A program made the translations under genes and the position numbers. Positions 1 through 64,000 of a stretch of 64,000 bases of DNA are shown one piece after another. The first letter of the stretch is position 1. Each line of letters opens with the position of its first letter. The DNA comes from Martelella sp. HB161492 (lineage in GTDB: Bacteria > Pseudomonadota > Alphaproteobacteria > Rhizobiales > Rhizobiaceae). The stretch is from NCBI RefSeq assembly GCF_013184775.1, contig NZ_JAATVV010000003.1, forward strand, positions 186,001-250,000, in the 5' to 3' direction. The notes beneath the pieces were generated by a model. It was given only the letters and a program-made list of their open reading frames with translations, was not told the origin of the DNA and made no database searches.

Positions 1-381
1 GGCTTTATCTGCGGCTATCTCGGGACCATCATCTGGTCGCTTCTGGCCGGTGCCTTCATTCCGGCCCATAGTCTTCTGGTCGATGGCGTCATGGTCGGTC
101 TGACGGGGCTTGTTCCGGGTCTGATTTTCAATCCGGCCAAGATGACCATGGATCGCCAGGCGCTGGTCAAAATTGCGGCAACCTGCCTCATTGTTGGCGT
201 GGTCATGGTCTTCGCCGTTTCGGCAAGTCTTGCCTATCTCGGCATTTTCCCCTTCTGGTGGGCGATTTTCTATCTCGGCCTTTCCGATATCGTCCCGATG
301 CTGATCGGTACGCCGCTCCTGATCATTCCGGCGATCCGTATTCTCAAGAGCGCCCATCCTTCGGGCTTCAAGCGCTTCTGA
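1..381 (+). CDS. ECF transporter substrate-binding (S) component, 5' truncated
   Basis: The open frame enters from the window edge in frame 1, so the true start lies outside. The 126 visible residues are almost entirely hydrophobic, with about four membrane segments (start GFICGYLGTII, then residues near 35, 60-80 and 85-110) and a short basic tail. S components of ECF importers are small integral membrane proteins that bind a vitamin-like or nucleobase-like substrate. The assignment rests on the downstream order (13 bp to the double ATPase, then the T component), not on a visible binding motif. The substrate cannot be read from this fragment; the phosphoribosyltransferase at the end of the operon suggests a nucleobase-type compound (inference). 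An internal ATG at position 91 is unlikely to be the start because the frame is open and hydrophobic upstream. Confidence 0.7.
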   Translation, partial: GFICGYLGTIIWSLLAGAFIPAHSLLVDGVMVGLTGLVPGLIFNPAKMTMDRQALVKIAATCLIVGVVMVFAVSASLAYLGIFPFWWAIFYLGLSDIVPMLIGTPLLIIPAIRILKSAHPSGFKRF

Positions 382-394
382 GGGTCCGTTTCCA

Positions 395-1906
395 GTGATT
401 GAACTGAAAAATGTGACAGTGGACTTCGGCGGTGCCAGCCCGGCACTCGCCGATGTTTCACTTCGACTGGGTGAGGGCGCACGCCATCTCGTCTGCGGCG
501 CAGCGGGCAGCGGCAAGTCGACACTTGCCCAGACACTGGCCGGCATGATTCCGAAACTGATCACGCCGTCCGGCTTCAGCGGCGAGGTGATCTTTTCCGG
601 TGCGGCGGAAGGGGAGGATCCCTTCAGGGCGATCGGCGTCGTGATCCAGAATGTCGAGGACCAGCTCTGGGACCTGAGTGTCGAGGATCTCATTGCCTTT
701 CCCCTTGAAAACCGAGGCCTGCCAAGACCTGACATCCGTGCAAGGGTCGCAGATCTGATCAGGGAATTCGGGCTTGAAGCCCTGAAGGGACGGCGTGTTC
801 TCAGCCTTTCGGGCGGCGAACGGCGCATGGTGGCGATTGCCGCGGCCCTTGCCGGCGGACCTGAATTCCTGGTGCTGGACGAGCCGACCACCGGCCTTGA
901 TCCGGCCGCGCGCATCAGGCTTGTCGAAATGCTGGCGCGACGGCGCGACGAGACGCTTGTCGTCGTCGAGCAGGATCCGGCAGCGGTTGCCGGTCTTGTC
1001 GAAACGGTGAGCCTTTTGTCTTCGGGCGCGCTCTCGCCGGCCATGCCGCTTGCGGCGGTTTTTGCCGAGGACCGGCTGTGGATCGATGCGGGCATTCTGC
1101 CGCCGCAGCGCAAGCCGTCTCTGCCGCGCAGCATTGAGGCAGGCGAAACAGTGCTGGCCGTGAACGGGCTTGAAACCGCGCTTTCGCGCAGCAATGGCAC
1201 ACCGGTCCTGGAGAATGTCAGTTTTGCACTGGCCGAAGGCGAAGTGGTCGGGCTGATCGGCAAGAACGGTGCCGGCAAGACGACGCTGTTCCAGTCGATT
1301 CTCGGTCTTGCTGCCGTCAAGGCCGGGTCGATCGCCATTGCCGGCGAGGATGCCGGCCGCTGGACGGTTGCCCGGCGTGCCCGCTCCGTTGCCTATCTGC
1401 CGCAGAACATGCGGCGCGTCCTGTTCAATATGAGCGTTCTGGAAGAGGTTCTCTTTGCGGTGACCGGCGGCGGCAAACGCAATGGAGACGCTGAGGAGAA
1501 GGCCCGCGCGGCGCTTGAGAAATACGGCCTTTCCGGTCATGCCGAGGCCAATCCCTTCGCGCTGTCGTCGCGCCAGCAGGCCCTTCTGGGGCTTGCCTGT
1601 GCCGATGCCTCGGGTGCCCGGATTGCCATTCTTGACGAGCCGCTGCTGGCCCGCGATATCGCCGGCCGCGCGATGCTGGACCGGTTTATCGAGACGATGC
1701 TGGCATCGGGACGGGCGATCCTTCTGATCTCGCACGATCTTGAACTGGTCGACGATGTGACATCGCGGGTGCTTGTTCTCAGTGATGGCGTCATTGCCTG
1801 TGATCGCCCGACTGCGGCGATATGGACGGATGATGCCTTTGCCGCGCTCGGCTGGCCGGGGCCGCGTGGTAGCGTTGATGCGGAGGTCGCCGATGCGCAT
1901 TCATGA
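395..1906 (+). CDS. ECF transporter ATPase, two fused ATP-binding domains (EcfA1A2-like)
   Basis: The 503 residues contain two ABC ATPase domains that power an ECF importer with the S and T components on either side. Domain 1 has Walker A at 35-43 (GAAGSGKST), signature LSGGE at 138-142 and Walker B FLVLDEP at 158-164, but the switch position reads VEQD (192-194) instead of a histidine. Domain 2 has Walker A at 289-297 (GKNGAGKTT), a degenerate signature LSSRQ (390-394), Walker B ending LDEP (412-416) and an intact switch His447. The two defects fall in the same composite ATP site, so one site should be canonical and one weak, as in heterodimeric ABC ATPases. The fused layout recalls YkoD-type ECF ATPases. 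It overlaps the T-component gene by 14 bp, which indicates one operon. Confidence 0.9.
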   Translation: MIELKNVTVDFGGASPALADVSLRLGEGARHLVCGAAGSGKSTLAQTLAGMIPKLITPSGFSGEVIFSGAAEGEDPFRAIGVVIQNVEDQLWDLSVEDLIAFPLENRGLPRPDIRARVADLIREFGLEALKGRRVLSLSGGERRMVAIAAALAGGPEFLVLDEPTTGLDPAARIRLVEMLARRRDETLVVVEQDPAAVAGLVETVSLLSSGALSPAMPLAAVFAEDRLWIDAGILPPQRKPSLPRSIEAGETVLAVNGLETALSRSNGTPVLENVSFALAEGEVVGLIGKNGAGKTTLFQSILGLAAVKAGSIAIAGEDAGRWTVARRARSVAYLPQNMRRVLFNMSVLEEVLFAVTGGGKRNGDAEEKARAALEKYGLSGHAEANPFALSSRQQALLGLACADASGARIAILDEPLLARDIAGRAMLDRFIETMLASGRAILLISHDLELVDDVTSRVLVLSDGVIACDRPTAAIWTDDAFAALGWPGPRGSVDAEVADAHS

Positions 1907-2567
1907 TGTCAATTTCTTCGTCAAGCTTCTGGCGGCTCTGTTGCTGTCGGTTGCCGCATGGTTTGCAACGGACTGGCGCTACGGCGTTCCGCTGGCGTTT
2001 GCCACACTTGTTGTTCTGCGGCTCGTGCGCGTACCGGGCTTGAGATCCTATCTCAAGGGGGCGGTTCTGCTGGTGCTTCTGGTTGAAGCGAGCTGGATCC
2101 TGAACCTGCTTGTGCAGGGGCACACGCCGCTGCAATCGCTCGCCATTGCCACGGGCATGGCGGCGCGGCTGCTGACGACGACGGCGGCCTTCTTCTTCGT
2201 CATGGAGACGAGTTCGCCGGGCTCCATTCTGGCCGCCGCCAGTGCGGCCCGGTTGCCGCCGCTGGCAACGCTGGTGCTCTCGCTCACCTTCGGCATCATC
2301 CCGATGCTGCGTGACGATTTCGAGCGGATTGCCGATGCCCAGCGTGCGCGCGGCATGGAAATCGATGATGTCGGCTTTTTCACGCGGCTCAGGTTTGCGC
2401 TGGCGCGTGGCGTTCCGCTTCTGGTACAGGCGGTGCGCATGGCCCATTCGATTTCGCTGTCGCTCGCCATTTACGGTTTCTCGACCAGTCACAAGCGCAC
2501 GACCTGGCGTGAGGTCGGCTTTTATGTCGAGAACCAGCTCAAATCCGAGAAAGGAAACAGATCATGA
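1893..2567 (+). CDS. ECF transporter transmembrane (T) component
   Basis: This 224-residue protein has several hydrophobic segments in the first 130 residues and the EcfT-type cytoplasmic part after them. ADAQRARGME near residue 150 matches the A-R-G coupling motif that contacts the ATPase in T components. The frame is open further upstream, but the ATG at 1893 is chosen because GGAGG lies 7-11 bases before it and the hydrophobic N-terminus begins there; an in-frame ATG at 1878 is the alternative. The start lies inside the ATPase gene and the stop overlaps the next start (ATGA), so translation is probably coupled along the operon. Confidence 0.85.
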   Translation: MRIHDVNFFVKLLAALLLSVAAWFATDWRYGVPLAFATLVVLRLVRVPGLRSYLKGAVLLVLLVEASWILNLLVQGHTPLQSLAIATGMAARLLTTTAAFFFVMETSSPGSILAAASAARLPPLATLVLSLTFGIIPMLRDDFERIADAQRARGMEIDDVGFFTRLRFALARGVPLLVQAVRMAHSISLSLAIYGFSTSHKRTTWREVGFYVENQLKSEKGNRS

Positions 2568-3193
2568 CCGAGATGCCCCACGTTACCGACCAGACTTTCA
2601 CGGTGGATGTCGCGGGAATGGCGGTGGAGCTGCCGATCGTTGCAATCAAGCCGGATTTTGCGATCTCGCTGATGATGGTGATCGATCTCGGGGTGAAGTT
2701 CGGCGAACATGCCGGCCGCAAGCTGGCGGAGAAGCTGGCGCCGATGAAACCCGATATCGTCGTCGGTGCGGCGACGCTCGGCATTCCCGTGGCGATAGAA
2801 GTTACACGCGCACTCGGCCTTGACGACTATGTCATTTTGCAGAAGTCGCCCAAGATCCATCTCGGTGATGCGCTGGTCCAGACGATCTCCTCCATCACCT
2901 CCAAGGGTGAGCAGCGCCTGATGCTCGATCGCCGTTCGCTGCCGCTTCTGAAGGGCAAGCGCGTCGTTGTGGTTGATGATGTGGTTGCGTCCGGTTCGTC
3001 CATCAAGGGATCGGTTGATCTGGTGCGCAAGGCCGGTGGCGAGGTTGTCGGCATCGGTGTGATCCTGACGGAGGCCCGTGACTGGCTTGAAACGCTGGGC
3101 GAGGATGCAAAACTCGTCGCAGGTCTTGCCCATATTCCGCAATTTACCAGCAATGGCGGGCCGTTCGAACCGATCGCCGACACCTATCTCTGA
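2564..3193 (+). CDS. Phosphoribosyltransferase (adenine phosphoribosyltransferase-like)
   Basis: The 209-residue protein is a type I phosphoribosyltransferase. The PRPP-binding motif VVVVDDVVASGSS is at residues 134-146, preceded by GAATLGIPVA (68-77), as in Apt-like enzymes. Such enzymes join a free base to PRPP to give a nucleotide, PPi being released. The start overlaps the T-component stop (ATGA) and has AAGGAA 8 bases upstream. Fusion of transport and salvage in one operon suggests that the ECF importer brings in a base that this enzyme traps as a nucleotide (inference). The true base may not be adenine: the N-terminal 60 residues, which normally help set base specificity, look unlike housekeeping Apt. 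The stop is followed by the convergent GntR gene after 3 bp. Confidence 0.8.
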   Translation: MTEMPHVTDQTFTVDVAGMAVELPIVAIKPDFAISLMMVIDLGVKFGEHAGRKLAEKLAPMKPDIVVGAATLGIPVAIEVTRALGLDDYVILQKSPKIHLGDALVQTISSITSKGEQRLMLDRRSLPLLKGKRVVVVDDVVASGSSIKGSVDLVRKAGGEVVGIGVILTEARDWLETLGEDAKLVAGLAHIPQFTSNGGPFEPIADTYL

Positions 3194-3196
3194 GAC

Positions 3197-3874
3197 CTAT
3201 TTCGGTTCCAGCATGGTGGAAACCGACTGACCGGTGTGGAGCAGGTGGACGCGCCAGATCGCTGCTGCGCGCGCGGCGTCCCGCGCCCGCAGCGCTGACA
3301 TCAGCTGTTCATGCTCGTCGACGGCCTCATGCCAGCGATCCGCATTGAGAATCGCCATATAGCGCCCGCGCGCCGCACGCACCAGAAGCTTCGCATGGGT
3401 GGCTATCAGCGCCTCATTGGCTGAAAGCGTCATCACCCGGTCGTGAATGCGGCTGTTGATGTCGAAATAGGGTTCCTTGTCGCCGGCGCGAAAATAGCTG
3501 CACATCCGATCATGCATGGCCTGCAGGCCATCCATCTCCCGGTCGCTGATCCGGGCGGCGGTGATCTCGGCGGCCAGTGCCTCAAGGCTTGCTATCACCT
3601 GAAACAGTTCCGTCGCCTCGCGCTGCGTATAGGGTAGAACCCGGGCACCGCGATTGGGCAGAAGTTCGATCAGGTGTTCCTCGGCCAGCACCTTCAGCGC
3701 TTCGCGCATCGGTGTCTGCGACACGCCGAACTCGGCGGCGAGCTCATTGACGGGAATGCGGGCATTGGGGGCGAGGTCGCCCTTGATGATCATGTTCCGT
3801 AGATGTTCGGCGACCGTGTCATAGAGCGAACGACGATTGATGGCGAGCGGCGACAGCGGCTTTTCACTGGTCAT
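3197..3874 (-). CDS. GntR family transcriptional regulator, FCD subgroup (1)
   Basis: The 225-residue protein has an N-terminal winged helix-turn-helix (about residues 12-75, with ELAAEFGVSQTPMREAL matching the GntR recognition region) and a C-terminal FCD ligand domain. Acidic and histidine residues typical of the FCD metal site are visible (the RIHDRVM region, HEQL, and a late WRVHLLHT). FCD regulators usually repress a neighbouring catabolic operon until a carboxylic-acid ligand binds. The start overlaps the second GntR gene by 4 bp, so the two are co-transcribed, pointing away from the amidase/ABC operon at 4.9-13.4 kb, which is their likely target (inference). Confidence 0.9.
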   Translation of the reverse strand: MTSEKPLSPLAINRRSLYDTVAEHLRNMIIKGDLAPNARIPVNELAAEFGVSQTPMREALKVLAEEHLIELLPNRGARVLPYTQREATELFQVIASLEALAAEITAARISDREMDGLQAMHDRMCSYFRAGDKEPYFDINSRIHDRVMTLSANEALIATHAKLLVRAARGRYMAILNADRWHEAVDEHEQLMSALRARDAARAAAIWRVHLLHTGQSVSTMLEPK

Positions 3875-4614
3875 GAGGTGCTTCCCTTGCGCCCGCGCGA
3901 TGCGGCCTTGCCGGTCTCTGTTCTGGTCTCGGCCGCCGCCACGGCTTTTGCCGTATTGCGGATATGGGCCAGCATGGCGCGGCCGGCAGCCTCTGCATTG
4001 CGGTTCCTGATGGCCAGCATCAGCGCATCATGTTCATCAAGGGAAGCCTGCCAGCGTCCCTCCGATGTCAGTGTGCTGCTGCGCCCATAGCGCGCTTTCT
4101 GGGTGATGGCGGCATGCATGGCCATAAGCTCCGCCGAGGCGCCAGCCCCGACAATCAGGCTGTGGACTTTCTGGTTGGCGCGGAAATAGCCGCGGCTGTC
4201 ACCTTTCTGAAAGGCCCTGTGCATTGCTTCATGCGTCGCTTCCAGCGCATTGGCGGTCGCGGCGTTCATGGTTTCGACGGCCCGTTCGGTGGCGTGGCGC
4301 TCAAGTGCGGCGATGACTTCAAACATGTCGAAAATCTCAGCGGCGCTGTAGTGGCGCACGCGGGCGCCGCGGCCGGGCAGCAATTCCAGCAGACCTTCCG
4401 AGGCCAGAAGCTTGATGGCCTCGCGCAGGGGGGTGCGCGAAACATTCAGGGCCTCGGAAAGCGCAACCTCGTTCAGCCGCTCCTGCGCATCAACATCACC
4501 GGAGAGCACCATACGCCGCAGCCGCTCGGCGACCTGTTCATGCAGGCCGGCGCGCTTGACCAGGCGGCGGGCAGGTGGGCTTTGTTCCCGGATGTCGGCG
4601 TCGTCTTCAGTCAT
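3871..4614 (-). CDS. GntR family transcriptional regulator, FCD subgroup (2)
   Basis: This 247-residue paralogue of the adjacent regulator has its winged helix at about residues 20-90 (ALSEALNVSRTPLREAI) and an FCD domain after it. It is longer at both ends, with a charged N-terminus and a basic, Thr/Arg-rich C-terminal tail. It is the first gene of a two-gene minus-strand unit, 260 bp from the divergent solute-binding protein gene. Two similar FCD regulators in tandem could work as a pair, bind two ligands, or be a recent duplication; they share the HTH pattern but are clearly diverged in sequence. Confidence 0.9.
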   Translation of the reverse strand: MTEDDADIREQSPPARRLVKRAGLHEQVAERLRRMVLSGDVDAQERLNEVALSEALNVSRTPLREAIKLLASEGLLELLPGRGARVRHYSAAEIFDMFEVIAALERHATERAVETMNAATANALEATHEAMHRAFQKGDSRGYFRANQKVHSLIVGAGASAELMAMHAAITQKARYGRSSTLTSEGRWQASLDEHDALMLAIRNRNAEAAGRAMLAHIRNTAKAVAAAETRTETGKAASRGRKGSTS

Positions 4615-4874
4615 TTGCAGCTTTCCAGATCGAATAGCGGGTCATCACCATATTGGCTGAAGCCTGCCGAATCGTCTTTGTCTGAATGTAATATAGCCAT
4701 TTTACTGCCTGTTGCGACATCATACGATGAAAAATTAAGCATCATCAATTTTTGATATATAATTCAGTTTATACAAAAAAATAATAAAAACAATGCATTG
4801 TAAAACTGGCATGCTTGTTGCTTTGAATTTGCTAGCCCAAAGAAGGCCTGCAAAATGTTCAGATGGAGAGAAGA
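4615..4874. promoter_or_regulatory. Divergent regulatory region between gntR pair and ABC/amidase operon
   Basis: This 260-bp region is much more AT-rich than its surroundings from about 4680 to 4860, as expected for divergent promoters. Symmetric elements that could be operators are ATCAATTTTTGAT (4744-4756, perfect 5-bp arms) and CAATGCATTG (4791-4800, perfect). Immediately after the latter, TTGTAAAACTG (4798-4808) is one base from the FadR/GntR consensus TNGTNNNACNA. No exact start sites can be set by eye. The assignment of these sites to the two GntR proteins is inference. Confidence 0.45.
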
Positions 4875-6509
4875 ATGACATTTTATGCTGAAATGTGTGC
4901 TGCCCGTAAGCGAAGCCTGCCAGTGGCGGCGGCCCTTGCCCTGTCGCTGATGCCGCTGATGGCGTCGAGCGCGCTTGCTGCCACGCCAAAGGATGTTCTG
5001 GTCGAGGTGGGCGAGCAGGGACCGAACGCGCTTGATCCGATGGCGCCTGCCGCCAACGAATACAGCCAGATGGTTGCCTGGCAGATTTATGACCGTCTCG
5101 TCACCCACGGCACCAAGACCTTGCCCGATGGCAAGGTGGTCTACGATGCCACCAAGATCGAGCCGGAACTGGCGACCAGCTGGGAAATTTCCGACGACAA
5201 GAAAACGCTGATTTTCCATCTGCGCGAAGATGCGACCTTCCATGACGGCACGCCGGTCACGGCCGACGATGTGAAATGGTCCTTCGACCGTGCGATTGCC
5301 GCCGGCGGCTTCCCGGCGACCCAGATGGCGGCCGGTTCCTTTACCGATCCGAACCAGTTCTCCGTCGTTGACAAATACACCTTCAAGATCACGCTTCCCG
5401 CGCCCAACAAGATGTCGCTGCCTGATCTCGTCGTGCCGGTTCCCAACATCGTCAACAAGACGCTGGCGCTGAAGCATGCCACGGCGGATGATCCCTGGGC
5501 GCTGGAATGGACCCGCAACAATGATGCCGGTGGTGGCCCGTTCAAGGTCGGCAGCTGGAAGTCCGGCGATCAGATCGTTTTCGACCGGTTCGATGACTGG
5601 AAGTCCGGCCCGCTGCCGGCAATGAAGAAGGTTGTCTATCGCCAGGTTGCCTCGGCCGGCACGCGCCGTGCGCTTCTGGAAAAGGGTGATGTCGATATCT
5701 CCATCGGCCTGCCGCCGAAGGATTATGCCGAGCTTGCCGAAGCCGGTGATGTCAACGTCGTCGGTACGCTGATCCAGAACGAGACCTTCCATGTCGACAT
5801 GAATGTCAACATGAAGCCCTTCGACGATGTGCGCGTCCGCCAGGCGATTGCCTATGCCCTGCCTTATGACGCGATCATGAGCCAGGCACTCTATCACCGT
5901 GCCGAGCCGCTCTACGGCGCTGATCCGTCCAAGCCCTATCCGCCGAAATGGCCGGTTGCCTCGCCCTATGATACGGATCTCGACAAGGCGAAGGAGCTGC
6001 TGAAGGAAGCCGGTTACGAGAATGGTTTTTCCACTGAGCTCTATTACGACATGAGCCAGGCAACCATTCAGGAGCCGATGGCGCTGCTGATCCAGGAACA
6101 GCTGAAGAAGCTCGATATCAATGTGACGCTGGAAAAGGTGCCGGGCTCCGACTGGTTCACCAAGATGGGCTCACGCTCCATGCCGATGGATATCAACTAT
6201 TTCTACGGCTGGCTCGATTACCCGGAATATTTCTTCTTCTGGACATTTGATGGCGAGAACAACACGGTGTTCAACACCTCCGGCTACAACAATCCCGAGC
6301 TGGACAAGGAGATCACCGAAGCCACGCAGATGGAGCCGGGTGCTGACTATGACGCACTGATCTCCAAGATGATCGGCACGGTCATGACCGATGTGCCGCG
6401 CGCGCCGGTCGCCCATCTCTATTCTGACATTGCCATGCAGAAGAATGTGAAGGGCTATGTCTACTGGTTCGACACCCATGTCGATTATCGTGCCATCACC
6501 AAGGATTGA
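4875..6509 (+). CDS. Oligopeptide/dipeptide-type ABC transporter solute-binding protein (SBP family 5)
   Basis: This periplasmic receptor of 544 residues begins with a type I signal peptide (basic start, hydrophobic run, cleavage near SALAA-TPK) and has no lipobox cysteine. The body shows the family-5 pattern: an N-terminal LDPMAP segment, a WEISDDKKTLIFHLREDA strand region, FHDGTPVTADDVKWSFDR, and a late DVRVRQAIAYAL motif. The ATG at 4875 is preferred over the one at 4863 because GGAGAG sits 5 bases upstream of it. It opens a plus-strand operon of the complete importer plus three enzymes. Family-5 proteins also carry non-peptide amides, sugars and amino-acid conjugates, so 'peptide' is a family label only. 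A stable hairpin follows the stop. Confidence 0.92.
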   Translation: MTFYAEMCAARKRSLPVAAALALSLMPLMASSALAATPKDVLVEVGEQGPNALDPMAPAANEYSQMVAWQIYDRLVTHGTKTLPDGKVVYDATKIEPELATSWEISDDKKTLIFHLREDATFHDGTPVTADDVKWSFDRAIAAGGFPATQMAAGSFTDPNQFSVVDKYTFKITLPAPNKMSLPDLVVPVPNIVNKTLALKHATADDPWALEWTRNNDAGGGPFKVGSWKSGDQIVFDRFDDWKSGPLPAMKKVVYRQVASAGTRRALLEKGDVDISIGLPPKDYAELAEAGDVNVVGTLIQNETFHVDMNVNMKPFDDVRVRQAIAYALPYDAIMSQALYHRAEPLYGADPSKPYPPKWPVASPYDTDLDKAKELLKEAGYENGFSTELYYDMSQATIQEPMALLIQEQLKKLDINVTLEKVPGSDWFTKMGSRSMPMDINYFYGWLDYPEYFFFWTFDGENNTVFNTSGYNNPELDKEITEATQMEPGADYDALISKMIGTVMTDVPRAPVAHLYSDIAMQKNVKGYVYWFDTHVDYRAITKD

Positions 6510-6522
6510 TCTTTGAACCGAC

Positions 6523-6550
6523 GGCCGGCCTTCCAGCGTGAAGGCCGGCC
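6523..6550 (+). terminator. GC-rich hairpin between SBP and permease genes
   Basis: The 10-bp perfect arms GGCCGGCCTT (6523-6532) and AAGGCCGGCC (6541-6550) enclose an 8-base loop. No T-run follows, so it probably slows 3' decay or partly attenuates transcription rather than ending the operon. Confidence 0.6.
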
Positions 6551-6591
6551 TCACCGTTGCTTTCATGCGGCAATCGATGGGAAACCAAGCG

Positions 6592-7614
6592 ATGAAAACC
6601 TTCACGATCATCGGGAAACGTGTGGTCTCCGCCCTGCCGAGCATTGTCGGCGTGGTGATCGTCACCTTCCTGCTGGCCCGGGCGCTTCCTGGCGATCCGG
6701 CCGCCTATTATGCCGGCAGCTCGGCGACCGCCGAGACTGTTGCCGATATCCGCGCAAGGCTCGGTCTTGATCAGCCGCTGATCCTTCAGTTCGGCGATTA
6801 TGTCCGTGACATCGCCAGCGGTAATCTTGGCCTGTCGCTTTCGAGCGGTCAGCCGGTTCTGGCGGATCTTGCGAGCCGTCTTCCTGCCTCGCTGGAACTG
6901 ACCTTCGCCGCGCTCATCTTTGCACTTCTCATCGGTCTGCCGCTCGGGCTGCTGGCCGCCGTGCGCCAGGGTTCGATCTTTGACCATGCCTGCCGCATTC
7001 TGGTGACGGTCGGCGCTGCCTTCCCGACCTTCTTCGTCGCGCTGGTGCTGGTCTATATCTTTTACTACCGGCTCGATATCGTGCCGCAGCCGCTCGGGCG
7101 GCTGGATGAGATCTATTTTTCGACGCCGCCGACCGTGACCGGTTTCCTGCTGATCGACACGCTTCTGGCCGGTGACACGGATGCCTTTATCGGCGCTTTC
7201 CGGCAGATCCTGCTGCCGGCGATCTCGCTGGGTCTCTTTGCGCTGGCGCCGATTGCCCGGATCACCCGCGCCTCCATGCTGGCCGCCCTTTCCAGCGACT
7301 ATTGCCGCACAGCGCGGGCCATGGGGCTTTCATCGGGCAAGGTGCTGATCACCTATGCGCTGCGCAACGCGATGCTTTCGATCGTCAACGTGCTCGGCAT
7401 GGTGTTTTCCTTCCTGCTTGGCGCCAATGTTCTGGTCGAACAGGTCTTCGCCTGGCCCGGTATCGGCGCCTATGCCGTCAATGCCGTCATCGCTTCCGAT
7501 TATGCCGCCGTTCAGGGCTTCGTGCTGATGATGGCGATCCTCTATGTCCTTCTCAACCTCTCCGTCGACATCATCTCGACGGTCATCGATCCGAGGGTGC
7601 GTTACGATGGCTGA
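6592..7614 (+). CDS. Peptide-type ABC transporter permease (DppB-like)
   Basis: The 340-residue inner-membrane protein has six predicted membrane segments (first at about residues 9-30) and the DppB-type signature RALPGDPAAYY after the first segment. The EAA-type loop that contacts the ATPase lies in the stretch CRTARAMGLSSGKVLITYAL (about residues 235-254). The start at 6592 (MKTFTII) is chosen because the in-frame ATG at 6538 lies within the intergenic hairpin; 6577 is another option. It pairs with the next permease to form the translocation channel. Its stop overlaps the next gene by 8 bp. Confidence 0.9.
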   Translation: MKTFTIIGKRVVSALPSIVGVVIVTFLLARALPGDPAAYYAGSSATAETVADIRARLGLDQPLILQFGDYVRDIASGNLGLSLSSGQPVLADLASRLPASLELTFAALIFALLIGLPLGLLAAVRQGSIFDHACRILVTVGAAFPTFFVALVLVYIFYYRLDIVPQPLGRLDEIYFSTPPTVTGFLLIDTLLAGDTDAFIGAFRQILLPAISLGLFALAPIARITRASMLAALSSDYCRTARAMGLSSGKVLITYALRNAMLSIVNVLGMVFSFLLGANVLVEQVFAWPGIGAYAVNAVIASDYAAVQGFVLMMAILYVLLNLSVDIISTVIDPRVRYDG

Positions 7615-8473
7615 TACGACTTTCTCCGCCGCCCGCAGACGCGACGATATCATCCACGCCCTGACCGCCAACAAGGTCACCTTCATGGCCGGGCTGCTGC
7701 TGGTCTTTCTGGTTGTCGTTGCGATGATCGGTCCCTTGGTCGCCCCCTATGATCCGCTGATGAGCGATGCAACGGCGAGCCTTCAGCCGCCTTCACTGTC
7801 CCACCTCTTTGGCACCGATGCGCTCGGCCGCGACATTTTCAGCCGGGTGCTGGTGGCAACACGGCTTGATCTCGGCATGGCGGCTGGCGCGGTTCTCGCG
7901 TCCTTCGTCATCGGTACGGCGCTCGGCGCCATTGCCGGCATGCTGGGCGGGATTGTCGATCTCATCATCGAGCGGCTGATGGATACGATCATGGCCTTTC
8001 CCCTGTTCGTGCTTGCCATGGGCATTGTCGCAGCGCTCGGCAACAACGTCACCAATATCGTCATCGCCACGGCGATCATCAATCTGCCCTTCTATGCCCG
8101 CTTTGCCCGCGCGGAGGTCAATGTCCGGCGCGAGCTTTCCTTTGTCGAAGCCGCCACGGCCGGCGGCAATGGCCGCTGGCGCACGCTCTTCGTTCACATC
8201 GTGCCGAATATCTTGCCGACCATGGTGGTGCAGGCCTCGCTCAATCTCGGCTGGGCGATCCTCAATGCCGCCGGGCTTTCCTTCATCGGTCTTGGCGTCC
8301 GGCCGCCAACGCCGGAATGGGGCATCATGGTTTCCGAGGGCGCGGCCTACATCTTCTCCGGCGAGTGGTGGACCTTCGCGTTTCCGGGCGCGGCCCTCGT
8401 GCTTGCCGTCTTCTGTTTCAACCTTGTCGGCGACGGATTGCGCGACATCATCGATCCGAAGGGGCACGCATGA
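7607..8473 (+). CDS. Peptide-type ABC transporter permease (DppC-like)
   Basis: This 288-residue DppC-type permease has a first membrane segment at about residues 25-47, followed by YDPLMSD and the motif HLFGTDALGRDIFSRV, which is typical of the second permease of family-5 importers. The EAA-like loop is in the VEAATAGGNGRWRTLFVHIV segment. The start at 7607 lies inside the first permease gene, with GAGGGTG upstream. The stop overlaps the following ATPase start (ATGA). Confidence 0.92.
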   Translation: MADTTFSAARRRDDIIHALTANKVTFMAGLLLVFLVVVAMIGPLVAPYDPLMSDATASLQPPSLSHLFGTDALGRDIFSRVLVATRLDLGMAAGAVLASFVIGTALGAIAGMLGGIVDLIIERLMDTIMAFPLFVLAMGIVAALGNNVTNIVIATAIINLPFYARFARAEVNVRRELSFVEAATAGGNGRWRTLFVHIVPNILPTMVVQASLNLGWAILNAAGLSFIGLGVRPPTPEWGIMVSEGAAYIFSGEWWTFAFPGAALVLAVFCFNLVGDGLRDIIDPKGHA

Positions 8474-9441
8474 AAAACGCTCTTCTGACCGTCGAGGGAC
8501 TGAGCCTCGATTTCAAGACCCGCCACGGACTGGTGAAGGTGCTGGAAGATATCAGCTTCGCCGTTGAAAAGGGCGAGATGGTCGGCATTGTCGGCGAAAG
8601 CGGCTCCGGCAAATCGGTCCTGTCCTATGCGATGATGGGGCTTCTCGGTGATGCCGCCGATATCCGTACGCACCGCATGGAATATGCCGGGGTGGATCTC
8701 ACCGGATCAGGGGCGAAGGCCCTGCGCGGTCGCGAATTGTCGATGATCTTTCAGAGCCCGCGAACCGCGCTGAACCCGATCCGCAAGATCGGTCACCAGA
8801 TCGGCGACGTTCTCGCCCGTCACGGACCGGTGCCGCGCGGCCAATTGAAGAAAAGGGCGATCGAGGCCTTAGCGCGGGTGCGCATTCCTGATCCCGAACG
8901 GCGCTATCATGCCTATCCGTTTGAGCTGTCGGGCGGCATGTGCCAGCGGGTGATGATTGCCATGGCGCTGGCCTCGTCACCGGGGCTTCTGATTGCCGAT
9001 GAGCCGACCACCGGCCTTGATGTGACGACCCAGGCGATTGTCGTCGACCTCATCCGCGCGCTCGTCGATGAAACGCGCATGGGGGCAATCCTGATCACCC
9101 ATGATCTGGCGCTTGCCGGGGAATATTGCGACCGCATCCTCGTCATGCATGCCGGTCATCTGGTCGAGGTTGCGCCAACGGCGGAGCTCTTTTCCAGCGC
9201 CCGCCATCCCTATACGCGCCGGCTCTTTTCCGCGACCCCCCAGAGTGCGGCCACTCTGGACGATCTGGCCGCCATTCCCGGCAATCTGCCGGATCTGTCG
9301 GGGCCGCTTCTGCCCTGCCGTTTTGCCGGGCGCTGTCCCCATCATCAGGGCGATTGCGATGCCTTGCCATTGCCGCCGCTGGATCCAGCCGCGCCGCATG
9401 GTGTGCGCTGTCACCACCCGGAGAACGCTCATGCTGCTTGA
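8470..9441 (+). CDS. Peptide-type ABC transporter ATPase (DppD-like)
   Basis: This 323-residue cytoplasmic ATPase has Walker A GESGSGKS (about residues 40-47), a Q-loop region (MIFQSPRTALNP), signature LSGGMCQRVMIAMALA and Walker B LLIADEPTTGLD. The C-terminal oligopeptide/dipeptide-ATPase extension carries the cysteine-rich LPCRFAGRCPHH segment, which in this family can bind an iron-sulfur cluster. It energises import together with the second ATPase and overlaps it by 11 bp. Confidence 0.93.
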   Translation: MKNALLTVEGLSLDFKTRHGLVKVLEDISFAVEKGEMVGIVGESGSGKSVLSYAMMGLLGDAADIRTHRMEYAGVDLTGSGAKALRGRELSMIFQSPRTALNPIRKIGHQIGDVLARHGPVPRGQLKKRAIEALARVRIPDPERRYHAYPFELSGGMCQRVMIAMALASSPGLLIADEPTTGLDVTTQAIVVDLIRALVDETRMGAILITHDLALAGEYCDRILVMHAGHLVEVAPTAELFSSARHPYTRRLFSATPQSAATLDDLAAIPGNLPDLSGPLLPCRFAGRCPHHQGDCDALPLPPLDPAAPHGVRCHHPENAHAA

Positions 9442-10408
9442 TGCACGATCCATTGCCAAATTCTTTCCCGTTCGCAATGCCGGGCGCAAGAGTAGACTTC
9501 ACGCCGTCGATGGCATCGATCTCGCCATCGATAACGGCGAAAGCGTCGGCCTTGTCGGTGAAAGCGGATGCGGCAAGTCAACCCTTGCGCGGCTGATTGC
9601 CCGGCTGATTGACGCCGATGGCGGCCGTCTCGATTTCTCCGGCCATGATCTGGCGGCGCTTTCCGGCCGCAGCTTTGCCACCACGCCGGAGCGGGCCGAA
9701 ATTCAGATCGTGTTTCAGGACCCGAATGAAAGCCTCAATCCTTCCTTCACGGTATTGCGGGCCGTGGCCGATCCGATCCGCCGGCTCATGCCGGGGACAA
9801 GCCGCAGCCAGGCGACACAGCTTGCGCTTGAAGCGCTTCACGCTGTCGGCCTGCCGCGTGAACTGGCCGGACGTTTCCCACATCAGCTTTCCGGCGGGCA
9901 GAAGGCCCGCGTCGGCATTGCCCGCGCCATTGCGGTCAAACCGAAATTGCTGATCCTCGATGAACCGACCTCGGCACTGGATGTCTCGGTGCAGGCGGTG
10001 ATCCTCAAGCTTCTGGCCAGGCTCAAGGCCGAGCGCGGCATGAGCTATCTTTTTGTCTCGCACGATCTCAACGTCGTGCGGCTGATCTGCGACCGCATCG
10101 TCGTCATGTATCTTGGCAAGGTCGTGGAAGAGGGGCCGGCGGAGGCGGTTTTTTCGCATCCGCGTCACCCCTATACCCAGGCGCTGATCGGCGCGATTCC
10201 CGATCCGGCGCGGCGTGGCACCACGGTGGCGCGGCTCGAAAAACCGGCCTCCAGCCCGATCGATCCCGACCCGAACCGCTGCCGCTTTGCCGGTCGCTGC
10301 CCCCATGAAATTCCCCGTTGCAGCCGTGAAATGCCTTCGCTTGCCGAAACCGGCTCGCGCCATTTTGCTGCCTGCCACCTTCTTGACCAACCGGATACCG
10401 CCTCATGA
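9431..10408 (+). CDS. Peptide-type ABC transporter ATPase (DppF-like)
   Basis: The second ATPase (325 residues) has Walker A GESGCGKSTLAR, the Q-loop segment IVFQDPNESLNPSFTV, signature LSGGQKARVGIARA, Walker B LLILDEPTSALD and the C-terminal RCRFAGRCPHEIPRC segment of the family. The start at 9431 (MLLDARSIAK) is inside the previous gene; the longer open frame upstream is in another reading frame of DppD. Its last codons overlap the racemase-like gene by 4 bp, so transporter and enzymes form a single transcription unit. Confidence 0.93.
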   Translation: MLLDARSIAKFFPVRNAGRKSRLHAVDGIDLAIDNGESVGLVGESGCGKSTLARLIARLIDADGGRLDFSGHDLAALSGRSFATTPERAEIQIVFQDPNESLNPSFTVLRAVADPIRRLMPGTSRSQATQLALEALHAVGLPRELAGRFPHQLSGGQKARVGIARAIAVKPKLLILDEPTSALDVSVQAVILKLLARLKAERGMSYLFVSHDLNVVRLICDRIVVMYLGKVVEEGPAEAVFSHPRHPYTQALIGAIPDPARRGTTVARLEKPASSPIDPDPNRCRFAGRCPHEIPRCSREMPSLAETGSRHFAACHLLDQPDTAS

Positions 10409-11178
10409 CCCGCATATTGCTCTTGAACCCCAACACTTCGGCAAGCGTGACCGAGCGCATGATGGTGGTGGCGCGAAAATCCGCCACGCCCGGAACCGAG
10501 GTGATCGGCCATACGGTGACCCGTGGCGTTCCCTATATCGCCACCCGGGCGGAAGCCGTGATCGGCGGTGCCGTGGCGCTTGAGGCACTGGCCGAGCGGG
10601 CCGGTGAATTCGATGCCGCGATCATAGCCGCATTCGGCGATCCCGGCCTGTCCGGCGCGCGTGAACTGCTTGACGTGCCGGTTATCGGCCTGGCGGAGGC
10701 GGGGCTGCTGACAGCCTGCATGTTGGGCCACCGTTTTTCGGTTGTCTCTTTTTCAACGGCGCTCGGCCCCTGGTACCGCGAATGCGTCACCGCGCACGGG
10801 CTTGCCTCGCGGCTCGCCAGCATCCGGCTTCTCGATGGTCCCTTCCGCTCGATTGCCGAAGTGCCGGAGGAAAAGGCCGATCTTCTGGTGCGCCTCGCGC
10901 AAAAGGCGGTTGAAGAAGATGGAGCCGATGTCATCGTGCTGGCCGGCGCGCCACTGGCAGGTCTTGCCGGCGCGGTCAAACATCTGGTGCCGGTGCCGGT
11001 GATCGAATGCACGGCGGCGGCGGTCCGTCAGGCGGAACTGCTGGTCGGGCTCGATCCGGCCAAGGCCCGGGCGGGCTCCTTTGCCCGGCCCGAGCCGAAA
11101 ACCTCGATCGGCCTGCCGCCGCCGCTCGCCCGGCTGCTGGCAACGGCAGGCGACGATATGAGCACAGTCTCGAACTGA
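10405..11178 (+). CDS. Asp/Glu/hydantoin racemase superfamily protein lacking both catalytic cysteines
   Basis: The 257-residue protein has the hydantoin/allantoin racemase fold signature (start RILLLNPNTSASVTERM, middle FGDPGLSGARELLDVPVIGLAEA, end IECTAAAVRQAELL). Hydantoin racemases use two cysteines, in I-A-C-F-x-D-P-G and V-L-G-C-A-G, at about residues 76 and 181. Here those positions are Ala76 (IIAAFGDPG) and Gly181 (VLAGAPLAG). Two-base proton exchange by thiols is therefore not possible, and the protein is either a diverged enzyme with other catalytic groups or a binding protein. It lies between importer and amidase with 4-bp and 11-bp spacings, so it very probably acts in the same pathway. 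The ligand is unknown. Confidence 0.75.
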   Translation: MTRILLLNPNTSASVTERMMVVARKSATPGTEVIGHTVTRGVPYIATRAEAVIGGAVALEALAERAGEFDAAIIAAFGDPGLSGARELLDVPVIGLAEAGLLTACMLGHRFSVVSFSTALGPWYRECVTAHGLASRLASIRLLDGPFRSIAEVPEEKADLLVRLAQKAVEEDGADVIVLAGAPLAGLAGAVKHLVPVPVIECTAAAVRQAELLVGLDPAKARAGSFARPEPKTSIGLPPPLARLLATAGDDMSTVSN

Positions 11179-11189
11179 ACGGAATTGCC

Positions 11190-12632
11190 ATGAATATTGA
11201 GACCTATAGCGCGATGACAGCCGGCGAGATCGCCGAGAAAGTGCGTTCCGGCGGCTTAAGCGCTGTCGAAATCGCCAGAGCTGCCCTTGCCGCCGCCGAG
11301 AAGATGGAACCCGAAATCCACGCCTTTGCCACGCTGGATGCCCGTGGCATGCTGGCTGCAGCCGACGTGGTGGATGCGCAGATCGCAGCCGGAAAAGACC
11401 CCGGTCCGCTGGCCGGCGTGCCGGTGGCGATCAAGGACCTGGTGATGACGAAGGGGCTGAAAACCACATTCGGTTCGGCTCTCTATGCCGATTTCGTGCC
11501 GGAGGATGACGATATCGTCGTCGAGCGGCTGCGTGCTGCCGGTGCGCTTGTTATCGGCAAGTCGAATGCTTCTGAATTCGGGTTCGGTGCGCATGGCTGC
11601 AACCGGCTTTTTCCGGTGACACGCAATCCGTGGGATCTTTCCCGCACGCCGGGTGGCTCGAGCGCCGGTTCTGCCGCCGCCCTTGCTGCCGGCGTTGTGC
11701 CGATTGCCATTGGCAGTGATGGTGGCGGATCGATCCGCATTCCGTCCGCCTTTTGCGGCCTTTACGGCATCAAGGCCTCGATGGGCCGGGTGCCGGTCTG
11801 GCCGGGCTGCCGCGACGAGACCCTGCCCGGTGCATCTGGCTGGGAATCGATCGAACATATCGGTCCCATGGCCCGCAATGTCGATGACATGGTGCTGATG
11901 CTCTCGGTGCTGGCAGGTCCTGATCCGCGCGATCGCTGGTCGCTGCCTGAAGGCGATGTTGATTATCTGGCTGCGATCCGCGCGCCGCTGCCGCAGGGCC
12001 TGCGGGTCGCCTACTGGCCGCAATGGGGCGATTGCCCGGTCGAGCCGGGCGTGGAGGCGATCTGCGCGGCGGCGATTGCCCGCTTTGCCGAAGACACAGG
12101 CGCGACTGTCAGCTTTGGCGCGCCGCCGGCGATTGACCTTGATACGGCTTTCCAGGCGATCATCGCGCTTGAGACGGATCTTACCGGTCTCAGGCGGATC
12201 GCCAAAGACCGGGAAGATGCGCTGACCGGACCGGTCCGGTCCTTCCTTGATACGCAGCTGCCGCTGGAAGCGGCCACGGACGCAATCACCACCCGCAAGG
12301 CGTTTTCCAATGCTGTCGCAAGGGTGATGGCTGATTTTGATCTGATCATCACGCCAACCGTACCGATCACCCCCTTTGCCGCAGAGGCGACGGGGCCAGA
12401 GACGATCAACCGCATCGCTGTCGGGCCGGATGGCTGGAGCCCCTATACTTCACCCTTCAACCTGACCGGTCAGCCGGCGGCAAGCGTGCCATGCGGCTAT
12501 GTCGACGGGCGCTATCCGGTCGGCCTGCAGATTGTCGGCCCGCATCTGGGGGACGGGCTGGTGCTGACGGCGGCGGCGGCGTTCGCCCGGCTGTTTGAAG
12601 GCGAGATCAGGGAGGCACCGGTTCATGTCTGA
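11190..12632 (+). CDS. Amidase (amidase signature family)
   Basis: This 480-residue hydrolase cleaves a carboxamide or related bond. The Ser-cisSer-Lys triad is complete: Lys82 (VAIKDL), Ser157 (GGSSAGS) and Ser181 (GSDGGGSIRIP). The 24-residue spacing between the two serines matches FAAH-type enzymes. Length is normal for the family. The start at 11190 is taken from the family N-terminus (AGEIAEKVRSGGLSAVEIAR) with GAACGGAA upstream; the longer open frame is the racemase gene in another frame. The substrate is not predictable from sequence, but the linked importer and decarboxylase-like gene point to a small imported amide (inference). It overlaps the next gene by 8 bp. Confidence 0.9.
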   Translation: MNIETYSAMTAGEIAEKVRSGGLSAVEIARAALAAAEKMEPEIHAFATLDARGMLAAADVVDAQIAAGKDPGPLAGVPVAIKDLVMTKGLKTTFGSALYADFVPEDDDIVVERLRAAGALVIGKSNASEFGFGAHGCNRLFPVTRNPWDLSRTPGGSSAGSAAALAAGVVPIAIGSDGGGSIRIPSAFCGLYGIKASMGRVPVWPGCRDETLPGASGWESIEHIGPMARNVDDMVLMLSVLAGPDPRDRWSLPEGDVDYLAAIRAPLPQGLRVAYWPQWGDCPVEPGVEAICAAAIARFAEDTGATVSFGAPPAIDLDTAFQAIIALETDLTGLRRIAKDREDALTGPVRSFLDTQLPLEAATDAITTRKAFSNAVARVMADFDLIITPTVPITPFAAEATGPETINRIAVGPDGWSPYTSPFNLTGQPAASVPCGYVDGRYPVGLQIVGPHLGDGLVLTAAAAFARLFEGEIREAPVHV

Positions 12633-13374
12633 TGCAACGGCGAACAAGCGGATGATCCGCATCGGCATGCTGACCCCGTCTTCCAACACGGTGCTGGAGC
12701 CGGTGACGACAGCAATGCTGTCGGGTCTCGATGACGTCAGTGTTCATTTTTCCCGTTTCCGCGTTACCGCGATCGGGCTCGATGATGCAGCCCTTGCCCA
12801 GTTCGATGACCGGGCGATGCTGGAAGCGGCCGGGTTGCTGGCCGACGCCAAGGTTGATGTGATTGCCTGGAACGGCACCAGCGCCGGTTGGCTCGGGCTC
12901 GACAAGGACAGACGGCTCTGCGAGAAAATCACGGCGGAGACCGGCATTGCCGCCAGCACTTCGGTGCTGTCGCTGTTTGATATCATGCGCGCGCGCGGCG
13001 AGAGCCGGATCGGTCTTGTTACCCCCTATACGGCCGATGTGCAGGAAAAGATCATTGCCCGTTTCGCCGACGAGGGCGTGGACGTGGCCGCCGAGGCTCA
13101 TTTCGGCCTGCGTGACAATTTCAGCTTTGCCACGGTTTCGCGGGAGCAGCTTGCGGCGGCGGTGGAGGCGGTGGGGCAATCCGCGCCGCAGGCCATCAGC
13201 ATTCTCTGCACCAATCTGGCCGGCGCTCCGCTTGTCGACGGGCTGGAAAAGCGTTTCTCCATTCCCATCCATGACAGTATCGCCACCACGGTCTGGGGCG
13301 CGCTTGTGGCGGCGGGGCAGCCGCCATCGCGGGTGGCGGGCTATGGGGCGCTGTTTGCCGAGGGCGCCGCCTGA
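12625..13374 (+). CDS. Arylmalonate decarboxylase/maleate isomerase-like protein (Asp/Glu racemase superfamily)
   Basis: The 249-residue protein starts RIGMLTPSSNTVLEP, typical of the maleate isomerase/arylmalonate decarboxylase (AMDase) branch. At the first catalytic position it has NGTSAGW (G84-T85-S86), like the GTS of AMDase, instead of the cysteine of maleate isomerases and racemases. At the second it keeps Cys195 (ILCTNLAG). A tyrosine in VTPYTADVQ (Tyr135) and the GYGALF end also match AMDase. One cysteine only favours decarboxylation of a malonate-type acid, or another one-cysteine reaction, over racemization. GGGAGG lies about 10 bases before the chosen ATG. It is the last gene of the ABC/amidase operon. 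Confidence 0.75.
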   Translation: MSDATANKRMIRIGMLTPSSNTVLEPVTTAMLSGLDDVSVHFSRFRVTAIGLDDAALAQFDDRAMLEAAGLLADAKVDVIAWNGTSAGWLGLDKDRRLCEKITAETGIAASTSVLSLFDIMRARGESRIGLVTPYTADVQEKIIARFADEGVDVAAEAHFGLRDNFSFATVSREQLAAAVEAVGQSAPQAISILCTNLAGAPLVDGLEKRFSIPIHDSIATTVWGALVAAGQPPSRVAGYGALFAEGAA

Positions 13375-13433
13375 GCGCGGCAGTGACCGGCATTTCTGCG
13401 GTCTGGCATCCAGAATTTTCAGAACAGGATTGC

Positions 13434-13464
13434 AGCGCCGCATGGCTATTGGGCCTGCGGCGCT
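13434..13464 (+). terminator. Hairpin after the ABC/amidase operon
   Basis: Perfect 9-bp arms AGCGCCGCA (13434-13442) and TGCGGCGCT (13456-13464) flank a 13-base loop, 60 bp after the last gene of the operon. No clear T-run follows, so termination strength is uncertain. Confidence 0.5.
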
Positions 13465-13588
13465 TCGGCAATTTGCCTTGGAACGCACTGCGACAGGGAT
13501 GGCCACAGAAAAGGCAGACGGATATGATGCCGTAACGAACTGCTGGTTTTGTCAGAGCGGCCCGGCCGCCGCCGTTGGAGGACGTTTG

Positions 13589-14422
13589 TTGAGCGCCCAT
13601 CATTCCGCCCGTCCTGTGAAGGCCATCACTCTGGCAGGACTGGCCAATCGTCTGCGCCATCTCGATTGCGCCATCGATCTGGCGGCAAAGCTTGAACGCC
13701 CGGTTGAGCTGATCTGGCCGATCGATCGCGATCTGAACTGTCCTTTCGACAGACTGTTCTGCGTGCCGGATACTGTGGTGCGCATTGTCGAACAGTCGCA
13801 TGGCAACTATCCTTTCCATGACAAGATATTGCGCAGGATCGGTTTCCCCGGCCGTCATTATCTGACGTCGGCGCAGTTCGGTGAGCTGCAGGTGGGCAAA
13901 AGGGTGCTAGCCTTCGACCATGCCACGGTGGCGAAGCACCTACCGGCTTCTGATGCGCTGATTTTCCGCAGTGGAATGCGTAGCTATCTGCCAGAAAAAC
14001 CCTATGCCTGGTTCAGCCCTACGGCAAAGGTCCTCGATCGTGTGGCGACCATGACCGCGGGCTATTCGGCGAAAATGCTGGGCGTTCACGTGCGCCGGAC
14101 CGATCATGTCCATGCCATCCGGCACAGTCCGCTGGAGGCTTTCATCGCCGAAGTCGACCGCAAGATTGCCAAGGAAGGCTTTACCGGCCTGTTCCTGGCG
14201 ACCGATGATGACGCCGCGGAGCAGGCGATCCTTGGGCGTTATCCGGCCGCGGTGATCTACCGCAAAAGATCGCGTGACCGGAACGATCCGGCGGCCATCG
14301 AAGATGCCCTTGTCGATTTCATCTGTCTGTCGCGAACGGCTGCCATTCTCGGCAGTGCAGGCAGCTCCTTTTCGGAGGAAGCCGCGACCCTTGGCGCCGT
14401 CACACTGGAGATCGCCAGCTGA
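13589..14422 (+). CDS. Fucosyltransferase-like protein (GT23/NodZ-like fold), TTG start
   Basis: The 277-residue protein shows GLANRLRHLDCAIDLA near its start, as in the nucleotide-binding N-terminus of NodZ-like proteins, and GVHVRRTDH at about residues 165-173, close to the HxRRTDK motif of alpha-1,6-fucosyltransferases. A later TDDDAAEQAI and a SAGSSFSEEA segment fit the GDP-fucose-type acceptor half. The frame is open far upstream, but only the TTG at 13589 has a good ribosome site (GGAGGA, 13577-13582) and the homologous region starts just after it. Later ATGs would remove the conserved N-terminus. It is about 40 residues shorter than NodZ. The acceptor is unknown; lipopolysaccharide or surface glycan is possible. 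It stands alone between two operons, with a convergent gene 9 bp away. Confidence 0.65.
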   Translation: MSAHHSARPVKAITLAGLANRLRHLDCAIDLAAKLERPVELIWPIDRDLNCPFDRLFCVPDTVVRIVEQSHGNYPFHDKILRRIGFPGRHYLTSAQFGELQVGKRVLAFDHATVAKHLPASDALIFRSGMRSYLPEKPYAWFSPTAKVLDRVATMTAGYSAKMLGVHVRRTDHVHAIRHSPLEAFIAEVDRKIAKEGFTGLFLATDDDAAEQAILGRYPAAVIYRKRSRDRNDPAAIEDALVDFICLSRTAAILGSAGSSFSEEAATLGAVTLEIAS

Positions 14423-14431
14423 AACCTGACC

Positions 14432-15532
14432 TCAGGCGACCGCCTGAGCGGCCGAAAGCCTAAGACCGTTCGCGCCGAAGAGATGAATATCGGCGGTATC
14501 GAAGGTCAGCCGGATCGACCCGCCGGATTTCAGCGGATGCTGGCCGGAAAGAACGGCGAGCAGCTGTTCACCGCCTTTCGTCGTCGCATAGATGACCGTT
14601 TCTGCGCCCAGCGCTTCGACCAGGGTGATCGAGACCTCGATTCCTGTTTCGTTATCGGCGGCGATCCGGATCTGCTGCGGGCGAACGCCGACGGTCAGCT
14701 TGTCGCCGCTGCTGACGGCAAGACTATCGGTGCTGATCTCGCGGTCTTCGGCACCCAGAAGATTGATGCTTGCGCGGCCGTCCTGCACCGGGCCGAGTGT
14801 CGCCGGCAGGAAATTCATTGCTGGCGACCCGATGAAACCGGCGACGAAAAGATTGGCCGGAGTGTTGTAGAGATCCAGCGGTGTGCCGATCTGTTCGACC
14901 TTGCCCTGACGCAGGACGACGATCCGGTCGGCTAGCGTCATGGCCTCGACCTGATCATGGGTCACATAGATCATCGTTGTCTTCAACCGGTCGTGCAGTG
15001 CTGAAAGCTCGGCACGCATGTGGACGCGCAGTTCTGCATCGAGATTGGAGAGCGGTTCATCGAACAGGAAGACATCCGGGTGGCGCACAATGGCGCGGCC
15101 GATGGCGACGCGCTGTCGCTGGCCACCGGACAGTGCTTTCGGCTTGCGTTCCAGCAGGGCATCGAGTTCCAGCATGCGCGCCGCCTCGGCAACGCGAGCC
15201 TCGATCTCCTGCTTGCCCATGCCGGCAAAGCGCAGTGCGAATCCCATGTTTTCCCGCACGCTCATATGCGGGTAGAGCGCATAGGTCTGGAACACCATGG
15301 CAATCCCGCGCTTGGCCGGATCTTCATCGGTCATGTCCTGGCCGCCAATCGAAAGCTTGCCGGCGGTAATATCCTCAAGGCCAGCAATCATCCGCAGCAA
15401 TGTCGATTTTCCGCAGCCGGATGGTCCGACGAAGACGACGAACTCGCCGGAGCGGACATTAAGATCAACGCCCTTGATGACCTCGAGATTTCCGAATTTC
15501 TTGTAGATTGCGTTCAGCGAAACATCAGCCAT
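14432..15532 (-). CDS. Sugar ABC transporter ATPase (UgpC/MsmK-like)
   Basis: This 366-residue ATPase of the CUT1 type has Walker A GPSGCGKST (about residues 37-45), a Q-loop in MVFQTYALYPHMSV, signature LSGGQRQRVAIGRA and Walker B VFLFDEPLSNLD. A switch histidine lies in YVTHDQVEAM, and a C-terminal TOBE/regulatory domain begins after about residue 235. It is the last gene of the minus-strand sugar operon, 11 bp after the glycosidase gene, and should energise the two permeases. Confidence 0.95.
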   Translation of the reverse strand: MADVSLNAIYKKFGNLEVIKGVDLNVRSGEFVVFVGPSGCGKSTLLRMIAGLEDITAGKLSIGGQDMTDEDPAKRGIAMVFQTYALYPHMSVRENMGFALRFAGMGKQEIEARVAEAARMLELDALLERKPKALSGGQRQRVAIGRAIVRHPDVFLFDEPLSNLDAELRVHMRAELSALHDRLKTTMIYVTHDQVEAMTLADRIVVLRQGKVEQIGTPLDLYNTPANLFVAGFIGSPAMNFLPATLGPVQDGRASINLLGAEDREISTDSLAVSSGDKLTVGVRPQQIRIAADNETGIEVSITLVEALGAETVIYATTKGGEQLLAVLSGQHPLKSGGSIRLTFDTADIHLFGANGLRLSAAQAVA

Positions 15533-15543
15533 GAAACTCTGCC

Positions 15544-17787
15544 TCAGTTCAAAGTGAAAGTGACGGTCTGGTCGTCGAAGAGACGGCAGCGGACAGAAAG
15601 TGTGAGCGTGCCAGCTTCGTCGCCAGCCTCAACATAAAGCCCGGCTGTACCGCCCTTGAAGGCGATGAGATCGGGGCCGACGATCCGTCCCGGTCCTTCG
15701 AGACTGACAGCGGCCGGGTCGTCGAAAAAGGGGAGGATATTGCCGCACTGGTCAAGGGCGCGCAGGATCACCCGGACACAATCTTTCTCGCCAGCCTTGA
15801 GCGCTGTTGCATCGGCGGCAATTTCCAGCCGGGTGGGGAGGGGATCTGCCGCCATATGCATGGTCTTGGCTGCCTTGCCGTCGACAAAGCCGGTGATCGT
15901 GCCGTCCCGCCAGACCCGGCCCCATTCACCGAATTCCGCTGGCGTGACCGAGCGAAGGTCAACGACGACGGGTGGATGCGGCAGATGCGGATAGGTGGTC
16001 CGGTCGGGTTCAATCCGCTTCGGCGCGCCGTCGCCGAAGGCCAGTTCGACATAATCGCAATTGGTGAGAATGATCAGCGGCAGGATGCCGCCGATATTGC
16101 GTTCGCCGCGAGCCCAGAAGGTCACCGGCTTCAGCACCACCGCGTCCTCAGGCCGGCCCTGAGAGGCATAGGCGAAGGCGGCAAATTTCGGCTCGCGATA
16201 CATGTCCAGAACACCGTGATAGCAGATCCGGTCGCCGGAGCCGAAATCCATATGGGTGTTGTAGTCGAACATGCACCAGCCGGTCGAACCGGCGATCTTT
16301 GCATCGCCTGCCACCGCATTCAGCATTTGCAGGTGCCGGGTCACATGTTCGGCCTGGCGCTGTTCCTGGTCGAAGCGCTTGGTGGGATACATATGGCCAC
16401 AATATTCGGTGATCATATAGGGCACCTGCTGGCGCAGGCCGGTCACCTGTTGCTGGTCGCGGGTGAAGACGCGACCCTGATTGCGCCCCGGCAACTCCTC
16501 GTCTCCGAGGATGAAGTCATTCATCGTATAGACGTCTTCAAGCATCTCGCTGTTTTCGATGCAGCGCACGCCGCCGGTTGGCCGGGTACTGTCCAGTGCA
16601 TGCGCCAGCCGGTTGGTTTCGCTATAGAAGCCGTGGTCATCGCCGGATTCATTGATCCTCACCCCCCAGATGAAAATTGCGGGATGGTTCCAGTCGCGCT
16701 CGATCATGCGGCGCACATTGGCAATGGATTCCTGCTTCCAGCCTTCGCCGCCGATATGCTGCCAGCCGGGTATTTCCTCAAACACCAGCAGGCCGATCTC
16801 GTCGCAGCGATCGAGAAAATAGCGCGACTGCGGATAATGCGAGGTGCGCACCACATTGCAGGCAAGCTCATATTTCAGGATCTCGGCATCCTTTTCCTGC
16901 CCGCGCCGGCCCATGGCATAGCCGAGATGCGGCCAGCACTGATGCCGGTTGAGGCCGCGCAGCTTGATGATGCGGCCATTGAGGCTGAAGCCATCTGTCG
17001 TCAGCGCCACGCTGCGGAAACCGAAGCGCTGGCTGATCTCGTCCGTCTCGCCATCGGCATCAAGCGTGACCGTGAGGCTGTAAAGGGCCGGATCATCGAT
17101 GTCCCAGAGGCGGATATCGTCGAGATCCGTCATCTCGATCAGCGCACGGTCGCCCGTCACGGACAGATTGGTGATTGCGATGCGTGTGCCAGCGGCATCG
17201 CACAGGCAGGCGCGCAGCCTGGCATTGGCACAGCCGGCAATGCCGTCGAGGAAGGCTACAGCAGTGAGGCTCTTGTGCGCGGCGAGCACATCGGGCGTTT
17301 CGATCTTGATGTTGCGGATGACGGCTTTGCCCGTCACCTTCAGCCAGACATCACGATAGATGCCGGCATAGGTCAGATAGTCGATCATATCGCCAAAGGG
17401 CGGGATTTCCGGGTTTTCCGAACCATCGATTTTCACCGTCAGCAGGTTGTCACCGGCTTTGAGATGCGGTGTCAGGTCCACCTCGAAAGGCGTGTAGCCA
17501 TCGCGGTGCGCGGCGATCGGCACGCCGTTGAGATAGACCACGCTGTCGGCCATGGCCGCATCGAAGACAAGCGAGACGATCCGGCCTGCAAAGGCTGGAT
17601 CAAACGGGATGACCTTCTGATAGGTGAAGGCGCGCTGATAGCAGGTCTCGTCGAAATAGTTGAACGGCAGTTCCACGGCCGTATGCGGCAGCCTGACCGC
17701 CAGACCTGGCTGCAGCGCGTCGGGCCATGTGCTGTCGAAGCCTTCCGTGAAAACCCAGCCGTCATTGAATTGGGTGATGTGACGCAT
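15544..17787 (-). CDS. Glycoside hydrolase family 2 protein (beta-galactosidase/beta-glucuronidase-like)
   Basis: The 747-residue enzyme has the GH2 domain order: a jelly-roll sugar-binding domain (about 1-155, with GIYRDVWL), an immunoglobulin-like domain (about 155-262) and a TIM-barrel catalytic domain from RGLNRHQ (277) on. The general acid/base is Glu380 (RINESG) and the nucleophile Glu461 (YMITEYCGH). It has no signal peptide, so it should cleave an imported glycoside in the cytoplasm. The C-terminal 150 residues form a further beta-rich domain. The sugar released is uncertain: galactoside, glucuronide or mannoside are all GH2 substrates. It lies 10 bp behind the permease gene within the ABC operon. 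Confidence 0.9.
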   Translation of the reverse strand: MRHITQFNDGWVFTEGFDSTWPDALQPGLAVRLPHTAVELPFNYFDETCYQRAFTYQKVIPFDPAFAGRIVSLVFDAAMADSVVYLNGVPIAAHRDGYTPFEVDLTPHLKAGDNLLTVKIDGSENPEIPPFGDMIDYLTYAGIYRDVWLKVTGKAVIRNIKIETPDVLAAHKSLTAVAFLDGIAGCANARLRACLCDAAGTRIAITNLSVTGDRALIEMTDLDDIRLWDIDDPALYSLTVTLDADGETDEISQRFGFRSVALTTDGFSLNGRIIKLRGLNRHQCWPHLGYAMGRRGQEKDAEILKYELACNVVRTSHYPQSRYFLDRCDEIGLLVFEEIPGWQHIGGEGWKQESIANVRRMIERDWNHPAIFIWGVRINESGDDHGFYSETNRLAHALDSTRPTGGVRCIENSEMLEDVYTMNDFILGDEELPGRNQGRVFTRDQQQVTGLRQQVPYMITEYCGHMYPTKRFDQEQRQAEHVTRHLQMLNAVAGDAKIAGSTGWCMFDYNTHMDFGSGDRICYHGVLDMYREPKFAAFAYASQGRPEDAVVLKPVTFWARGERNIGGILPLIILTNCDYVELAFGDGAPKRIEPDRTTYPHLPHPPVVVDLRSVTPAEFGEWGRVWRDGTITGFVDGKAAKTMHMAADPLPTRLEIAADATALKAGEKDCVRVILRALDQCGNILPFFDDPAAVSLEGPGRIVGPDLIAFKGGTAGLYVEAGDEAGTLTLSVRCRLFDDQTVTFTLN

Positions 17788-17797
17788 GGTGTTGTTC

Positions 17798-18622
17798 CTA
17801 TTTCACCGAGCCGAGCATGCCCTGGACGAACTGTCGCTGCATGACGAAGAAGATGATGAGGGTGGGCAGTGTTGCGAGGATCGTGCCGATCATCACCGTG
17901 CCGAAATCCGGGTAATAGGCGGAGGCGAGCGATGAAACGACGAGGGTGATCGTCTTGGTCTCGTTCGACTGCAGGATGATCAGCGGCCAGAGGTAATTGT
18001 TCCAGTTGAGCATGAAGACGATGACGAAGGCCGCGGCATAGGTGGATCGCATCACCGGGAAATAGATGTAGAGGAAGATCTGCCATTCCTTCAGCCCGTC
18101 GACCTTGGCGGCGTCGCGCAGCTCACTCGGAAAGGCCTTGGTCGCCTGCCGGAAATAGAAGATGACGAAGGCCCAGGCGATTGTCGGCAGGATGATGGCG
18201 ATATGGGTGTCGATCAGATGAACCTTGGCCATCAGCATGAACAGCGGAATCATGATCGCAGCAAAGGGCACCATCAGGGTCAAAAGCACGATCGTGTAGA
18301 TCCGGTCTCTGAGCTTTGACTTGAAGATTTCGAAGCCATAGCCGGCCAGTGACGAAATCAGCAGGGTCAGAAATGTGCCGGCTATGGCGATCTTGACCGA
18401 GTTCCACATCACCAGCGGCACATCGACCTGGGTGAAGAAGGTGGCGATATTGGAGAATAGCGCCGTCCCCACTGTTGCCTTGCCGGTGACGATGTCGGCG
18501 GTCGTGTTGGTCGCCGAAATCACCATCCACAGGAAGGGGAAGACGGAAATGAAAGCGGCCAGCGCCAGAAGGGCATATTTGAGAAAGCTGGCGGCTGAAC
18601 GGGAAGCGTGTCGCGGCATCAT
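17798..18622 (-). CDS. Sugar ABC transporter permease (MalG/LacG-like)
   Basis: The 274-residue CUT1 permease has six predicted membrane segments and the EAA loop LRDAAKVDGLKEWQIFLYIY (about residues 185-204), which matches EAAxxDGAxxxxxFxxIxxP. The start overlaps the stop of the other permease by 4 bp. It forms the channel together with the upstream permease. Confidence 0.92.
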   Translation of the reverse strand: MMPRHASRSAASFLKYALLALAAFISVFPFLWMVISATNTTADIVTGKATVGTALFSNIATFFTQVDVPLVMWNSVKIAIAGTFLTLLISSLAGYGFEIFKSKLRDRIYTIVLLTLMVPFAAIMIPLFMLMAKVHLIDTHIAIILPTIAWAFVIFYFRQATKAFPSELRDAAKVDGLKEWQIFLYIYFPVMRSTYAAAFVIVFMLNWNNYLWPLIILQSNETKTITLVVSSLASAYYPDFGTVMIGTILATLPTLIIFFVMQRQFVQGMLGSVK

Positions 18623-19515
18623 TTGCGTTCCCTCGCGGCATAGAATTGCAGGAAGGAGAGGAGGGCGACAATCACCACGATGACGTAGGAGACGGTCGCG
18701 GCATAGCCGAAATTCGGCATGAAACGGAAGGTCAGATTGTAGATATAGAGCGACAGCGTCAGCGTCGCATTGGCCGGTCCGCCGGTGCCTCCGGTCAGGT
18801 TATAGACTTCGTCGAACAGCTGCAGCGTGCCAATGGTGGATGTGATCGTGGTAAACAGGATCACCGGTTTCAGCATCGGGATTGTCAGATGCAGGAAGCG
18901 CCGCCAGGCCGGCACGCCATCAATCCGCGCGGCTTCATAGATCGACTTGTCGATATTCTGCAGCGCTGCGAGATAGAAGATCATGTTATAGCCGGTCCAG
19001 CGCCAGGTGATGGCGAGAATAATCAGCGTTTTCGCCCAGAACGGATCGGTGAACCATGAGATCGGTGTATCGATGATTCCGAGCGTGGCCAGCGTGCTGT
19101 TGATGATGCCATCCAGAGCAAACATGCTCTTGAACAGGATCGAATAGGCCACCAGCGAGGAAACGCAGGGCAGGAAGATCGCCGTGCGGAACAGGCCGCG
19201 AAATTTGAGGTTAGGGCTGTTCAGCGCATTCGCAAGGATCAGCGCCAGCATGATCATGATCGGCACCTGAATGATCAGGAATGTCAGCGTATTGGTCAGC
19301 GCCTGAAGAAAGACCGGATCGTTGACGAGACGCTGGATATTGCCGATGCCGACGAATTTCATCATCATGCCGCGGCCCGAATAGAACGACAGCACCAGCG
19401 ACCTCAGGATCGGGTAGATCATGAAGGTGCCGATCAGCAGCAGCGACGGCGCAACGAACAGCCAGCCGTTGACGTTGTAAAACCGTTTCAGATTACCGGG
19501 TCTTGCATTAGCCAT
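18619..19515 (-). CDS. Sugar ABC transporter permease (MalF/LacF-like)
   Basis: This 298-residue permease has a first membrane segment at about residues 15-37, a GRGMMMKFVGIGNIQRLV periplasmic loop typical of LacF-type permeases and the EAA loop YEAARIDGVPAWRRFLHLTI. The ATG at 19515 is preferred to the upstream in-frame ATG at 19554 because family members start close to this point; CGGGA lies upstream. Confidence 0.92.
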   Translation of the reverse strand: MANARPGNLKRFYNVNGWLFVAPSLLLIGTFMIYPILRSLVLSFYSGRGMMMKFVGIGNIQRLVNDPVFLQALTNTLTFLIIQVPIMIMLALILANALNSPNLKFRGLFRTAIFLPCVSSLVAYSILFKSMFALDGIINSTLATLGIIDTPISWFTDPFWAKTLIILAITWRWTGYNMIFYLAALQNIDKSIYEAARIDGVPAWRRFLHLTIPMLKPVILFTTITSTIGTLQLFDEVYNLTGGTGGPANATLTLSLYIYNLTFRFMPNFGYAATVSYVIVVIVALLSFLQFYAARERK

Positions 19516-19579
19516 GGTCGAATCCCGCCGCCATGGGGCGCTTCTGCGCCGCATGCGGTCATTAAAGTGCAGATCGGGA

Positions 19580-19599
19580 GCGGGCGGTCGAGCCCGCCC
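19580..19599 (-). terminator. GC-rich hairpin between sugar SBP and permease genes
   Basis: GCGGGC (19580-19585) pairs with GCCCGC (19592-19597), and an alternative GGGCGG/CCGCCC pairing overlaps it. The site lies 15 bp after the solute-binding gene stop on the minus strand. It resembles the hairpins after the other two solute-binding genes in this window. Confidence 0.5.
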
Positions 19600-19614
19600 C
19601 CCTGTCGGGAAACC

Positions 19615-20886
19615 TTACTGGATCTGGTATTGAGCCTGCTGCTGGATGGCGCCCAGTACATCATCGATCGGCTTGCCGTCCACCAGCGACTGCAGGTTGG
19701 CTGTGACCGCCGTATCGAGTTCGTTGGTGAAGATGCCGTAATTGACCGGCGGGATGTCGTTCAGCCACTGCGAGAACATCTGCCAGACATCCTCCCCGCC
19801 GAAGAAGGGGTCGGAGGCCTTGTAAGCCTCGCCGTCACGGGCGGCGAGCAATGATCCGACAGCGCCGCGCTCGGTCAGGATCTTCTGGTAGAAATCGACA
19901 TCCTTGCCGTAGATCTCGTTGAGGAAATTGATCGCCTCGTCCTTTTCCTTGGAGGAGGACAGCACATACCAGCTGGAGCCGCCGAGATTGGAGGCGTGGG
20001 TGGCGCCATCGACACCGGCGAGCGAGGGAATGGGGGCGACGCGCCATTTGTCGGCCTGATCCGTCTGCGCCTTGATCGTTCCGGTGATCCAGACACCGGT
20101 GATCACCGATGCGGTATTGCCGGAGGTGAAGGCGTTCACATAATTGGACCAGCCTGTGGCCGGATAGAGGATCCCGGCATTGGCCATCTTGGCCTGGGTC
20201 TCAAGGGCTGCCTTCAGCGCGGCGTTGTCCTTGATGTTCAGGTCGCCATTGTCGTCGAAATACCACTGGCCGGCGGACTGCATCATGATGCGGGTCATGC
20301 CGCCATCATTGAGGTCGATCGAGGTCATCTTGTGGCCGGTCTTGGCCTCGACTTCCTTGCCGATCTCGATGAAGCGGTCCCAGGTGATGTTCTGCATGTC
20401 TTCCGGCTTGAAACCGGCTTCAGCCAGATAGTCGCTGCGATAATACATGCCCGTCACGCCCGAATCGAACGGCATGCCGTAGACCTTGTCGTCCAGCGTC
20501 ATCAGCTCAACCTTGTAGGGAGCGAAGCCGCTGTAATCGACGACATCATTCATCGGCGCGAAGGCGCCGGGGAAGGACTGGAGATATTTCTGAGCGCCGT
20601 AATCCTCGATCAGCACGATATCGGGCAGTGCCTGGGTGGTGCCGGAGGCGAGGGCGGTCTGCAGCTTCTGTTCGACATCAGCCTTGGCAAAGTCGACAAC
20701 GTTGAACGTCGTGTCCGGGTGCTTGGCGGTGTAGAGCGCGCCAGCTTCCTTCATGATCGCGACGTTGAAATTCGGGTCCCAGCACCAGACGGTGATTTCA
20801 CCGGCAAAGGCTGCGGTTGCACCAAGGGTGCAGGCGCCGGCAAGGGCGACGGCTGAGACATGCTTCAGCACGGAATGCGTGTCCAT
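19615..20886 (-). CDS. Sugar ABC transporter solute-binding protein (SBP family 1)
   Basis: The 423-residue periplasmic binding protein has a signal peptide (about 1-27, cleavage near AAFA-GEI) followed by ITVWCWDPNFN, as in family-1 sugar binders. The segments FNVVDFAKADVEQKLQTALASG and PDIVLIEDY fit the first lobe and GGSSWYVLSSSKEKDEAINFL the second. GGGAGG precedes the ATG at 20886, so the in-frame ATG at 20916 is not used. It is the first structural gene after the LacI regulator and feeds the CUT1 permease pair. Confidence 0.93.
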   Translation of the reverse strand: MDTHSVLKHVSAVALAGACTLGATAAFAGEITVWCWDPNFNVAIMKEAGALYTAKHPDTTFNVVDFAKADVEQKLQTALASGTTQALPDIVLIEDYGAQKYLQSFPGAFAPMNDVVDYSGFAPYKVELMTLDDKVYGMPFDSGVTGMYYRSDYLAEAGFKPEDMQNITWDRFIEIGKEVEAKTGHKMTSIDLNDGGMTRIMMQSAGQWYFDDNGDLNIKDNAALKAALETQAKMANAGILYPATGWSNYVNAFTSGNTASVITGVWITGTIKAQTDQADKWRVAPIPSLAGVDGATHASNLGGSSWYVLSSSKEKDEAINFLNEIYGKDVDFYQKILTERGAVGSLLAARDGEAYKASDPFFGGEDVWQMFSQWLNDIPPVNYGIFTNELDTAVTANLQSLVDGKPIDDVLGAIQQQAQYQIQ

Positions 20887-20982
20887 TGAATTCCTCCCAA
20901 TAGAACAGTCGGTCAAGCGCGGCTCTCTCCCTGCCGCAGGTCAAACTAAATCTAGTTTCTTGTTGTTCGCAAGGAAAACTTT

Positions 20983-20994
20983 AGTAAAATTTTT
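20983..20994. promoter_or_regulatory. Candidate LacI operator copy 1 (AGTAAAATTTTT)
   Basis: The 12 bases AGTAAAATTTTT lie about 97 bp upstream of the sugar SBP start and abut the lacI stop. The same 12-mer recurs upstream of lacI (22128-22139), and both follow an AAAC-like tetramer. It is AT-rich in a GC-rich genome, which makes chance recurrence in just these two places unlikely. Confidence 0.5.
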
Positions 20995-22074
20995 TCAAAC
21001 AGCGTTTTTACGTGCTGGCTGTGGATGAAGGCTGCTCTGCCGCCAGATCATTTCGGTCGGGATCGTCACCCGCTTCACATAGTGGCGGCCATTGATCCGT
21101 TCGGCCAGGAGGTCGACGGCCGTCTCGCCGATTGCCTCGCCGAAAATCTTCATCGTCGTCAGGGACGGATTGATGAATTGCGCGACGGGAATGTCGTTGA
21201 AGGAGGCAACAGCGATATCGCGGGGAATGGAAAGGCCTGCTTCCATGATCGCCCGGCAGGTGCCAATGGCGATATTGTCGTTGGCCGTGACGATGACATC
21301 CGGCCGGGCCGCTGCAGTCAGGAGGGCGCGCGCCTGCTCGTAGCCGACCTCGAGCCGTAGATTCTGGCCGTTGTTGCAATCATCGTTGAGGGCGATGAGG
21401 GACGGGTCGAATGTGCCGTTTTCGCGCTGCCAGTCGACATAGGCGCGACAGCGGGCTTCGCTATAGGGGTCGGTCGGGCCATTGATGCGGTCATGGGCGC
21501 CGATAAAGGCGATGCGGTGGTATCCGGCATCGCGCAGACCATTCAGCATGGTGCGGGTTGCAACCGCAAGATCACTGTAGACACAGTCGAAATCCTGCGA
21601 TTTCGGATCAAAGTCGGCAAAGACGAGATGGTCGGCATGCGCGGCCAGGAAGGCAATCTCCTCCGGCCTGTGCTTGCCAATCGCGATCACGCCGGAAGCG
21701 TTTTGCAATTGTGCGGCTTCGCTGCGAAGTTCGGAATGAAAGATTTTGACGATGTCGGTGGCATAGGCCCGGCAGCGGCGTTCGATACCCAGCCGCACGC
21801 CGATATAATAGGGGTCAATCAGTTCTTCATCGGCTTCGAGAAAATGCACCGTCGCCAGCCGGGCGACCGGCTGCTGGCGATCGCGCAGCTGCAGCGGGCC
21901 CGATTTCGGCCGGTTGCGATTGCGCGGCGTGGCGTAGTTCAGCGCCTCGGCCGTCTCGATAATCGCCTTGCGCTTCGGCTCGGAGATCGAAAGCGTGGCA
22001 TCATAGTTCAGAACCCGCGAAACGGTTCCGGCTGAAACGCCGACCGCCTTGGCGATTTCCCTGATTGTGACCAT
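20995..22074 (-). CDS. LacI family transcriptional regulator
   Basis: The 359-residue regulator has an N-terminal LacI helix-turn-helix (IREIAKAVGVSAGTVSRVLN, residues 4-23), a hinge helix region near 50-65 and a periplasmic-binding-protein-like sensor domain. The insert RNRNRPKSGPLQLRDRQQPV between DNA-binding and sensor parts is longer than in LacI itself. It is the first gene of the minus-strand sugar cluster, 108 bp before the solute-binding gene. It probably represses the importer/glycosidase genes until a sugar binds (inference). Confidence 0.93.
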   Translation of the reverse strand: MVTIREIAKAVGVSAGTVSRVLNYDATLSISEPKRKAIIETAEALNYATPRNRNRPKSGPLQLRDRQQPVARLATVHFLEADEELIDPYYIGVRLGIERRCRAYATDIVKIFHSELRSEAAQLQNASGVIAIGKHRPEEIAFLAAHADHLVFADFDPKSQDFDCVYSDLAVATRTMLNGLRDAGYHRIAFIGAHDRINGPTDPYSEARCRAYVDWQRENGTFDPSLIALNDDCNNGQNLRLEVGYEQARALLTAAARPDVIVTANDNIAIGTCRAIMEAGLSIPRDIAVASFNDIPVAQFINPSLTTMKIFGEAIGETAVDLLAERINGRHYVKRVTIPTEMIWRQSSLHPQPARKNAV

Positions 22075-22127
22075 CCCTGCGTCCCCCGACGACTGTTTTC
22101 TCTCTCTATAGAAGATCGGAAACGTTA

Positions 22128-22139
22128 AGTAAAATTTTT
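22128..22139. promoter_or_regulatory. Candidate LacI operator copy 2 (AGTAAAATTTTT)
   Basis: This second copy of the 12-mer is 54 bp upstream of the lacI start, preceded by GGAAACGTTA (22119-22127 region), which contains the central CG typical of LacI-family operators. TTTACT follows 5 bases later (22145-22150), giving an AGTAAA/TTTACT inverted repeat across 23 bp. Autoregulation of lacI is the simplest reading. Confidence 0.5.
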
Positions 22140-22278
22140 CTATGTTTACTAGTCTAAAGGCCTATCTGTATCCGGTGTCCTGCGCTGGCATGGCCGTGCC
22201 GCTGCATTTCCAGCTTGTCTGAAATGTCACATTTCGAAATAATGTCGCGAATATCTGTGATGCTATCAAGGATGGTTC

Positions 22279-23157
22279 ATGCCTTTTGCTTTCGAGCGTC
22301 AATCTGATCTGCCGGATGCGGTCACGGCCTGCCTCGATATGGCAATTCCGCGCGCGACGGCCTTCATCGTCACGCTTTACGGCGATGTTGCAGTTCCGCG
22401 CGGCGGGCGTCTGTGGATGGGCACATTGATTGAGACCTGCGCTGATCATGGCATTTCCGAAAGCCTGGTACGCACCGCCGTATCGCGGCTTGTTGAAAGC
22501 GGCCGGCTGGAAGGGGAGCGCCAGGGGCGTAAAAGCTATTACCGGCTTGCGGCTGCGGCGCAGCAGGAATTCTTGCATGCCGCTGCCATTCTTTACGATC
22601 CGGCACCTGCGCCGGATGGTTTTCTGGTGGTGCTCGGCTTTGGCGACGCGCCCCTTCCGGATGGCTGGGTGGGGATTGGTGCTGATGTGGCGCTGGCACC
22701 GAACCGCTCGGATATTCAGCGCCCGCACGGGGCAATTCTGGCGGCCGAAGCGCTTGCCGGCGGTGAGGCGCTGGTTGCCGCCGCCCGACGATACTGGCCG
22801 CTGGACGAGGTGAGCGAGCGTTACACGATTTTCGTTGATCGCTTTGCGCCCGTCGCCGCAGCGCTGGCGGATGGCTTTCGTCCGGCAGGACCGGTGGCGC
22901 TGGCGCTCAGGCTGCGGCTCGTTCATCTCTATCGTTTTGCCGCGCTGCTCGACCCGCGTCTTCCGGCCAATGCGGTGCCGCCCGATTTTTGCGGCGGCGC
23001 GGCGCGCCGGCTGTTTGTCCGGCTCTATCTCGCATTGTCGCCAGCCGCCGATGGCCATGTTGGCGCGCATTTCATGGATGATGCCGGTGCCGTGCCGGCA
23101 GAAACTGCAGCCACACTCAGACGGCTTTCACTGCTGAAACGCGAGAGCCTGCGCTGA
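22279..23157 (+). CDS. paaX: PaaX family transcriptional repressor of phenylacetate degradation
   Basis: This 292-residue protein has an N-terminal winged helix (about 30-95; GISESLVRTAVSRLVESGRL matches PaaX) and the PaaX-specific middle and C-terminal domains. PaaX proteins repress paa operons and are released by phenylacetyl-CoA. The ATG has AAGGA upstream. It lies 211 bp before paaJ on the same strand. The cluster also encodes a TetR-type regulator, so control is probably dual. Confidence 0.92.
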   Translation: MPFAFERQSDLPDAVTACLDMAIPRATAFIVTLYGDVAVPRGGRLWMGTLIETCADHGISESLVRTAVSRLVESGRLEGERQGRKSYYRLAAAAQQEFLHAAAILYDPAPAPDGFLVVLGFGDAPLPDGWVGIGADVALAPNRSDIQRPHGAILAAEALAGGEALVAAARRYWPLDEVSERYTIFVDRFAPVAAALADGFRPAGPVALALRLRLVHLYRFAALLDPRLPANAVPPDFCGGAARRLFVRLYLALSPAADGHVGAHFMDDAGAVPAETAATLRRLSLLKRESLR

Positions 23158-23161
23158 GCGC

Positions 23162-23176
23162 GGAAACTGCGTTTCC
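23162..23176 (+). terminator. Short hairpin after paaX
   Basis: GGAAAC (23162-23167) pairs with GTTTCC (23171-23176) around a 3-base loop, 4 bp after the paaX stop, followed by an AT-rich but not T-only stretch. It is a weak candidate for separating paaX from the paaJ operon. Confidence 0.35.
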
Positions 23177-23240
23177 ATTAAATATCACGCAAAAATCAAT
23201 TTTATCTCTTTCGGTGTGATGCTTTTTGTTTTATATAAGT

Positions 23241-23255
23241 GACCGACCGGTCGGT
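23241..23255. promoter_or_regulatory. PaaR-type operator in front of the paaJ operon
   Basis: GACCGACCGGTCGGT contains a perfect 14-base palindrome (23242-23255). It begins 3 bases after TATATAAG (23233-23240), a good -10-like element, so a bound repressor would block transcription start. Two related sites lie before paaR and in the paaG/paaN divergent region; the latter matches 14 of 15 bases on the opposite strand. TetR-type PaaR proteins bind GACC...GGTC-like palindromes; assignment to the TetR gene of this cluster is inference. Confidence 0.7.
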
Positions 23256-23271
23256 GAATGAGGAGATTCCC

Positions 23272-23313
23272 GACCGGTACTGCCCGGTCAATCTGACGAT
23301 TCCGGGCCGGAAT
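23272..23313 (+). promoter_or_regulatory. Two further palindromes in the paaJ leader
   Basis: GACCGG-N6-CCGGTC (23272-23289) and ATTCCGG-G-CCGGAAT (23299-23313) follow the operator within the presumed untranslated leader. They could be extra repressor half-sites (the first reuses the GACCGG core) or RNA hairpins. Confidence 0.4.
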
Positions 23314-23368
23314 TCAGAGGTTGAAGGCGGCTGGACGCGAGAAACCGGCTGCAGCGGAGGAGAAAGTC

Positions 23369-24574
23369 ATGACGCACGCATTCGTCTGCGATGCTGTTCG
23401 CACCCCTGTCGGCCGCTATGGCGGCGCGCTTTCGGGCGTGCGCGCGGACGATCTTGCAGCACTTCCGCTGGCAGCCCTTCAGGCCCGCAACGCGTCGGTC
23501 GACTGGGAAAGTGTTGACGATGTGATCCTTGGCTGTGCCAATCAGGCTGGCGAGGACAACCGCAATGTGGCGCGCATGGCGGTGCTTCTTTCCGGCCTGC
23601 CGGTCACTGTGCCGGGCACAACGGTCAATCGGCTGTGCGGTTCGGGCATGGATGCGATCGGCCTTGCCGCCCGCTCGATCCGCGCCGGTGATGCAGCATT
23701 GATGATTGCCGGCGGCGTGGAAAGCATGAGCCGCGCGCCCTTCGTGATGGGCAAGGCGGAGACCGCCTTTTCCCGCAAGGCAGAGATTTACGACACGACG
23801 ATCGGCTGGCGCTTCAAGAACCGCAAGCTTCATGAAGCCTTCGGAACCCATTCCATGCCGGAGACCGCCGATAATGTCGCCGCCGATTACGGCATTTCGC
23901 GTGAGGATCAGGATCGCTTCGCTGCGATGAGCCAGGCTCGCTGGCAGGCCGCCCATGCGGCTGGCGTCTTTGCTGAAGAAATCGTGCCGGTCTCCATTCC
24001 GCAGAAGAAGGGTGCGCCGGTTGTCGTTGATACTGACGAGCATCCGCGCCCGGGAACGGATATGGCCGCGCTCGCCCGGCTGAAGGGCGTCAACGGCCCG
24101 GAGCTGACGGTGACCGCGGGCAATGCCTCCGGTGTCAATGACGGTGCGGCGGGTCTGCTGATCGCGTCGGAAGAGGCGGCCGGCGCCAATGATCTGTCAC
24201 CGCGCGCCCGCATTGTCGCCATGGCGGCTGCCGGTGTGCCGCCGCGTATCATGGGCGTTGGGCCGGTACCGGCGACCCGCAAGGTCCTGTCGCTTGCGGG
24301 ACTGCGTCTTGCCGATATGGATGTGATCGAGCTGAATGAGGCCTTCGCCGCCCAGTCGCTGGCCGTGCTGCGCGAGCTGGGTCTTGAAGATGATGCACCA
24401 CATGTCAACGCCAATGGCGGGGCGATCGCCATCGGCCATCCGCTTGGCATGTCGGGCGCGCGGCTGGTGCTCACGGCCGTCAATCAACTGCACCGCAGCG
24501 GTGGCCGCTATGCGCTTTGCACCATGTGCATCGGCGTCGGGCAGGGCATCGCCATGATTTTGGAACGGATCTGA
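23369..24574 (+). CDS. paaJ: 3-oxoadipyl-CoA/3-oxo-5,6-dehydrosuberyl-CoA thiolase PaaJ
   Basis: The 401-residue thiolase carries out the CoA-dependent cleavages at the end of the phenylacetate pathway, giving acetyl-CoA and succinyl-CoA. The acylated Cys90 is in NRLCGSG. The C-terminal catalytic residues are in [17 protein letters not shown] (His) and [10 protein letters not shown] (Cys). The ATG at 23369 has GGAGGAG 6 bases upstream; the longer open frame contains the leader palindromes. It heads the plus-strand paaJABCDEZ run and is close to PcaF of the beta-ketoadipate route, but context decides for PaaJ. Confidence 0.92.
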
Positions 24575-24590
24575 AGGAAAGGGCCTAACC

Positions 24591-25583
24591 ATGTATGCAC
24601 AGATGGTGAAATCGGAAGGCATGAAAGCCCGCGAAGACATGTCGCCGGAGGAGCTGTCCTTTCAGGCGCGGATCGACAATGGCGAGAAGATCGAGCCGAA
24701 GGAATGGATGCCGGAGGGCTATCGCAAGACGCTGATCCGTCAGATCGGCCAGCATGCCCATTCCGAGGTTGTCGGCCAATTGCCGGAGGGCAACTGGATC
24801 ACCCGCGCCCCGTCGCTGGAGCGCAAGGCCATCCTGCTGGCCAAGGTTCAGGATGAGGCAGGTCACGGTCTCTACCTCTATTCGGCCGCCGAGACGCTTG
24901 GCGTTTCGCGCGACGAGCTGATCGAGAAGCTCCATGACGGGCGGATGAAATATTCCTCGATCTTCAATTACCCGACGCTGAACTGGGCGGATATGGGGGC
25001 GGTCGGCTGGCTGGTCGACGGGGCGGCGATCATGAATCAGGTGCCGCTGCAGCGCACCAGCTATGGCCCCTATTCGCGGGCGATGATCCGGATCTGCAAG
25101 GAAGAAAGCTTCCATCAGCGCCAGGGCTATTCGATCATGATGAAAATGGCCTTTGGCACGCCGGAGCAGAAGGAGATGGCGCAGGATGCGCTGAACCGCT
25201 TCTGGTATCCGTCGCTGATGATGTTCGGTCCGTCTGACAAGGACAGTGTCCACTCGGCCCAATCCATGGCCTGGAAGATCAAGATCAATACCAATGATGA
25301 GCTCAGGCAGAAATTCGTCGATCAGACTGTGCCGCAGGCGAAATATCTCGGCCTCACCGTGCCTGACGACAATCTCAGATGGAACGAGGAGAAGGGCGGC
25401 TACGAATTTTCCGAGCCGGACTGGTCGGAGTTCTTCGCGGTGATCAAGGGCAATGGTCCCTGCAACCGCGAACGGCTCGCTGCCCGGGTCAAGGCCTGGG
25501 AAGATGGCCAGTGGTTCCGCGACGGGCTTGCGGCCCATGCTGATAAATGTGCAGCGCGGGCAAGCGCTGTTGCCGCCGAATAA
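24591..25583 (+). CDS. paaA: Phenylacetyl-CoA epoxidase catalytic subunit PaaA
   Basis: The 330-residue oxygenase subunit of the PaaABCE complex converts phenylacetyl-CoA to its ring-1,2-epoxide. Two diiron ligand pairs are visible as ExxH: QDEAGHG (near residue 90) and KEESFHQ (near 170), plus glutamates between. Length and sequence are near-textbook PaaA. It lies 16 bp after paaJ and 25 bp before paaB, in the canonical paaABCDE order. Confidence 0.97.
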
Positions 25584-25608
25584 TTGCGAGACTGGGAGGA
25601 GTTTCAAC

Positions 25609-25893
25609 ATGTCCAAGGAATGGCCGCTTTATGAAGTCTTCATCCGGGGGCAGCACGGGCTGAACCACCGTCATGTCGGCAGCCTGCACGCGCCGGATGC
25701 GGAAATGGCGATCCGCCACGCCCGTGATGTCTATACCCGCCGCAAGGAAGGCGTATCGATCTGGGTGGTGAAATCAAACGACATCACCGCTTCTGCCCCC
25801 TCCGAGAAGGGGCCGCTGTTCGATCCGGCGGAAAGCAAGGTCTATCGTCATCCGACCTTCTTCGATATTCCCGATGAAGTGGGGCATATGTGA
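25609..25893 (+). CDS. paaB: Phenylacetyl-CoA epoxidase subunit PaaB
   Basis: This 94-residue subunit starts WPLYEVFIRGQHGLNHRHVG, the conserved PaaB opening, and bridges PaaAC units in the epoxidase. GGGAGGAG precedes the ATG by 8 bases. The stop shares one base with the PaaC start. Confidence 0.96.
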   Translation: MSKEWPLYEVFIRGQHGLNHRHVGSLHAPDAEMAIRHARDVYTRRKEGVSIWVVKSNDITASAPSEKGPLFDPAESKVYRHPTFFDIPDEVGHM

Positions 25894-26735
25894 TGGATCG
25901 TGCGCGCGAAGCCCTGCATACGGGCAATATCCGTCCCATGCCGGTCTCCACCACGCCGGATCCCTTTGTCGTCGATGCTGAGATTGCGCCGGCCCTGTTC
26001 GCGTGGCTCTGTCGCCTTGGCGATACCACGCTGGTGCTTGGCCATCGTGTGTCGGAATGGTGTGGCCATGCGCCGGTGCTGGAGGAAGATATCGCCTTCG
26101 CCAATGGCGCCCTGGATCTGATCGGCCATACCCAGATGTGGCTTGGCCTTGCCGGTGAGGTGGAGGGCAAGGGCCGGTCAGCCGATAATCTTGCCTATCT
26201 TCGCGATGCCGCCCAGTTCCGCAATCTGCTGATTGCCGAATTGCCCAAGGGCGATATGGCCCAGACCGTGATGCGTCAGTTTCTGGTTGATGCCTGGCAT
26301 TATGGCCTGCTGTCAGCGCTTGTTGCCTCCAGGAGCCCCCGCGTGGCCGAGATCGCGGTCAAGGCGCTGAAAGAGGTTTCCTATCATCTGGAACGCTCCG
26401 CCGATCTGGTGATTGGCCTTGGCGATGGCACGGCGGAAAGCCACGCCCGCATGCAAAGGGCGCTCGACGATCTCTGGTCCTATACCGGTGAGATGTTCAT
26501 CGGCGATGCCGTCGATCAGATCATCGCGGATGCCGGGATCGCGCCCTTGCCGGAAAGCCTGAAGGCTGAATGGCTGGAGACGGTGAAGGCTGTTCTGGCG
26601 GAAGCGACGCTTTCGATCCCGGAAGACGGCTATGCCCATAAGGGCGGCAAGACCGGCCGGCATACCGAACATCTGGGCTTTCTGCTGGCCGAGCTGCAGT
26701 TTCTCCAGCGCGCCTATCCGGGAGCGGAATGGTGA
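25893..26735 (+). CDS. paaC: Phenylacetyl-CoA epoxidase structural subunit PaaC
   Basis: The 280-residue subunit is related to PaaA in fold but lacks the diiron set. It forms the stable AC core of the epoxidase. The segments CRLGDTTLVLGHRVSEWCGH and KEVSYHLERSADLVIGLGDG are typical. The ATG at 25893 is chosen; a GTG one codon earlier also fits. It overlaps the paaD start by 7 bp. Confidence 0.95.
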   Translation: MDRAREALHTGNIRPMPVSTTPDPFVVDAEIAPALFAWLCRLGDTTLVLGHRVSEWCGHAPVLEEDIAFANGALDLIGHTQMWLGLAGEVEGKGRSADNLAYLRDAAQFRNLLIAELPKGDMAQTVMRQFLVDAWHYGLLSALVASRSPRVAEIAVKALKEVSYHLERSADLVIGLGDGTAESHARMQRALDDLWSYTGEMFIGDAVDQIIADAGIAPLPESLKAEWLETVKAVLAEATLSIPEDGYAHKGGKTGRHTEHLGFLLAELQFLQRAYPGAEW

Positions 26736-27262
26736 GCGCCGACACGCTCGCCCTGCCGTCACCGGAAACGGTGATGGACTGGCTCGGTGAATTGCCGGAT
26801 CCCGAAATTCCGGTGATCTCGGTGACCGAGCTTGGCATCGTGCGGGCCGTGCGCCACGACGGCGCGGTGCTGGTTGTGGTCGTCACGCCGACCTATTCGG
26901 GCTGTCCCGCAGTGTCGCTGATCAATCTTGAGATCGAGGTCCTGCTGCGCGAAAAGGGCGTCGAAAGGCTCAGGATCGAGCAGCAGCTCTCGCCACCCTG
27001 GTCCACCGACCTCTTGTCCGAGGCGGCGCGCGCGAAGCTGAAAGCCTTTGGCATTGCCCCGCCGATGGACGGGACCGCAGCGGATGGGCGGCTTGCCGCC
27101 AGGGCGTCCCGGCTGGCTGCCGGCTCGAATTTCCGTGTCGCCTGCCCGCGCTGCGGCTCGGGCAATACGGAAAAAGTTTCGCAATTCGGCTCGACCCCCT
27201 GCAAGGCATCCTATCGCTGCGCGGACTGTCTGGAGCCTTTCGACTATTTCAAGTGTATCTGA
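26729..27262 (+). CDS. paaD: PaaD, epoxidase Fe-S maturation protein
   Basis: This 177-residue protein has a DUF59 (MIP18-like) N-terminal domain with the conserved DPEIPVISVTELGIV and TPTYSGCP segments, and a C-terminal four-cysteine zinc-ribbon-like tail (CPRCGS...CADC). PaaD is needed for assembly or stability of the epoxidase, probably of its iron or Fe-S centres. It sits between the core subunits and the reductase. Confidence 0.95.
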   Translation: MVSADTLALPSPETVMDWLGELPDPEIPVISVTELGIVRAVRHDGAVLVVVVTPTYSGCPAVSLINLEIEVLLREKGVERLRIEQQLSPPWSTDLLSEAARAKLKAFGIAPPMDGTAADGRLAARASRLAAGSNFRVACPRCGSGNTEKVSQFGSTPCKASYRCADCLEPFDYFKCI

Positions 27263-27277
27263 GGGAGGAGACATCAG

Positions 27278-28354
27278 ATGGCACGGTTTCACCCGCTGGA
27301 AGTGACTGATATCCGCCATGACACGCGCGACGCGGTCGTGGTCACATTGCGGCCAAGGCCCGAGGATGCCGAATTGTTCGGCTTCACCCAGGGGCAGTAT
27401 CTCACCTTCCGCCGCGATTTTGACGGCGAGGAACTGCGCCGCTCCTATTCCATCTGCGCCGGTCTCGACGAGGGGTGCCTGAAAGTCGGCATCAAGCGTG
27501 TCGCTGGCGGTGCCTTCTCCTCCTTTGCCAATGCGGAACTGAAGGCCGGCGACGTGATCGAAGCCATGCCGCCGATGGGGCGCTTCTTCACACCGATCGA
27601 TCAGGCCGCGGAGAAGGACTATCTCGGCTTTGCCGGCGGCTCCGGCATCACGCCGCTATTGTCCATCATCAAGACGGTTCTGGCCCGCGAGCCGAAATCG
27701 CGTTTCACCCTGGTCTATGCCAACCGCCACATCTCCTCGATCATGTTCCGCGAGGAGCTGGAGGATCTGAAGAACATCTATCTCGGCCGCCTTTCGGTCA
27801 TTCATGTGCTGGAATCCGACAGTCAGGATATCGACCTCTTCACCGGTCGCATCGATGCGGAAAAGCTGGAGGCCTTCTTCCGGCTCTGGATCGATATCGA
27901 TGCCGTCGATACCGCCTTCATCTGCGGGCCGGAACCGATGATGCTGACCATCGCCGATACGCTGAAGAAGCACGGGCTGAAGGATGAGCAGATCAAGTTC
28001 GAGCTGTTCCTGTCCTCGCAGCCGGGGCGGGCGAAGAAGACGGAACTCTCCGCCGAGGCGGCCGCGGCCACCGGCACGGTTTCCGTTTCCGTCACGCTGG
28101 ATGGCGCGACGCGTTCCTTCGAGATGCATCGAGATGGAACCGCCATTCTGGATGCGGCCATCGCCAATCACATCGACGCGCCCTATTCCTGCAAGGGCGG
28201 GATCTGCTCCACCTGCCGGGCGAAAGTGATCGAGGGTGAGGTGGAAATGGAAACCAATCACGCGCTGGAAGATTACGAAGTCGAGGCCGGTTACGTGCTC
28301 TCCTGCCAGTGCCTGCCGCTCACCGACAAGGTTGTGCTGAGCTACGACGAATAG
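27278..28354 (+). CDS. paaE: Phenylacetyl-CoA epoxidase reductase subunit PaaE
   Basis: The 358-residue electron-transfer subunit has an FAD domain (RSYSICAG, FMN/FAD contact), an NAD(P) domain (GGSGITPLLSIIKTVL and CGPEPMM) and a C-terminal plant-type 2Fe-2S domain with CKGGICSTC and a final cysteine in LSCQC. It passes electrons from NADPH to PaaA. GGGAGGAG lies upstream of the ATG. Confidence 0.97.
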   Translation: MARFHPLEVTDIRHDTRDAVVVTLRPRPEDAELFGFTQGQYLTFRRDFDGEELRRSYSICAGLDEGCLKVGIKRVAGGAFSSFANAELKAGDVIEAMPPMGRFFTPIDQAAEKDYLGFAGGSGITPLLSIIKTVLAREPKSRFTLVYANRHISSIMFREELEDLKNIYLGRLSVIHVLESDSQDIDLFTGRIDAEKLEAFFRLWIDIDAVDTAFICGPEPMMLTIADTLKKHGLKDEQIKFELFLSSQPGRAKKTELSAEAAAATGTVSVSVTLDGATRSFEMHRDGTAILDAAIANHIDAPYSCKGGICSTCRAKVIEGEVEMETNHALEDYEVEAGYVLSCQCLPLTDKVVLSYDE

Positions 28355-28392
28355 GTCGCCGCACAACGCAGCGAATTCAGAAAGGGATCTTG

Positions 28393-30459
28393 ATGACCGA
28401 CACGGTTTTAAAGCCGCGCCGTCTGCAAAGCTTTTTGGCTGGCGCCTGGCAATCGGGAACAGGTGAGGGCAGGCCGCTTGCCAATGCCGCGACCGGTGAG
28501 ACAGTGGCGCTGATCGGCGCCGACGGGCTTGATTTTGCCGAAGCGCTGGCGTTTGGACGCGAGAAGGGCGGCAAGGCGCTGCGCGGGCTGACGATCCATG
28601 AACGGGCGTTGATGCTGAAGGCCGTCGGCATGGAGCTGATGGCGCAAAGGGAAGAATTCTACGCCGAGAATTTCGCCACCGGCGCGACGCGGCGTGACGG
28701 CTGGGTCGATATTGAAGGCGGCATCGGCACGCTTTTGACCTATGCCTCGCGGGCGCGGCGGGAACTGCCCAATACCCGTGTCCTGCCCGAGGGCGATGTC
28801 GAGACCTTGTCGAAGGATGGCAGCTTTGTCGCCCGCCATATCCTGACGCCGCTCAATGGTGTCGCCATTCACATCAATGCCTTCAACTTCCCGGTCTGGG
28901 GCATGCTGGAAAAGATCGCGCCTGCGCTGATTGCCGGCATGCCATGTCTGGTGAAACCCGCCTCGCAGACCGCCTATCTGACCGAGCTCGTCACCCGCCG
29001 CATCATCGAAACCGGCCTTCTGCCGGACGGTGCGCTGCAGCTTGTCTGCGGCAGCGCAGGCGATCTGCTGGATCACGTGACCGGGCAGGATGTCGTGACC
29101 TTCACCGGTTCGGCCGAGACGGGCCGCAAGCTTAAGACCGGCCGCGCCATCGTCGAAAATGCCGTGCGCTTCAACATGGAGGCTGACAGTCTCAACGCCG
29201 CCATCCTCGGGCCGGATGCCGGACCGGGGACGCCGGAATTTGATCTCTTCATCCGCGAGGCTGCCAATGAGATGACGGTCAAGGCCGGGCAGAAATGTAC
29301 TGCCATCCGCCGGATCTTCGTGCCCGAGGCCTTTGAAAATGCCGTCATCGAAGCGCTGGCGAAGCGGCTTCAGGCAGCACCTGTCGGCCTTCCCGATGAT
29401 GAGCGCGTGCGCGTCGGCGCGCTGGCGTCGCTCTCCGACCGTGACGGCGTGCGCGAGAAGCTGACAATGCTGCGGGAAGATGCCGAGATCGTCTTTGGCG
29501 ATCCTGATCATGTCGAGCTGATTGCCGGTGACGCGGCGAAAGGCGCCTTTATGGGGCCGGTTCTGCTGCGGGCCGGAAATCCTGCAGAGGCTGAGAACAT
29601 TCATGCGATCGAGGCCTTCGGGCCGGTCGCCACGATTATGGCCTATGGCGATCTCGCCGAGGCCGTAGCGCTTGCCGAGAAAGGCAAGGGATCGCTGGTT
29701 TCCTCACTTTTCACCAACGATCCTGCGGTTGCCGCTGAAGCCGTCACGGGGCTTGCCTCCCATCATGGCCGCGTGCTGGTTGGCAACCGCCTCTCGGCGA
29801 AAACCTCCACCGGGCATGGCTCGCCGCTTGCCCCGCTGATCCATGGCGGCCCGGGGCGGGCTGGCGGCGGTGAGGAAATGGGTGGCATGCGCGGGGTCAA
29901 GCATTTCATGCAGCGCACCGCCGTGCAGGGCACGCCGGACATGCTTGCCGCCATTACCGGCGAATGGGTCGAAGGGGCGACAAGCCGCAGCGATATACAT
30001 CCCTTCCGCAAGTCGCTGGCAGAGCTGAAGATCGGCGACCAGATCGTCACGCCAACGCGTCAGGTCACCAAGGAGGATGTCGAGCATTTTGCCGAATTTA
30101 CCGGCGACACCTTCTATGCCCATATGGACAGTGATGCGGCCAGGGCCAATCCCTTCTTCGAGGACCGTGTTGCCCATGGCTATCTGATTGCTTCCTTTGC
30201 CGCAGGGCTGTTCGTCGATCCCGATCCGGGCCCGGTGCTGGCCAATTACGGCGTCGACAATCTGCGCTTCCTGACGCCAGTCTATTTCGGTGATGCACTG
30301 AAGGTCCGGCTCACATGCAAGGCGATCAATCCGCGCGAAAATGCCGGTCACGGCGAGGTGCGCTGGGATTGCCGCGTCACCAATCAGAGGGAAGAAATCG
30401 TCGCCCAATATGATGTGCTGACCATGGTCGCCAAGACCTGGCCGCCTGAGGCGGCGTGA
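28393..30459 (+). CDS. paaZ: PaaZ, oxepin-CoA hydrolase/3-oxo-5,6-dehydrosuberyl-CoA semialdehyde dehydrogenase
   Basis: This 688-residue bifunctional enzyme opens the oxepin ring and oxidises the resulting aldehyde. The aldehyde dehydrogenase part covers about 1-520 (catalytic Cys in KAGQKCTAIRR near 300, FTGSAETG near 240). A MaoC/hot-dog hydratase domain covers about 535-688, with the conserved EFTGDTFYAHMDSDAARAN and HGYLIAS segments. AAAGGGA precedes the ATG at 28393. Both domains look complete. It is the last gene of the paaJ operon. Confidence 0.96.
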   Translation: MTDTVLKPRRLQSFLAGAWQSGTGEGRPLANAATGETVALIGADGLDFAEALAFGREKGGKALRGLTIHERALMLKAVGMELMAQREEFYAENFATGATRRDGWVDIEGGIGTLLTYASRARRELPNTRVLPEGDVETLSKDGSFVARHILTPLNGVAIHINAFNFPVWGMLEKIAPALIAGMPCLVKPASQTAYLTELVTRRIIETGLLPDGALQLVCGSAGDLLDHVTGQDVVTFTGSAETGRKLKTGRAIVENAVRFNMEADSLNAAILGPDAGPGTPEFDLFIREAANEMTVKAGQKCTAIRRIFVPEAFENAVIEALAKRLQAAPVGLPDDERVRVGALASLSDRDGVREKLTMLREDAEIVFGDPDHVELIAGDAAKGAFMGPVLLRAGNPAEAENIHAIEAFGPVATIMAYGDLAEAVALAEKGKGSLVSSLFTNDPAVAAEAVTGLASHHGRVLVGNRLSAKTSTGHGSPLAPLIHGGPGRAGGGEEMGGMRGVKHFMQRTAVQGTPDMLAAITGEWVEGATSRSDIHPFRKSLAELKIGDQIVTPTRQVTKEDVEHFAEFTGDTFYAHMDSDAARANPFFEDRVAHGYLIASFAAGLFVDPDPGPVLANYGVDNLRFLTPVYFGDALKVRLTCKAINPRENAGHGEVRWDCRVTNQREEIVAQYDVLTMVAKTWPPEAA

Positions 30460-30503
30460 GCCTGGCCCGGCAAACAAGCCAGACAAACAAGCCACCACGA
30501 AAA

Positions 30504-30532
30504 GACCCGCATTGCCGATGGCGATGCGGGTC
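30504..30532. terminator. Bidirectional terminator-like hairpin between paaZ and paaR
   Basis: GACCCGCAT (30504-30512) pairs with ATGCGGGTC (30524-30532), and GCC/GGC extends the stem inside to about 13 bp with one G-T pair and a 3-base loop. On the minus strand it is followed by TCTTTTCG, so it suits the convergent paaR end best; it can also block paaZ read-through. Confidence 0.7.
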
Positions 30533-30566
30533 AATCGGGCCGGATTGCTCAAGACGTCGCCGCGCT

Positions 30567-31166
30567 TTAGCGTACGGCCTTGACGCCCTCCAGGATCAGC
30601 GTTGTCGCCATTGCGGCATAATCGTCGCGGGTGACGGCGCCGCCTTCGCGGAACCACATATAGACCCAGTTCATCATGCCGAAGAGCGACATGGTGACAG
30701 GCATCAGCAACGGGCGGTCGGGCTTGTCGAGATCGGGATGAATCTCGCGGATCACGGCGGAAAAGCGCCCGACAATGCTGCGCTCCAGGGCGCGGATGGC
30801 GGCGCGCTGCTCGTCTGACAGGGCCGCCACGGCATTCAGCTGCACCTTGTGCTGGTCATCGGCGCCGCGATATTCGTTGAGCACGGTGGCGACCAGTTTC
30901 TGCAGCCGCGCCTTGTGTTCAAGGCCTTCATCATCGGCGACGGCCAGCGCGCGATCGAGCGCTTCAAGATGGGTATGAATGATCGCGAAGATCAGCTCTT
31001 CCTTGGACGGATAATAATGGTAGAGCAGCGATTTCGACACGCCGGCCTCGCGCGCGATCTGCGACATCGACGCCTTTTCCATGCCCTGCACCGCAAAGAC
31101 ATGGGCGGCCGTCAGCAGCAGATTATGGCGCTTTTCCTCGAAATCATTGGCGCGGGTTCTCGACAT
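30567..31166 (-). CDS. paaR: TetR family regulator PaaR
   Basis: The 199-residue repressor has a TetR DNA-binding domain (about 10-58; IAREAGVSKSLLYHYYPSKEEL) and a ligand domain with the conserved PaaR-type end (FGMMNWVYMWFREGG). PaaR-type TetR proteins control paa genes and respond to phenylacetyl-CoA. The ATG at 31166 gives the usual family length; the upstream in-frame ATG would include the operator at 31235. It is the last gene of the minus-strand paaG-paaI-paaK-paaR unit. Confidence 0.88.
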   Translation of the reverse strand: MSRTRANDFEEKRHNLLLTAAHVFAVQGMEKASMSQIAREAGVSKSLLYHYYPSKEELIFAIIHTHLEALDRALAVADDEGLEHKARLQKLVATVLNEYRGADDQHKVQLNAVAALSDEQRAAIRALERSIVGRFSAVIREIHPDLDKPDRPLLMPVTMSLFGMMNWVYMWFREGGAVTRDDYAAMATTLILEGVKAVR

Positions 31167-31234
31167 GAACGGCAGTCTCCTGTTGTGACAGGCAAAAGGG
31201 GCGGTTTCGCCCCTTCTATCATTGGTTTTATCAT

Positions 31235-31248
31235 TGACCAATCGGTCA
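31235..31248. promoter_or_regulatory. PaaR-type operator upstream of paaR
   Basis: TGACCAATCGGTCA has 5-base symmetric arms and matches the core GACCGACCGGTC of the paaJ site in 10 of 12 positions. It lies between the paaK stop and the paaR start, 70 bp before the latter, so autoregulation of paaR from its own promoter is likely (inference). Confidence 0.6.
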
Positions 31249-31253
31249 GGCGA

Positions 31254-32570
31254 TCATTTGGGCCGGTTGTCGACAACCCGCTTGGCCTTGCCCTCGGAGC
31301 GGGCGACGCTTTCCGGGTCGCAGATCCTGATCTTCGTCGACACACCGATCACGGATTTGATGTGGTGGGCGAGCTCGCGAGCCGAGGTATCGCGGGCTTC
31401 GCTTGTCGCACGATCGGGCGTGCATTCCACATGCACCGTCATCACATCCATGCGATCCTTGCGGGTCAGCTCGATCTGGAAATGCGGGGCCAGCCCGTCG
31501 CATTTCAGGATCATCTCCTCGATCTGCGTCGGGAAGACATTGACGCCGCGCAGAATGATCATGTCGTCGGAACGGCCGGTGATTTTCTCGATCCGACGCA
31601 TGGAGCGCGCGGTGCCGGGCAGGATGCGGGTCAGGTCGCGCGTGCGGTAGCGCACCATCGGCAGACCTTCCTTGGTCAGCGTGGTGAAGACCAGTTCGCC
31701 CATTTCGCCATCGGGCAGCACGTCGCCCGTCACGGGATCGATGATTTCCGGGTAGAAGTGATCTTCCCAGACATGCAGGCCGTCCTTGGTTTCCACGCAT
31801 TCATTGGCGACGCCCGGTCCCATGATTTCCGACAGGCCATAGATATCGACGGCATGCATGTTGAAGGCCTCTTCGATCTCGCTTCGCATCGCATTGGTCC
31901 AGGGTTCGGCGCCGAAAATGCCGACCTTCAGCGAGCTTTCGCGCGGATCAATGCCCTGGCGGCGGAATTCATCGAGGATAGACAGCATGTAGGACGGTGT
32001 CACCATGATGATATCCGGCTTGAAATCGCTCATCAGGGTCACCTGACGCTCGGTCATGCCGCCGGAAATCGGCACCACGGTGCAGCCGAGACGCTCTGCG
32101 CCATAATGGGCGCCGAGGCCGCCGGTGAACAGGCCATAACCATAGGCAACGTGACAGATATCGCCCGGCCTGCCGCCGGATGCGCGGATCGAGCGGGCAA
32201 CGCAGTCGGCCCAGGTGTCGATATCCTTGCGCGTATAGCCGACAACGGTTGGCCGGCCGGTGGTGCCGGAGGAGGCGTGGATACGCACCAGCTTCTCGCG
32301 CGGCACGGCAAACATGCCGAAGGGATAGCAGTCGCGCAGATCCGTCTTCACCGTGAAGGGGAATTTGGCGAGATCGGACAGCGTCTTGAAATCACTCGGA
32401 TGGACGCCATTGTCATCGAAGCGTTTGCGGTAGAAGGGCGAGTTTTCATAGGCGTGGTTCAGGGACCAGGTCATGCGCTTCTGCTGGAGCGCGGAAATCT
32501 CGTCACGGCTGGCAATCTCGATCGGATCGAGGATCTCCCGGGCCGGGGTCAGGTTATGCATTGCGTTCAT
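31254..32570 (-). CDS. paaK: Phenylacetate-CoA ligase PaaK
   Basis: This 438-residue AMP-forming ligase activates phenylacetate to phenylacetyl-CoA, the entry step of the pathway. The P-loop HASSGTTGRPTVVGYT is near residue 100, followed by YGLSEIMGPG and the C-terminal RTRDLTRILPG and GRSDDMIILRGVNVFP segments of PaaK. The ATG at 32570 is chosen because GGAGGAAACC lies directly upstream; one at 32585 would be without a site. Confidence 0.97.
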   Translation of the reverse strand: MNAMHNLTPAREILDPIEIASRDEISALQQKRMTWSLNHAYENSPFYRKRFDDNGVHPSDFKTLSDLAKFPFTVKTDLRDCYPFGMFAVPREKLVRIHASSGTTGRPTVVGYTRKDIDTWADCVARSIRASGGRPGDICHVAYGYGLFTGGLGAHYGAERLGCTVVPISGGMTERQVTLMSDFKPDIIMVTPSYMLSILDEFRRQGIDPRESSLKVGIFGAEPWTNAMRSEIEEAFNMHAVDIYGLSEIMGPGVANECVETKDGLHVWEDHFYPEIIDPVTGDVLPDGEMGELVFTTLTKEGLPMVRYRTRDLTRILPGTARSMRRIEKITGRSDDMIILRGVNVFPTQIEEMILKCDGLAPHFQIELTRKDRMDVMTVHVECTPDRATSEARDTSARELAHHIKSVIGVSTKIRICDPESVARSEGKAKRVVDNRPK

Positions 32571-32597
32571 GGTTTCCTCCTTCAATGCTCCGGCTCC

Positions 32598-33050
32598 TCA
32601 ACCGGCCGTCGGCAGCAACGTGCCGTTAATGGTACGCGACAGTCCGCGGAATTCGGCAATCACCGTTCCGTCCTGCCGGGTTATGCAAATATCGTAGATG
32701 CCCGAGCGGCCGCGGCGCGAAACCTCGCGGGCGGTTGCCGTCAGCCGGTCACCAAGCGCGCCGGGCGCGATGTAGTTGATCGAGCAGTGCTGAGCGACCG
32801 TCACCTGGTTGTAGGTGTTGCAGGCAAAGGCAAAGGCGCTGTCGGCCAGCGTGAAAATATAGCCGCCATGGGCATTGCCGTGGCCGTTGGTCATGGCTTC
32901 CGACACGGTCATCGACAGCACTGCCTCGCCGGGGGCAATGCGCTCGAGCCGCATGCCAAGCTTCTGTGTGGCATTGTCGTCATTCCACATGGCCTTTGCG
33001 CAGGCTTCGGCCAGTTGCTGCGGGGTCATCGTCTCCATCACGTCACTCAT
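32598..33050 (-). CDS. paaI: Phenylacetyl-CoA thioesterase PaaI
   Basis: The 150-residue hot-dog thioesterase has the PaaI pattern GHGNAHGGYIFTLADSAFAFA (about 57-77), with the catalytic aspartate in LADS. It hydrolyses ring-hydroxylated or dead-end phenylacetyl-CoA derivatives to recover CoA. It starts 1 bp after the paaG stop and ends 27 bp before paaK. Confidence 0.95.
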   Translation of the reverse strand: MSDVMETMTPQQLAEACAKAMWNDDNATQKLGMRLERIAPGEAVLSMTVSEAMTNGHGNAHGGYIFTLADSAFAFACNTYNQVTVAQHCSINYIAPGALGDRLTATAREVSRRGRSGIYDICITRQDGTVIAEFRGLSRTINGTLLPTAG

Positions 33051-33051
33051 C

Positions 33052-33846
33052 TCAGTGCCCCTTGAAGCTTGGTGCGCGCTTTTCCAGAAAGGCGGTCACG
33101 CCCTCGGCATAGTCATCGGAAAAGCCAGCTTCGCGCTGGCAGTCACGTTCCATGTCGAGATGGGTGGAAAGGTCATGGGTGGAGGCGGCCTGGATCAGCC
33201 GTTTGGTCAGGCCGAGACCTTTCGTCGGGCCAGCTGCCAGCTTTTCGGCAAGGGCGCTTGCCTCCTCCATCAGGCTGTCATCATCGACAGCCTTCCAGAT
33301 CAGGCCCCAGTCGGCGGCTTTTTCGGCTGAAAGCGGTTCACCGGTCATGGCGAGCGCCTTGGCGCGCGGCTCACCCAGAATATGGGTGAGCGACCAGCTG
33401 CCGCCGGCATCGGGAATGAGGCCGATTCTGGAGAAGGCCTGGATGAATTTTGCCGATTTTGCAGCCAGAACGATATCGCAGGCGAAGGCGATATTGGCTC
33501 CCGCTCCCGCCGCAACGCCGTTGACGGCACAGATGACCGGCTTTTCCAGTGTGCGGATCAGCCGCAGGTTCGGATTGTAATAGGTGTCGATTGTCTCGCC
33601 GAGATCGGGCTTCGGTCCGCCCTTGCGCGGGTCGCGGTCACCGAGATCCTGACCGGCGCAGAACCCGCGACCGGCACCCGTCAGCAAAACGGCGCGGATT
33701 GTCCCGTCCTCATGCGCAAGCTCAAAGGCGGCGCGCAGGGCCAGATGCATCTCCGGATTAAGGGAATTCAGCTTTTCCGGCCGGTTCAGCGTCACTCGCA
33801 GAACCGCACCGGCGCGCGCAACGGCGACGCTTTCGCTAGCAGTCAT
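33052..33846 (-). CDS. paaG: Ring-1,2-epoxyphenylacetyl-CoA isomerase PaaG
   Basis: This 264-residue crotonase-fold isomerase turns the epoxide into oxepin-CoA. AVLLTGAGRGFCAGQDLGDRDP (CoA-binding/oxyanion region) and GVAAGAGANIAFACDIVLA (second oxyanion region) are visible. The aspartate in IGLIPDAGGSW matches the PaaG catalytic Asp. GGGAGGAGAC precedes the ATG at 33846, so the upstream ATG at 33894 is not used. It is the first gene of a minus-strand unit, divergent from paaN. Confidence 0.93.
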   Translation of the reverse strand: MTASESVAVARAGAVLRVTLNRPEKLNSLNPEMHLALRAAFELAHEDGTIRAVLLTGAGRGFCAGQDLGDRDPRKGGPKPDLGETIDTYYNPNLRLIRTLEKPVICAVNGVAAGAGANIAFACDIVLAAKSAKFIQAFSRIGLIPDAGGSWSLTHILGEPRAKALAMTGEPLSAEKAADWGLIWKAVDDDSLMEEASALAEKLAAGPTKGLGLTKRLIQAASTHDLSTHLDMERDCQREAGFSDDYAEGVTAFLEKRAPSFKGH

Positions 33847-34003
33847 GTCTCCTCCCTGGAATGCCTGAAGCGCACGCTTGCGGTCTTCGGGCATCCACTC
33901 TCAATTCATATCGGCACTGCCTGGCCACAGGTCCTTCAAAACCGGCCGTTGCGGTGCCTGAAGCGCTCTCCTCAGCGCTTTGTCGATAATTGTTGTTGCA
34001 TAA

Positions 34004-34018
34004 ACCGTCCGGTCGGTC
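34004..34018. promoter_or_regulatory. PaaR-type operator between paaG and paaN
   Basis: On the minus strand it reads GACCGACCGGACGGT, 14 of 15 identical to the paaJ operator. It is 31 bp before the paaN start and 158 bp before the paaG start, so it may control both divergent units. Confidence 0.7.
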
Positions 34019-34048
34019 AATAATAGCTTTCAGAATTTGGGAGGAGAC

Positions 34049-35701
34049 ATGACAAATCTGTTTGACCGCCATCGTGCGCTTCTGGAGCGCGCGGGGCAGG
34101 CCCTGATGACGCGCGAATTCTGGACACCGTTTGCCGAAGTGCCATCTGGCAAATTCTATGGCGAGACGGCGCGCGCCGATGGTGAAGCAGCCTTTGCCGC
34201 CCTTAGCGGCGCGGGCTTCGCGCTGCCCGGTCATCCGGAAGAAGGCCGCATTGGCCGGGAAAGTTCGCCCTGGGGGCAGAGCCTTGGCATCACCTATCCC
34301 AAAGCATCCGTTGCATCATTGCTGGGTGCTGCGCGCCAGGCTCTGCCGCAATGGGCGGCGGCCGATCCTGAAACCCGCACCGGCATTCTTCTCGAAGCGC
34401 TGACCCGCCTCAATGCCATGAGTTTCCTCATCGGCCATGCCACCATGCACACCACCGGTCAGGCTTTTCCGATGGCTTTTCAGGCCGGCGGCCCGCATGC
34501 GCAGGATCGCGGCCTTGAAGCGGTCGCGGCGGCTCATGCGGAAATGACCCGCTCGGCCTTTGCCGCGACCTGGGAAAAGCCACAGGGCAAGGCCGCCCCG
34601 ATCATCATGGAAAAGCGCTGGCGGCTGGTGCCGCGCGGTCTGGCGCTGATGATCGGTTGCCAGACCTTTCCGAACTGGAACGGCTATCCGGGACTGTTTG
34701 CCAGCCTTGCCACCGGCAATCCGGTGATCGTCAAGCCGCATCCGGGTGCCATCCTGCCGCTAGCCCTCACGGTCAAGGTTCTGCGTGCCGTGCTGGCGGA
34801 GGAAGGCTTTTCGCCGGATGTCGTGCTTCTGGCGGCGGATGAGCCCGGCCGCGAAATCACCAAGCAGCTTGTTGCTTCCGGTGCCTTCGCGATCATCGAC
34901 TATACCGGATCGTCCACATTCGCCGCATGGCTCCGCGGCAATGCGGGCGATGCGCTGGTCTTTACCGAGGAGACGGGGGTCAATTCCATTGCCATCACCG
35001 GCGCGGATGACTTTGCCGGCATGTGCGCCAATATCGCCTTCTCGCTGTCGCTCTATTCCGGGCAGATGTGCACCTCGCCGCAGAACCTCTATGTGCCGCG
35101 GGGCGGGATCGACAGCAATGAGGGACACAAGAGCTTCGAGGATGTCGCCGCCGGCATTTCGGACGCCATCGACACGCTTCTGGCCGATGCCAAGCAGGCT
35201 TCCGCCATCTGCGGCACCATTGCCAATCCCGCCACCAAGTCACGCGTTGCCATGGCCCGGCAGGCCGGGCGCGTGGTGCGTTCAAGCGGCGAGACGGGGC
35301 TTGGTGAAAGCGCCACACCGATGATCGTCATTGTCGACGGGCGGGAGGACGGTCCTCAGAACGAAGAATGTTTCGGTCCGGTTTCCTTTGTCATTCCGGT
35401 GGAGGATGAAAACGCCGCCATCGACCGCGCTGCCGCCGTCGCCCGGTGCAAGGGCGCAATCACAGCGGCACTTTATGCCACGGATGGCGCGCTGATCGAG
35501 CGGGCGGCATCGGCCTTTGCCGAAGCCGGCGTCAATCTCTCGGTCAATCTCACCGGCAATATCTACGTCAATCAGTCGGCGGCGTTTTCGGACTTTCATG
35601 TCACGGGAGCCAACCCATCGGGCAATGCCAGCCTGACCGACACAGCATTCGTCGCGCCGCGTTTCCGGCGCGTCATGATCCGCTGGCCCAAAGCCGCCTG
35701 A
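34049..35701 (+). CDS. paaN: Phenylacetate degradation protein PaaN (aldehyde dehydrogenase-like)
   Basis: The 550-residue aldehyde dehydrogenase-fold protein is of the PaaN type (RRLVPRGLALMIGCQTFPNWN, VIDYTGSSTFAAWL and LYSGQMCTSPQN with a cysteine at the catalytic position). PaaN occurs in paa clusters alongside or instead of PaaZ; here both are present, so its step is uncertain and may be a second semialdehyde oxidation. GGGAGGAGAC lies upstream. It probably heads the paaN-liv-fadJ-like plus-strand unit. Confidence 0.85.
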   Translation: MTNLFDRHRALLERAGQALMTREFWTPFAEVPSGKFYGETARADGEAAFAALSGAGFALPGHPEEGRIGRESSPWGQSLGITYPKASVASLLGAARQALPQWAAADPETRTGILLEALTRLNAMSFLIGHATMHTTGQAFPMAFQAGGPHAQDRGLEAVAAAHAEMTRSAFAATWEKPQGKAAPIIMEKRWRLVPRGLALMIGCQTFPNWNGYPGLFASLATGNPVIVKPHPGAILPLALTVKVLRAVLAEEGFSPDVVLLAADEPGREITKQLVASGAFAIIDYTGSSTFAAWLRGNAGDALVFTEETGVNSIAITGADDFAGMCANIAFSLSLYSGQMCTSPQNLYVPRGGIDSNEGHKSFEDVAAGISDAIDTLLADAKQASAICGTIANPATKSRVAMARQAGRVVRSSGETGLGESATPMIVIVDGREDGPQNEECFGPVSFVIPVEDENAAIDRAAAVARCKGAITAALYATDGALIERAASAFAEAGVNLSVNLTGNIYVNQSAAFSDFHVTGANPSGNASLTDTAFVAPRFRRVMIRWPKAA

Positions 35702-35748
35702 GGAGGGGCGGGGCCAGTTTCAGTCTGGATAACAAGGGAGGATATCCA

Positions 35749-36891
35749 ATGAAGTATCTTGCAACCACGGCGCTTGCAACGCTCGCGCTTGTCACCGTCG
35801 CCGGTGCTGCCAATGCAGAATTCAAGCTCGGCGCCAGCGTTTCGGCTACCGGCCCGGCTGCCTTTCTCGGCGATCCGGAAAAGAAGACCATCGAAATGCT
35901 GGTCGACGATCTCAATGCCAAGGGCGGCATCAATGGCGAGAAGATCGCTCTCGTGCTCTATGATGACGGCGGTGATCCGAACAAGGCGCGCACCTTTGCC
36001 ACACGCCTGATCGAGGATGACGAGGTGGCGGCCATCATCGGCGGCACCACCACCGGCACATCCATGTCGATCCTTGCGGTCGCCGAAGATGCAGAAATCC
36101 CGTTCATTTCGCTTGCCGGTGCGATCCAGATCATCGATCCGGTCAAGCCTTACGTCTTCAAGACCCCGCATACCGACCGCATGGCCTGCGAAAAGATCTT
36201 CGAGAACATGCAAAAGAACGGCATCACCAAGATTGGCATGATCTCGGGAACCGATGGTTTCGGTGCTTCGATGCAGGCCCAGTGCAAGGACGTGGCGGGC
36301 AATTACGGCGTCGAGATCCTGGCGGACGAGATTTACGGGCCGAGCGATGCCGACATGACGCCGCAGCTCACCAAGATCAAGAATACCGAAGGCGTTCAGG
36401 CGATCCTCAATCCCGGTTTCGGCCAGGGCCCGGCGATCGTCACCCGCAATGCCCATCAGCTCGGTATTGATGTGCCGTTCTATCAGAGCCATGGCGTTGC
36501 CTCCGACGGCTTTATCGAACTCGTCGGCAATGATGCCGCAGAAGGCGTACGCCTGCCGGGAACAGCGCTTCTGATCGCCGATATCCTGCCGGCCGACGAT
36601 CCGCAGAAGGATGTCGTCATGGCCTACAAGACGGCCTATGAGGGCAAGTACAACGAGAAGGTTTCCACCTTCGGCGGCTACGCCAATGATGCCTTCCTTT
36701 TGATGACCAATGCCATGGAAAATGCCGGCAGCGAGGATCCGCAGGCGATCCGCGATGCACTGGAAGCGACCAATGGTCTGGTCGGCACGACCGGCATCTA
36801 CACGATGGGTCCGGACAATCACCTCGGTCTCGATCTCTCCGCCTTCCGCATGCTTGCCATCCAGAATGGTGGCTGGACCTCGATCGACTGA
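35749..36891 (+). CDS. Branched-chain amino acid-type ABC solute-binding protein (LivK-like), probably for an aromatic acid
   Basis: The 380-residue periplasmic protein has a signal peptide (about 1-22, cleavage after ANA) and then FKLGASVSATGPAAFLGDPEK, the usual LivK start. NAKGGINGEKIALVLYDDGGDPNKA fits the family. GGGAGGA precedes the ATG. Its location between paaN and the final beta-oxidation fusion, in one run with four transporter genes, suggests phenylacetate or a related aromatic acid as ligand rather than leucine (inference). Confidence 0.88.
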   Translation: MKYLATTALATLALVTVAGAANAEFKLGASVSATGPAAFLGDPEKKTIEMLVDDLNAKGGINGEKIALVLYDDGGDPNKARTFATRLIEDDEVAAIIGGTTTGTSMSILAVAEDAEIPFISLAGAIQIIDPVKPYVFKTPHTDRMACEKIFENMQKNGITKIGMISGTDGFGASMQAQCKDVAGNYGVEILADEIYGPSDADMTPQLTKIKNTEGVQAILNPGFGQGPAIVTRNAHQLGIDVPFYQSHGVASDGFIELVGNDAAEGVRLPGTALLIADILPADDPQKDVVMAYKTAYEGKYNEKVSTFGGYANDAFLLMTNAMENAGSEDPQAIRDALEATNGLVGTTGIYTMGPDNHLGLDLSAFRMLAIQNGGWTSID

Positions 36892-36909
36892 GGCTGCGCC
36901 GCCTGACCG

Positions 36910-36956
36910 CCGGGCCTTCAGAAAGGCCCGGCCTTCGCGGAACGGCATGCCGTTCC
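36910..36956 (+). terminator. Two tandem hairpins between SBP and permease genes
   Basis: CCGGGCCTT (36910-36918) pairs with AAGGCCCGG (36923-36931), and GGAACGGCATGCCGTTCC (36939-36956) is a perfect 18-base palindrome. There is no T-run. They probably protect the SBP message or cut down read-through to the permeases. Confidence 0.6.
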
Positions 36957-36990
36957 ACTTGTTTCGTCTTTCGTTCGGGAACCATTCTCC

Positions 36991-37863
36991 ATGGACGCAT
37001 TGATGCAGTTTCTGCTCTCCGGGATCACGGTTGGCGCGGTTTATGCGCTGGTCGCACTCGGCTTCACGATCATCTACAACGCCTCCGATGTGGTGAATTT
37101 CGCGCAAGGGGAATTCGTCATGATGGGCGGCATGATCACCGCTTTCACCTATGCAGCCGGTCTGCCATTGCCGCTTGCAGCGGTGATCGCGATCCTGATC
37201 ACGGCTGCTGCAGGCGTGGCGCTGAACAAGCTCGCCATCGAGCCTGCGCGCGGCGCACCCGTGGTGTCGCTTGTCATCATCACCATCGGCGCGTCGATCT
37301 TCATTCGCGGTGCGGCCCAGCTGATCTTCGACAAGCAGCTGCATCGCTTTCCCGCCTTTTCCGGTGATGATCCGATCCGCATTCTCGGCGCAACCCTATT
37401 GCCGCAGAGCCTGTGGGTGATCGGCGGCGCGCTGTTCGTCTTTATCGGGCTCTGGGCCTTCTTCACCAAGACGCTGACCGGCAAGGCAGTGCTGGCAGCG
37501 GCCAATAACCGCCAGGCGGCCCAGCTCGTCGGCATCAACATCAATTGGGTGATGACGCTTTCCTTCTCGCTGTCGGCCGGTATCGCGGCTCTCGGCGGCG
37601 TGCTGATCACGCCGATCACGCTTGTGGGATACGACGTTGGCGTGGCGCTGGCGCTCAAGGGGTTTGCCGCTGCCATGCTCGGCGGCATGGGCAATCCCAA
37701 GGGCGCGCTGGTCGGAGGTATCGCGCTCGGCCTGCTTGAAGCCCTGACGGCGGGCTATATCTCGTCGCAATACAAGGAAGCTGTCGCCTTTATCGTCATC
37801 CTCGCGGTGCTGTTTGTCATGCCGCAGGGCCTGTTCGGCCACAAGTCGACCGAAAGGGTGTGA
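36991..37863 (+). CDS. livH: LivH-type ABC transporter permease
   Basis: The 290-residue membrane protein has about eight hydrophobic segments. The start FLLSGITVGAVYALVALGFTIIYNASDVVNFAQGEF includes the conserved LivH N-F-A-x-G-E motif, and GGMGNPKGALVGG lies near the C-terminus. It forms the channel together with LivM. Confidence 0.93.
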   Translation: MDALMQFLLSGITVGAVYALVALGFTIIYNASDVVNFAQGEFVMMGGMITAFTYAAGLPLPLAAVIAILITAAAGVALNKLAIEPARGAPVVSLVIITIGASIFIRGAAQLIFDKQLHRFPAFSGDDPIRILGATLLPQSLWVIGGALFVFIGLWAFFTKTLTGKAVLAAANNRQAAQLVGININWVMTLSFSLSAGIAALGGVLITPITLVGYDVGVALALKGFAAAMLGGMGNPKGALVGGIALGLLEALTAGYISSQYKEAVAFIVILAVLFVMPQGLFGHKSTERV

Positions 37864-37867
37864 TGGC

Positions 37868-38824
37868 ATGCGCTTGAATTCAAAATGGGTCCAGATCGCC
37901 ATTGTTGCGGCATTGATCGCGCTTTTGCCGCTGTTCTTCCCGTCCGGCTATTATTATCGCGTCGGTGCGCTGATCTTCGTCAATGCGCTCGCCGCCGTCG
38001 GCCTTGTCGTGCTGATCGGCTATGCCGGGCAGATCTCGCTGGGCGCCGCCGGCTTTGCCGGGATCGGTGCCTATTCCTGTGCGCTGGCGCCGGAGCTGTT
38101 GGGTATTCACCCCGGCCTTGCCGCCATTGGTGGGGCTATTCTTTCCGGCGTGATTGCCGCGATCATCGGCCGGCCGATCCTGAAGCTGAAAGGCTATTAC
38201 CTTGCTGTTGCCACGCTTGGCTTTGGCATATTGATGACGCTGTTTCTCACCAATGAACGCGAGATCACCGGCGGCCCGGATGGCATGGCGGTGCCGGATC
38301 TCGGTCTGCGTGGCCTCTTGAAGGACATGGGGCTCAAACTTTCCGGCGGCGAGTTCTGGTATTTCTTCTGCGGCATCGTGCTGGTGATCGGTGTCTGGAT
38401 CGCGCTCAATCTGGCGCAAAGCCCGACGGGGCGGGCCATGCGGGCGCTGCATGGTTCCGAGGTTGCTGCCCGCACGGTCGGCATCAATGTCGCCCGCGTC
38501 AAGCTGCAGGCCTTTGTCATTTCGGCTGTCTATGCCTCGATTGCCGGTTCGCTGCTGGCGCTGCAGAACCAGTTCATCACACCGGATGTCGCGGGCTTCA
38601 TGCATTCGATCGAGATGGTGTCGATGGCGGTCCTCGGTGGCGTCGGTTCGGTGCTGGGCGCCACCCTCGGCGCGGTGATCCTCACGCTTCTGCCGCAGGT
38701 GCTGACGGTGTTTGCCGAATATGAGCAGCTGGTTCTCGGCGCGATCATGATCACGGTGATGATCTTCATGCCGCAGGGGCTCTTGCCCTCGCTTGCGCGG
38801 CGTCTGAAAGGGAGGGGAGAATGA
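37868..38824 (+). CDS. livM: LivM-type ABC transporter permease
   Basis: The 318-residue second permease has multiple membrane segments. GYAGQISLGAAGFAGIGAYS matches the LivM signature, ALHGSEVAARTVGINVARVKLQAF is the coupling loop, and GGVGSVLGATLGAV is near the end. The ATG at 37868 is used since the longer frame overlaps livH. The stop overlaps livG (ATGA). Confidence 0.93.
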   Translation: MRLNSKWVQIAIVAALIALLPLFFPSGYYYRVGALIFVNALAAVGLVVLIGYAGQISLGAAGFAGIGAYSCALAPELLGIHPGLAAIGGAILSGVIAAIIGRPILKLKGYYLAVATLGFGILMTLFLTNEREITGGPDGMAVPDLGLRGLLKDMGLKLSGGEFWYFFCGIVLVIGVWIALNLAQSPTGRAMRALHGSEVAARTVGINVARVKLQAFVISAVYASIAGSLLALQNQFITPDVAGFMHSIEMVSMAVLGGVGSVLGATLGAVILTLLPQVLTVFAEYEQLVLGAIMITVMIFMPQGLLPSLARRLKGRGE

Positions 38825-39609
38825 GCCTTCTCGAGGTGAGCGGCCTTGGCATTTCCTTTGGCGGCATCCGTGCCGTCAACAATGTCGGCTTTGCTGCCAA
38901 TCCGGGCGAAATCGTCTCCGTCATCGGCCCGAACGGTGCGGGAAAGACCACGCTCTTCAACATGATTTCCGGCGTTTACCAGCCGGGCGAGGGCCGCGTG
39001 CTGCTGGATGGCAGGGCGGTGACGGGCTTTGCCCCGGACAGGCTCGCCGCCATGGGGCTAACGCGGACCTTCCAGAACCTGCAGATCTTTCAGGAGATGA
39101 GCGTTCTGGAAAATGTCATCGCCGGCTTTCACCTTCAGGAACGCGGCGCATTGGTGGCCGATCTTCTGTCGCTGCCCGGGTCGCGCCGCCGCGCCGCAAA
39201 GGCTCGGGATGCGGCCATGGTCCTGCTGCGCAAGGTCGGGCTTGAGAAGGCGGCCGAGCGGCAGGCAGGCAATCTTTCCTATGGCGCGCTGAAACGGCTG
39301 GAGATTGCCCGGGCGCTGGCCGTTGCCCCCCGCGTTCTGCTGCTCGATGAGCCGGCGGCCGGCTGCAATGCGGTTGAGACGGAAGAGATCGACCGGCTGA
39401 TTGCCGAACTGGCGGCCTCCGGCATCGCCATTCTTCTGGTCGAGCATGACATGAAGATGGTGATGCGCATTTCCAACCATATCGTCGTTCTCGATCATGG
39501 CGAGAAGATTGCCGAGGGCGAACCGGAGGCGGTTGCCCGCAACAAGGCGGTGATTGCTGCCTATCTCGGAACGGCCGACGAGGAGGAACCTGCCGATGCT
39601 GACGGTTAA
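38821..39609 (+). CDS. livG: LivG-type ABC transporter ATPase
   Basis: This 262-residue ATPase has Walker A GPNGAGKTT (about 38-46), the LivG-type QNLQIFQEMSVLENV segment, signature LSYGALKRLEIARALA, Walker B VLLLDEPAAGCN and the switch VEHDMKMVM. Translation is coupled to livM (4-bp overlap), and it overlaps livF by 14 bp. Confidence 0.95.
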   Translation: MSLLEVSGLGISFGGIRAVNNVGFAANPGEIVSVIGPNGAGKTTLFNMISGVYQPGEGRVLLDGRAVTGFAPDRLAAMGLTRTFQNLQIFQEMSVLENVIAGFHLQERGALVADLLSLPGSRRRAAKARDAAMVLLRKVGLEKAAERQAGNLSYGALKRLEIARALAVAPRVLLLDEPAAGCNAVETEEIDRLIAELAASGIAILLVEHDMKMVMRISNHIVVLDHGEKIAEGEPEAVARNKAVIAAYLGTADEEEPADADG

Positions 39610-40297
39610 GGGGCTGCGCTCGGCCTATGGGCGCATCGAGGTGCTGCATGGCATCGATATCGAGGTGAAATCCGGTGAAATCGTTACCGTCGTCGGGGCA
39701 AACGGCGCGGGCAAGACGACGCTGCTGAAGTGCCTTTCGGGCTTGCAGAAGGTCCTGGATGGCGAGGTGATCTTTCGCGGCGAGATCATCACGGATGTGC
39801 CGGGCTACAAGCGGCTTGCGCGCGGCATTGCCCAGTCGCCGGAAGGCCGCCAGATCTTCACCAACCTCTCTGTGGAGGAAAACCTGCGGCTTGGCGCCTT
39901 CCTGTTCACGGATGAGCGCGTCGACCGGGACATGGAGGATGCCTTCGAGATGTTCCCGGTGCTGCGCCAGAAACGCAATCTGGCTGCCGGCGGGCTTTCC
40001 GGCGGGCAGCAGCAAATGCTGGCAATTGCCCGCGCGCTGATGGGCCGGCCGGCCTGCCTGCTGCTCGATGAACCGTCAATGGGGCTGGCGCCGCTGCTGG
40101 TGGCGCAGATTTTCGATGTCGTCAAGGCGCTGAAATCCCGCGACGTCACCGTGCTTCTGGTCGAGCAGAATGCCTTCGGCGCGCTGAAGATCGCCGATCG
40201 CGGCTATGTGATGGAAACAGGCCGCATCACCATGGAAGGACCGGCGGCAGCATTGATTGCCGACCCGCAGGTCCGTGAAGCCTATCTTGGAATCTGA
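39596..40297 (+). CDS. livF: LivF-type ABC transporter ATPase
   Basis: This 233-residue ATPase has Walker A GANGAGKTT (about 35-43), signature LSGGQQQMLAIARALM, Walker B LLLDEPSMGLAP and VEQNAFGALKIADRGYVMETG, typical of LivF. It pairs with LivG. The fused beta-oxidation gene starts 1 bp after its stop. Confidence 0.95.
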   Translation: MLTVKGLRSAYGRIEVLHGIDIEVKSGEIVTVVGANGAGKTTLLKCLSGLQKVLDGEVIFRGEIITDVPGYKRLARGIAQSPEGRQIFTNLSVEENLRLGAFLFTDERVDRDMEDAFEMFPVLRQKRNLAAGGLSGGQQQMLAIARALMGRPACLLLDEPSMGLAPLLVAQIFDVVKALKSRDVTVLLVEQNAFGALKIADRGYVMETGRITMEGPAAALIADPQVREAYLGI

Positions 40298-40298
40298 T

Positions 40299-42242
40299 AT
40301 GAGCCTTGTTTCGATCCGCCATGACGGCGATATCGCTGTCGTCACCATCGACAATCCACCGGTCAATGCGCTTTCGACGGCGCTGAGACAGGCGCTCGTC
40401 GATACTGTTGCCGCGCTCGACGCCGATGTTTTCGTCCGCGCTGTCGTCCTGACCTGCGCCGGGCGGACCTTCATCGCCGGCGCTGATGTGCGCGAATTCG
40501 GCCAGCCGCCGCAAGAGCCGCAGCTGCCGGATGTGGTTGCCGCCATCGAGGCGGCGGAAAAGCCGTGGATTGCTGCCATTCATGGCGCAGCACTCGGCGG
40601 CGGGTTTGAAATTGCGCTTGGCTGCCGGTTCCGCATCGCGGCGTCTGCCGCCTCGGTCGGGCTTCCGGAGGTGACGCTCGGCGTCATGCCCGGCGCTTCC
40701 GGCACGGTTAGAACCCCCCGTCTTGCCGGCGCTGACGTGGCGGTGAAGCTTGCGACTACGGGTAAACCGATGAAGGCACCTGCCGCCCTGGAGGCGGGCT
40801 TGCTGGATGCGGTTGCCGAAGGCGATCTGGTCCGGGATGCCGTTGCCTTCGCGCTTGCTGCACTCGAAAAACCGTTTCCGCCAAGGGTCAGCGAACGCCC
40901 TGTGGCTGACATGCCGGACGATTTCTGGCAGGCGGCGGAAAGAGAGGCGGCAAAAGCTGGACACCGTGCGCCGCTTTCAGCGCTTGAGTCGATCCGTTTT
41001 GCCTGTTCCGCGCCGTTCGATGTGGCGATGAAGCGCGAGCGCGACCTGTTTCTTGCGCTGCGCGGCTCTGATGAAGCTGCGGCACTGCGCTACGTCTTCT
41101 TTGCCGAGCGGACGGCGGCCCGGCCGGATGCGCTTGCCGGTATCGCGCCGCGCGCCTTTCAGCATGTCGGTGTGGTCGGCGGCGGCACGATGGGTGCGGG
41201 CATTGCCGCAGCGGTGCTCAATGCCGGGCTGACGGTGACGCTGATTGAACGCGATGCCGAAGCGCTCGACCGCGGCATGGCCAATCTTGATGGTATTTTC
41301 AAAGCCTCCGTCAAAAGCGGCAGGCTTGCTGAGGCGGATCGTATGGCGCGCATGCAACGGGTCACCGGCGCCCATGACTATGCTGCGCTGTCCGGCTGCG
41401 ACCTGGTGATTGAGGCGGTGTTCGAGGAAATTTCCGTCAAGCGCGCCGTCTTTGCCGAACTGGACCGGGTTTGCCGCGCCGATGCGATCCTTGCAACCAA
41501 TACGTCCTATCTCGATCCGCGTCTGATTGCTGAAGGTCTTTCAAATCCGGAACGCTTCATCGGCCTGCATTTCTTCTCTCCGGCCCATGTGATGAAGCTG
41601 CTGGAAATCGTGCCGGTGCCGGAAACGGCGGCGGATGTACTGGCAACTGCCTTTGCGCTCGGCAAAAAGCTCGGAAAAGTGCCGGTGCAGGCGGGTATCT
41701 GCGAAGGGTTCATCGGCAATCGCATCCTGAAACGCTATCGTGCCGAGGCTGAGAGACTTGTGGAGGACGGGGTTGCCATTGCTGATATCGACGCGGCGAT
41801 GCGTGGTTTCGGCTTCAGGATGGGCCCGTTCGAGGCGCAGGATATGGGCGGGCTCGACATTGCCTTTCTGCAGCGCGAGGGCGCGCGCAAGACAGGGCAG
41901 GCGGTCGCCGAGACGCTCGGCGATATTCTCGTGCGCGCAGGCCGCAAGGGGCAGAAGACCGGTGGTGGCTGGTATGACTATGACGGGCGCCGGCCGGTCC
42001 GGTCCGACGCAACGGCAAGCCTGCTGGCCGGGCGTATCGCGACGGCGACAGTCATGACACCGGATGCGATTGCGGCCCGGCTGGTGTCAGCCATGGCCGC
42101 TGAAGGGCAGGCCATCCTGAAAGAAGGCATTGCCGCCGGACCCGAGGATATCGATCTGGTGGAAATTCATGGCTATGGCTTTCCGCGCCACAAGGGCGGC
42201 CCGATGTTCATCGCCGGGAAAAGCGCTGATCCAGGCCGTTAA
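40299..42242 (+). CDS. Fused enoyl-CoA hydratase/3-hydroxyacyl-CoA dehydrogenase (FadJ-like; PaaF+PaaH roles)
   Basis: The 647-residue protein has a crotonase domain (about 1-190), with both catalytic glutamates in GGGFEIALGCRF and VGLPEVTLGVMPG, and an NAD domain from VGVVGGGTMGAGIAAAV (about 290), with the catalytic His in GLHFFSPAHVMKLLEIV. A C-terminal dehydrogenase domain ends the protein. Usual FadB/J proteins read GAGGTQRLPR after the second Glu; here it is GASGTVRTPR. No separate paaF or paaH exists in the cluster, so this protein probably does both steps (hydration of 2,3-dehydroadipyl-CoA and oxidation of 3-hydroxyadipyl-CoA). This is inference from position, 1 bp behind livF. Confidence 0.9.
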   Translation: MSLVSIRHDGDIAVVTIDNPPVNALSTALRQALVDTVAALDADVFVRAVVLTCAGRTFIAGADVREFGQPPQEPQLPDVVAAIEAAEKPWIAAIHGAALGGGFEIALGCRFRIAASAASVGLPEVTLGVMPGASGTVRTPRLAGADVAVKLATTGKPMKAPAALEAGLLDAVAEGDLVRDAVAFALAALEKPFPPRVSERPVADMPDDFWQAAEREAAKAGHRAPLSALESIRFACSAPFDVAMKRERDLFLALRGSDEAAALRYVFFAERTAARPDALAGIAPRAFQHVGVVGGGTMGAGIAAAVLNAGLTVTLIERDAEALDRGMANLDGIFKASVKSGRLAEADRMARMQRVTGAHDYAALSGCDLVIEAVFEEISVKRAVFAELDRVCRADAILATNTSYLDPRLIAEGLSNPERFIGLHFFSPAHVMKLLEIVPVPETAADVLATAFALGKKLGKVPVQAGICEGFIGNRILKRYRAEAERLVEDGVAIADIDAAMRGFGFRMGPFEAQDMGGLDIAFLQREGARKTGQAVAETLGDILVRAGRKGQKTGGGWYDYDGRRPVRSDATASLLAGRIATATVMTPDAIAARLVSAMAAEGQAILKEGIAAGPEDIDLVEIHGYGFPRHKGGPMFIAGKSADPGR

Positions 42243-42256
42243 TTGGCCGAAACGGT

Positions 42257-42287
42257 GAGAGCGGCCCCTGCAATCGGCGCCGCTCTC
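42257..42287. terminator. Bidirectional hairpin between fadJ-like gene and membrane protein gene
   Basis: GAGAGCGGC (42257-42265) pairs perfectly with GCCGCTCTC (42279-42287) around a 13-base loop. It lies in the 52-bp convergent gap. Confidence 0.65.
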
Positions 42288-42294
42288 TTGAGGC

Positions 42295-43608
42295 TCAGTC
42301 GTCGCCCTCATCGCGGCGGCGCAGCTGTTCTTCGACATAGCGGGCTTCCGCGGCTGTCGTCGCCGGCGGCAGATGCGCGTTGGGGGAGGGCGGAGCCGGT
42401 TGGTTGCGGCGCGCGCGCTGTTCTTTCAAACCCTGGCCGCAGATCACCATCATCGCCCCCATGCCAAGCAGGACGACGACCAGATAGATCAGCCAGCCGA
42501 CGATCCAGAACAGGCCGGTGAGCGACAGCACGACGAAGCCGATCGCCGAGGCGATGAGCTTGGCGAACAGTGTCGGCTCAAACGGCCTGATGGCACGGGC
42601 AAGCGACCAGGACAGCGCATAGACAGCCATGATGACGGCAAGGTTCCAGCCGACGATCAGGATCAGAGCAAAGATCGGGATGAGCGGGATGCCGATCAGC
42701 GTCATGGCGGCCAGCGGGATGGTGCCGATCAGCGTGGCGGCACCGAGATAGCCAAGGCCAAAGGAGGCCAAGGGGCGGGCGATCAGCCGTTCACGAATGG
42801 CGTCAGCCCGCTTCGGCAGGCGGTAGAGAATGGCGGCCAGTACGGCCAGCTTGACGACAAGCCAGAAGAGATAATCGCCAGTGTCCGACCAGTCGAACCA
42901 GCGCAGCCATTTGACATGGGTTGCGACTTCCTTGGTGACGGTGACGCCGCTTTCGATGCCGATCGCCTTCTCGCCGATCTTCAGGCGCGACAATGCGCCG
43001 AGAGCAGAGGCCAGAACCTGCTTGTGGACGACACGATCTGGTGAGATCACGCTTGCGGGAATGTCAACATCCTTGGGCGAGACATAAATCAGCGAACCAT
43101 CGATCTTGGCATTCGGCCCGAAATGGATGTCCTCGGCGAGGATCATCACATCGCCGGTCACTTCAGCATTGATGGTGGCATATTGTGAGGTGAGAAACAG
43201 GCTGCCATGCACAGGTCCGTCAATCGTCACCTCGCGGGCGGCGATGCGGACATTGCCACCGGTCGAGGCCTGACTGCCGAGCGTGACTGAATAGGCGCTT
43301 GCCGTGACATCGCCGCCGACGCTGTCGTCAATGCGGACCCAGAAGCCGGCGGTATAGACATCGCCGCCAATGGGGGCGTCGATGCTGACCTGGCCGGCTG
43401 CCAGATGCGCATCACGGGCGACCGGTGCGGTGATCGTCGCTGTTGCGCCGGCAACAAAGGCACTGCGCGGGCTCGCCTCGCTCAATGTTGGCGTCTGGCC
43501 GCTGTCATAGGTATCGCCGCCGAATACCAGAGGCTCCGTTGCGGATGCCAAGCCCGGGCTGACCACAAGCAACCCAATCAGCATCAGGCCATTGAGAAAT
43601 GATCTCAT
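42295..43608 (-). CDS. Secreted/membrane protein with polymer-forming (bactofilin-like) repeats and C-terminal membrane domain
   Basis: The 437-residue protein has a signal peptide (1-23, ending SATEP) and a segment (about 50-190) of short repeating beta motifs of the type x-G-x-V-x-x-D (APVARDAHLAAGQVSIDAPI, GGDVTASAYSVTL, HGSLFLTSQYATINAEVTG), as in polymer-forming bactofilin-like proteins. Four or five membrane helices (about 235-405) and a charged, Arg-rich tail follow. The ATG at 43608 is selected by GGAGAC and by the signal peptide. It has no recognised enzymatic motif; a scaffold or surface function is possible. Confidence 0.65.
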   Translation of the reverse strand: MRSFLNGLMLIGLLVVSPGLASATEPLVFGGDTYDSGQTPTLSEASPRSAFVAGATATITAPVARDAHLAAGQVSIDAPIGGDVYTAGFWVRIDDSVGGDVTASAYSVTLGSQASTGGNVRIAAREVTIDGPVHGSLFLTSQYATINAEVTGDVMILAEDIHFGPNAKIDGSLIYVSPKDVDIPASVISPDRVVHKQVLASALGALSRLKIGEKAIGIESGVTVTKEVATHVKWLRWFDWSDTGDYLFWLVVKLAVLAAILYRLPKRADAIRERLIARPLASFGLGYLGAATLIGTIPLAAMTLIGIPLIPIFALILIVGWNLAVIMAVYALSWSLARAIRPFEPTLFAKLIASAIGFVVLSLTGLFWIVGWLIYLVVVLLGMGAMMVICGQGLKEQRARRNQPAPPSPNAHLPPATTAAEARYVEEQLRRRDEGDD

Positions 43609-43773
43609 AAAATAGTCTCCTGAAGAGCCGGCACCCGCCTGTAGGGCGGACCTCCCTTGTCCGTACGGAAATACAATTATAACGCGACCATTTCGGCTGA
43701 AACCCGGCGTGCCGTCAAGCACGAATCGGCCAGACAGCTGCGCTTCCACCGATCTTGTGCGATAATAGTCGCT

Positions 43774-44670
43774 TCACGCGTCAGCCTTGCGACAAGTCAT
43801 CACGACGTCGGCGAGTGCGCGCATATCGTGTTCCCGGCGGTCGCTTGCCCGCCAGAAAAGCCCGATCTCGCGCGCCGGAGCCGGATCGGCAAAGGACAGA
43901 ATGGTAAGCGGCATGCGGGCCGTCTCGGTTGCGATCGCCAGCGCGGGAATGAGGGTCATGCCCATGTCATTGGCAACCATCTGCAGCAGTGTCGTCAGCG
44001 AGGTGGCGCCGACATTGACACTGTTGCGTTGCGGTGCAAACCGGCAGACGGCCAGCGCCTGATCGCGCAGGCAGTGGCCTTCCTCAAGCAGCAGCAATCG
44101 CTCGGTGTCGACATGGGCTTCGCTCAGCGGTGATCTCAGCAATGTGTGGTTGTCGCGTGCGACGGCCAGATGGAAGGGATCGGTGAAAAGCAGGCGCGAG
44201 CGGATCGTCTCACGGGTGACGGGAGAGGCGGCAATCACCGCATCCAGTGCACCGTTTTCCAGTTCATCGAGCAGGCGGTCCGTGACCGCCTCTTTCAGCG
44301 CGATTTCCGCATCGGGATAGCTTTCTTTCAGCGCCGGTACCAGGGCAGGGATCAGATAGGGGGCAATGGTGGGAATGAGGCCGATACGAAACGGACCGGA
44401 AAGCGGCCCTTTTTCAGGCCGGGCTGCCTGTTCCAGCGCCTCCATGGCGCGCAGCACCTTGCCGGCATGATCGAGAACCCGCTCGCCGGCGGCCGTCAGC
44501 AAGACGGTCCGGCGGCTGCGTTCGACAACACGAATGCCAAGCTCCGCCTCCATTTCCATGATCTGGGCGGACAGGGCTGGCTGGCTGACATGCACGGCCT
44601 CGGCCGCCCGGCCGAAATGGCGTTCGCGGGCCAGTGCCTCGAAATAGCGGAGTTGGCGGATCGTTACCAT
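43774..44670 (-). CDS. oxyR: LysR family peroxide sensor OxyR
   Basis: The 298-residue regulator starts with a LysR helix-turn-helix (RQLRYFEALARERHFGRAAEAVHVSQPALSAQI is the N-terminal third). The redox pair is in EEGHCLRDQALAVC (about residues 195-208), matching the Cys199/Cys208 arrangement of OxyR. Peroxide forms the disulfide and switches on antioxidant genes. No catalase or peroxiredoxin gene is adjacent, so its targets lie elsewhere. Confidence 0.93.
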   Translation of the reverse strand: MVTIRQLRYFEALARERHFGRAAEAVHVSQPALSAQIMEMEAELGIRVVERSRRTVLLTAAGERVLDHAGKVLRAMEALEQAARPEKGPLSGPFRIGLIPTIAPYLIPALVPALKESYPDAEIALKEAVTDRLLDELENGALDAVIAASPVTRETIRSRLLFTDPFHLAVARDNHTLLRSPLSEAHVDTERLLLLEEGHCLRDQALAVCRFAPQRNSVNVGATSLTTLLQMVANDMGMTLIPALAIATETARMPLTILSFADPAPAREIGLFWRASDRREHDMRALADVVMTCRKADA

Positions 44671-44671
44671 G

Positions 44672-44686
44672 ATAGGGCAATCTTAT
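44672..44686. promoter_or_regulatory. Candidate OxyR/LysR box before oxyR
   Basis: ATAGGGCAATCTTAT fits T-N11-A and is close to the ATAG-N7-CTAT form of OxyR sites (one arm base different). It lies 2 bp upstream of the oxyR start codon, so it could serve autoregulation or be chance. Confidence 0.3.
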
Positions 44687-44764
44687 CGGAAAACGGAAGC
44701 CAGACAAGGAAAAATTATGGCCTTGTCGTGCCGGTGCGATCGTCCAGCTTCGCAAAGATCGCGG

Positions 44765-45736
44765 TCACAGGGGCTGTTCCGCTCCCGCCGGATCGTTACC
44801 CTTTGCTGTGGCGCGGGCGAAATGAGCTGGTGCCTGGCCACTATAGCGCGAAAAGGCCAGGCTGAAGGCGCTTGATGAACCATAGCCAACCCGTTCGGCG
44901 ATCGCTGCTACGGAAAGCGTCCCCTGCTGCAGCATGTTTTTGGCCAGAATCATCCGCCAGCGATAGAGATATTCCATGGGGGGCGTGCCGATCGTATTGT
45001 GAAAACGGGAGAAGAATGTCGATCGGGACAGCGCCGCAATCTGTGCCAGCGCTTCGACGCTCCAATTGCGCTCGGGCGCCTGATGCAGCGCGCGCAAAGC
45101 CTGGGCAAGGCGCGGATCGCCAAGGCCCCGCAGCAGGCACGGGGCGGCATCGGAGGCTGCTGTCGACCGCAGGGCTTCGATGAAAAGCACTTCCAGCAGC
45201 CGCTCGAGCACGATATCGCGCGCCGGTCGCCGGGCCAGTGTTTCGTCCCTGAGCAGCCGTGCAAGTGCTTCCAGCCGCCCATCCCGCCTGACCACCACGA
45301 CCTTGGGTAGCAGCGCGACGAGCAGATCGGCATCGGGGGAGCCGAAGACGCAGTGACCGACGAGATACTGGCTGTCGGGCGGCCCATCGATGCGGCCGAG
45401 CCGCAACGCGCCGTTGTCGAGAAAGACCGGCTTGCTGCTGGCATCGTCATCCGCTGTCTCGTCCACGCTCTGCGTGGTGAAGCCGAATGAGGACGGAACG
45501 AGGACGAAGTCTCCGGCCTCCAGCAGCAGGGGGGGCTCGCCGTCGACGGTCAGGCTGATCCGCCCGTCCAGCATCATGCAATAGAAGACATGTCCAATCT
45601 CCTCACGGCGAACACGCCAGGCACCAGCAGCGGTCACCCATTTCGAATAGGGCGCCCGTGGTTTGAGAAAGGTGACGATTTCGGCCAGCGGATCGGTCAA
45701 TTCTGGACGCTCGATAATGAAACTGCGACGTCGCAT
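44765..45736 (-). CDS. AraC family regulator with cupin-type sensor domain
   Basis: The 323-residue protein has an N-terminal cupin_6-type sensor (about 20-200; GHVFYCMMLDGRISLTVDG and LEAGDFVLVPSS) and a C-terminal pair of AraC helix-turn-helix motifs (LAQIAALSRSTFFSRFHN and IAERVGYGSSSAFSLAFSR). It is divergent from a short-chain dehydrogenase gene, its likely target (inference). The inducer is unknown. Confidence 0.92.
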   Translation of the reverse strand: MRRRSFIIERPELTDPLAEIVTFLKPRAPYSKWVTAAGAWRVRREEIGHVFYCMMLDGRISLTVDGEPPLLLEAGDFVLVPSSFGFTTQSVDETADDDASSKPVFLDNGALRLGRIDGPPDSQYLVGHCVFGSPDADLLVALLPKVVVVRRDGRLEALARLLRDETLARRPARDIVLERLLEVLFIEALRSTAASDAAPCLLRGLGDPRLAQALRALHQAPERNWSVEALAQIAALSRSTFFSRFHNTIGTPPMEYLYRWRMILAKNMLQQGTLSVAAIAERVGYGSSSAFSLAFSRYSGQAPAHFARATAKGNDPAGAEQPL

Positions 45737-45892
45737 TATATGAAATCCAGTACCCGGCGTCTATATTTGGTCTGGTCAGTCGGTCGTCGCGGTTATCGCC
45801 GGCGGACTGGCCTGTCATCCATTTCGTATATGCCGGTTTTCATCCGGTGGCGGGCTGTGGCCTGCCGCCCGCGGCCGGCTATGGAGTTCTTC

Positions 45893-46669
45893 ATGAAAAC
45901 TGTTCTCGTTACCGGTTGTTCGTCGGGCTTTGGCCTTGAGATTGCACGGTTCTTCCTGGAGCGGGGCTGGAAGGTCCTCGCCACGATGCGCAGGCCGGAT
46001 ACCGATCTGCTGCCAGTCTCCGACAATCTGCAAATTCTGCCGCTCGATGTGACCGACCCGGCAAGCATTGCATCGGCCGTTGCTGCAGCCGGTGATATTG
46101 ATGTTCTGGTCAACAATGCGGGTGTCGGCTGGCTAAACGCGCTTGAAGGGACTGCGGTTGAAACCATCCGGACCGTCTTTGAAACCAATACGTTTGGCAC
46201 CATGGCGCTGACACGGGCCTTCCTGCCGATGTTTCGTGCAAGAGGTGCTGGCATGATCGTCAATGTCACCTCGACAGTCACCCTGGCGCCGCTGCATCTG
46301 CTTTCGGTCTATACCGCCAGCAAGGCGGCGGTGAATGCCTTTTCCGAATGCCTGGCGCTGGAACTGGAACCCTTCGGCATCGGCGTTCGTCTCGTCCTGC
46401 CGGGACGTGCGCCGTCGACCAGCTTCGGCAAGAATGCAGCCGCGCTCGACGAGAAGGGCATGGTCATACATGACGCCTATGCGAAGATTGCCGAGGATGT
46501 GTTCCGTCAATGGGCGACGGCACCAGCCGACATGATCACCCGGCCCGAGGATGTGGCGGCTAAGGTGTTTCTGGCGGCGACCGATCCTCAAGTACCGATG
46601 CGCATTCCCGCCGGTGCTGATGCCGCGGAGGGTTTCGCCGAACTGGCAGGCAGAGCGCCGCTGGCCTGA
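45893..46669 (+). CDS. Short-chain dehydrogenase/reductase
   Basis: The 258-residue oxidoreductase has the NAD(P) motif TGCSSGFG (residues 7-14), NNAG and the catalytic SxnYxxxK set in TSTVTLA...YTASK. The late region LPGRAPSTSFGKN deviates from the usual PG-x-x-x-T. The start at 45893 has TGGAG 6 bases upstream; 45881 (MEFFMKT) is less likely. It may reduce or oxidise a small carbonyl compound, but the substrate is not predictable. It is divergent from an AraC regulator. Confidence 0.88.
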   Translation: MKTVLVTGCSSGFGLEIARFFLERGWKVLATMRRPDTDLLPVSDNLQILPLDVTDPASIASAVAAAGDIDVLVNNAGVGWLNALEGTAVETIRTVFETNTFGTMALTRAFLPMFRARGAGMIVNVTSTVTLAPLHLLSVYTASKAAVNAFSECLALELEPFGIGVRLVLPGRAPSTSFGKNAAALDEKGMVIHDAYAKIAEDVFRQWATAPADMITRPEDVAAKVFLAATDPQVPMRIPAGADAAEGFAELAGRAPLA

Positions 46670-46676
46670 TCCCGCC

Positions 46677-46714
46677 AAAAAGCCGCCGCGCATCGCTTGA
46701 CGTTGTGCGGCGGC
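46677..46714 (-). terminator. Intrinsic terminator of the LysR gene
   Basis: On the minus strand a stem of about 11 bp (46714-46704 with 46692-46682, one G-T pair, 11-base loop) is followed directly by TTTTT (46681-46677). It lies 20 bp after the LysR stop and also separates it from the convergent dehydrogenase gene. Confidence 0.8.
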
Positions 46715-46733
46715 CGAGGGCTGAATTCAACGC

Positions 46734-47690
46734 TTACCAGCTGGCGAGAATATGACCGGGACGCAGCCGTGGCTGACGCGGCGACTGCTGGATGGCGGTG
46801 CCGTTCTCATATTTCTCTTCCAGCTCGACCGGGCTGATATTGTCGAGCGAGGCGATGATGTGGTTCGAAAGTGCCGTCGTCAGTGAAGCCGGTGCGCCCG
46901 GGCGGCGCATCAGGCCGATCTGGACCGGCGGCAGCGGCGGAAAGCCGTCCGCCTGGGTCAGCACCCGCATGCCGGTGCGCAAGGCTGATTCCGGCAGGAT
47001 GGAGATTGCCATGCCGGCGAGCACCGCCGAGGCAACCACGGTTGCCGACCAGCTGGTGAACAGGATGCGGTAATCGCGCCCGACGCCCTGCAGGGCTCCG
47101 ACGGCGAGCTGGCGCCAACGGCAATCATGGCGGCCAACCGCCAGCGGGACCGGCCGGTCACCCGGCAGGGCGTGGTTGGCTGAGGCAACCCAGCACAAGG
47201 GCTCGGTGCGCACAACTTCCGAATCCCGGGTGCGCGGATTATGGGTCACGAGCGCCATATCCAGCTCGCCACGCTTCAGCCGCTCGGCGAGATCGTTCGA
47301 ATCTTCGCAGACAATATAGAGTTCGACATTGGGATGAGTCTTGGCAAAGCGGCTGATAATGTCCGGCATATAGCGATCGGCATAATCATCCGGCGTGCCG
47401 ATCCGCAGCGAACCTTCCAGCCGGTTATCATCGAAAGCTGACATCGCCTCATTGTTCAGCCGGATGATCCGGCGGGCGAAGTTCAGGAGCTTCTCGCCTT
47501 CCTCCGTCAGCCGCACACCGCGGCCATCCTTGGTAAAGAGCTGTTTTCCAACGCGTTCTTCAAGGCGGCGCATCTGCATGGAAACGGCCGACTGGGTTTT
47601 GAAGACCTGTTCGGCGGCACGCGTGAAGGAGCCATTGTCGACAATGGCGACGAAGGTCTGCAACTGATCGATATCGAGCGGGGCAGGCAT
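46734..47690 (-). CDS. LysR family transcriptional regulator (LrhA-like)
   Basis: The 318-residue LysR protein has an N-terminal helix-turn-helix (FVAIVDNGSFTRAAEQVFKTQSAVSMQMRRLE region) and a substrate-binding-type sensor from about 90 on. GKQLFTKDGRGVRLTEEG is typical of the LrhA branch. The ATG at 47690 fits LysR length; the upstream frame has no ribosome site. It is divergent from the DUF1127 gene, a pairing frequent in Rhizobiaceae, which may be its target. Confidence 0.9.
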   Translation of the reverse strand: MPAPLDIDQLQTFVAIVDNGSFTRAAEQVFKTQSAVSMQMRRLEERVGKQLFTKDGRGVRLTEEGEKLLNFARRIIRLNNEAMSAFDDNRLEGSLRIGTPDDYADRYMPDIISRFAKTHPNVELYIVCEDSNDLAERLKRGELDMALVTHNPRTRDSEVVRTEPLCWVASANHALPGDRPVPLAVGRHDCRWRQLAVGALQGVGRDYRILFTSWSATVVASAVLAGMAISILPESALRTGMRVLTQADGFPPLPPVQIGLMRRPGAPASLTTALSNHIIASLDNISPVELEEKYENGTAIQQSPRQPRLRPGHILASW

Positions 47691-48025
47691 CTCAGGCTCC
47701 CATAAGCGTTGTTGATGTTTGATATTAAAAACATTCGTTGGACTGATCAATAAGAAATTGAGAAAGTGCAACCAACGCCGAACCAGACGCGACCCGTGAA
47801 AAGCGGAGCGAACGGAACGGCCTGAAGGGGTGGCACAATTCATCGCGAGCGGCAGCCAGGTTCTGGCATCACGACGCACCCATCCCCGGAGCGCGAGGCA
47901 TCAAAGCTGATGTCCGCTGTCGCTCTGAGACCTGAGAAATCGCGTATCGCCTGCGCAATTCCTGAAAGACGATACGTGGACCGGCCGCGAGCCGGCAGCA
48001 TGCCTGACGATGAAAGGAAACGACA
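47691..48025. promoter_or_regulatory. Divergent intergenic region, LysR/DUF1127
   Basis: This 335-bp gap holds an AT-rich stretch (47700-47765) beside the LysR start, where its promoter probably lies. The DUF1127 leader (47940-48025) contains a small CCGGCCGC/GCGAGCCGG fold. No clear operator or RNA gene was seen. Confidence 0.4.
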
Positions 48026-48301
48026 ATGAGCATGATCGATCGGGCGGTTGGCACAAAGGCGATCGCCCAGAGACCCTACACGATCTTTGACGCCGCACGT
48101 TCGGCCTTCGCAACCACGGTACGGTTTTTCCGCAACCGTTTCGCCGTGAAGCGCATGGTCGACATGGATGATGCCCTGCTGAACGATATCGGCCTGACAC
48201 GCGCCGATGTGGAGCGCGCCTATCTCGCTCCGGTCATGGCAGATCCGATGCTCGACCTGAAACGCGCTGCCCACAAGCGCATTGGCGAACTGCATCTGTG
48301 A
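48026..48301 (+). CDS. DUF1127 family small protein
   Basis: The 91-residue basic protein has the DUF1127 (YjiS-like) motif near residues 40-65: FRNRFAVKRMVDMDDALLNDIGLTRADVE. Such arginine-rich proteins in rhizobia and agrobacteria influence RNA turnover and stress or phosphate responses. This copy is longer than the roughly 47-residue stand-alone type and has an added N-terminal part. AAAGGAAA lies 8 bases upstream of the ATG. Confidence 0.88.
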   Translation: MSMIDRAVGTKAIAQRPYTIFDAARSAFATTVRFFRNRFAVKRMVDMDDALLNDIGLTRADVERAYLAPVMADPMLDLKRAAHKRIGELHL

Positions 48302-48582
48302 ACACGGATCCGGCGCCGCACAAAGCGGCGCCTGCTCAGGGCCATGAAATGGCCTCGTTGAGCGCGTTTTTGAGATTTGACGAACTTTGAAGGTCATCGC
48401 GGGTTCGATCGCGAAAACCTTGCCCGTGACGGCTTTGAAGCGTCATTTTCCCCGCAGGGTAACAGCCTTGCCCTGCTTTTTTGCCCGGAAACGTCAGCCC
48501 GTTTCCGGGCATTTTTGTTGCTGTTTCAGGGCCTGGCATTGGTGAAAGCGGCACTTTATGAGCCAGCGCCGCTTTTGGCCGT
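48302..48582 (+). ncRNA. Intergenic region with three terminator-like hairpins; possible small RNA or long 3' UTR
   Basis: Three stems occur on the plus strand: GGCGCCGC/GCGGCGCC (48312-48332), GCAGGG/CCCTGC followed by six T (48454-48482), and a perfect 12-bp stem TGCCCGGAAACG/CGTTTCCGGGCA (48482-48511) followed by TTTTTG. Two T-tailed terminators more than 150 bp beyond the DUF1127 gene, with no credible ORF between, would fit a separate short transcript ending at about 48516. No promoter was identified, so a terminated DUF1127 3' UTR is equally possible. Confidence 0.35.
48482..48516 (+). terminator. Strong rho-independent terminator
   Basis: A perfect 12-bp stem with a 6-base loop (48482-48511) is followed by a five-T run, on the plus strand facing the convergent gshA gene. 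T-tailing occurs only on the plus strand. Confidence 0.8.
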
Positions 48583-49956
48583 TCAATACTGGAATTCGGC
48601 GAACAAGGGTTCGACGGACTGGTTCCAGCGCCCGTTGTAAAGGGAAAGCAGGTCCTCGGCAAAGGTGGTCTTCTTGGCGATGATCTCGTCAAGCGGCGTC
48701 AGGAACACGCTTTCATCCGTGCCATCGCTGTTGCGATTGTTGCGTGACTTGAGCCCTGCACGCGAGATCTCAATGACCTCGCGGGCAATGTCATAGAGAC
48801 GTGTGCCGGCCATGTCGGCACTGAGCGCCAGACGCGGAACATCGTCGCGCAGCCTGTGCATGTCGGCGGGCTTCCAGTTCCTGGTCAGATCTTCTGCGGC
48901 GGCAAGGGCGGTCTCGTCGTAAAGCAGGCCGACCCAGAAGGAGGGCAGCGCGCAGATGCGCCGCCAGGTGCCGCCATCGGCGCCGCGCATTTCGAGAAAG
49001 CGCTTCAGCCGCACATCGGGGAACAGGGTGGAAAGATGGTTGGTCCAGTCGCCCATGGTCGGCTCATAATCGGCGATCTCACCCTTCAGTGCACCCGCCA
49101 TGAACTGGCGGAAGGTGACGTGGGTGCAATCATGATATTTGCCGTCGCGCACGACGAAATACATCGGCACGTCGAGGGCCCACTCAACATAGCGTTCAAA
49201 GCCGAAATCGGGTTCCAGCACGAAATCCAGAAAGCCGGCGCGCTGGTTGTCGGTGTCACGCCAGATGTCGCCGCGCCAGGAAAGCAGCCCGTTCGGCTTG
49301 CCCTCGGTAAAGGGCGAAGAGGCGAACAGTGCGGTTGCCAGCGGCTGCAGCTTCATTGACAGCGCCATTTTGCGGCGCATGTCCTGTTCCGAGGAAAAGT
49401 CGAGGTTCACCTGGATAGTTGAGGTGCGATACATCATGTCGAGGCCCTGCGTGCCGACCTTCGGCATGTAGCGGGTCATGATGTCGTAGCGTGATTTCGG
49501 CATGCGCGGCGTTTCGGCGAGCGTCCATTTCGGGCTGCCGCCGATGCCGAGAAAGCCGATGCCCATCGGTTCGGCAATGCTGCGCAGCACCGCCAGATGC
49601 CGGTTTGATTCGCGGCAGGTCTCGTGCAGCGTCTTCAGCGGCGCGCCGGACAGTTCAAACTGCCCGCCGGGCTCAAGCGAGATCGCCCCCATGCCGGTGG
49701 GCTCGGCAAGGCCGATGATGTTGTCACCGTCCATGATCGGCTCCCAGCCGAGTTTCTCCTGCATGCCAAGCAGAAGGGCGCGGATCGAATGATCGCCGAA
49801 ATAGGGGACCGGGCTGTTGTCCTGCCTGAAAAAGGGAAATTTCTCATGCTCGGTGCCGATCGAAAATTCGCTTTCCGGTTTCGAGCCTGCCGCAAGATAG
49901 TCGGAAAGCGCGCTGACGGAAGTAATCGGTGTTTCGTCGGTCGTGTCGCGTGCCAT
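48583..49956 (-). CDS. gshA: Glutamate-cysteine ligase
   Basis: The 457-residue enzyme is of the plant/alphaproteobacterial type (GCS2 family). Conserved stretches include EFSIGTEHEKFPF near the start, MGAISLEPGGQFELSGAP and RYMPKVGTQGLDMMYRT. It makes gamma-glutamylcysteine, the first step of glutathione synthesis. The ATG at 49956 has AAGGGAAGC upstream and gives the standard length. It is followed toward the minus-strand end by the terminator region at 48.5 kb. Confidence 0.95.
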   Translation of the reverse strand: MARDTTDETPITSVSALSDYLAAGSKPESEFSIGTEHEKFPFFRQDNSPVPYFGDHSIRALLLGMQEKLGWEPIMDGDNIIGLAEPTGMGAISLEPGGQFELSGAPLKTLHETCRESNRHLAVLRSIAEPMGIGFLGIGGSPKWTLAETPRMPKSRYDIMTRYMPKVGTQGLDMMYRTSTIQVNLDFSSEQDMRRKMALSMKLQPLATALFASSPFTEGKPNGLLSWRGDIWRDTDNQRAGFLDFVLEPDFGFERYVEWALDVPMYFVVRDGKYHDCTHVTFRQFMAGALKGEIADYEPTMGDWTNHLSTLFPDVRLKRFLEMRGADGGTWRRICALPSFWVGLLYDETALAAAEDLTRNWKPADMHRLRDDVPRLALSADMAGTRLYDIAREVIEISRAGLKSRNNRNSDGTDESVFLTPLDEIIAKKTTFAEDLLSLYNGRWNQSVEPLFAEFQY

Positions 49957-50127
49957 GAAGCTTCCCTTGGGTGATGAGGCCTGTTCAGGATGGAATAGGG
50001 CTTTAGCGCTCATCGCGCCAAAGGAACAGGGGATCAAGTCAATTTGTTTGAACAGTCGTTCAGACTGGCTGTCATGTGGAGGTCCAAACCATCATGGGCA
50101 AGGTCCGGCACGACAAAATTCCTGTGG

Positions 50128-50865
50128 TCAGTGCCAGTCGCCGATCGTCGCCTGAATGACGGCCATGGCGGCAACGGCGGCGGTGTCGGCGCGCAGGATG
50201 CGCGGCCCAAGCGGAATGGCGGTGACAAAGGGTTTTGCCCGCAGCATATCGCGCTCTTCAGCCGAGAAACCGCCTTCCGGCCCCACCAGAAGTGCCAGTT
50301 TCTCGCCGGAAAGGCCTTGAAGGGCGGCAACGGGGTTCTGGCTTTCCTCGCCCTCATCGCAGAAGATCAGGCGGCGATCCGGCGCCCACTGGTCGATCAG
50401 GTCATAAAGCCGGATCGGTTCCAGAAGCTCGGGTATTGCCAGCACGCCGCATTGTTCGGCGGCTTCGGTGATATTGGCGGCAAGCCGGTCCATATTGTTG
50501 ATCCGGCCCTGGACATGCTGGGTCATGACGGGCCGAATAAGGCCGGCACCCATTTCGACGGATTTCTGGATCATATAGTCCATGCGGCCGACCTTCAGCG
50601 GCGCGAAGAGATAGTGCAGCGTCGCGGGAGCCGGCTGCGGACGGGTCTGTTCAACCGGCCGGAAGGCGATCTTCTTGCGGCTCGGATAGCAAAGCTTTGC
50701 CAGCCATTCGCCATCGCGGCCATTGAACAGCAGGATCTCCGTGCCTTCCTCCGCGCGCATCACATGGGCGAGGTAGTGAAACTGATCGGAAGTCGCCTCG
50801 ATCGCGACACCGGCGTCAAGCGGATCGGTCACGAAAAGGCGCTGAAGGCGATAATTGGCGCGCAT
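50128..50865 (-). CDS. rsmE: 16S rRNA (uracil1498-N3)-methyltransferase RsmE
   Basis: The 245-residue SPOUT methyltransferase starts [13 protein letters not shown] and contains the RsmE stretch [20 protein letters not shown]. The C-terminal knot region [17 protein letters not shown] and [19 protein letters not shown] binds AdoMet. It modifies U1498 in 16S rRNA. It lies about 170 bp upstream of gshA on the same strand, an arrangement often seen in rhizobia. Confidence 0.95.
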
Positions 50866-50951
50866 GGTTTCACTCTCCCGGTCGGCGGATCGATTTGGCG
50901 TCCGATAGAGATCCGGGCAATCCGGCGCTGCAAGCGCAGCGCGGCCGGTTT

Positions 50952-51422
50952 TCAGGACCGGGCGGTCATAGCGCCGGCAAAGCCGATCAGCAAGGCTTTC
51001 AGACCGGTTTCGTCAACCAGTTCGGCGGCCTCTTCAGCCGACGTCCAGCGACGGGTGCGCTCCTCGACTTCCGGAAACTTCGCCTTGGCCTTTCTCACCA
51101 GCAGCGGATAGACATCGACGACGCAGGGCACTTCGCTGCCATCACTCAGGCGCTTCAGATAGGAAAACGAGCCAAGCGGCGTGTCGGAAACCGTGCCCTT
51201 GATGCCGGCTTCCTCATAGGCTTCACGTTCGGCAACCTCATGCGGCGCCTTGTTGGCCATCGGCCAGCCCTTCGGCGTTACCCAGCGTCCCGTATCGCGG
51301 CTGGTGATCAGCAATATTTCACAATCCTGCTTTTTCTTGCCGGTGCGGCGATAACAAAGGGCGCCATATTGCTGACGTGCTTCCAGGTTGGCGACATGAA
51401 GTGTTTCAGCCGTGGATGGCAT
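50952..51422 (-). CDS. Nudix hydrolase
   Basis: The 156-residue protein contains a Nudix helix [20 protein letters not shown] (about residues 52-71) continuing AGI. The metal-binding REAYEE core is intact, but the first consensus glutamate (GX5E) is lysine. The sequence resembles the diphosphoinositol-polyphosphate-type group common in alphaproteobacteria. It hydrolyses a nucleoside diphosphate linked to another group; the substrate is not defined. Confidence 0.9.
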
Positions 51423-51603
51423 TTGTGCCGAACTCCTTTTCCGTCTGTGCTTGGCGCTTGTCTCTGAGGGAGGGGCCCGAAGCTAGCACGGATGTGCAGG
51501 GCTGGAGGCGTCATCTCGATGAATTTTCTGTGACACGCGTCGATGCCCAGGGGGCTGAAGCCGCGATTGCCGGCTTCGGACAGACGGAGCAGCGAGGTAT
51601 CAA

Positions 51604-51628
51604 GGAACATTCCTCTAGATGAACCGTT
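51604..51628 (+). promoter_or_regulatory. EcfG-type (general stress) promoter
   Basis: GGAAC (51604-51608), 16 bases, then CGTT (51625-51628) exactly match the alphaproteobacterial EcfG/SigT consensus GGAAC-N16/17-CGTT. It lies 37 bp before the start of a DUF1328 membrane protein gene, so that gene is probably part of the general stress regulon. Confidence 0.75.
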
Positions 51629-51665
51629 ATTTGACCAAGTTCAATATAATAAGAAGGGAAAACGG

Positions 51666-51830
51666 ATGTTATACTGGATTTTGGTTCTGCTGATTGTCGC
51701 CGCCGTTGCAAGTCTTCTCGGATTTCGCGGTGTGGCCGGACTTTCGGCTGGCATTGCGCGTATCCTGATCTTCATCGTTCTGGTGGTACTGCTGATTTCA
51801 CTTTTGTCAGGACTTCTGATTATCGCCTGA
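51666..51830 (+). CDS. DUF1328 small membrane protein
   Basis: This 54-residue protein is nearly all hydrophobic, with two membrane helices (about 3-20 and 30-52) and the family core LLGFRGVAGLSAGIARI between them. Family members (YtjA-like) are often induced by stress in alphaproteobacteria. The start has AAGAAGGGAAAACGG upstream. A GGAAC-N16-CGTT promoter 37 bp upstream supports stress control. Confidence 0.9.
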   Translation: MLYWILVLLIVAAVASLLGFRGVAGLSAGIARILIFIVLVVLLISLLSGLLIIA

Positions 51831-51848
51831 TCTGGGGTGGAGACACCT

Positions 51849-52784
51849 TCACGCGCCGTGCATTTGCCCGTGCACGGCGCTTTTCTGTCCCCGGTCCCAG
51901 TAGGGAACGGGGCCGTAAAGCCGGGCGAGGTCATCGATGAACAGCCGGACTTTGGCGGGCAGGAAGCTTCGGCTGGGATAGACGGCGGACAGCGAGACCT
52001 TGTTGCCCGTTTCGTAGGCCGGCAGGATCTGGATCAGTTCGCCGCTGGCAAGTTCCGGTCCGATATCCCAGGTCGATCGCAGCGCGATGCCATTTCCGGC
52101 CAGCACCGCCTCGCGGATCACCTCGCTGGAATTGGTGATCAGCCGGCCTTCCGGCCTGAGCGTCACCGGGCCTTCCGGCCCTTCGAGGCGCCAGAAATCG
52201 CCATTATGGGCGGGAAGGCAGGTGTGGCGGTCAAGTTCGGCCAGTGTTTGCGGTGCGCCCATGCGTTCGACATAGCCGGGCGTGGCGCAGAGGATGCGTC
52301 TGACCGGTGCCAGCTTGCGGGCGACGAGCGAGGAATCCGTCAGCTCGCCGATGCGGATCGCAAGATCGAAGCCGCCGCCGACCACATCGACGAATTCATC
52401 CGACAATACCAGCTCCAGAATCAGTTCGGGATGGCGATTGAGAAAGCCGCCGAGATGGGGGGCGATATGCAGCCTGCCAAAGGAGGTGGGGGCGGAAACC
52501 TTCAACCGCCCCTGAACGTGGCGGGTCTGTCCCTCGATGAAACGCTCGGCCTCTTCCAGCCCCTCCAGCAGCGGTGTCAGGCGCTCGTAATAGCCGCGCC
52601 CCGTCTCTGTCAGGGCAATCTGCCGGGTGGTGCGCTGAAACAGCCGTGCGGCCAGATGATCCTCAAGCCGCTTGATGCTTTTGGAAACGACGGCCGGCGA
52701 CAGGCCCAGCTCTTCGGCAGCGGCGGTCATGCTGCCAAGCGCCGCGACACGGGCAAATACGGCGAGGTCCTGCAGGTTTTTCAT
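51849..52784 (-). CDS. LysR family transcriptional regulator (divergent to glcDEF)
   Basis: The 311-residue LysR protein has its helix-turn-helix at about 15-40 (MTAAAEELGLSPAVVSKSIKRLE), GRYFQR-type strand residues (RLFQRTTRQIALTETG) and a sensor domain ending in FPAYETGNKVSLSAVYPSR-type segments. Divergence from glcD and a T-N11-A palindrome between them suggest that it regulates glycolate oxidase genes (inference). GlcC regulators in enterics are GntR-type instead. Confidence 0.9.
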   Translation of the reverse strand: MKNLQDLAVFARVAALGSMTAAAEELGLSPAVVSKSIKRLEDHLAARLFQRTTRQIALTETGRGYYERLTPLLEGLEEAERFIEGQTRHVQGRLKVSAPTSFGRLHIAPHLGGFLNRHPELILELVLSDEFVDVVGGGFDLAIRIGELTDSSLVARKLAPVRRILCATPGYVERMGAPQTLAELDRHTCLPAHNGDFWRLEGPEGPVTLRPEGRLITNSSEVIREAVLAGNGIALRSTWDIGPELASGELIQILPAYETGNKVSLSAVYPSRSFLPAKVRLFIDDLARLYGPVPYWDRGQKSAVHGQMHGA

Positions 52785-52799
52785 AATCGCCCCGATTTA

Positions 52800-52812
52800 T
52801 TCCATTATGGAA
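52800..52812. promoter_or_regulatory. LysR box (T-N11-A palindrome) between lysR and glcD
   Basis: TTCCATTATGGAA is a perfect palindrome around one central base and fits T-N11-A. It lies 16 bp upstream of the LysR start and 74 bp upstream of glcD, the usual place for a dual regulatory site. Confidence 0.6.
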
Positions 52813-52886
52813 AAAGTCTTATCATTTGTCATGGTTCCGCGCCAGTGTTAGAACGCCTCCCTAAGAGGGGCGGCCTTTCGTAAGGC

Positions 52887-54359
52887 ATGATTGATCGAAC
52901 GGCGGAGGAGGCGATCTTGTCCGGTACGATTGCATTTCTGGAACCAAAAGCGGAGATTCTGGCCCGCCGTGCCCAGATCATCGCGGATCTCGCGGCATTT
53001 TTGTCCGCAGATGCCCTTATCCATGAACAGCGGGAGCTGGTGCCGTTCGAGACGGATGGCTTTGTTGCCTATCGCCGCGTGCCGCTGGCCGTCTGTCTGC
53101 CGTCGACGACCGAGGAGGTTTCTGCCGTCCTGCGCTATTGCCATGAGCATGGCATCCCGGTTGTCCCGCGCGGCGCCGGGACCTCGCTTTCGGGCGGAGC
53201 GATTGCCCAGGAAGATGCGGTTATTATCGGCCTGTCGCGGATGAGCGCGATCCTTGATCTCGATTTTGATGACCGGGTCGCCGTGGTGCAGGCCGGCGTC
53301 ACCAATATCGCCATTTCGCAGGCTGCCAATCCGGAAGGTTTCTTCTACGCGCCAGATCCGAGCTCGCAGCTCGCCTGCACGATCGGTGGCAATATCGGTA
53401 TGAATTCGGGCGGCGCGCATTGCCTGAAATATGGTGTGACCACCAATAATCTGCTTGGCGTCAAGCTCGTTATGGTGGATGGCACGGTGCTGGAACTGGG
53501 CGGCAAGGCGCTGGATGCGCCCGGGCTGGATCTGGTTGGCCTTGTCTGCGGCTCTGAAGGCCAGCTCGGCATTGTCACCGAGGCGACGGTGCGGCTGCTT
53601 GCCATGCCGGAAGGCGCGCGGCCGGTGCTGTTCGGCTTCCCGACCTCTGAACAGGCCGGACAATGCGTCACCGATATCATTGGCGCCGGAATTATCCCCG
53701 TGGCCATCGAATTCATGGACAAGCCGGCGATCGAGATCTGCGAGGCATTCGCCCATGCCGGCTATCCGCTTGATGCCGGAGCGCTGCTGATTGTCGAGGT
53801 TGAAGGCTCCGAGGCCGAAATGGATGCGATGCTGGCGGAAATCGTCGCGATTGCCCGTCAGCATGCGGTCATGACGGTCAAGGAGTGCCAGTCGGCAACC
53901 GAGGCGGCGCTGATCTGGAAAGGCCGCAAATCCGCCTTCGGGGCCACCGGTCGCATCGCCGACTATATCTGCATGGATGGCACGGTGCCGCTCAGCCGGC
54001 TTTCGACCGTGCTCAGCAAGACAACCGAGATTACCGAGCGCTATGGGCTGCGCGTCGCCAATGTCTTTCATGCGGGCGATGGCAATATGCATCCGTTGAT
54101 CCTTTACAATATCAATGACCCGGAAGATGCCGCCCGCGCGGAGGCTGCCGGTAACGATATCCTCAAACTCTGTGTCGATCAGGGCGGCTGCCTGACCGGG
54201 GAGCACGGTGTCGGCATCGAGAAACGGGATCTGATGCGGCATCAATATTCAAAAGCCGATCTCGACCAGCAGATGGCCGTGCGCGAAGCTTTCGATGCAG
54301 ACTGGCTGCTCAATCCTTCCAAGGTCTTTCCGCTCGACGGGAGAAAAGCCGATGGCTGA
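52887..54359 (+). CDS. glcD: Glycolate oxidase FAD subunit GlcD
   Basis: The 490-residue FAD-linked dehydrogenase has a FAD-binding domain (PVVPRGAGTSLSGGAI, about 90-105; IGGNIGMNSGGAHCLKYG) and a C-terminal vanillyl-alcohol-oxidase-type domain with NVFHAGDGNMHPLI and GEHGVGIEK. It oxidises glycolate to glyoxylate with GlcE and GlcF. Its end overlaps the glcE start by 8 bp. Confidence 0.94.
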   Translation: MIDRTAEEAILSGTIAFLEPKAEILARRAQIIADLAAFLSADALIHEQRELVPFETDGFVAYRRVPLAVCLPSTTEEVSAVLRYCHEHGIPVVPRGAGTSLSGGAIAQEDAVIIGLSRMSAILDLDFDDRVAVVQAGVTNIAISQAANPEGFFYAPDPSSQLACTIGGNIGMNSGGAHCLKYGVTTNNLLGVKLVMVDGTVLELGGKALDAPGLDLVGLVCGSEGQLGIVTEATVRLLAMPEGARPVLFGFPTSEQAGQCVTDIIGAGIIPVAIEFMDKPAIEICEAFAHAGYPLDAGALLIVEVEGSEAEMDAMLAEIVAIARQHAVMTVKECQSATEAALIWKGRKSAFGATGRIADYICMDGTVPLSRLSTVLSKTTEITERYGLRVANVFHAGDGNMHPLILYNINDPEDAARAEAAGNDILKLCVDQGGCLTGEHGVGIEKRDLMRHQYSKADLDQQMAVREAFDADWLLNPSKVFPLDGRKADG

Positions 54360-55575
54360 GATCTATCGCCCCGAAACCGAGGAAGACGCGGCCGGCATCA
54401 TCACCGGCTGTTATGACCGGCATGAAAGCCTTGAAATCTTCGGTGGCAGAACCCGTTCGGGCTTCGGCAATCCGGTGACGGCTTCGGCCGGCCTTTCCGC
54501 ATCGCGTCTCTCCGGTATTGTCGCCTATAATCCTTCCGAAATGGTGATGACGGCGCTCGCCGGCACGCCGGTTGCCGAAATCGAGGCGGCGCTTGCGGCC
54601 GAAGGGCAATATCTTGCCTTTGAGCCGATGGATCATCGCGGCATCATGGCAACCAGCGGCACGCCGACAATCGGCGGGGTCTTCGCCGCCAATGTCTCCG
54701 GCCCGCGCCGCTTTGCCCTTGCCGGTGCTGCGCGTGACAGCCTGCTTGGCATCCGCTTCGTCAATGGCCGCGGCGAGATCATCCGCGCTGGCGGACGGGT
54801 GATGAAGAATGTCACCGGGCTTGATCTGGTCAAGCTGATGGCCGGCTCGCACGGTACGCTCGGTTTTCTGACGGAACTGACCTTCAAGGTGCTGCCCCGG
54901 CCCAAACAGGTCGCGACGCTTTGTATCTCCGCACTTGATGATGAAGCGGCCATTCGGCTGATGGCGTCGGTCATGGGGCTGTCGGTTGAGGTTTCCGGCG
55001 CTGCGCATCTGCCCTTCACGGTCAGGAAAAGTCTTCTTGACGGGCAGCTTGCCGGCGACAGTGTCACCTGCCTCAGACTTGAGGGGGTGGAAGGATCTGT
55101 CGCCATCCGCCGGGAAAAGCTTGAGGGTTACCTCGCCGCCCGTGGCCCGGTTCAGCATCTCGATGCGGCGCAAAGCGCGAGGCTGTGGCGCGAAATTGCA
55201 GACGTCAGGCCCTATTGCGACGGTAGTGAAAAACCGCTCTGGCGCGTCTCTGTCGCACCCTCAAAGGGGGCGATGCTGGTTGCGGCCCTGCGTCAGGAAG
55301 CGGCGGTGGATGCCTGGTATGACTGGCAGGGTGGTCTCGTCTGGATGCGGATGGATGGCGGTGCAGAGGCGCGTATCCTGCGCCGGCTGATCGCGCATCA
55401 TGGCGGCGGCCATGCGACACTTCTGCGCGCCGGTGAGGGCGAGCGCCAGATCGTGCCGGCCTTCGAGCCGGCACCGGCGGCGGTCGCCGCCCTTACTGCG
55501 CGGATCCGGAAGACCTTCGATCCACGTGGGATCTTCAATCCCGGCAAAATGGAACGACAGGAGATTGCAGCATGA
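54352..55575 (+). CDS. glcE: Glycolate oxidase FAD-binding subunit GlcE
   Basis: The 407-residue subunit has a FAD-binding PCMH-type region (GGRTRSGFG, SGTPTIGGVFAANVSGP, VMKNVTGLDLVKLMAGSHG) but a shorter C-terminal domain than GlcD, as expected. The ATG at 54352 is used; the upstream frame is glcD in another frame. It is followed with a 4-bp overlap by a small membrane-protein gene before glcF. Confidence 0.93.
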   Translation: MAEIYRPETEEDAAGIITGCYDRHESLEIFGGRTRSGFGNPVTASAGLSASRLSGIVAYNPSEMVMTALAGTPVAEIEAALAAEGQYLAFEPMDHRGIMATSGTPTIGGVFAANVSGPRRFALAGAARDSLLGIRFVNGRGEIIRAGGRVMKNVTGLDLVKLMAGSHGTLGFLTELTFKVLPRPKQVATLCISALDDEAAIRLMASVMGLSVEVSGAAHLPFTVRKSLLDGQLAGDSVTCLRLEGVEGSVAIRREKLEGYLAARGPVQHLDAAQSARLWREIADVRPYCDGSEKPLWRVSVAPSKGAMLVAALRQEAAVDAWYDWQGGLVWMRMDGGAEARILRRLIAHHGGGHATLLRAGEGERQIVPAFEPAPAAVAALTARIRKTFDPRGIFNPGKMERQEIAA

Positions 55576-55952
55576 GCGAACCTGAAATTCAGCAACCGGA
55601 AAAGCCCTCGACGAACGGATGGTTCGAGCCGGGGCGCAATAATGTGCTTCTGGTCTATATTCTTTATCTGGTGAGTTTCGCGCTTGGTATCACCTTTCTG
55701 ATCGGCGTTGTCTTTGCCTATATCAACCGGCCCAATGCGCGCGGCTGGGTCGAAAGCCACTATGTCTGGGCAATCCGCACGTTCTGGATCTGCCTGCTTT
55801 ACAGTTTTGTCTCGCTGCTGCTGACATTTGTGGTGATTGGCGTGTTCGGATTTATCGCCACTGCCATCTGGCTGATTGCCCGGGTCATCATCGGCCTGCA
55901 GAAGGCGAGCGCCAGCGAGCCGATTGCCAAACCGACGAGCTGGCTGATCTGA
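55572..55952 (+). CDS. Small membrane protein (DUF4870-like) inside the glc operon
   Basis: The 126-residue protein has three membrane segments (about 25-48, 70-93, 96-112). Its sequence order (LLVYILYLVSFALGITFLIG, HYVWAIRTFWICLL, FGFIATAIWLIARVIIGLQ) resembles the DUF4870/YtxG-like membrane family. It overlaps glcE by 4 bp and lies about 110 bp before glcF, so it is co-transcribed with glycolate oxidase. Its function is unknown; it could aid membrane attachment of the enzyme (inference). Confidence 0.75.
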   Translation: MSEPEIQQPEKPSTNGWFEPGRNNVLLVYILYLVSFALGITFLIGVVFAYINRPNARGWVESHYVWAIRTFWICLLYSFVSLLLTFVVIGVFGFIATAIWLIARVIIGLQKASASEPIAKPTSWLI

Positions 55953-56061
55953 CCGGGCAAGGCCTGTCTGCCCTGCAAAGGGGCATCCGGAGCGGAGAGG
56001 AGGCCGCGCCGGAGCGTTTTTCCCTCCTCAAAAGTGACATGTGCACTTCGGGAACGATAAG

Positions 56062-57360
56062 ATGCAGACCAATTTCTCACCCGCCCAGCTTGAAGATCCG
56101 AAGGTCGCAGAGGCCGAATCGATCCTGCGCAAATGCGTGCATTGCGGTTTCTGCACGGCAACCTGTCCAACCTATGTGACGCTGGGCAATGAGCTCGACA
56201 GCCCGCGCGGGCGGATCTATCTGATCAAGGACATGCTGGAAAACGACCGCCCGGCCGACCGCGAGGTCGTCACCCATATCGATCGCTGTCTGTCCTGTCT
56301 GTCCTGCACAACCACCTGTCCGTCGGGCGTGGACTATATGCATCTGGTTGATCATGCCCGCGCCCATATTGAAAAGACCTACCAGCGCCCGCTGATGAAC
56401 CGGCTGACCCGTCAGGCACTCGCCATGGTGCTGCCCTATCCCGGCCGCTTCCGCCTTGCGCTTGGTCTCGCCCGGCTCGGCCGCCCCTTTGCGGCGCTGC
56501 TTGCGCGGGTTGAGGCGCTGAAGCCCTTTGCAGCGATGCTGCGGCTGGCGCCGGCGAAGCTTCCCGCGCGCGGAGCCTTTGGCGATCCCGGGGAACATCA
56601 TGCCACGGCGCCGACAAGCGGCCGGGTGGCGATCCTGACCGGCTGTGCCCAGTCGGTGCTGGATCCGGCGATCAATGCGGCGACGATCAGGCTTCTGAAC
56701 CGTTTCGGGATTAGCGTGGTCGTGCCACACGGCGAGGGGTGCTGCGGCTCTCTGGTCCACCATATGGGGCGTGAGGAACAGGCACTGGACGAGGCGCGGC
56801 GCAATGTCGATGTCTGGTGCCGGGAGGCCGATCAGGGCGGCCTCGATGCCATCATCATCACGGCATCGGGATGCGGCACGACGATCAAGGATTACGGGCA
56901 TATGCTTGCCCATGATCCCGCCTATGCCGGGAAGGCGGCGCGGGTTTCGGCGCTTGCAAAGGATGTGACGGAATTTCTTGTGACCATGGATCTGCCAGAA
57001 CTGCCGGCGCGTGCGATCACGGTCGCCTATCATTCGGCCTGTTCGATGCAGCATGGTCAGAAACTCACCGTCCAGCCCAAGGCCTTGCTGAAGCGCGCCG
57101 GATTTGCTGTGCGGGAACCTTCCGAGGGGCACCTTTGCTGCGGCTCGGCCGGGACCTATAACATCATGCAGCCGGACATTTCGGCGAAGCTGAAGGCGCG
57201 GAAGGTGAAGAATATCGAGGCGACCAAGGCTGATGTGATCGCGACCGGCAATATCGGCTGCATCACCCAGATTGGAACAGGCACCGATATCCCGATCCTG
57301 CACACCGCAGAGCTGCTTGACTGGGCCTATGGCGGTGACAAACCGGCGGCGCTGCACTAA
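56062..57360 (+). CDS. glcF: Glycolate oxidase iron-sulfur subunit GlcF
   Basis: The 432-residue protein has two 4Fe-4S motifs near the start (CVHCGFCTATCPTY, residues 22-35, and CLSCLSCTTTCPSG, about 77-90) and two CCG domains (GCCGSLVHH, CCGSAGTYN). It transfers electrons from the FAD subunits to the quinone pool. The ATG at 56062 is used; the GTG at 56041 is in frame but has no ribosome site. It ends the glc operon. Confidence 0.95.
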   Translation: MQTNFSPAQLEDPKVAEAESILRKCVHCGFCTATCPTYVTLGNELDSPRGRIYLIKDMLENDRPADREVVTHIDRCLSCLSCTTTCPSGVDYMHLVDHARAHIEKTYQRPLMNRLTRQALAMVLPYPGRFRLALGLARLGRPFAALLARVEALKPFAAMLRLAPAKLPARGAFGDPGEHHATAPTSGRVAILTGCAQSVLDPAINAATIRLLNRFGISVVVPHGEGCCGSLVHHMGREEQALDEARRNVDVWCREADQGGLDAIIITASGCGTTIKDYGHMLAHDPAYAGKAARVSALAKDVTEFLVTMDLPELPARAITVAYHSACSMQHGQKLTVQPKALLKRAGFAVREPSEGHLCCGSAGTYNIMQPDISAKLKARKVKNIEATKADVIATGNIGCITQIGTGTDIPILHTAELLDWAYGGDKPAALH

Positions 57361-57398
57361 CAGGCTGTGGCTGATCAAGCGGGAAGTGGATACTCTAT

Positions 57399-58034
57399 AT
57401 GGCAGTACAAGACGGGCTCCTGGCCGATGACGATGGCACGCTTTCCTGCTTCTGGCATGGCGGGCTGGAGGATTATCGCCGCTACCATGACGAGGAGTGG
57501 GGCAGGCCGGTGTCCGATGATTTCCGCCTGTTCGAAAAGATCTGCCTTGAAGGCTTCCAGTCAGGCCTGTCCTGGCTGACGATCCTGCGCAAGCGCGAGA
57601 ATTTCCGCTCCGCCTTTGCCGGTTTCGATTTCAATGCCGTGGCGCGTTTCGATGAGGGCGATGTGGACCGCCTGCTCGGCGATGCGGGCATCATCCGCCA
57701 TCGCGGCAAGATCGAAGCGACGATCAACAATGCGGGGCGCGCGATTGCGCTGAAGGAAGAATTCGGTTCGCTCGCCGCCTTTTTCTGGTCGTTCGAACCG
57801 GGCGCCGAAGAGCGGCCGGCCGTGGTGGATCTGGCGGCGCTCAGGGCCAATCCGACGACGCCAGCCTCGATTCGCCTGTCAAAGGCGCTGAAGAAACGCG
57901 GTTGGAAATTTGTCGGACCGACCACGGTCTACGCCTTCATGCAGGCGATGGGGCTCGTCAACGATCATCTGCAAGGCTGTGCCTGCCGGGAGAAAACGGA
58001 AAGGCTCCGGGCGGCGTTTATCCGTCCGGAGTGA
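57399..58034 (+). CDS. tag: DNA-3-methyladenine glycosylase I
   Basis: The 211-residue Tag protein has the zinc-binding start SCFWHGG with HDEEWG, the conserved LFEKICLEGFQSGLSWLTIL and the C-terminal VNDHLQGCACRE with the second zinc pair. It removes 3-methyladenine from DNA after alkylation. It lies 38 bp after glcF on the same strand and may share its transcript, but it has its own ATG context. Confidence 0.95.
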   Translation: MAVQDGLLADDDGTLSCFWHGGLEDYRRYHDEEWGRPVSDDFRLFEKICLEGFQSGLSWLTILRKRENFRSAFAGFDFNAVARFDEGDVDRLLGDAGIIRHRGKIEATINNAGRAIALKEEFGSLAAFFWSFEPGAEERPAVVDLAALRANPTTPASIRLSKALKKRGWKFVGPTTVYAFMQAMGLVNDHLQGCACREKTERLRAAFIRPE

Positions 58035-58053
58035 GATTGAAGGATGACGGGGT

Positions 58054-59106
58054 TTAGCCGACGTTCAGGAGGAAGATCAGGCTGAGCGCGATCGCCGTCA
58101 GCACGCCGATCGACAGGATGGCGGTCAGGATCACCCGGCCACCGGCATGGGCGAGCGAGCGGATATCGACCGAGAGACCGAGTGCTGCCATGGCGATGAC
58201 GGTCAGCATGTTTGAGGTCGTGGCCAGCGGTGCGACCATGGCCGGCGGAATGACATTGGTCGAACGCAATGCCATCATGATGGCAAAGCCGATGATGAAC
58301 CAGGGGGCGATATGCTTCAATCTGACCTTGGCGCCGCCGGTTGAGCTGGCCGCCGCGCGGCTGGCCATGCCGAGCGTGAACAGGACCGGCCCGAGCATCA
58401 TGACGCGGATGAGCTTGACCAGCGTACCGGTCTGGACGGCGACAATGCCGCCGGGCTGGGCCGCTGCAAGAACCTGCGGTACGGCATAGACCGTCAGTCC
58501 TGACAGAACGCCATATTGCGATGGCGACAGGCCAAGCGTTGCCAGCGCCAGCGGCAGGGCCAGCACCATGATCACGCCGAGCACGGCGGTGAAGGCGATG
58601 GCTGCGGCGATATCTTCGGCTTCGGCATCAATCACCGGGGCTGCGGCGGCAATGGCTGAATTGCCGCAGATCGAATTGCCGCAGGCAACCAGCGTTGCCA
58701 GCTTGTGATGCAGGCCGAGGCCGCGCCCGATCATGTAGCTGACGCTGATGGCGATGGCCACCGTGCCGACAATGCCAATGACGAGTGCCGGGCCCGCAGC
58801 CTTCAATGCCTGGACGCTGATCGAGGCGCCAAGCAGGACGATTGCCACTTCCAGCACGAATTTCTCGGAGAAACGGATGCCGGCATGAAAGATGTCCGCC
58901 AGCGGCACCGTCGAGCGGATCGCCGTGCCGATGAGGATGGCGAGAACGAGGTTCTCGATGAATTTGTGTCCGGTCAGGTTTATCTCAACCGCTTCGGCGG
59001 CGAAGGCGACAATCGAGACGAGGATGGCGAGTCCGAGGCCGGGCATGAGCCTGCCTATCTGATTGAGCCGATTGCGGTCGGCGTCTTGATCGATGGCGAT
59101 CTGCAT
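58054..59106 (-). CDS. yeiH: YeiH/UPF0324-type membrane protein (putative sulfate exporter family)
   Basis: The 350-residue membrane protein has ten or eleven predicted segments and the UPF0324 motifs VACGNSICGNSAIAAAAPV (about 140-158) and YAVPQVLAAAQPGG. The family is annotated as sulfate exporters, but direct evidence is thin. It is divergent from a LysR gene, the classic YeiH/YeiE pairing. Confidence 0.9.
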   Translation of the reverse strand: MQIAIDQDADRNRLNQIGRLMPGLGLAILVSIVAFAAEAVEINLTGHKFIENLVLAILIGTAIRSTVPLADIFHAGIRFSEKFVLEVAIVLLGASISVQALKAAGPALVIGIVGTVAIAISVSYMIGRGLGLHHKLATLVACGNSICGNSAIAAAAPVIDAEAEDIAAAIAFTAVLGVIMVLALPLALATLGLSPSQYGVLSGLTVYAVPQVLAAAQPGGIVAVQTGTLVKLIRVMMLGPVLFTLGMASRAAASSTGGAKVRLKHIAPWFIIGFAIMMALRSTNVIPPAMVAPLATTSNMLTVIAMAALGLSVDIRSLAHAGGRVILTAILSIGVLTAIALSLIFLLNVG

Positions 59107-59238
59107 TCTTCTAACTCTTTTCGGAGCAGGCGCTCAGGGACGGCGTCAGCTTTTGGGATATTCGGTTGTGCAGTCGCGAAGCGTGCGCTGCAAAGTCTTG
59201 GGATGGGGCCAATCTCTCATCTGGTTTTGTGGACTTCC

Positions 59239-59267
59239 ATCGAATAATAATTTACGTTCCATTCGAT
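59239..59267. promoter_or_regulatory. Candidate LysR operator between yeiH and lysR
   Basis: An inverted repeat ATCGAAT (59239-59245)/ATTCGAT (59261-59267) with a 15-base spacer lies just upstream of the LysR start, with repeated TTCCAT elements around it. Confidence 0.35.
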
Positions 59268-59286
59268 CAGCGCGAATAATTTCCCC

Positions 59287-60213
59287 ATGATGACCTTCGA
59301 ACAGCTTGTAATTTTCGTAGAAGTAGCTGAGCGCGAGCATCTGACGCGTGCGGCAGAGGCGCTTCATCTGACCCCGTCGGCAGTCTCCAGTGCAGTGCGC
59401 AAACTCGAGGAGTTTTACGCGGTCAAATTGTTCGACCGGGTCGGACGCGGCATTGTGCTGACAGCGGAAGGCAGGGTGTTTCTGGAAGAGGCGCGGGCGA
59501 CATTGAAACGGATCCGTTCGGCCGAGCAGGTTCTGGCCGAGCTTGGCGGGCTGGAGCGTGGTGCGTTGTCGATTTATGCCAGCCAGACCATTGCCAGCTA
59601 CTGGCTGCCCCGCGTGCTGATGCGCTTTCATGCGCGCTATCCCGGCATTGAACTGGCGGTGACCATCGGCAATACGGCGATTGTCGGTGCTGCGGTTGCC
59701 GACGGTGCTGCCGAACTCGGCTTCATCGAGGGCGCTTTCGAGCATGATCTGGTGCGCAAGCGCCATCTGGCCGATGATGCGCTGCTGGTCGTGGTCGCGC
59801 CGTCCCACCCGCTGGCGGATGGCCGTCCGGTGACGCCGGGTGAACTGGCGCGGCAGACAAGCTTCGTCCTGCGCGAGGTCGGCTCCGGCACACGTTCTGA
59901 ATTTGAGCATGCGATGGAAGGTTTCGGGATTGCTGCCAGCGGGCTGAACATCGCGATGGTTCTGCCCTCAAACGAAGCCGTGCTGACGGCGGTCAGGGCA
60001 GGGCGGGCGGCGACGGCGATCTCCGGATCGGTTGCAGCGCCCTGGCTTGCGGCGGGCAAGCTGGCCGAGGTCAACATCTGCCTGCCCTCGCGTGCATTTC
60101 ACCTTCTGTCCCATCGTGAGCGGCATTTGAGCAAGGCGGCAGCCGAAATGGTCGCCCTTGCGGTCGCCGAGGGGCAATCGGCGGGTGTGCAAGACTTGCC
60201 GCAGGACGCCTGA
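59287..60213 (+). CDS. LysR family transcriptional regulator (YeiE-like)
   Basis: The 308-residue LysR protein has an HTH (FVEVAEREHLTRAAEALHLTPSAVSSAVRKLE region, residues 9-42) and a sensor with CysB/YeiE-like features (ASQTIASYWLPRVLMRFHARYPG, VGSGTRSEFE). Divergence from yeiH implies control of it. GTG/ATG choice: the ATG-ATG pair at 59287 is used, though the ribosome site is weak. Confidence 0.9.
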   Translation: MMTFEQLVIFVEVAEREHLTRAAEALHLTPSAVSSAVRKLEEFYAVKLFDRVGRGIVLTAEGRVFLEEARATLKRIRSAEQVLAELGGLERGALSIYASQTIASYWLPRVLMRFHARYPGIELAVTIGNTAIVGAAVADGAAELGFIEGAFEHDLVRKRHLADDALLVVVAPSHPLADGRPVTPGELARQTSFVLREVGSGTRSEFEHAMEGFGIAASGLNIAMVLPSNEAVLTAVRAGRAATAISGSVAAPWLAAGKLAEVNICLPSRAFHLLSHRERHLSKAAAEMVALAVAEGQSAGVQDLPQDA

Positions 60214-60266
60214 TCTTCTAAGACAAGCGGCAATTTCAAAGCATCATCTATGAAACGGTCCGCATC

Positions 60267-61787
60267 ATGAGCGAGAAGAAGAACAAGAAGCCGCAGAAAC
60301 TCAAAGCCCGCCTGCCGCGCGGCTTCGTTGACCGTCAGGCCGGCGATATCCGGGCGACAGAGGAAATGGTCGGCAAGATCAAGGCCGTTTATGAGCTTTA
60401 TGGCTTCGATCCGGTGGAAACGCCGCTGTTCGAATATACCGATGCGCTTGGCAAGTTCCTGCCTGATCAGGACCGGCCCAATGAAGGCGTGTTCTCGCTG
60501 CAGGACGATGACGAGCAGTGGATGAGCCTGCGTTATGATCTGACTGCGCCGCTCGCCCGTCACGTGGCGGAGAATTTCAACGAGATCCAGCTGCCTTTCC
60601 GCAGCTATCGTGCCGGTTACGTCTTCCGCAATGAGAAGCCCGGTCCGGGCCGTTTCCGCCAGTTCATGCAGTTCGATGCCGATGTCGTCGGCGCGCCCGG
60701 CGTCCAGACGGATGCCGAAATGTGCATGATGATGGCCGACACGATGGAAGCACTCGGGATTCCGCGCGGCGACTATGTCATCCGCGTCAACAACCGCAAG
60801 GTTCTGGATGGCGTGCTGGAGGCGATCGGTCTTGGCGGCGACGACAAGGCCGTTCAGCGCCTGACGGTGCTGCGCGCCATCGACAAGCTCGACAAGTTCG
60901 GCGTCGAGGGTGTGAAGCTTCTGCTCGGCGAAGGCCGCAAGGACGAGAGCGGCGACTTCACCAAGGGCGCGGGGCTTGATGCGCAGCAGATCGAAAAGCT
61001 GATCGTCTTTGTCTCGATCAAGGATTATGCCGCCGAGGCCGAAACCCTTGCTGCGCTGGTCGCGGGGTCGGTGCGCGGCAGCGAAGGCGTTGCCGAGCTT
61101 TCCCTGATCGGGGACATGGTGACGAGCGCCGGCTACGGTTCTGACCGGGTCAAGATCGACCCCTCCGTTGTCCGCGGTCTCGAATATTACACCGGCCCGG
61201 TCTATGAGGCGGAGCTGACCTTCGATGTCACCAATGAAAAGGGCGAGAAGGTTGTCTTCGGATCCGTTGGTGGCGGTGGACGTTATGACGGCCTGGTGTC
61301 GCGCTTCATGGGCCAGCCGGTTCCGGCGACCGGCTTTTCCATCGGTGTCTCGCGGCTGATGACAGCCTTGAAAAATCTCGGCAAGCTCGGCGAGGCCCCG
61401 GTGATCGAACCGGTTCTGGTCACCGTCATGGATGGCGATGGTGATGCGATGGGGCGCTATCAGCGCTTCACCCAGGCCCTCAGGGCTGCCGGAATTCGCG
61501 CTGAAATGTATCAGGGCAACTGGAAGAAATTCGGCAATCAGCTGAAATATGCCGACCGTCGCGGCTGCCCTATTGCCATCATCCAGGGCGGTGATGAGCG
61601 CGCCGAGGGCGTGGTGCAGATCAAGGACCTGATCGAGGGCAAGCGGCTTTCCGGTGAGATCGAGGACAATGCCAGCTGGCGCGAGGCGCGCGTGGCCCAG
61701 GAGACGGTGCCGGAGGCGGAGCTTGTTGCCAAGGTTGGCGAAATCCTCGCAGCACAGGCCGAGGATCGCCGGCGCGCCCAGCCGTGA
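60267..61787 (+). CDS. hisS: Histidyl-tRNA synthetase
   Basis: The 506-residue class II synthetase starts with a lysine-rich tail ([20 protein letters not shown]). Motif 2 is in [20 protein letters not shown], the histidine A motif in [13 protein letters not shown] and motif 3 in [13 protein letters not shown]. The C-terminal anticodon domain is present. It charges tRNA-His. The gene has the longer alphaproteobacterial form. It is followed by a small secreted protein gene, not by hisZ-hisG as in many rhizobia. Confidence 0.96.
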
Positions 61788-61798
61788 GGCAAGCGCAG

Positions 61799-62368
61799 AT
61801 GACGAACCGCGAAAGGCTGCAGCCAAGATGCAATCGGCCGGGAGCCCTTCTGGCTGCGGCGCTTCTTGGCTTGATGTCTTCAGCTGCCGCCCATGCCGGC
61901 ACGGCCGCTGACCCGGTTGCCGAGGTGATGGCGGTCACCGTCAACAACTGGTCGCCCGATGCATCGGTGCAGGAGGATCTGTTTGCGTCAGATCGCCTGA
62001 AACGCCTTTTCAGCGCCGGTTTTCAGGCGCAGTTTGAAAAGGCGATGGCCGTTTCGGGCATTGGAAATGATGGCAGCCCCTTCGATTACGACGTTGTCGT
62101 CAACGCTCAGGATGGCTGCCCGCTTGAGGATCTTGCGATCGCCCCGCCGCTTGTGCAGGACGGAAAAACCGTTGAAGTCGCGCGTTTCCGCTTCATGAGC
62201 TGCTTTGGCTCGCAAGCAGAATATCAGGCGTTTTCCGAGGCCCGGTTCATTCTGGTTGATGAAGGCGGGCAGGTGAGAATTGACGACATCATTGCCGTCA
62301 GTCCCGACGGGCAAACTCTCTCGACGCGGGAACAGCTTGGTCTTCTGGCCGGGGGCGGCTCCGACTGA
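61799..62368 (+). CDS. Unrecognised small secreted/periplasmic protein
   Basis: The 189-residue protein begins with a basic N-terminus and a hydrophobic run (about 17-33, LLAAALLGLMSSAAAHA), giving a likely signal peptide with cleavage after AHA. The mature part is acidic and contains two cysteines that could form a disulfide (DGCPLED and FMSCFG). I do not recognise a family. An in-frame GTG at 61784, overlapping the hisS stop, is an alternative start; GAGG about 10 bases before 61799 favours the latter. It is probably co-transcribed with hisS. Confidence 0.65.
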   Translation: MTNRERLQPRCNRPGALLAAALLGLMSSAAAHAGTAADPVAEVMAVTVNNWSPDASVQEDLFASDRLKRLFSAGFQAQFEKAMAVSGIGNDGSPFDYDVVVNAQDGCPLEDLAIAPPLVQDGKTVEVARFRFMSCFGSQAEYQAFSEARFILVDEGGQVRIDDIIAVSPDGQTLSTREQLGLLAGGGSD

Positions 62369-62371
62369 GGT

Positions 62372-62938
62372 TCACAGGACGGAGCAGGGCCCTGCGGATG
62401 CCACCGGGTGAAGTGCCGTGTCGCACGGTATCGTGGCAAGAAGCGCTGCGACGGATGCCGAAAGGAGCAGGCATGACGTGGCGACCCCCGGCAGGATTTC
62501 CCCTCTGATCTGGTTCGCAATGACGAACTGGTTGCGCAGATAGAAATTGATCGCATCTGTGGCGTCTTGCATGACGAAGAGCTGAATCGTGTCGTCAGGC
62601 TTTCCGGCCTCCGCGGCAACGCGCAGAAGCTGGCTGCCAATCCCCTTGCGCTGATAGGGGCGAGTGATATAGAGCCCCCAAACCGCGCCGCACTCATCGC
62701 CATAGGCGTAGGTGCAGGTGGCGACGATAGTGTCGCCGTCCCTGACGAGCAGGAGGGTCTCTCCGATACCGGGAAGCCCGCCCCCAAGGGTACCATCCCC
62801 GAGGTTGTCCACCAGATTTGCAACAACCTCATGACCGAGGGAGTCACTATAGGTGTCCTGCCAACAGGTCGCCATGAACGGCCGGACCTCTTCAAGCAGT
62901 TCTTTGCTGATCGGGCTGCTGTGCTTTTCAAGCTGCAT
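62372..62938 (-). CDS. GNAT family N-acetyltransferase
   Basis: The 188-residue protein shows the GNAT acetyl-CoA motif WGLYITRPYQRKGIGSQLLRVA (about residues 88-109) and an earlier GDTIVATCTYAYGDECGAV strand pair. The last 45 residues (after GEILPGV) are unusual for the family and contain a hydrophobic stretch; they might be a real extension or the result of a frameshift. The substrate is unknown. It ends 3 bp from the convergent secreted-protein gene. Confidence 0.8.
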   Translation of the reverse strand: MQLEKHSSPISKELLEEVRPFMATCWQDTYSDSLGHEVVANLVDNLGDGTLGGGLPGIGETLLLVRDGDTIVATCTYAYGDECGAVWGLYITRPYQRKGIGSQLLRVAAEAGKPDDTIQLFVMQDATDAINFYLRNQFVIANQIRGEILPGVATSCLLLSASVAALLATIPCDTALHPVASAGPCSVL

Positions 62939-63261
62939 TTAAAGAAAATCCTCTTTGTGTTGAAGAAAGACGAAACTTTTGGTTAATATCTTGCTCTAAA
63001 TATGTGGCAAGAATCGGAAATATTATATTTCAATATTTTATAATGATTTTTGATTAAGTTATATTTGTAAAATTTCAAAATATTCCAAAAATCGAATTTT
63101 ATATGTTCGATGTCAGCTGGATATTACATGTCGAACCGCAACGGTTCGCCTGTCAGGTGTAGTGTGTCCCCTCAAAATTGTCAGGCTGTGCGTGATCGCT
63201 TCCGGTCGGCGCCGTTACGGCTCGGTCACATGAACAAGAAAAAACAAAAAGGAACCGAACT
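62939..63261. other. AT-rich intergenic stretch upstream of an unrecognised gene
   Basis: From about 62975 to 63110 the sequence is dominated by A and T (runs such as ATATTATATTTCAATATTTT), in strong contrast to the GC-rich surroundings. No ORF with plausible start, no tRNA and no clear terminator is visible. Such tracts often mark a promoter of a horizontally acquired gene or an insertion hot spot. The following gene at 63262 is unlike its neighbours. Confidence 0.55.
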
Positions 63262-64000
63262 ATGGATAAGTTCAGGGTTATTCCAACTCGCCAAAATATC
63301 GCCAAGGCCTGCGCAGAAATCGCGCAGAGACAAGCCCGGCCCCAGGAATTCGAGATCGGCGCACCCCGTAGAGTGCTGAGAGACAGTCAATCGCCGGGTA
63401 TTTCCAGCGTCTATAGCTCTGCATCGTCTTCGCCCGCAACAGGCCGGTCTTCGCCAGCGACAAGTGGGTTCTCGCCAGCAACAGGCAGGTCCTCGCCCGC
63501 AACAAGCGGGTCTTCGCCAGCAATAAGCCGGTCTTCACCGACCAGCGGGTTTTCCAATATGAGCACTGGTTCGCTCTTGCGGCTCGACAATAATATGAAA
63601 ATCGCGCGAACGGTTGTGCAGCGTGTTCAGGAGAAAGTTCCGTCACGGCATGAAGCAGACCACAGCGGCCTGACCTCGGCGTCAAACGGGCGTCCTGTGC
63701 GGGAGGGTGATCCTGTTCGCTTTATGGTCAACGTCCGTTTGCCGGTCCTCAGCAAGGTTCATCAGGATGCTCAGGAGTTTAGAGGACCTTCATACGTGCA
63801 GACCCGGATGCACAAGAATGCCTGGAAGTCCTGTCTGAAGCTCAGCAGCAAGCTGAGCGCGAAGGAAAAGATCGGCGGCAGTTCGGAACTGGCGCAGATG
63901 ACTGCGCGGGAACTCAAGAAATGCGGCTACGGACGCAGCATCGAGATTGTCAGCATTCCGGTGAAACTGGAAAATGCCGATGTCACCGGCCAGCGGCCGG
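63262..64000 (+). CDS. Unrecognised protein with Ser/Pro/Ala/Thr heptad repeats, 3' truncated
   Basis: The frame stays open from the ATG at 63262 to the window end (246 codons, no stop), with AAAAGGAA about 10 bases upstream. The first 50 residues (MDKFRVIPTRQNIAKACAEI, then a basic stretch) are followed by a Ser/Pro/Ala/Thr-rich tract with a period of seven residues (SSPATGR, SSPATSG, FSPATGR, SSPATSG, SSPAISR) and then a mixed, lysine-rich domain with about four cysteines. I recognise no family. The disordered repeat and the AT-rich upstream DNA would suit a secreted effector, adhesin or cell-surface protein, but this is speculation. The gene continues beyond the window. Confidence 0.6.
   Translation, partial: MDKFRVIPTRQNIAKACAEIAQRQARPQEFEIGAPRRVLRDSQSPGISSVYSSASSSPATGRSSPATSGFSPATGRSSPATSGSSPAISRSSPTSGFSNMSTGSLLRLDNNMKIARTVVQRVQEKVPSRHEADHSGLTSASNGRPVREGDPVRFMVNVRLPVLSKVHQDAQEFRGPSYVQTRMHKNAWKSCLKLSSKLSAKEKIGGSSELAQMTARELKKCGYGRSIEIVSIPVKLENADVTGQRP
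63427..63549 (+). repeat. 21-bp tandem repeat encoding heptads
   Basis: Five 21-base units start at 63427, 63448, 63469, 63490 and 63511, with an 18-base partial sixth at 63532. Units 1 and 3, and 2 and 4, are more alike, so the underlying period may be 42 bases (14 residues). All differences keep the reading frame. Confidence 0.9.

Follow-up and report, generated by a model that had tools for sequence, protein, structure and literature searches.

What does a bacterium take up and degrade with an operon that joins a peptide-type ABC importer to a racemase-like protein, an amidase and a decarboxylase-like protein? The question is raised by a locus of Martelella sp. HB161492 (GCF_013184775.1, contig NZ_JAATVV010000003.1, positions 186,001 to 250,000), and this whole stretch of 64,000 nucleotides is hereafter called the window. 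The original prediction held that a generic small amide is imported and hydrolyzed. With a probability of about one in two, the operon is instead a nitrogen-controlled, GntR-regulated system that would import and degrade a carboxylated cyclic ureide of the hydantoin/dihydropyrimidine class, or an open-chain amide derived from it. The observations are gene linkage, protein families, a promoter sequence match and the loss of catalytic cysteines; from these we infer the substrate class, the reactions and the regulation.

Organization of the Operon

The plus-strand unit (4875–13374) is formed by eight genes in one run, coding for a substrate-binding protein (SBP), two permeases, two ATPases, the racemase-like Rac, an amidase and the AMDase-like Amd. 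The features of the locus are as follows:

3197–3874, minus strand: GntR/FCD regulator 1, closest of the compared regulators to that of a Defluviimonas Rac-amidase-HydA cluster (47%)
3871–4614, minus strand: GntR/FCD regulator 2, with a 50–52% homologue divergent from the operon in loci L077, L078 and L081
4807–4822, plus strand: sigma-54 promoter match TGGCAT-N5-TTGCT, from a pattern search
4875–6509, plus strand: SBP, family 5 (Pfam SBP_bac_5)
6592–7614, plus strand: permease, DppB/OppB type (NCBIfam/Pfam family match)
7607–8473, plus strand: permease, DppC/NikC type (NCBIfam/Pfam family match)
8470–9441, plus strand: ATPase, DppD type (family match; start taken from the sequence)
9431–10408, plus strand: ATPase, DppF type (family match; start taken from the sequence)
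10405–11178, plus strand: Rac, allantoin/hydantoin-racemase fold, with Ala76 and Gly181 at the catalytic-cysteine positions and clade-specific Tyr44, Arg48 and Trp123
11190–12632, plus strand: amidase-signature enzyme, with Lys82 and the serine motifs GGSS and GGGSIR
12625–13374, plus strand: Amd, AMDase/maleate-isomerase fold, with AMDase-like Gly84 and Cys195 and a maleate-isomerase-like PSSN motif

Neighboring genes of the unit overlap by 4–11 bases or are separated by a gap of 11, except for the 82 bases between the SBP gene and the first permease gene; both ATPase starts were shifted by eye to the nearest ATG, and the SBP start codon was likewise picked by eye. The Pfam families in the unit are SBP_bac_5, BPD_transp_1 (twice), ABC_tran/oligo_HPY (twice), Asp_Glu_race, Amidase and Amdase. 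The original prediction was right about one divergent unit but counted nine genes where there are eight, as in its own list. Its two tandem minus-strand GntR/FCD genes are confirmed by the family search, although both lie outside the range, starting at 4615, that it gave for the system. NCBIfam provides no curated name for the operon enzymes: Rac has zero matches, Amd scores under both of its cut-offs, and the amidase does not reach the curated cut-off of any family shown (the best 25 of 26), a result that neither establishes nor excludes its identity as a general amidase.

Among solved proteins, the closest relative of the SBP is AgaA, an agropinic acid binder, followed by a peptide-type binding protein, YliB and an agrocinopine binder. 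This likeness to opine and peptide binders is as strong as that to anything else and counts against a ureide as substrate; it could point to opine-type or peptide-amide catabolism. However, family-5 SBPs bind many kinds of ligands, and the eight genes include no opine oxidase or peptidase, which makes such a catabolism very improbable.

Upstream, an ECF-type double ATPase, a CbiQ-like EcfT and an adenine-phosphoribosyltransferase-like gene (below cut-off) converge on the GntR pair (window 395–3193), a group that was not seen adjoining the operon in L077, L078 or L081. Downstream (13500–18622), inspection by eye suggests an ORF, maybe of glycosyltransferase type, and then minus-strand sugar-ABC-ATPase-like, glycosidase-like and permease-like genes.

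Conservation of the Operon and Its Putative Nitrogen Control

A search for conserved gene order, which the original prediction had proposed, finds the complete eight-gene operon, in the same order and with the eight proteins 58–75% identical, in Rhizobium tropici CIAT 899, Rhizobium sp. 11515TR and Rhizobium sp. BK376, where one GntR gene faces away from it, versus two in the window. With this recurrence, the arrangement is not due to chance. Moreover, Root708 has the last four genes and an Ancalomicrobiaceae MAG the last five, in both cases up to the contig end, so that amidase, Rac and Amd accompany one another in each of the six observed copies of this operon type, the window included. None of 60 other relatives searched has Rac and Amd (at least 44% identity) side by side, and one of them, G046, has both on different contigs. 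The distribution of the operon among relatives is sporadic.

In BK376, genes for HydA (a D-hydantoinase/dihydropyrimidinase) and DUF3830 flank the regulator of the operon. Neither the eight genes of the window operon nor four of the five other copies include HydA; contig ends truncate two of these four. The genome of the window does encode a HydA-DUF3830 pair on contig C1, each protein being 74% identical to its BK376 counterpart, and another HydA on contig C7 (77% identical to that of M. nodulans). The ring-opening step is therefore available elsewhere in this genome, and a HydA encoded there may serve the operon. In the surroundings of the C1 gene (L170, 9481–19410), HydA is accompanied by DUF3830, a DHDPS-family enzyme, a family-3 SBP and a 2Fe-2S/Pyr_redox/DAO fusion, a neighborhood for which no explanation was found in the hydroxyproline literature. 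R. tropici (L077) has, downstream of the operon, a set that resembles this neighborhood but lacks HydA.

The sigma-54 −24/−12 consensus is TGGCAY-N5-TTGCW. This pattern has one perfect match in the 64 kb of the window, at 4807–4822 and 52 bases upstream of the SBP start, versus 0.17 expected, with at least one match in 15 of 100 shuffled sequences; taken by itself, the lone match is modest evidence. Likewise, the 80 loci of the genome_contigs collection (the best 80 of at least 400) contain 15 matches in 1.43 Mb, approximately three times the simulated background rate, so that single matches away from an operon start mean little; R. tropici has three further ones elsewhere in the 24.7 kb of L077. 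However, the match is found at the same place in all four readable operon upstream regions (window, L077, L078 and L081), and this recurrence in three relatives makes nitrogen control through sigma-54 likely, the site being known as a sequence match. A common regulator palindrome was also sought upstream of the operon: only the 10-mer GATATATAAT and its complement are common to the four regions, with no clear operator; in the window, the 10-mer is located at 4754–4763, upstream of the sigma-54 site.

A Racemase-Like Clade without Catalytic Cysteines

Rac has the fold and the Pfam family (PF01177) of allantoin/hydantoin racemases, and its model (pLDDT 93.5) superimposes on allantoin racemases with TM 0.85–0.94. 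In structural alignment, Rac is 34–36% identical to the allantoin/hydantoin racemases KpAllR (3QVJ) and that of P. fluorescens (5LG5), but the catalytic Cys79 and Cys184 of the Klebsiella enzyme are replaced by Ala76 and Gly181. This replacement is found in 92 of 92 rows of the clade, in contrast to Cys/Cys in all 24 comparison rows; although the rows had been assigned by these very positions, they form separate supported clades in the tree of 121 rows, where the 92 cysteine-less GAPL rows stand on one side of a branch (100/95, with a bootstrap not fully settled). Pseudomonadota, Actinomycetota, Thermodesulfobacteriota and a Marinimicrobia MAG are included in the clade, several members being MAG contigs. 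Its own residues are Tyr44 (92/92), Arg48 (91/92), Trp123 (92/92) and Pro183-Leu184 (92/92), positions at which other residues are the most common among the Cys-type rows (24). The original prediction called this protein cysteine-free, which holds for the two catalytic cysteines and not literally, since Cys105, a residue outside the catalytic positions of the family, is present and is kept in 87 of 92 rows.

The loss of both catalytic cysteines, together with the clade's own Tyr44, Arg48 and Trp123, indicates that Rac is probably no ordinary racemase. Rac could still be a racemase or epimerase that uses other residues, such as Tyr44 or Cys105, whatever the pathway in which it works, and both its fold and the frequent retention of Cys105 would agree with it. 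Nevertheless, Cys105 is not strictly kept, the cysteine pair is missing throughout the clade, and a double Cys-to-Ser mutant of OpaE retains 0.3% or less, according to the excerpted text of PMC12661438. A racemase of this kind is therefore unlikely.

A second cysteine-less racemase branch has four rows (L048, L057, L080:12758–13495 and L127:16224–17093) and GGGPLA in place of GAPLAG; in L080 its member adjoins a first-branch Rac, and in L127 it lies approximately 5.5 kb from one.

The Decarboxylase-Like Protein and the Amidase

The model of Amd (pLDDT 94.8) matches first maleate isomerase (TM 0.86–0.89) and then AMDase. Among 57 rows, Gly84, Cys195, Tyr135, Arg44 and His41 are invariant, Thr85 is kept in 56 and Ser86 in 55. 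G74, C188, T75-S76 and Y126 of AMDase correspond to G84, C195, T85-S86 and Y135 of Amd, which bears out the AMDase-like protein of the original prediction; it has the single AMDase-type cysteine. Maleate cis-trans isomerase is the best fold match and shares the PSSN motif, but it has two catalytic cysteines, the first of which is Gly84 in Amd. However, Amd does not qualify as a true AMDase by Table 4 of PMC4996985: G189, V156 and M159 are T196, N165 and F168 in Amd, and the motifs LMGTSLSF and ILLSCGGL are WNGTSAGW and ISILCTNL, in an alignment that starts at residue 65, after the P14-P15, L40, V43 and Y48 of the same table. Amd was also rejected as EutA of ectoine utilization (TIGR02990), its best NCBIfam match, as it reaches 86.3 bits against a cut-off of 318, and ectoine genes are not among the eight of the window operon. 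The single, presumably protonating cysteine and the conserved polar residues suggest that Amd would decarboxylate a dicarboxylate.

Amidase-signature enzymes are recognized by a Lys and two Ser motifs. The window amidase belongs to PF01425 and has Lys82 and both Ser motifs; Malonamidase E2 and other amidase-signature enzymes are its distant relatives.

Linkage of Rac, Amd and HydA across Genomes

Rac, Amd and hydA are found in one neighborhood in plasmid records of Methylobacterium, Defluviimonas, Klebsiella, Paraburkholderia, Diaphorobacter, Salipiger and Arthrobacter, records that were picked from the match lists because both genes matched or the record was annotated. The importers in these neighborhoods are of the ABC (two being Tau/SsuA-like sets), TRAP or MFS type; one SBP of a Tau/SsuA-like set was tested and reaches 72 bits against a cut-off of 163.5 for the SsuA family model. 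TRAP and MFS importers, as well as FCD regulators, fit an organic anion. In plasmid records of Leptolyngbya and Sinorhizobium, Amd is accompanied by an amidase, and none of the genes carries the annotation hydA. The original prediction had accepted that finding the enzyme genes apart from this transporter would speak against it, and the association of Rac and Amd with SsuA/Tau-type ABC, MFS and TRAP importers does so; its single uptake-and-degradation unit holds as regards the conserved gene order and the joint presence of the three enzymes, and is weakened as regards the tie to this importer.

In the genome_contigs scan, the best 80 of at least 400 Rac relatives were kept, and one of the two search patterns contains AAFGDPG, which biases the set towards the cysteine-less form. 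Among these loci, HydA occurs in 41/80, Amd in 40/80, an amidase in 40/80, a PuuE-like gene in 19/80 and GntR in 54/80, versus 1/20, 0/20, 2/20, 0/20 and 16/20, respectively, in control loci of Cys-type racemase paralogues. The controls are 20 of the 24 Cys-type paralogue rows, in stretches of approximately 16–20 kb, and leave out L065, L067, the second copy in L114 and L166 of the window's own genome; L166 adjoins a hydantoinase-family gene (ErtD-like, approximately 30% identical to a HydA reference, against a threshold of 45%). Fisher tests give p = 8e-5 for HydA, 8e-6 for Amd, 8e-4 for the amidase and 9e-3 for PuuE-like genes, but the rows are not independent, and 23 of the 80 loci are Bradyrhizobium by title, so that these values overstate the case. 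By the thresholds used, 15 of the 80 loci lack HydA, PuuE-like and Amd genes (eight with an amidase only and seven with none of the four); some of these are short, and L082, L142, L153 and L158 have a partner that misses the length limits. The D-hydantoinase cut-off is passed by two neighboring HydA proteins, by that of BK376 and by two of the window's genome.

Rac and Amd were also searched in 387 genomes of the class, with 6 or 7 first-look candidates scored per genome. Excluding the window's genome, Rac is present at E 1e-40 in 19 of 386, Amd in 21 and both in 6, with approximately one expected. At an identity of at least 56%, a cut set after the list was seen, Rac is present in eight genomes, five of which also have Amd (hypergeometric p 1.5e-5). 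The two genes lie within 10 kb in all five and on different contigs in the sixth co-carrier, and the other three genomes have a PuuE-like gene in place of Amd (L206–L208). Conversely, HydA is found in 11 of 15 Amd-anchored contexts, out of 22 other Amd matches, that is, in all five that were selected because Rac is present as well, and in 6 of the remaining 10. The amidases of other module classes are 29–36% identical to that of the window, so that their steps may differ.

Within a widespread HydA-Amd-Rac module, the operon is the version with a peptide-type ABC importer. In the open-licence literature, no paper describing this gene set was found; the excerpt of PMC6015842 lists racemase, dihydropyrimidinase-like and polysaccharide-deacetylase genes on one Polaromonas plasmid. 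Another observation concerns L226 (C23:259600–270000), approximately 10–20 kb past the window end, where a sibling system with peptide-type ABC permease and ATPase genes also includes a two-cysteine racemase, an SDR and an ErtD-like relative of hydantoin-5-propionate amidohydrolase (477 bits, cut-off 600).

The small-amide route of the original prediction would comprise import, hydrolysis by the amidase and decarboxylation of a substituted malonate by Amd, without ring opening, and it would account for the constant company of amidase, Rac and Amd in the six operon copies, only one of which has HydA adjacent, as well as for the distant relationship of the amidase to Malonamidase E2 and other amidase-signature enzymes. 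However, the module as a whole links Rac and Amd to HydA or PuuE-like enzymes, and a D-hydantoinase accompanies Rac at least as often as an amidase does (41 versus 40 of 80). A cyclic ureide or a derivative thus fits better than a generic small amide; the amidase linkage stands, and the route without ring opening seems rather unlikely.

Proposed Pathway and Biological Role

In the proposed pathway for a carboxylated cyclic ureide, the ureide-type compound or its open-chain amide would be taken up through the SBP, and the ring would be opened by a HydA-type enzyme, whose gene adjoins the operon in BK376 and sits on a separate contig in the window's genome. The amidase could then hydrolyze the released amide or ureide, either replacing or following HydA. 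A ring bearing a carboxylate beside its carbonyl would, once opened, yield a malonate-type dicarboxylate, as an AMDase-like enzyme needs, which Amd could decarboxylate; this chemical reasoning, on which the malonate step rests, would explain the pairing of HydA with Amd. Rac may convert a related intermediate; two-cysteine racemization cannot be its chemistry.

Barbiturate-like compounds offer another cyclic substrate: ring opening would give malonic mono-ureide, the amidase would act as a ureidomalonase, and Amd would decarboxylate malonate. Ureidomalonase is an amidase-signature enzyme, and the enzyme set fits this chemistry. Moreover, a cyanuric acid hydrolase that passes its NCBIfam cut-off is encoded in the window's genome (L223, C10:16049–17119), and this enzyme occurs in 2 of the 31 genomes searched, both with a Rac of the cysteine-less clade. 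However, two others of the 31 (G005 and G006) have such a Rac without the hydrolase, the cyanuric acid hydrolase locus has an amidase and a BMP-type ABC importer of its own, and there are zero homologues among the ORFs of loci L068–L220. The route through cyanuric acid hydrolase was rejected on this last result, and a barbiturate-like substrate in general is doubtful, with little probability left to it.

Among known systems, hydantoin utilization (hyu) clusters contain a racemase, a hydantoinase, a carbamoylase and a transporter, and the relative on the Arthrobacter plasmid pZXY21 has a comparable arrangement, with MFS, GntR, Rac, hydA and Amd in a row. In contrast to hyu clusters, the racemase lacks its catalytic cysteines here, Amd and/or an amidase-signature enzyme takes the place of the carbamoylase, and the window operon has no HydA. 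The operon is a variant of hydantoin-type catabolic clusters, and its unusual part is the Rac clade. Tentatively, and with less confidence than the substrate class, this branch of the hydantoin racemases may have a new activity, with a Tyr/Arg/Trp site in place of the two-cysteine machinery; it could work alongside HydA and a hybrid of maleate isomerase and AMDase in an undescribed route for carboxylated cyclic ureides, one that extends over several phyla.

In the public records examined, such genes are annotated as 'aspartate/glutamate racemase family protein', while one whole branch of them is unlikely to use the known racemase mechanism. Through the linkage of HydA, Amd and Rac, these enzymes gain a substrate class and a pathway that can be tested, and a role in nitrogen scavenging is predicted from the sigma-54 site.
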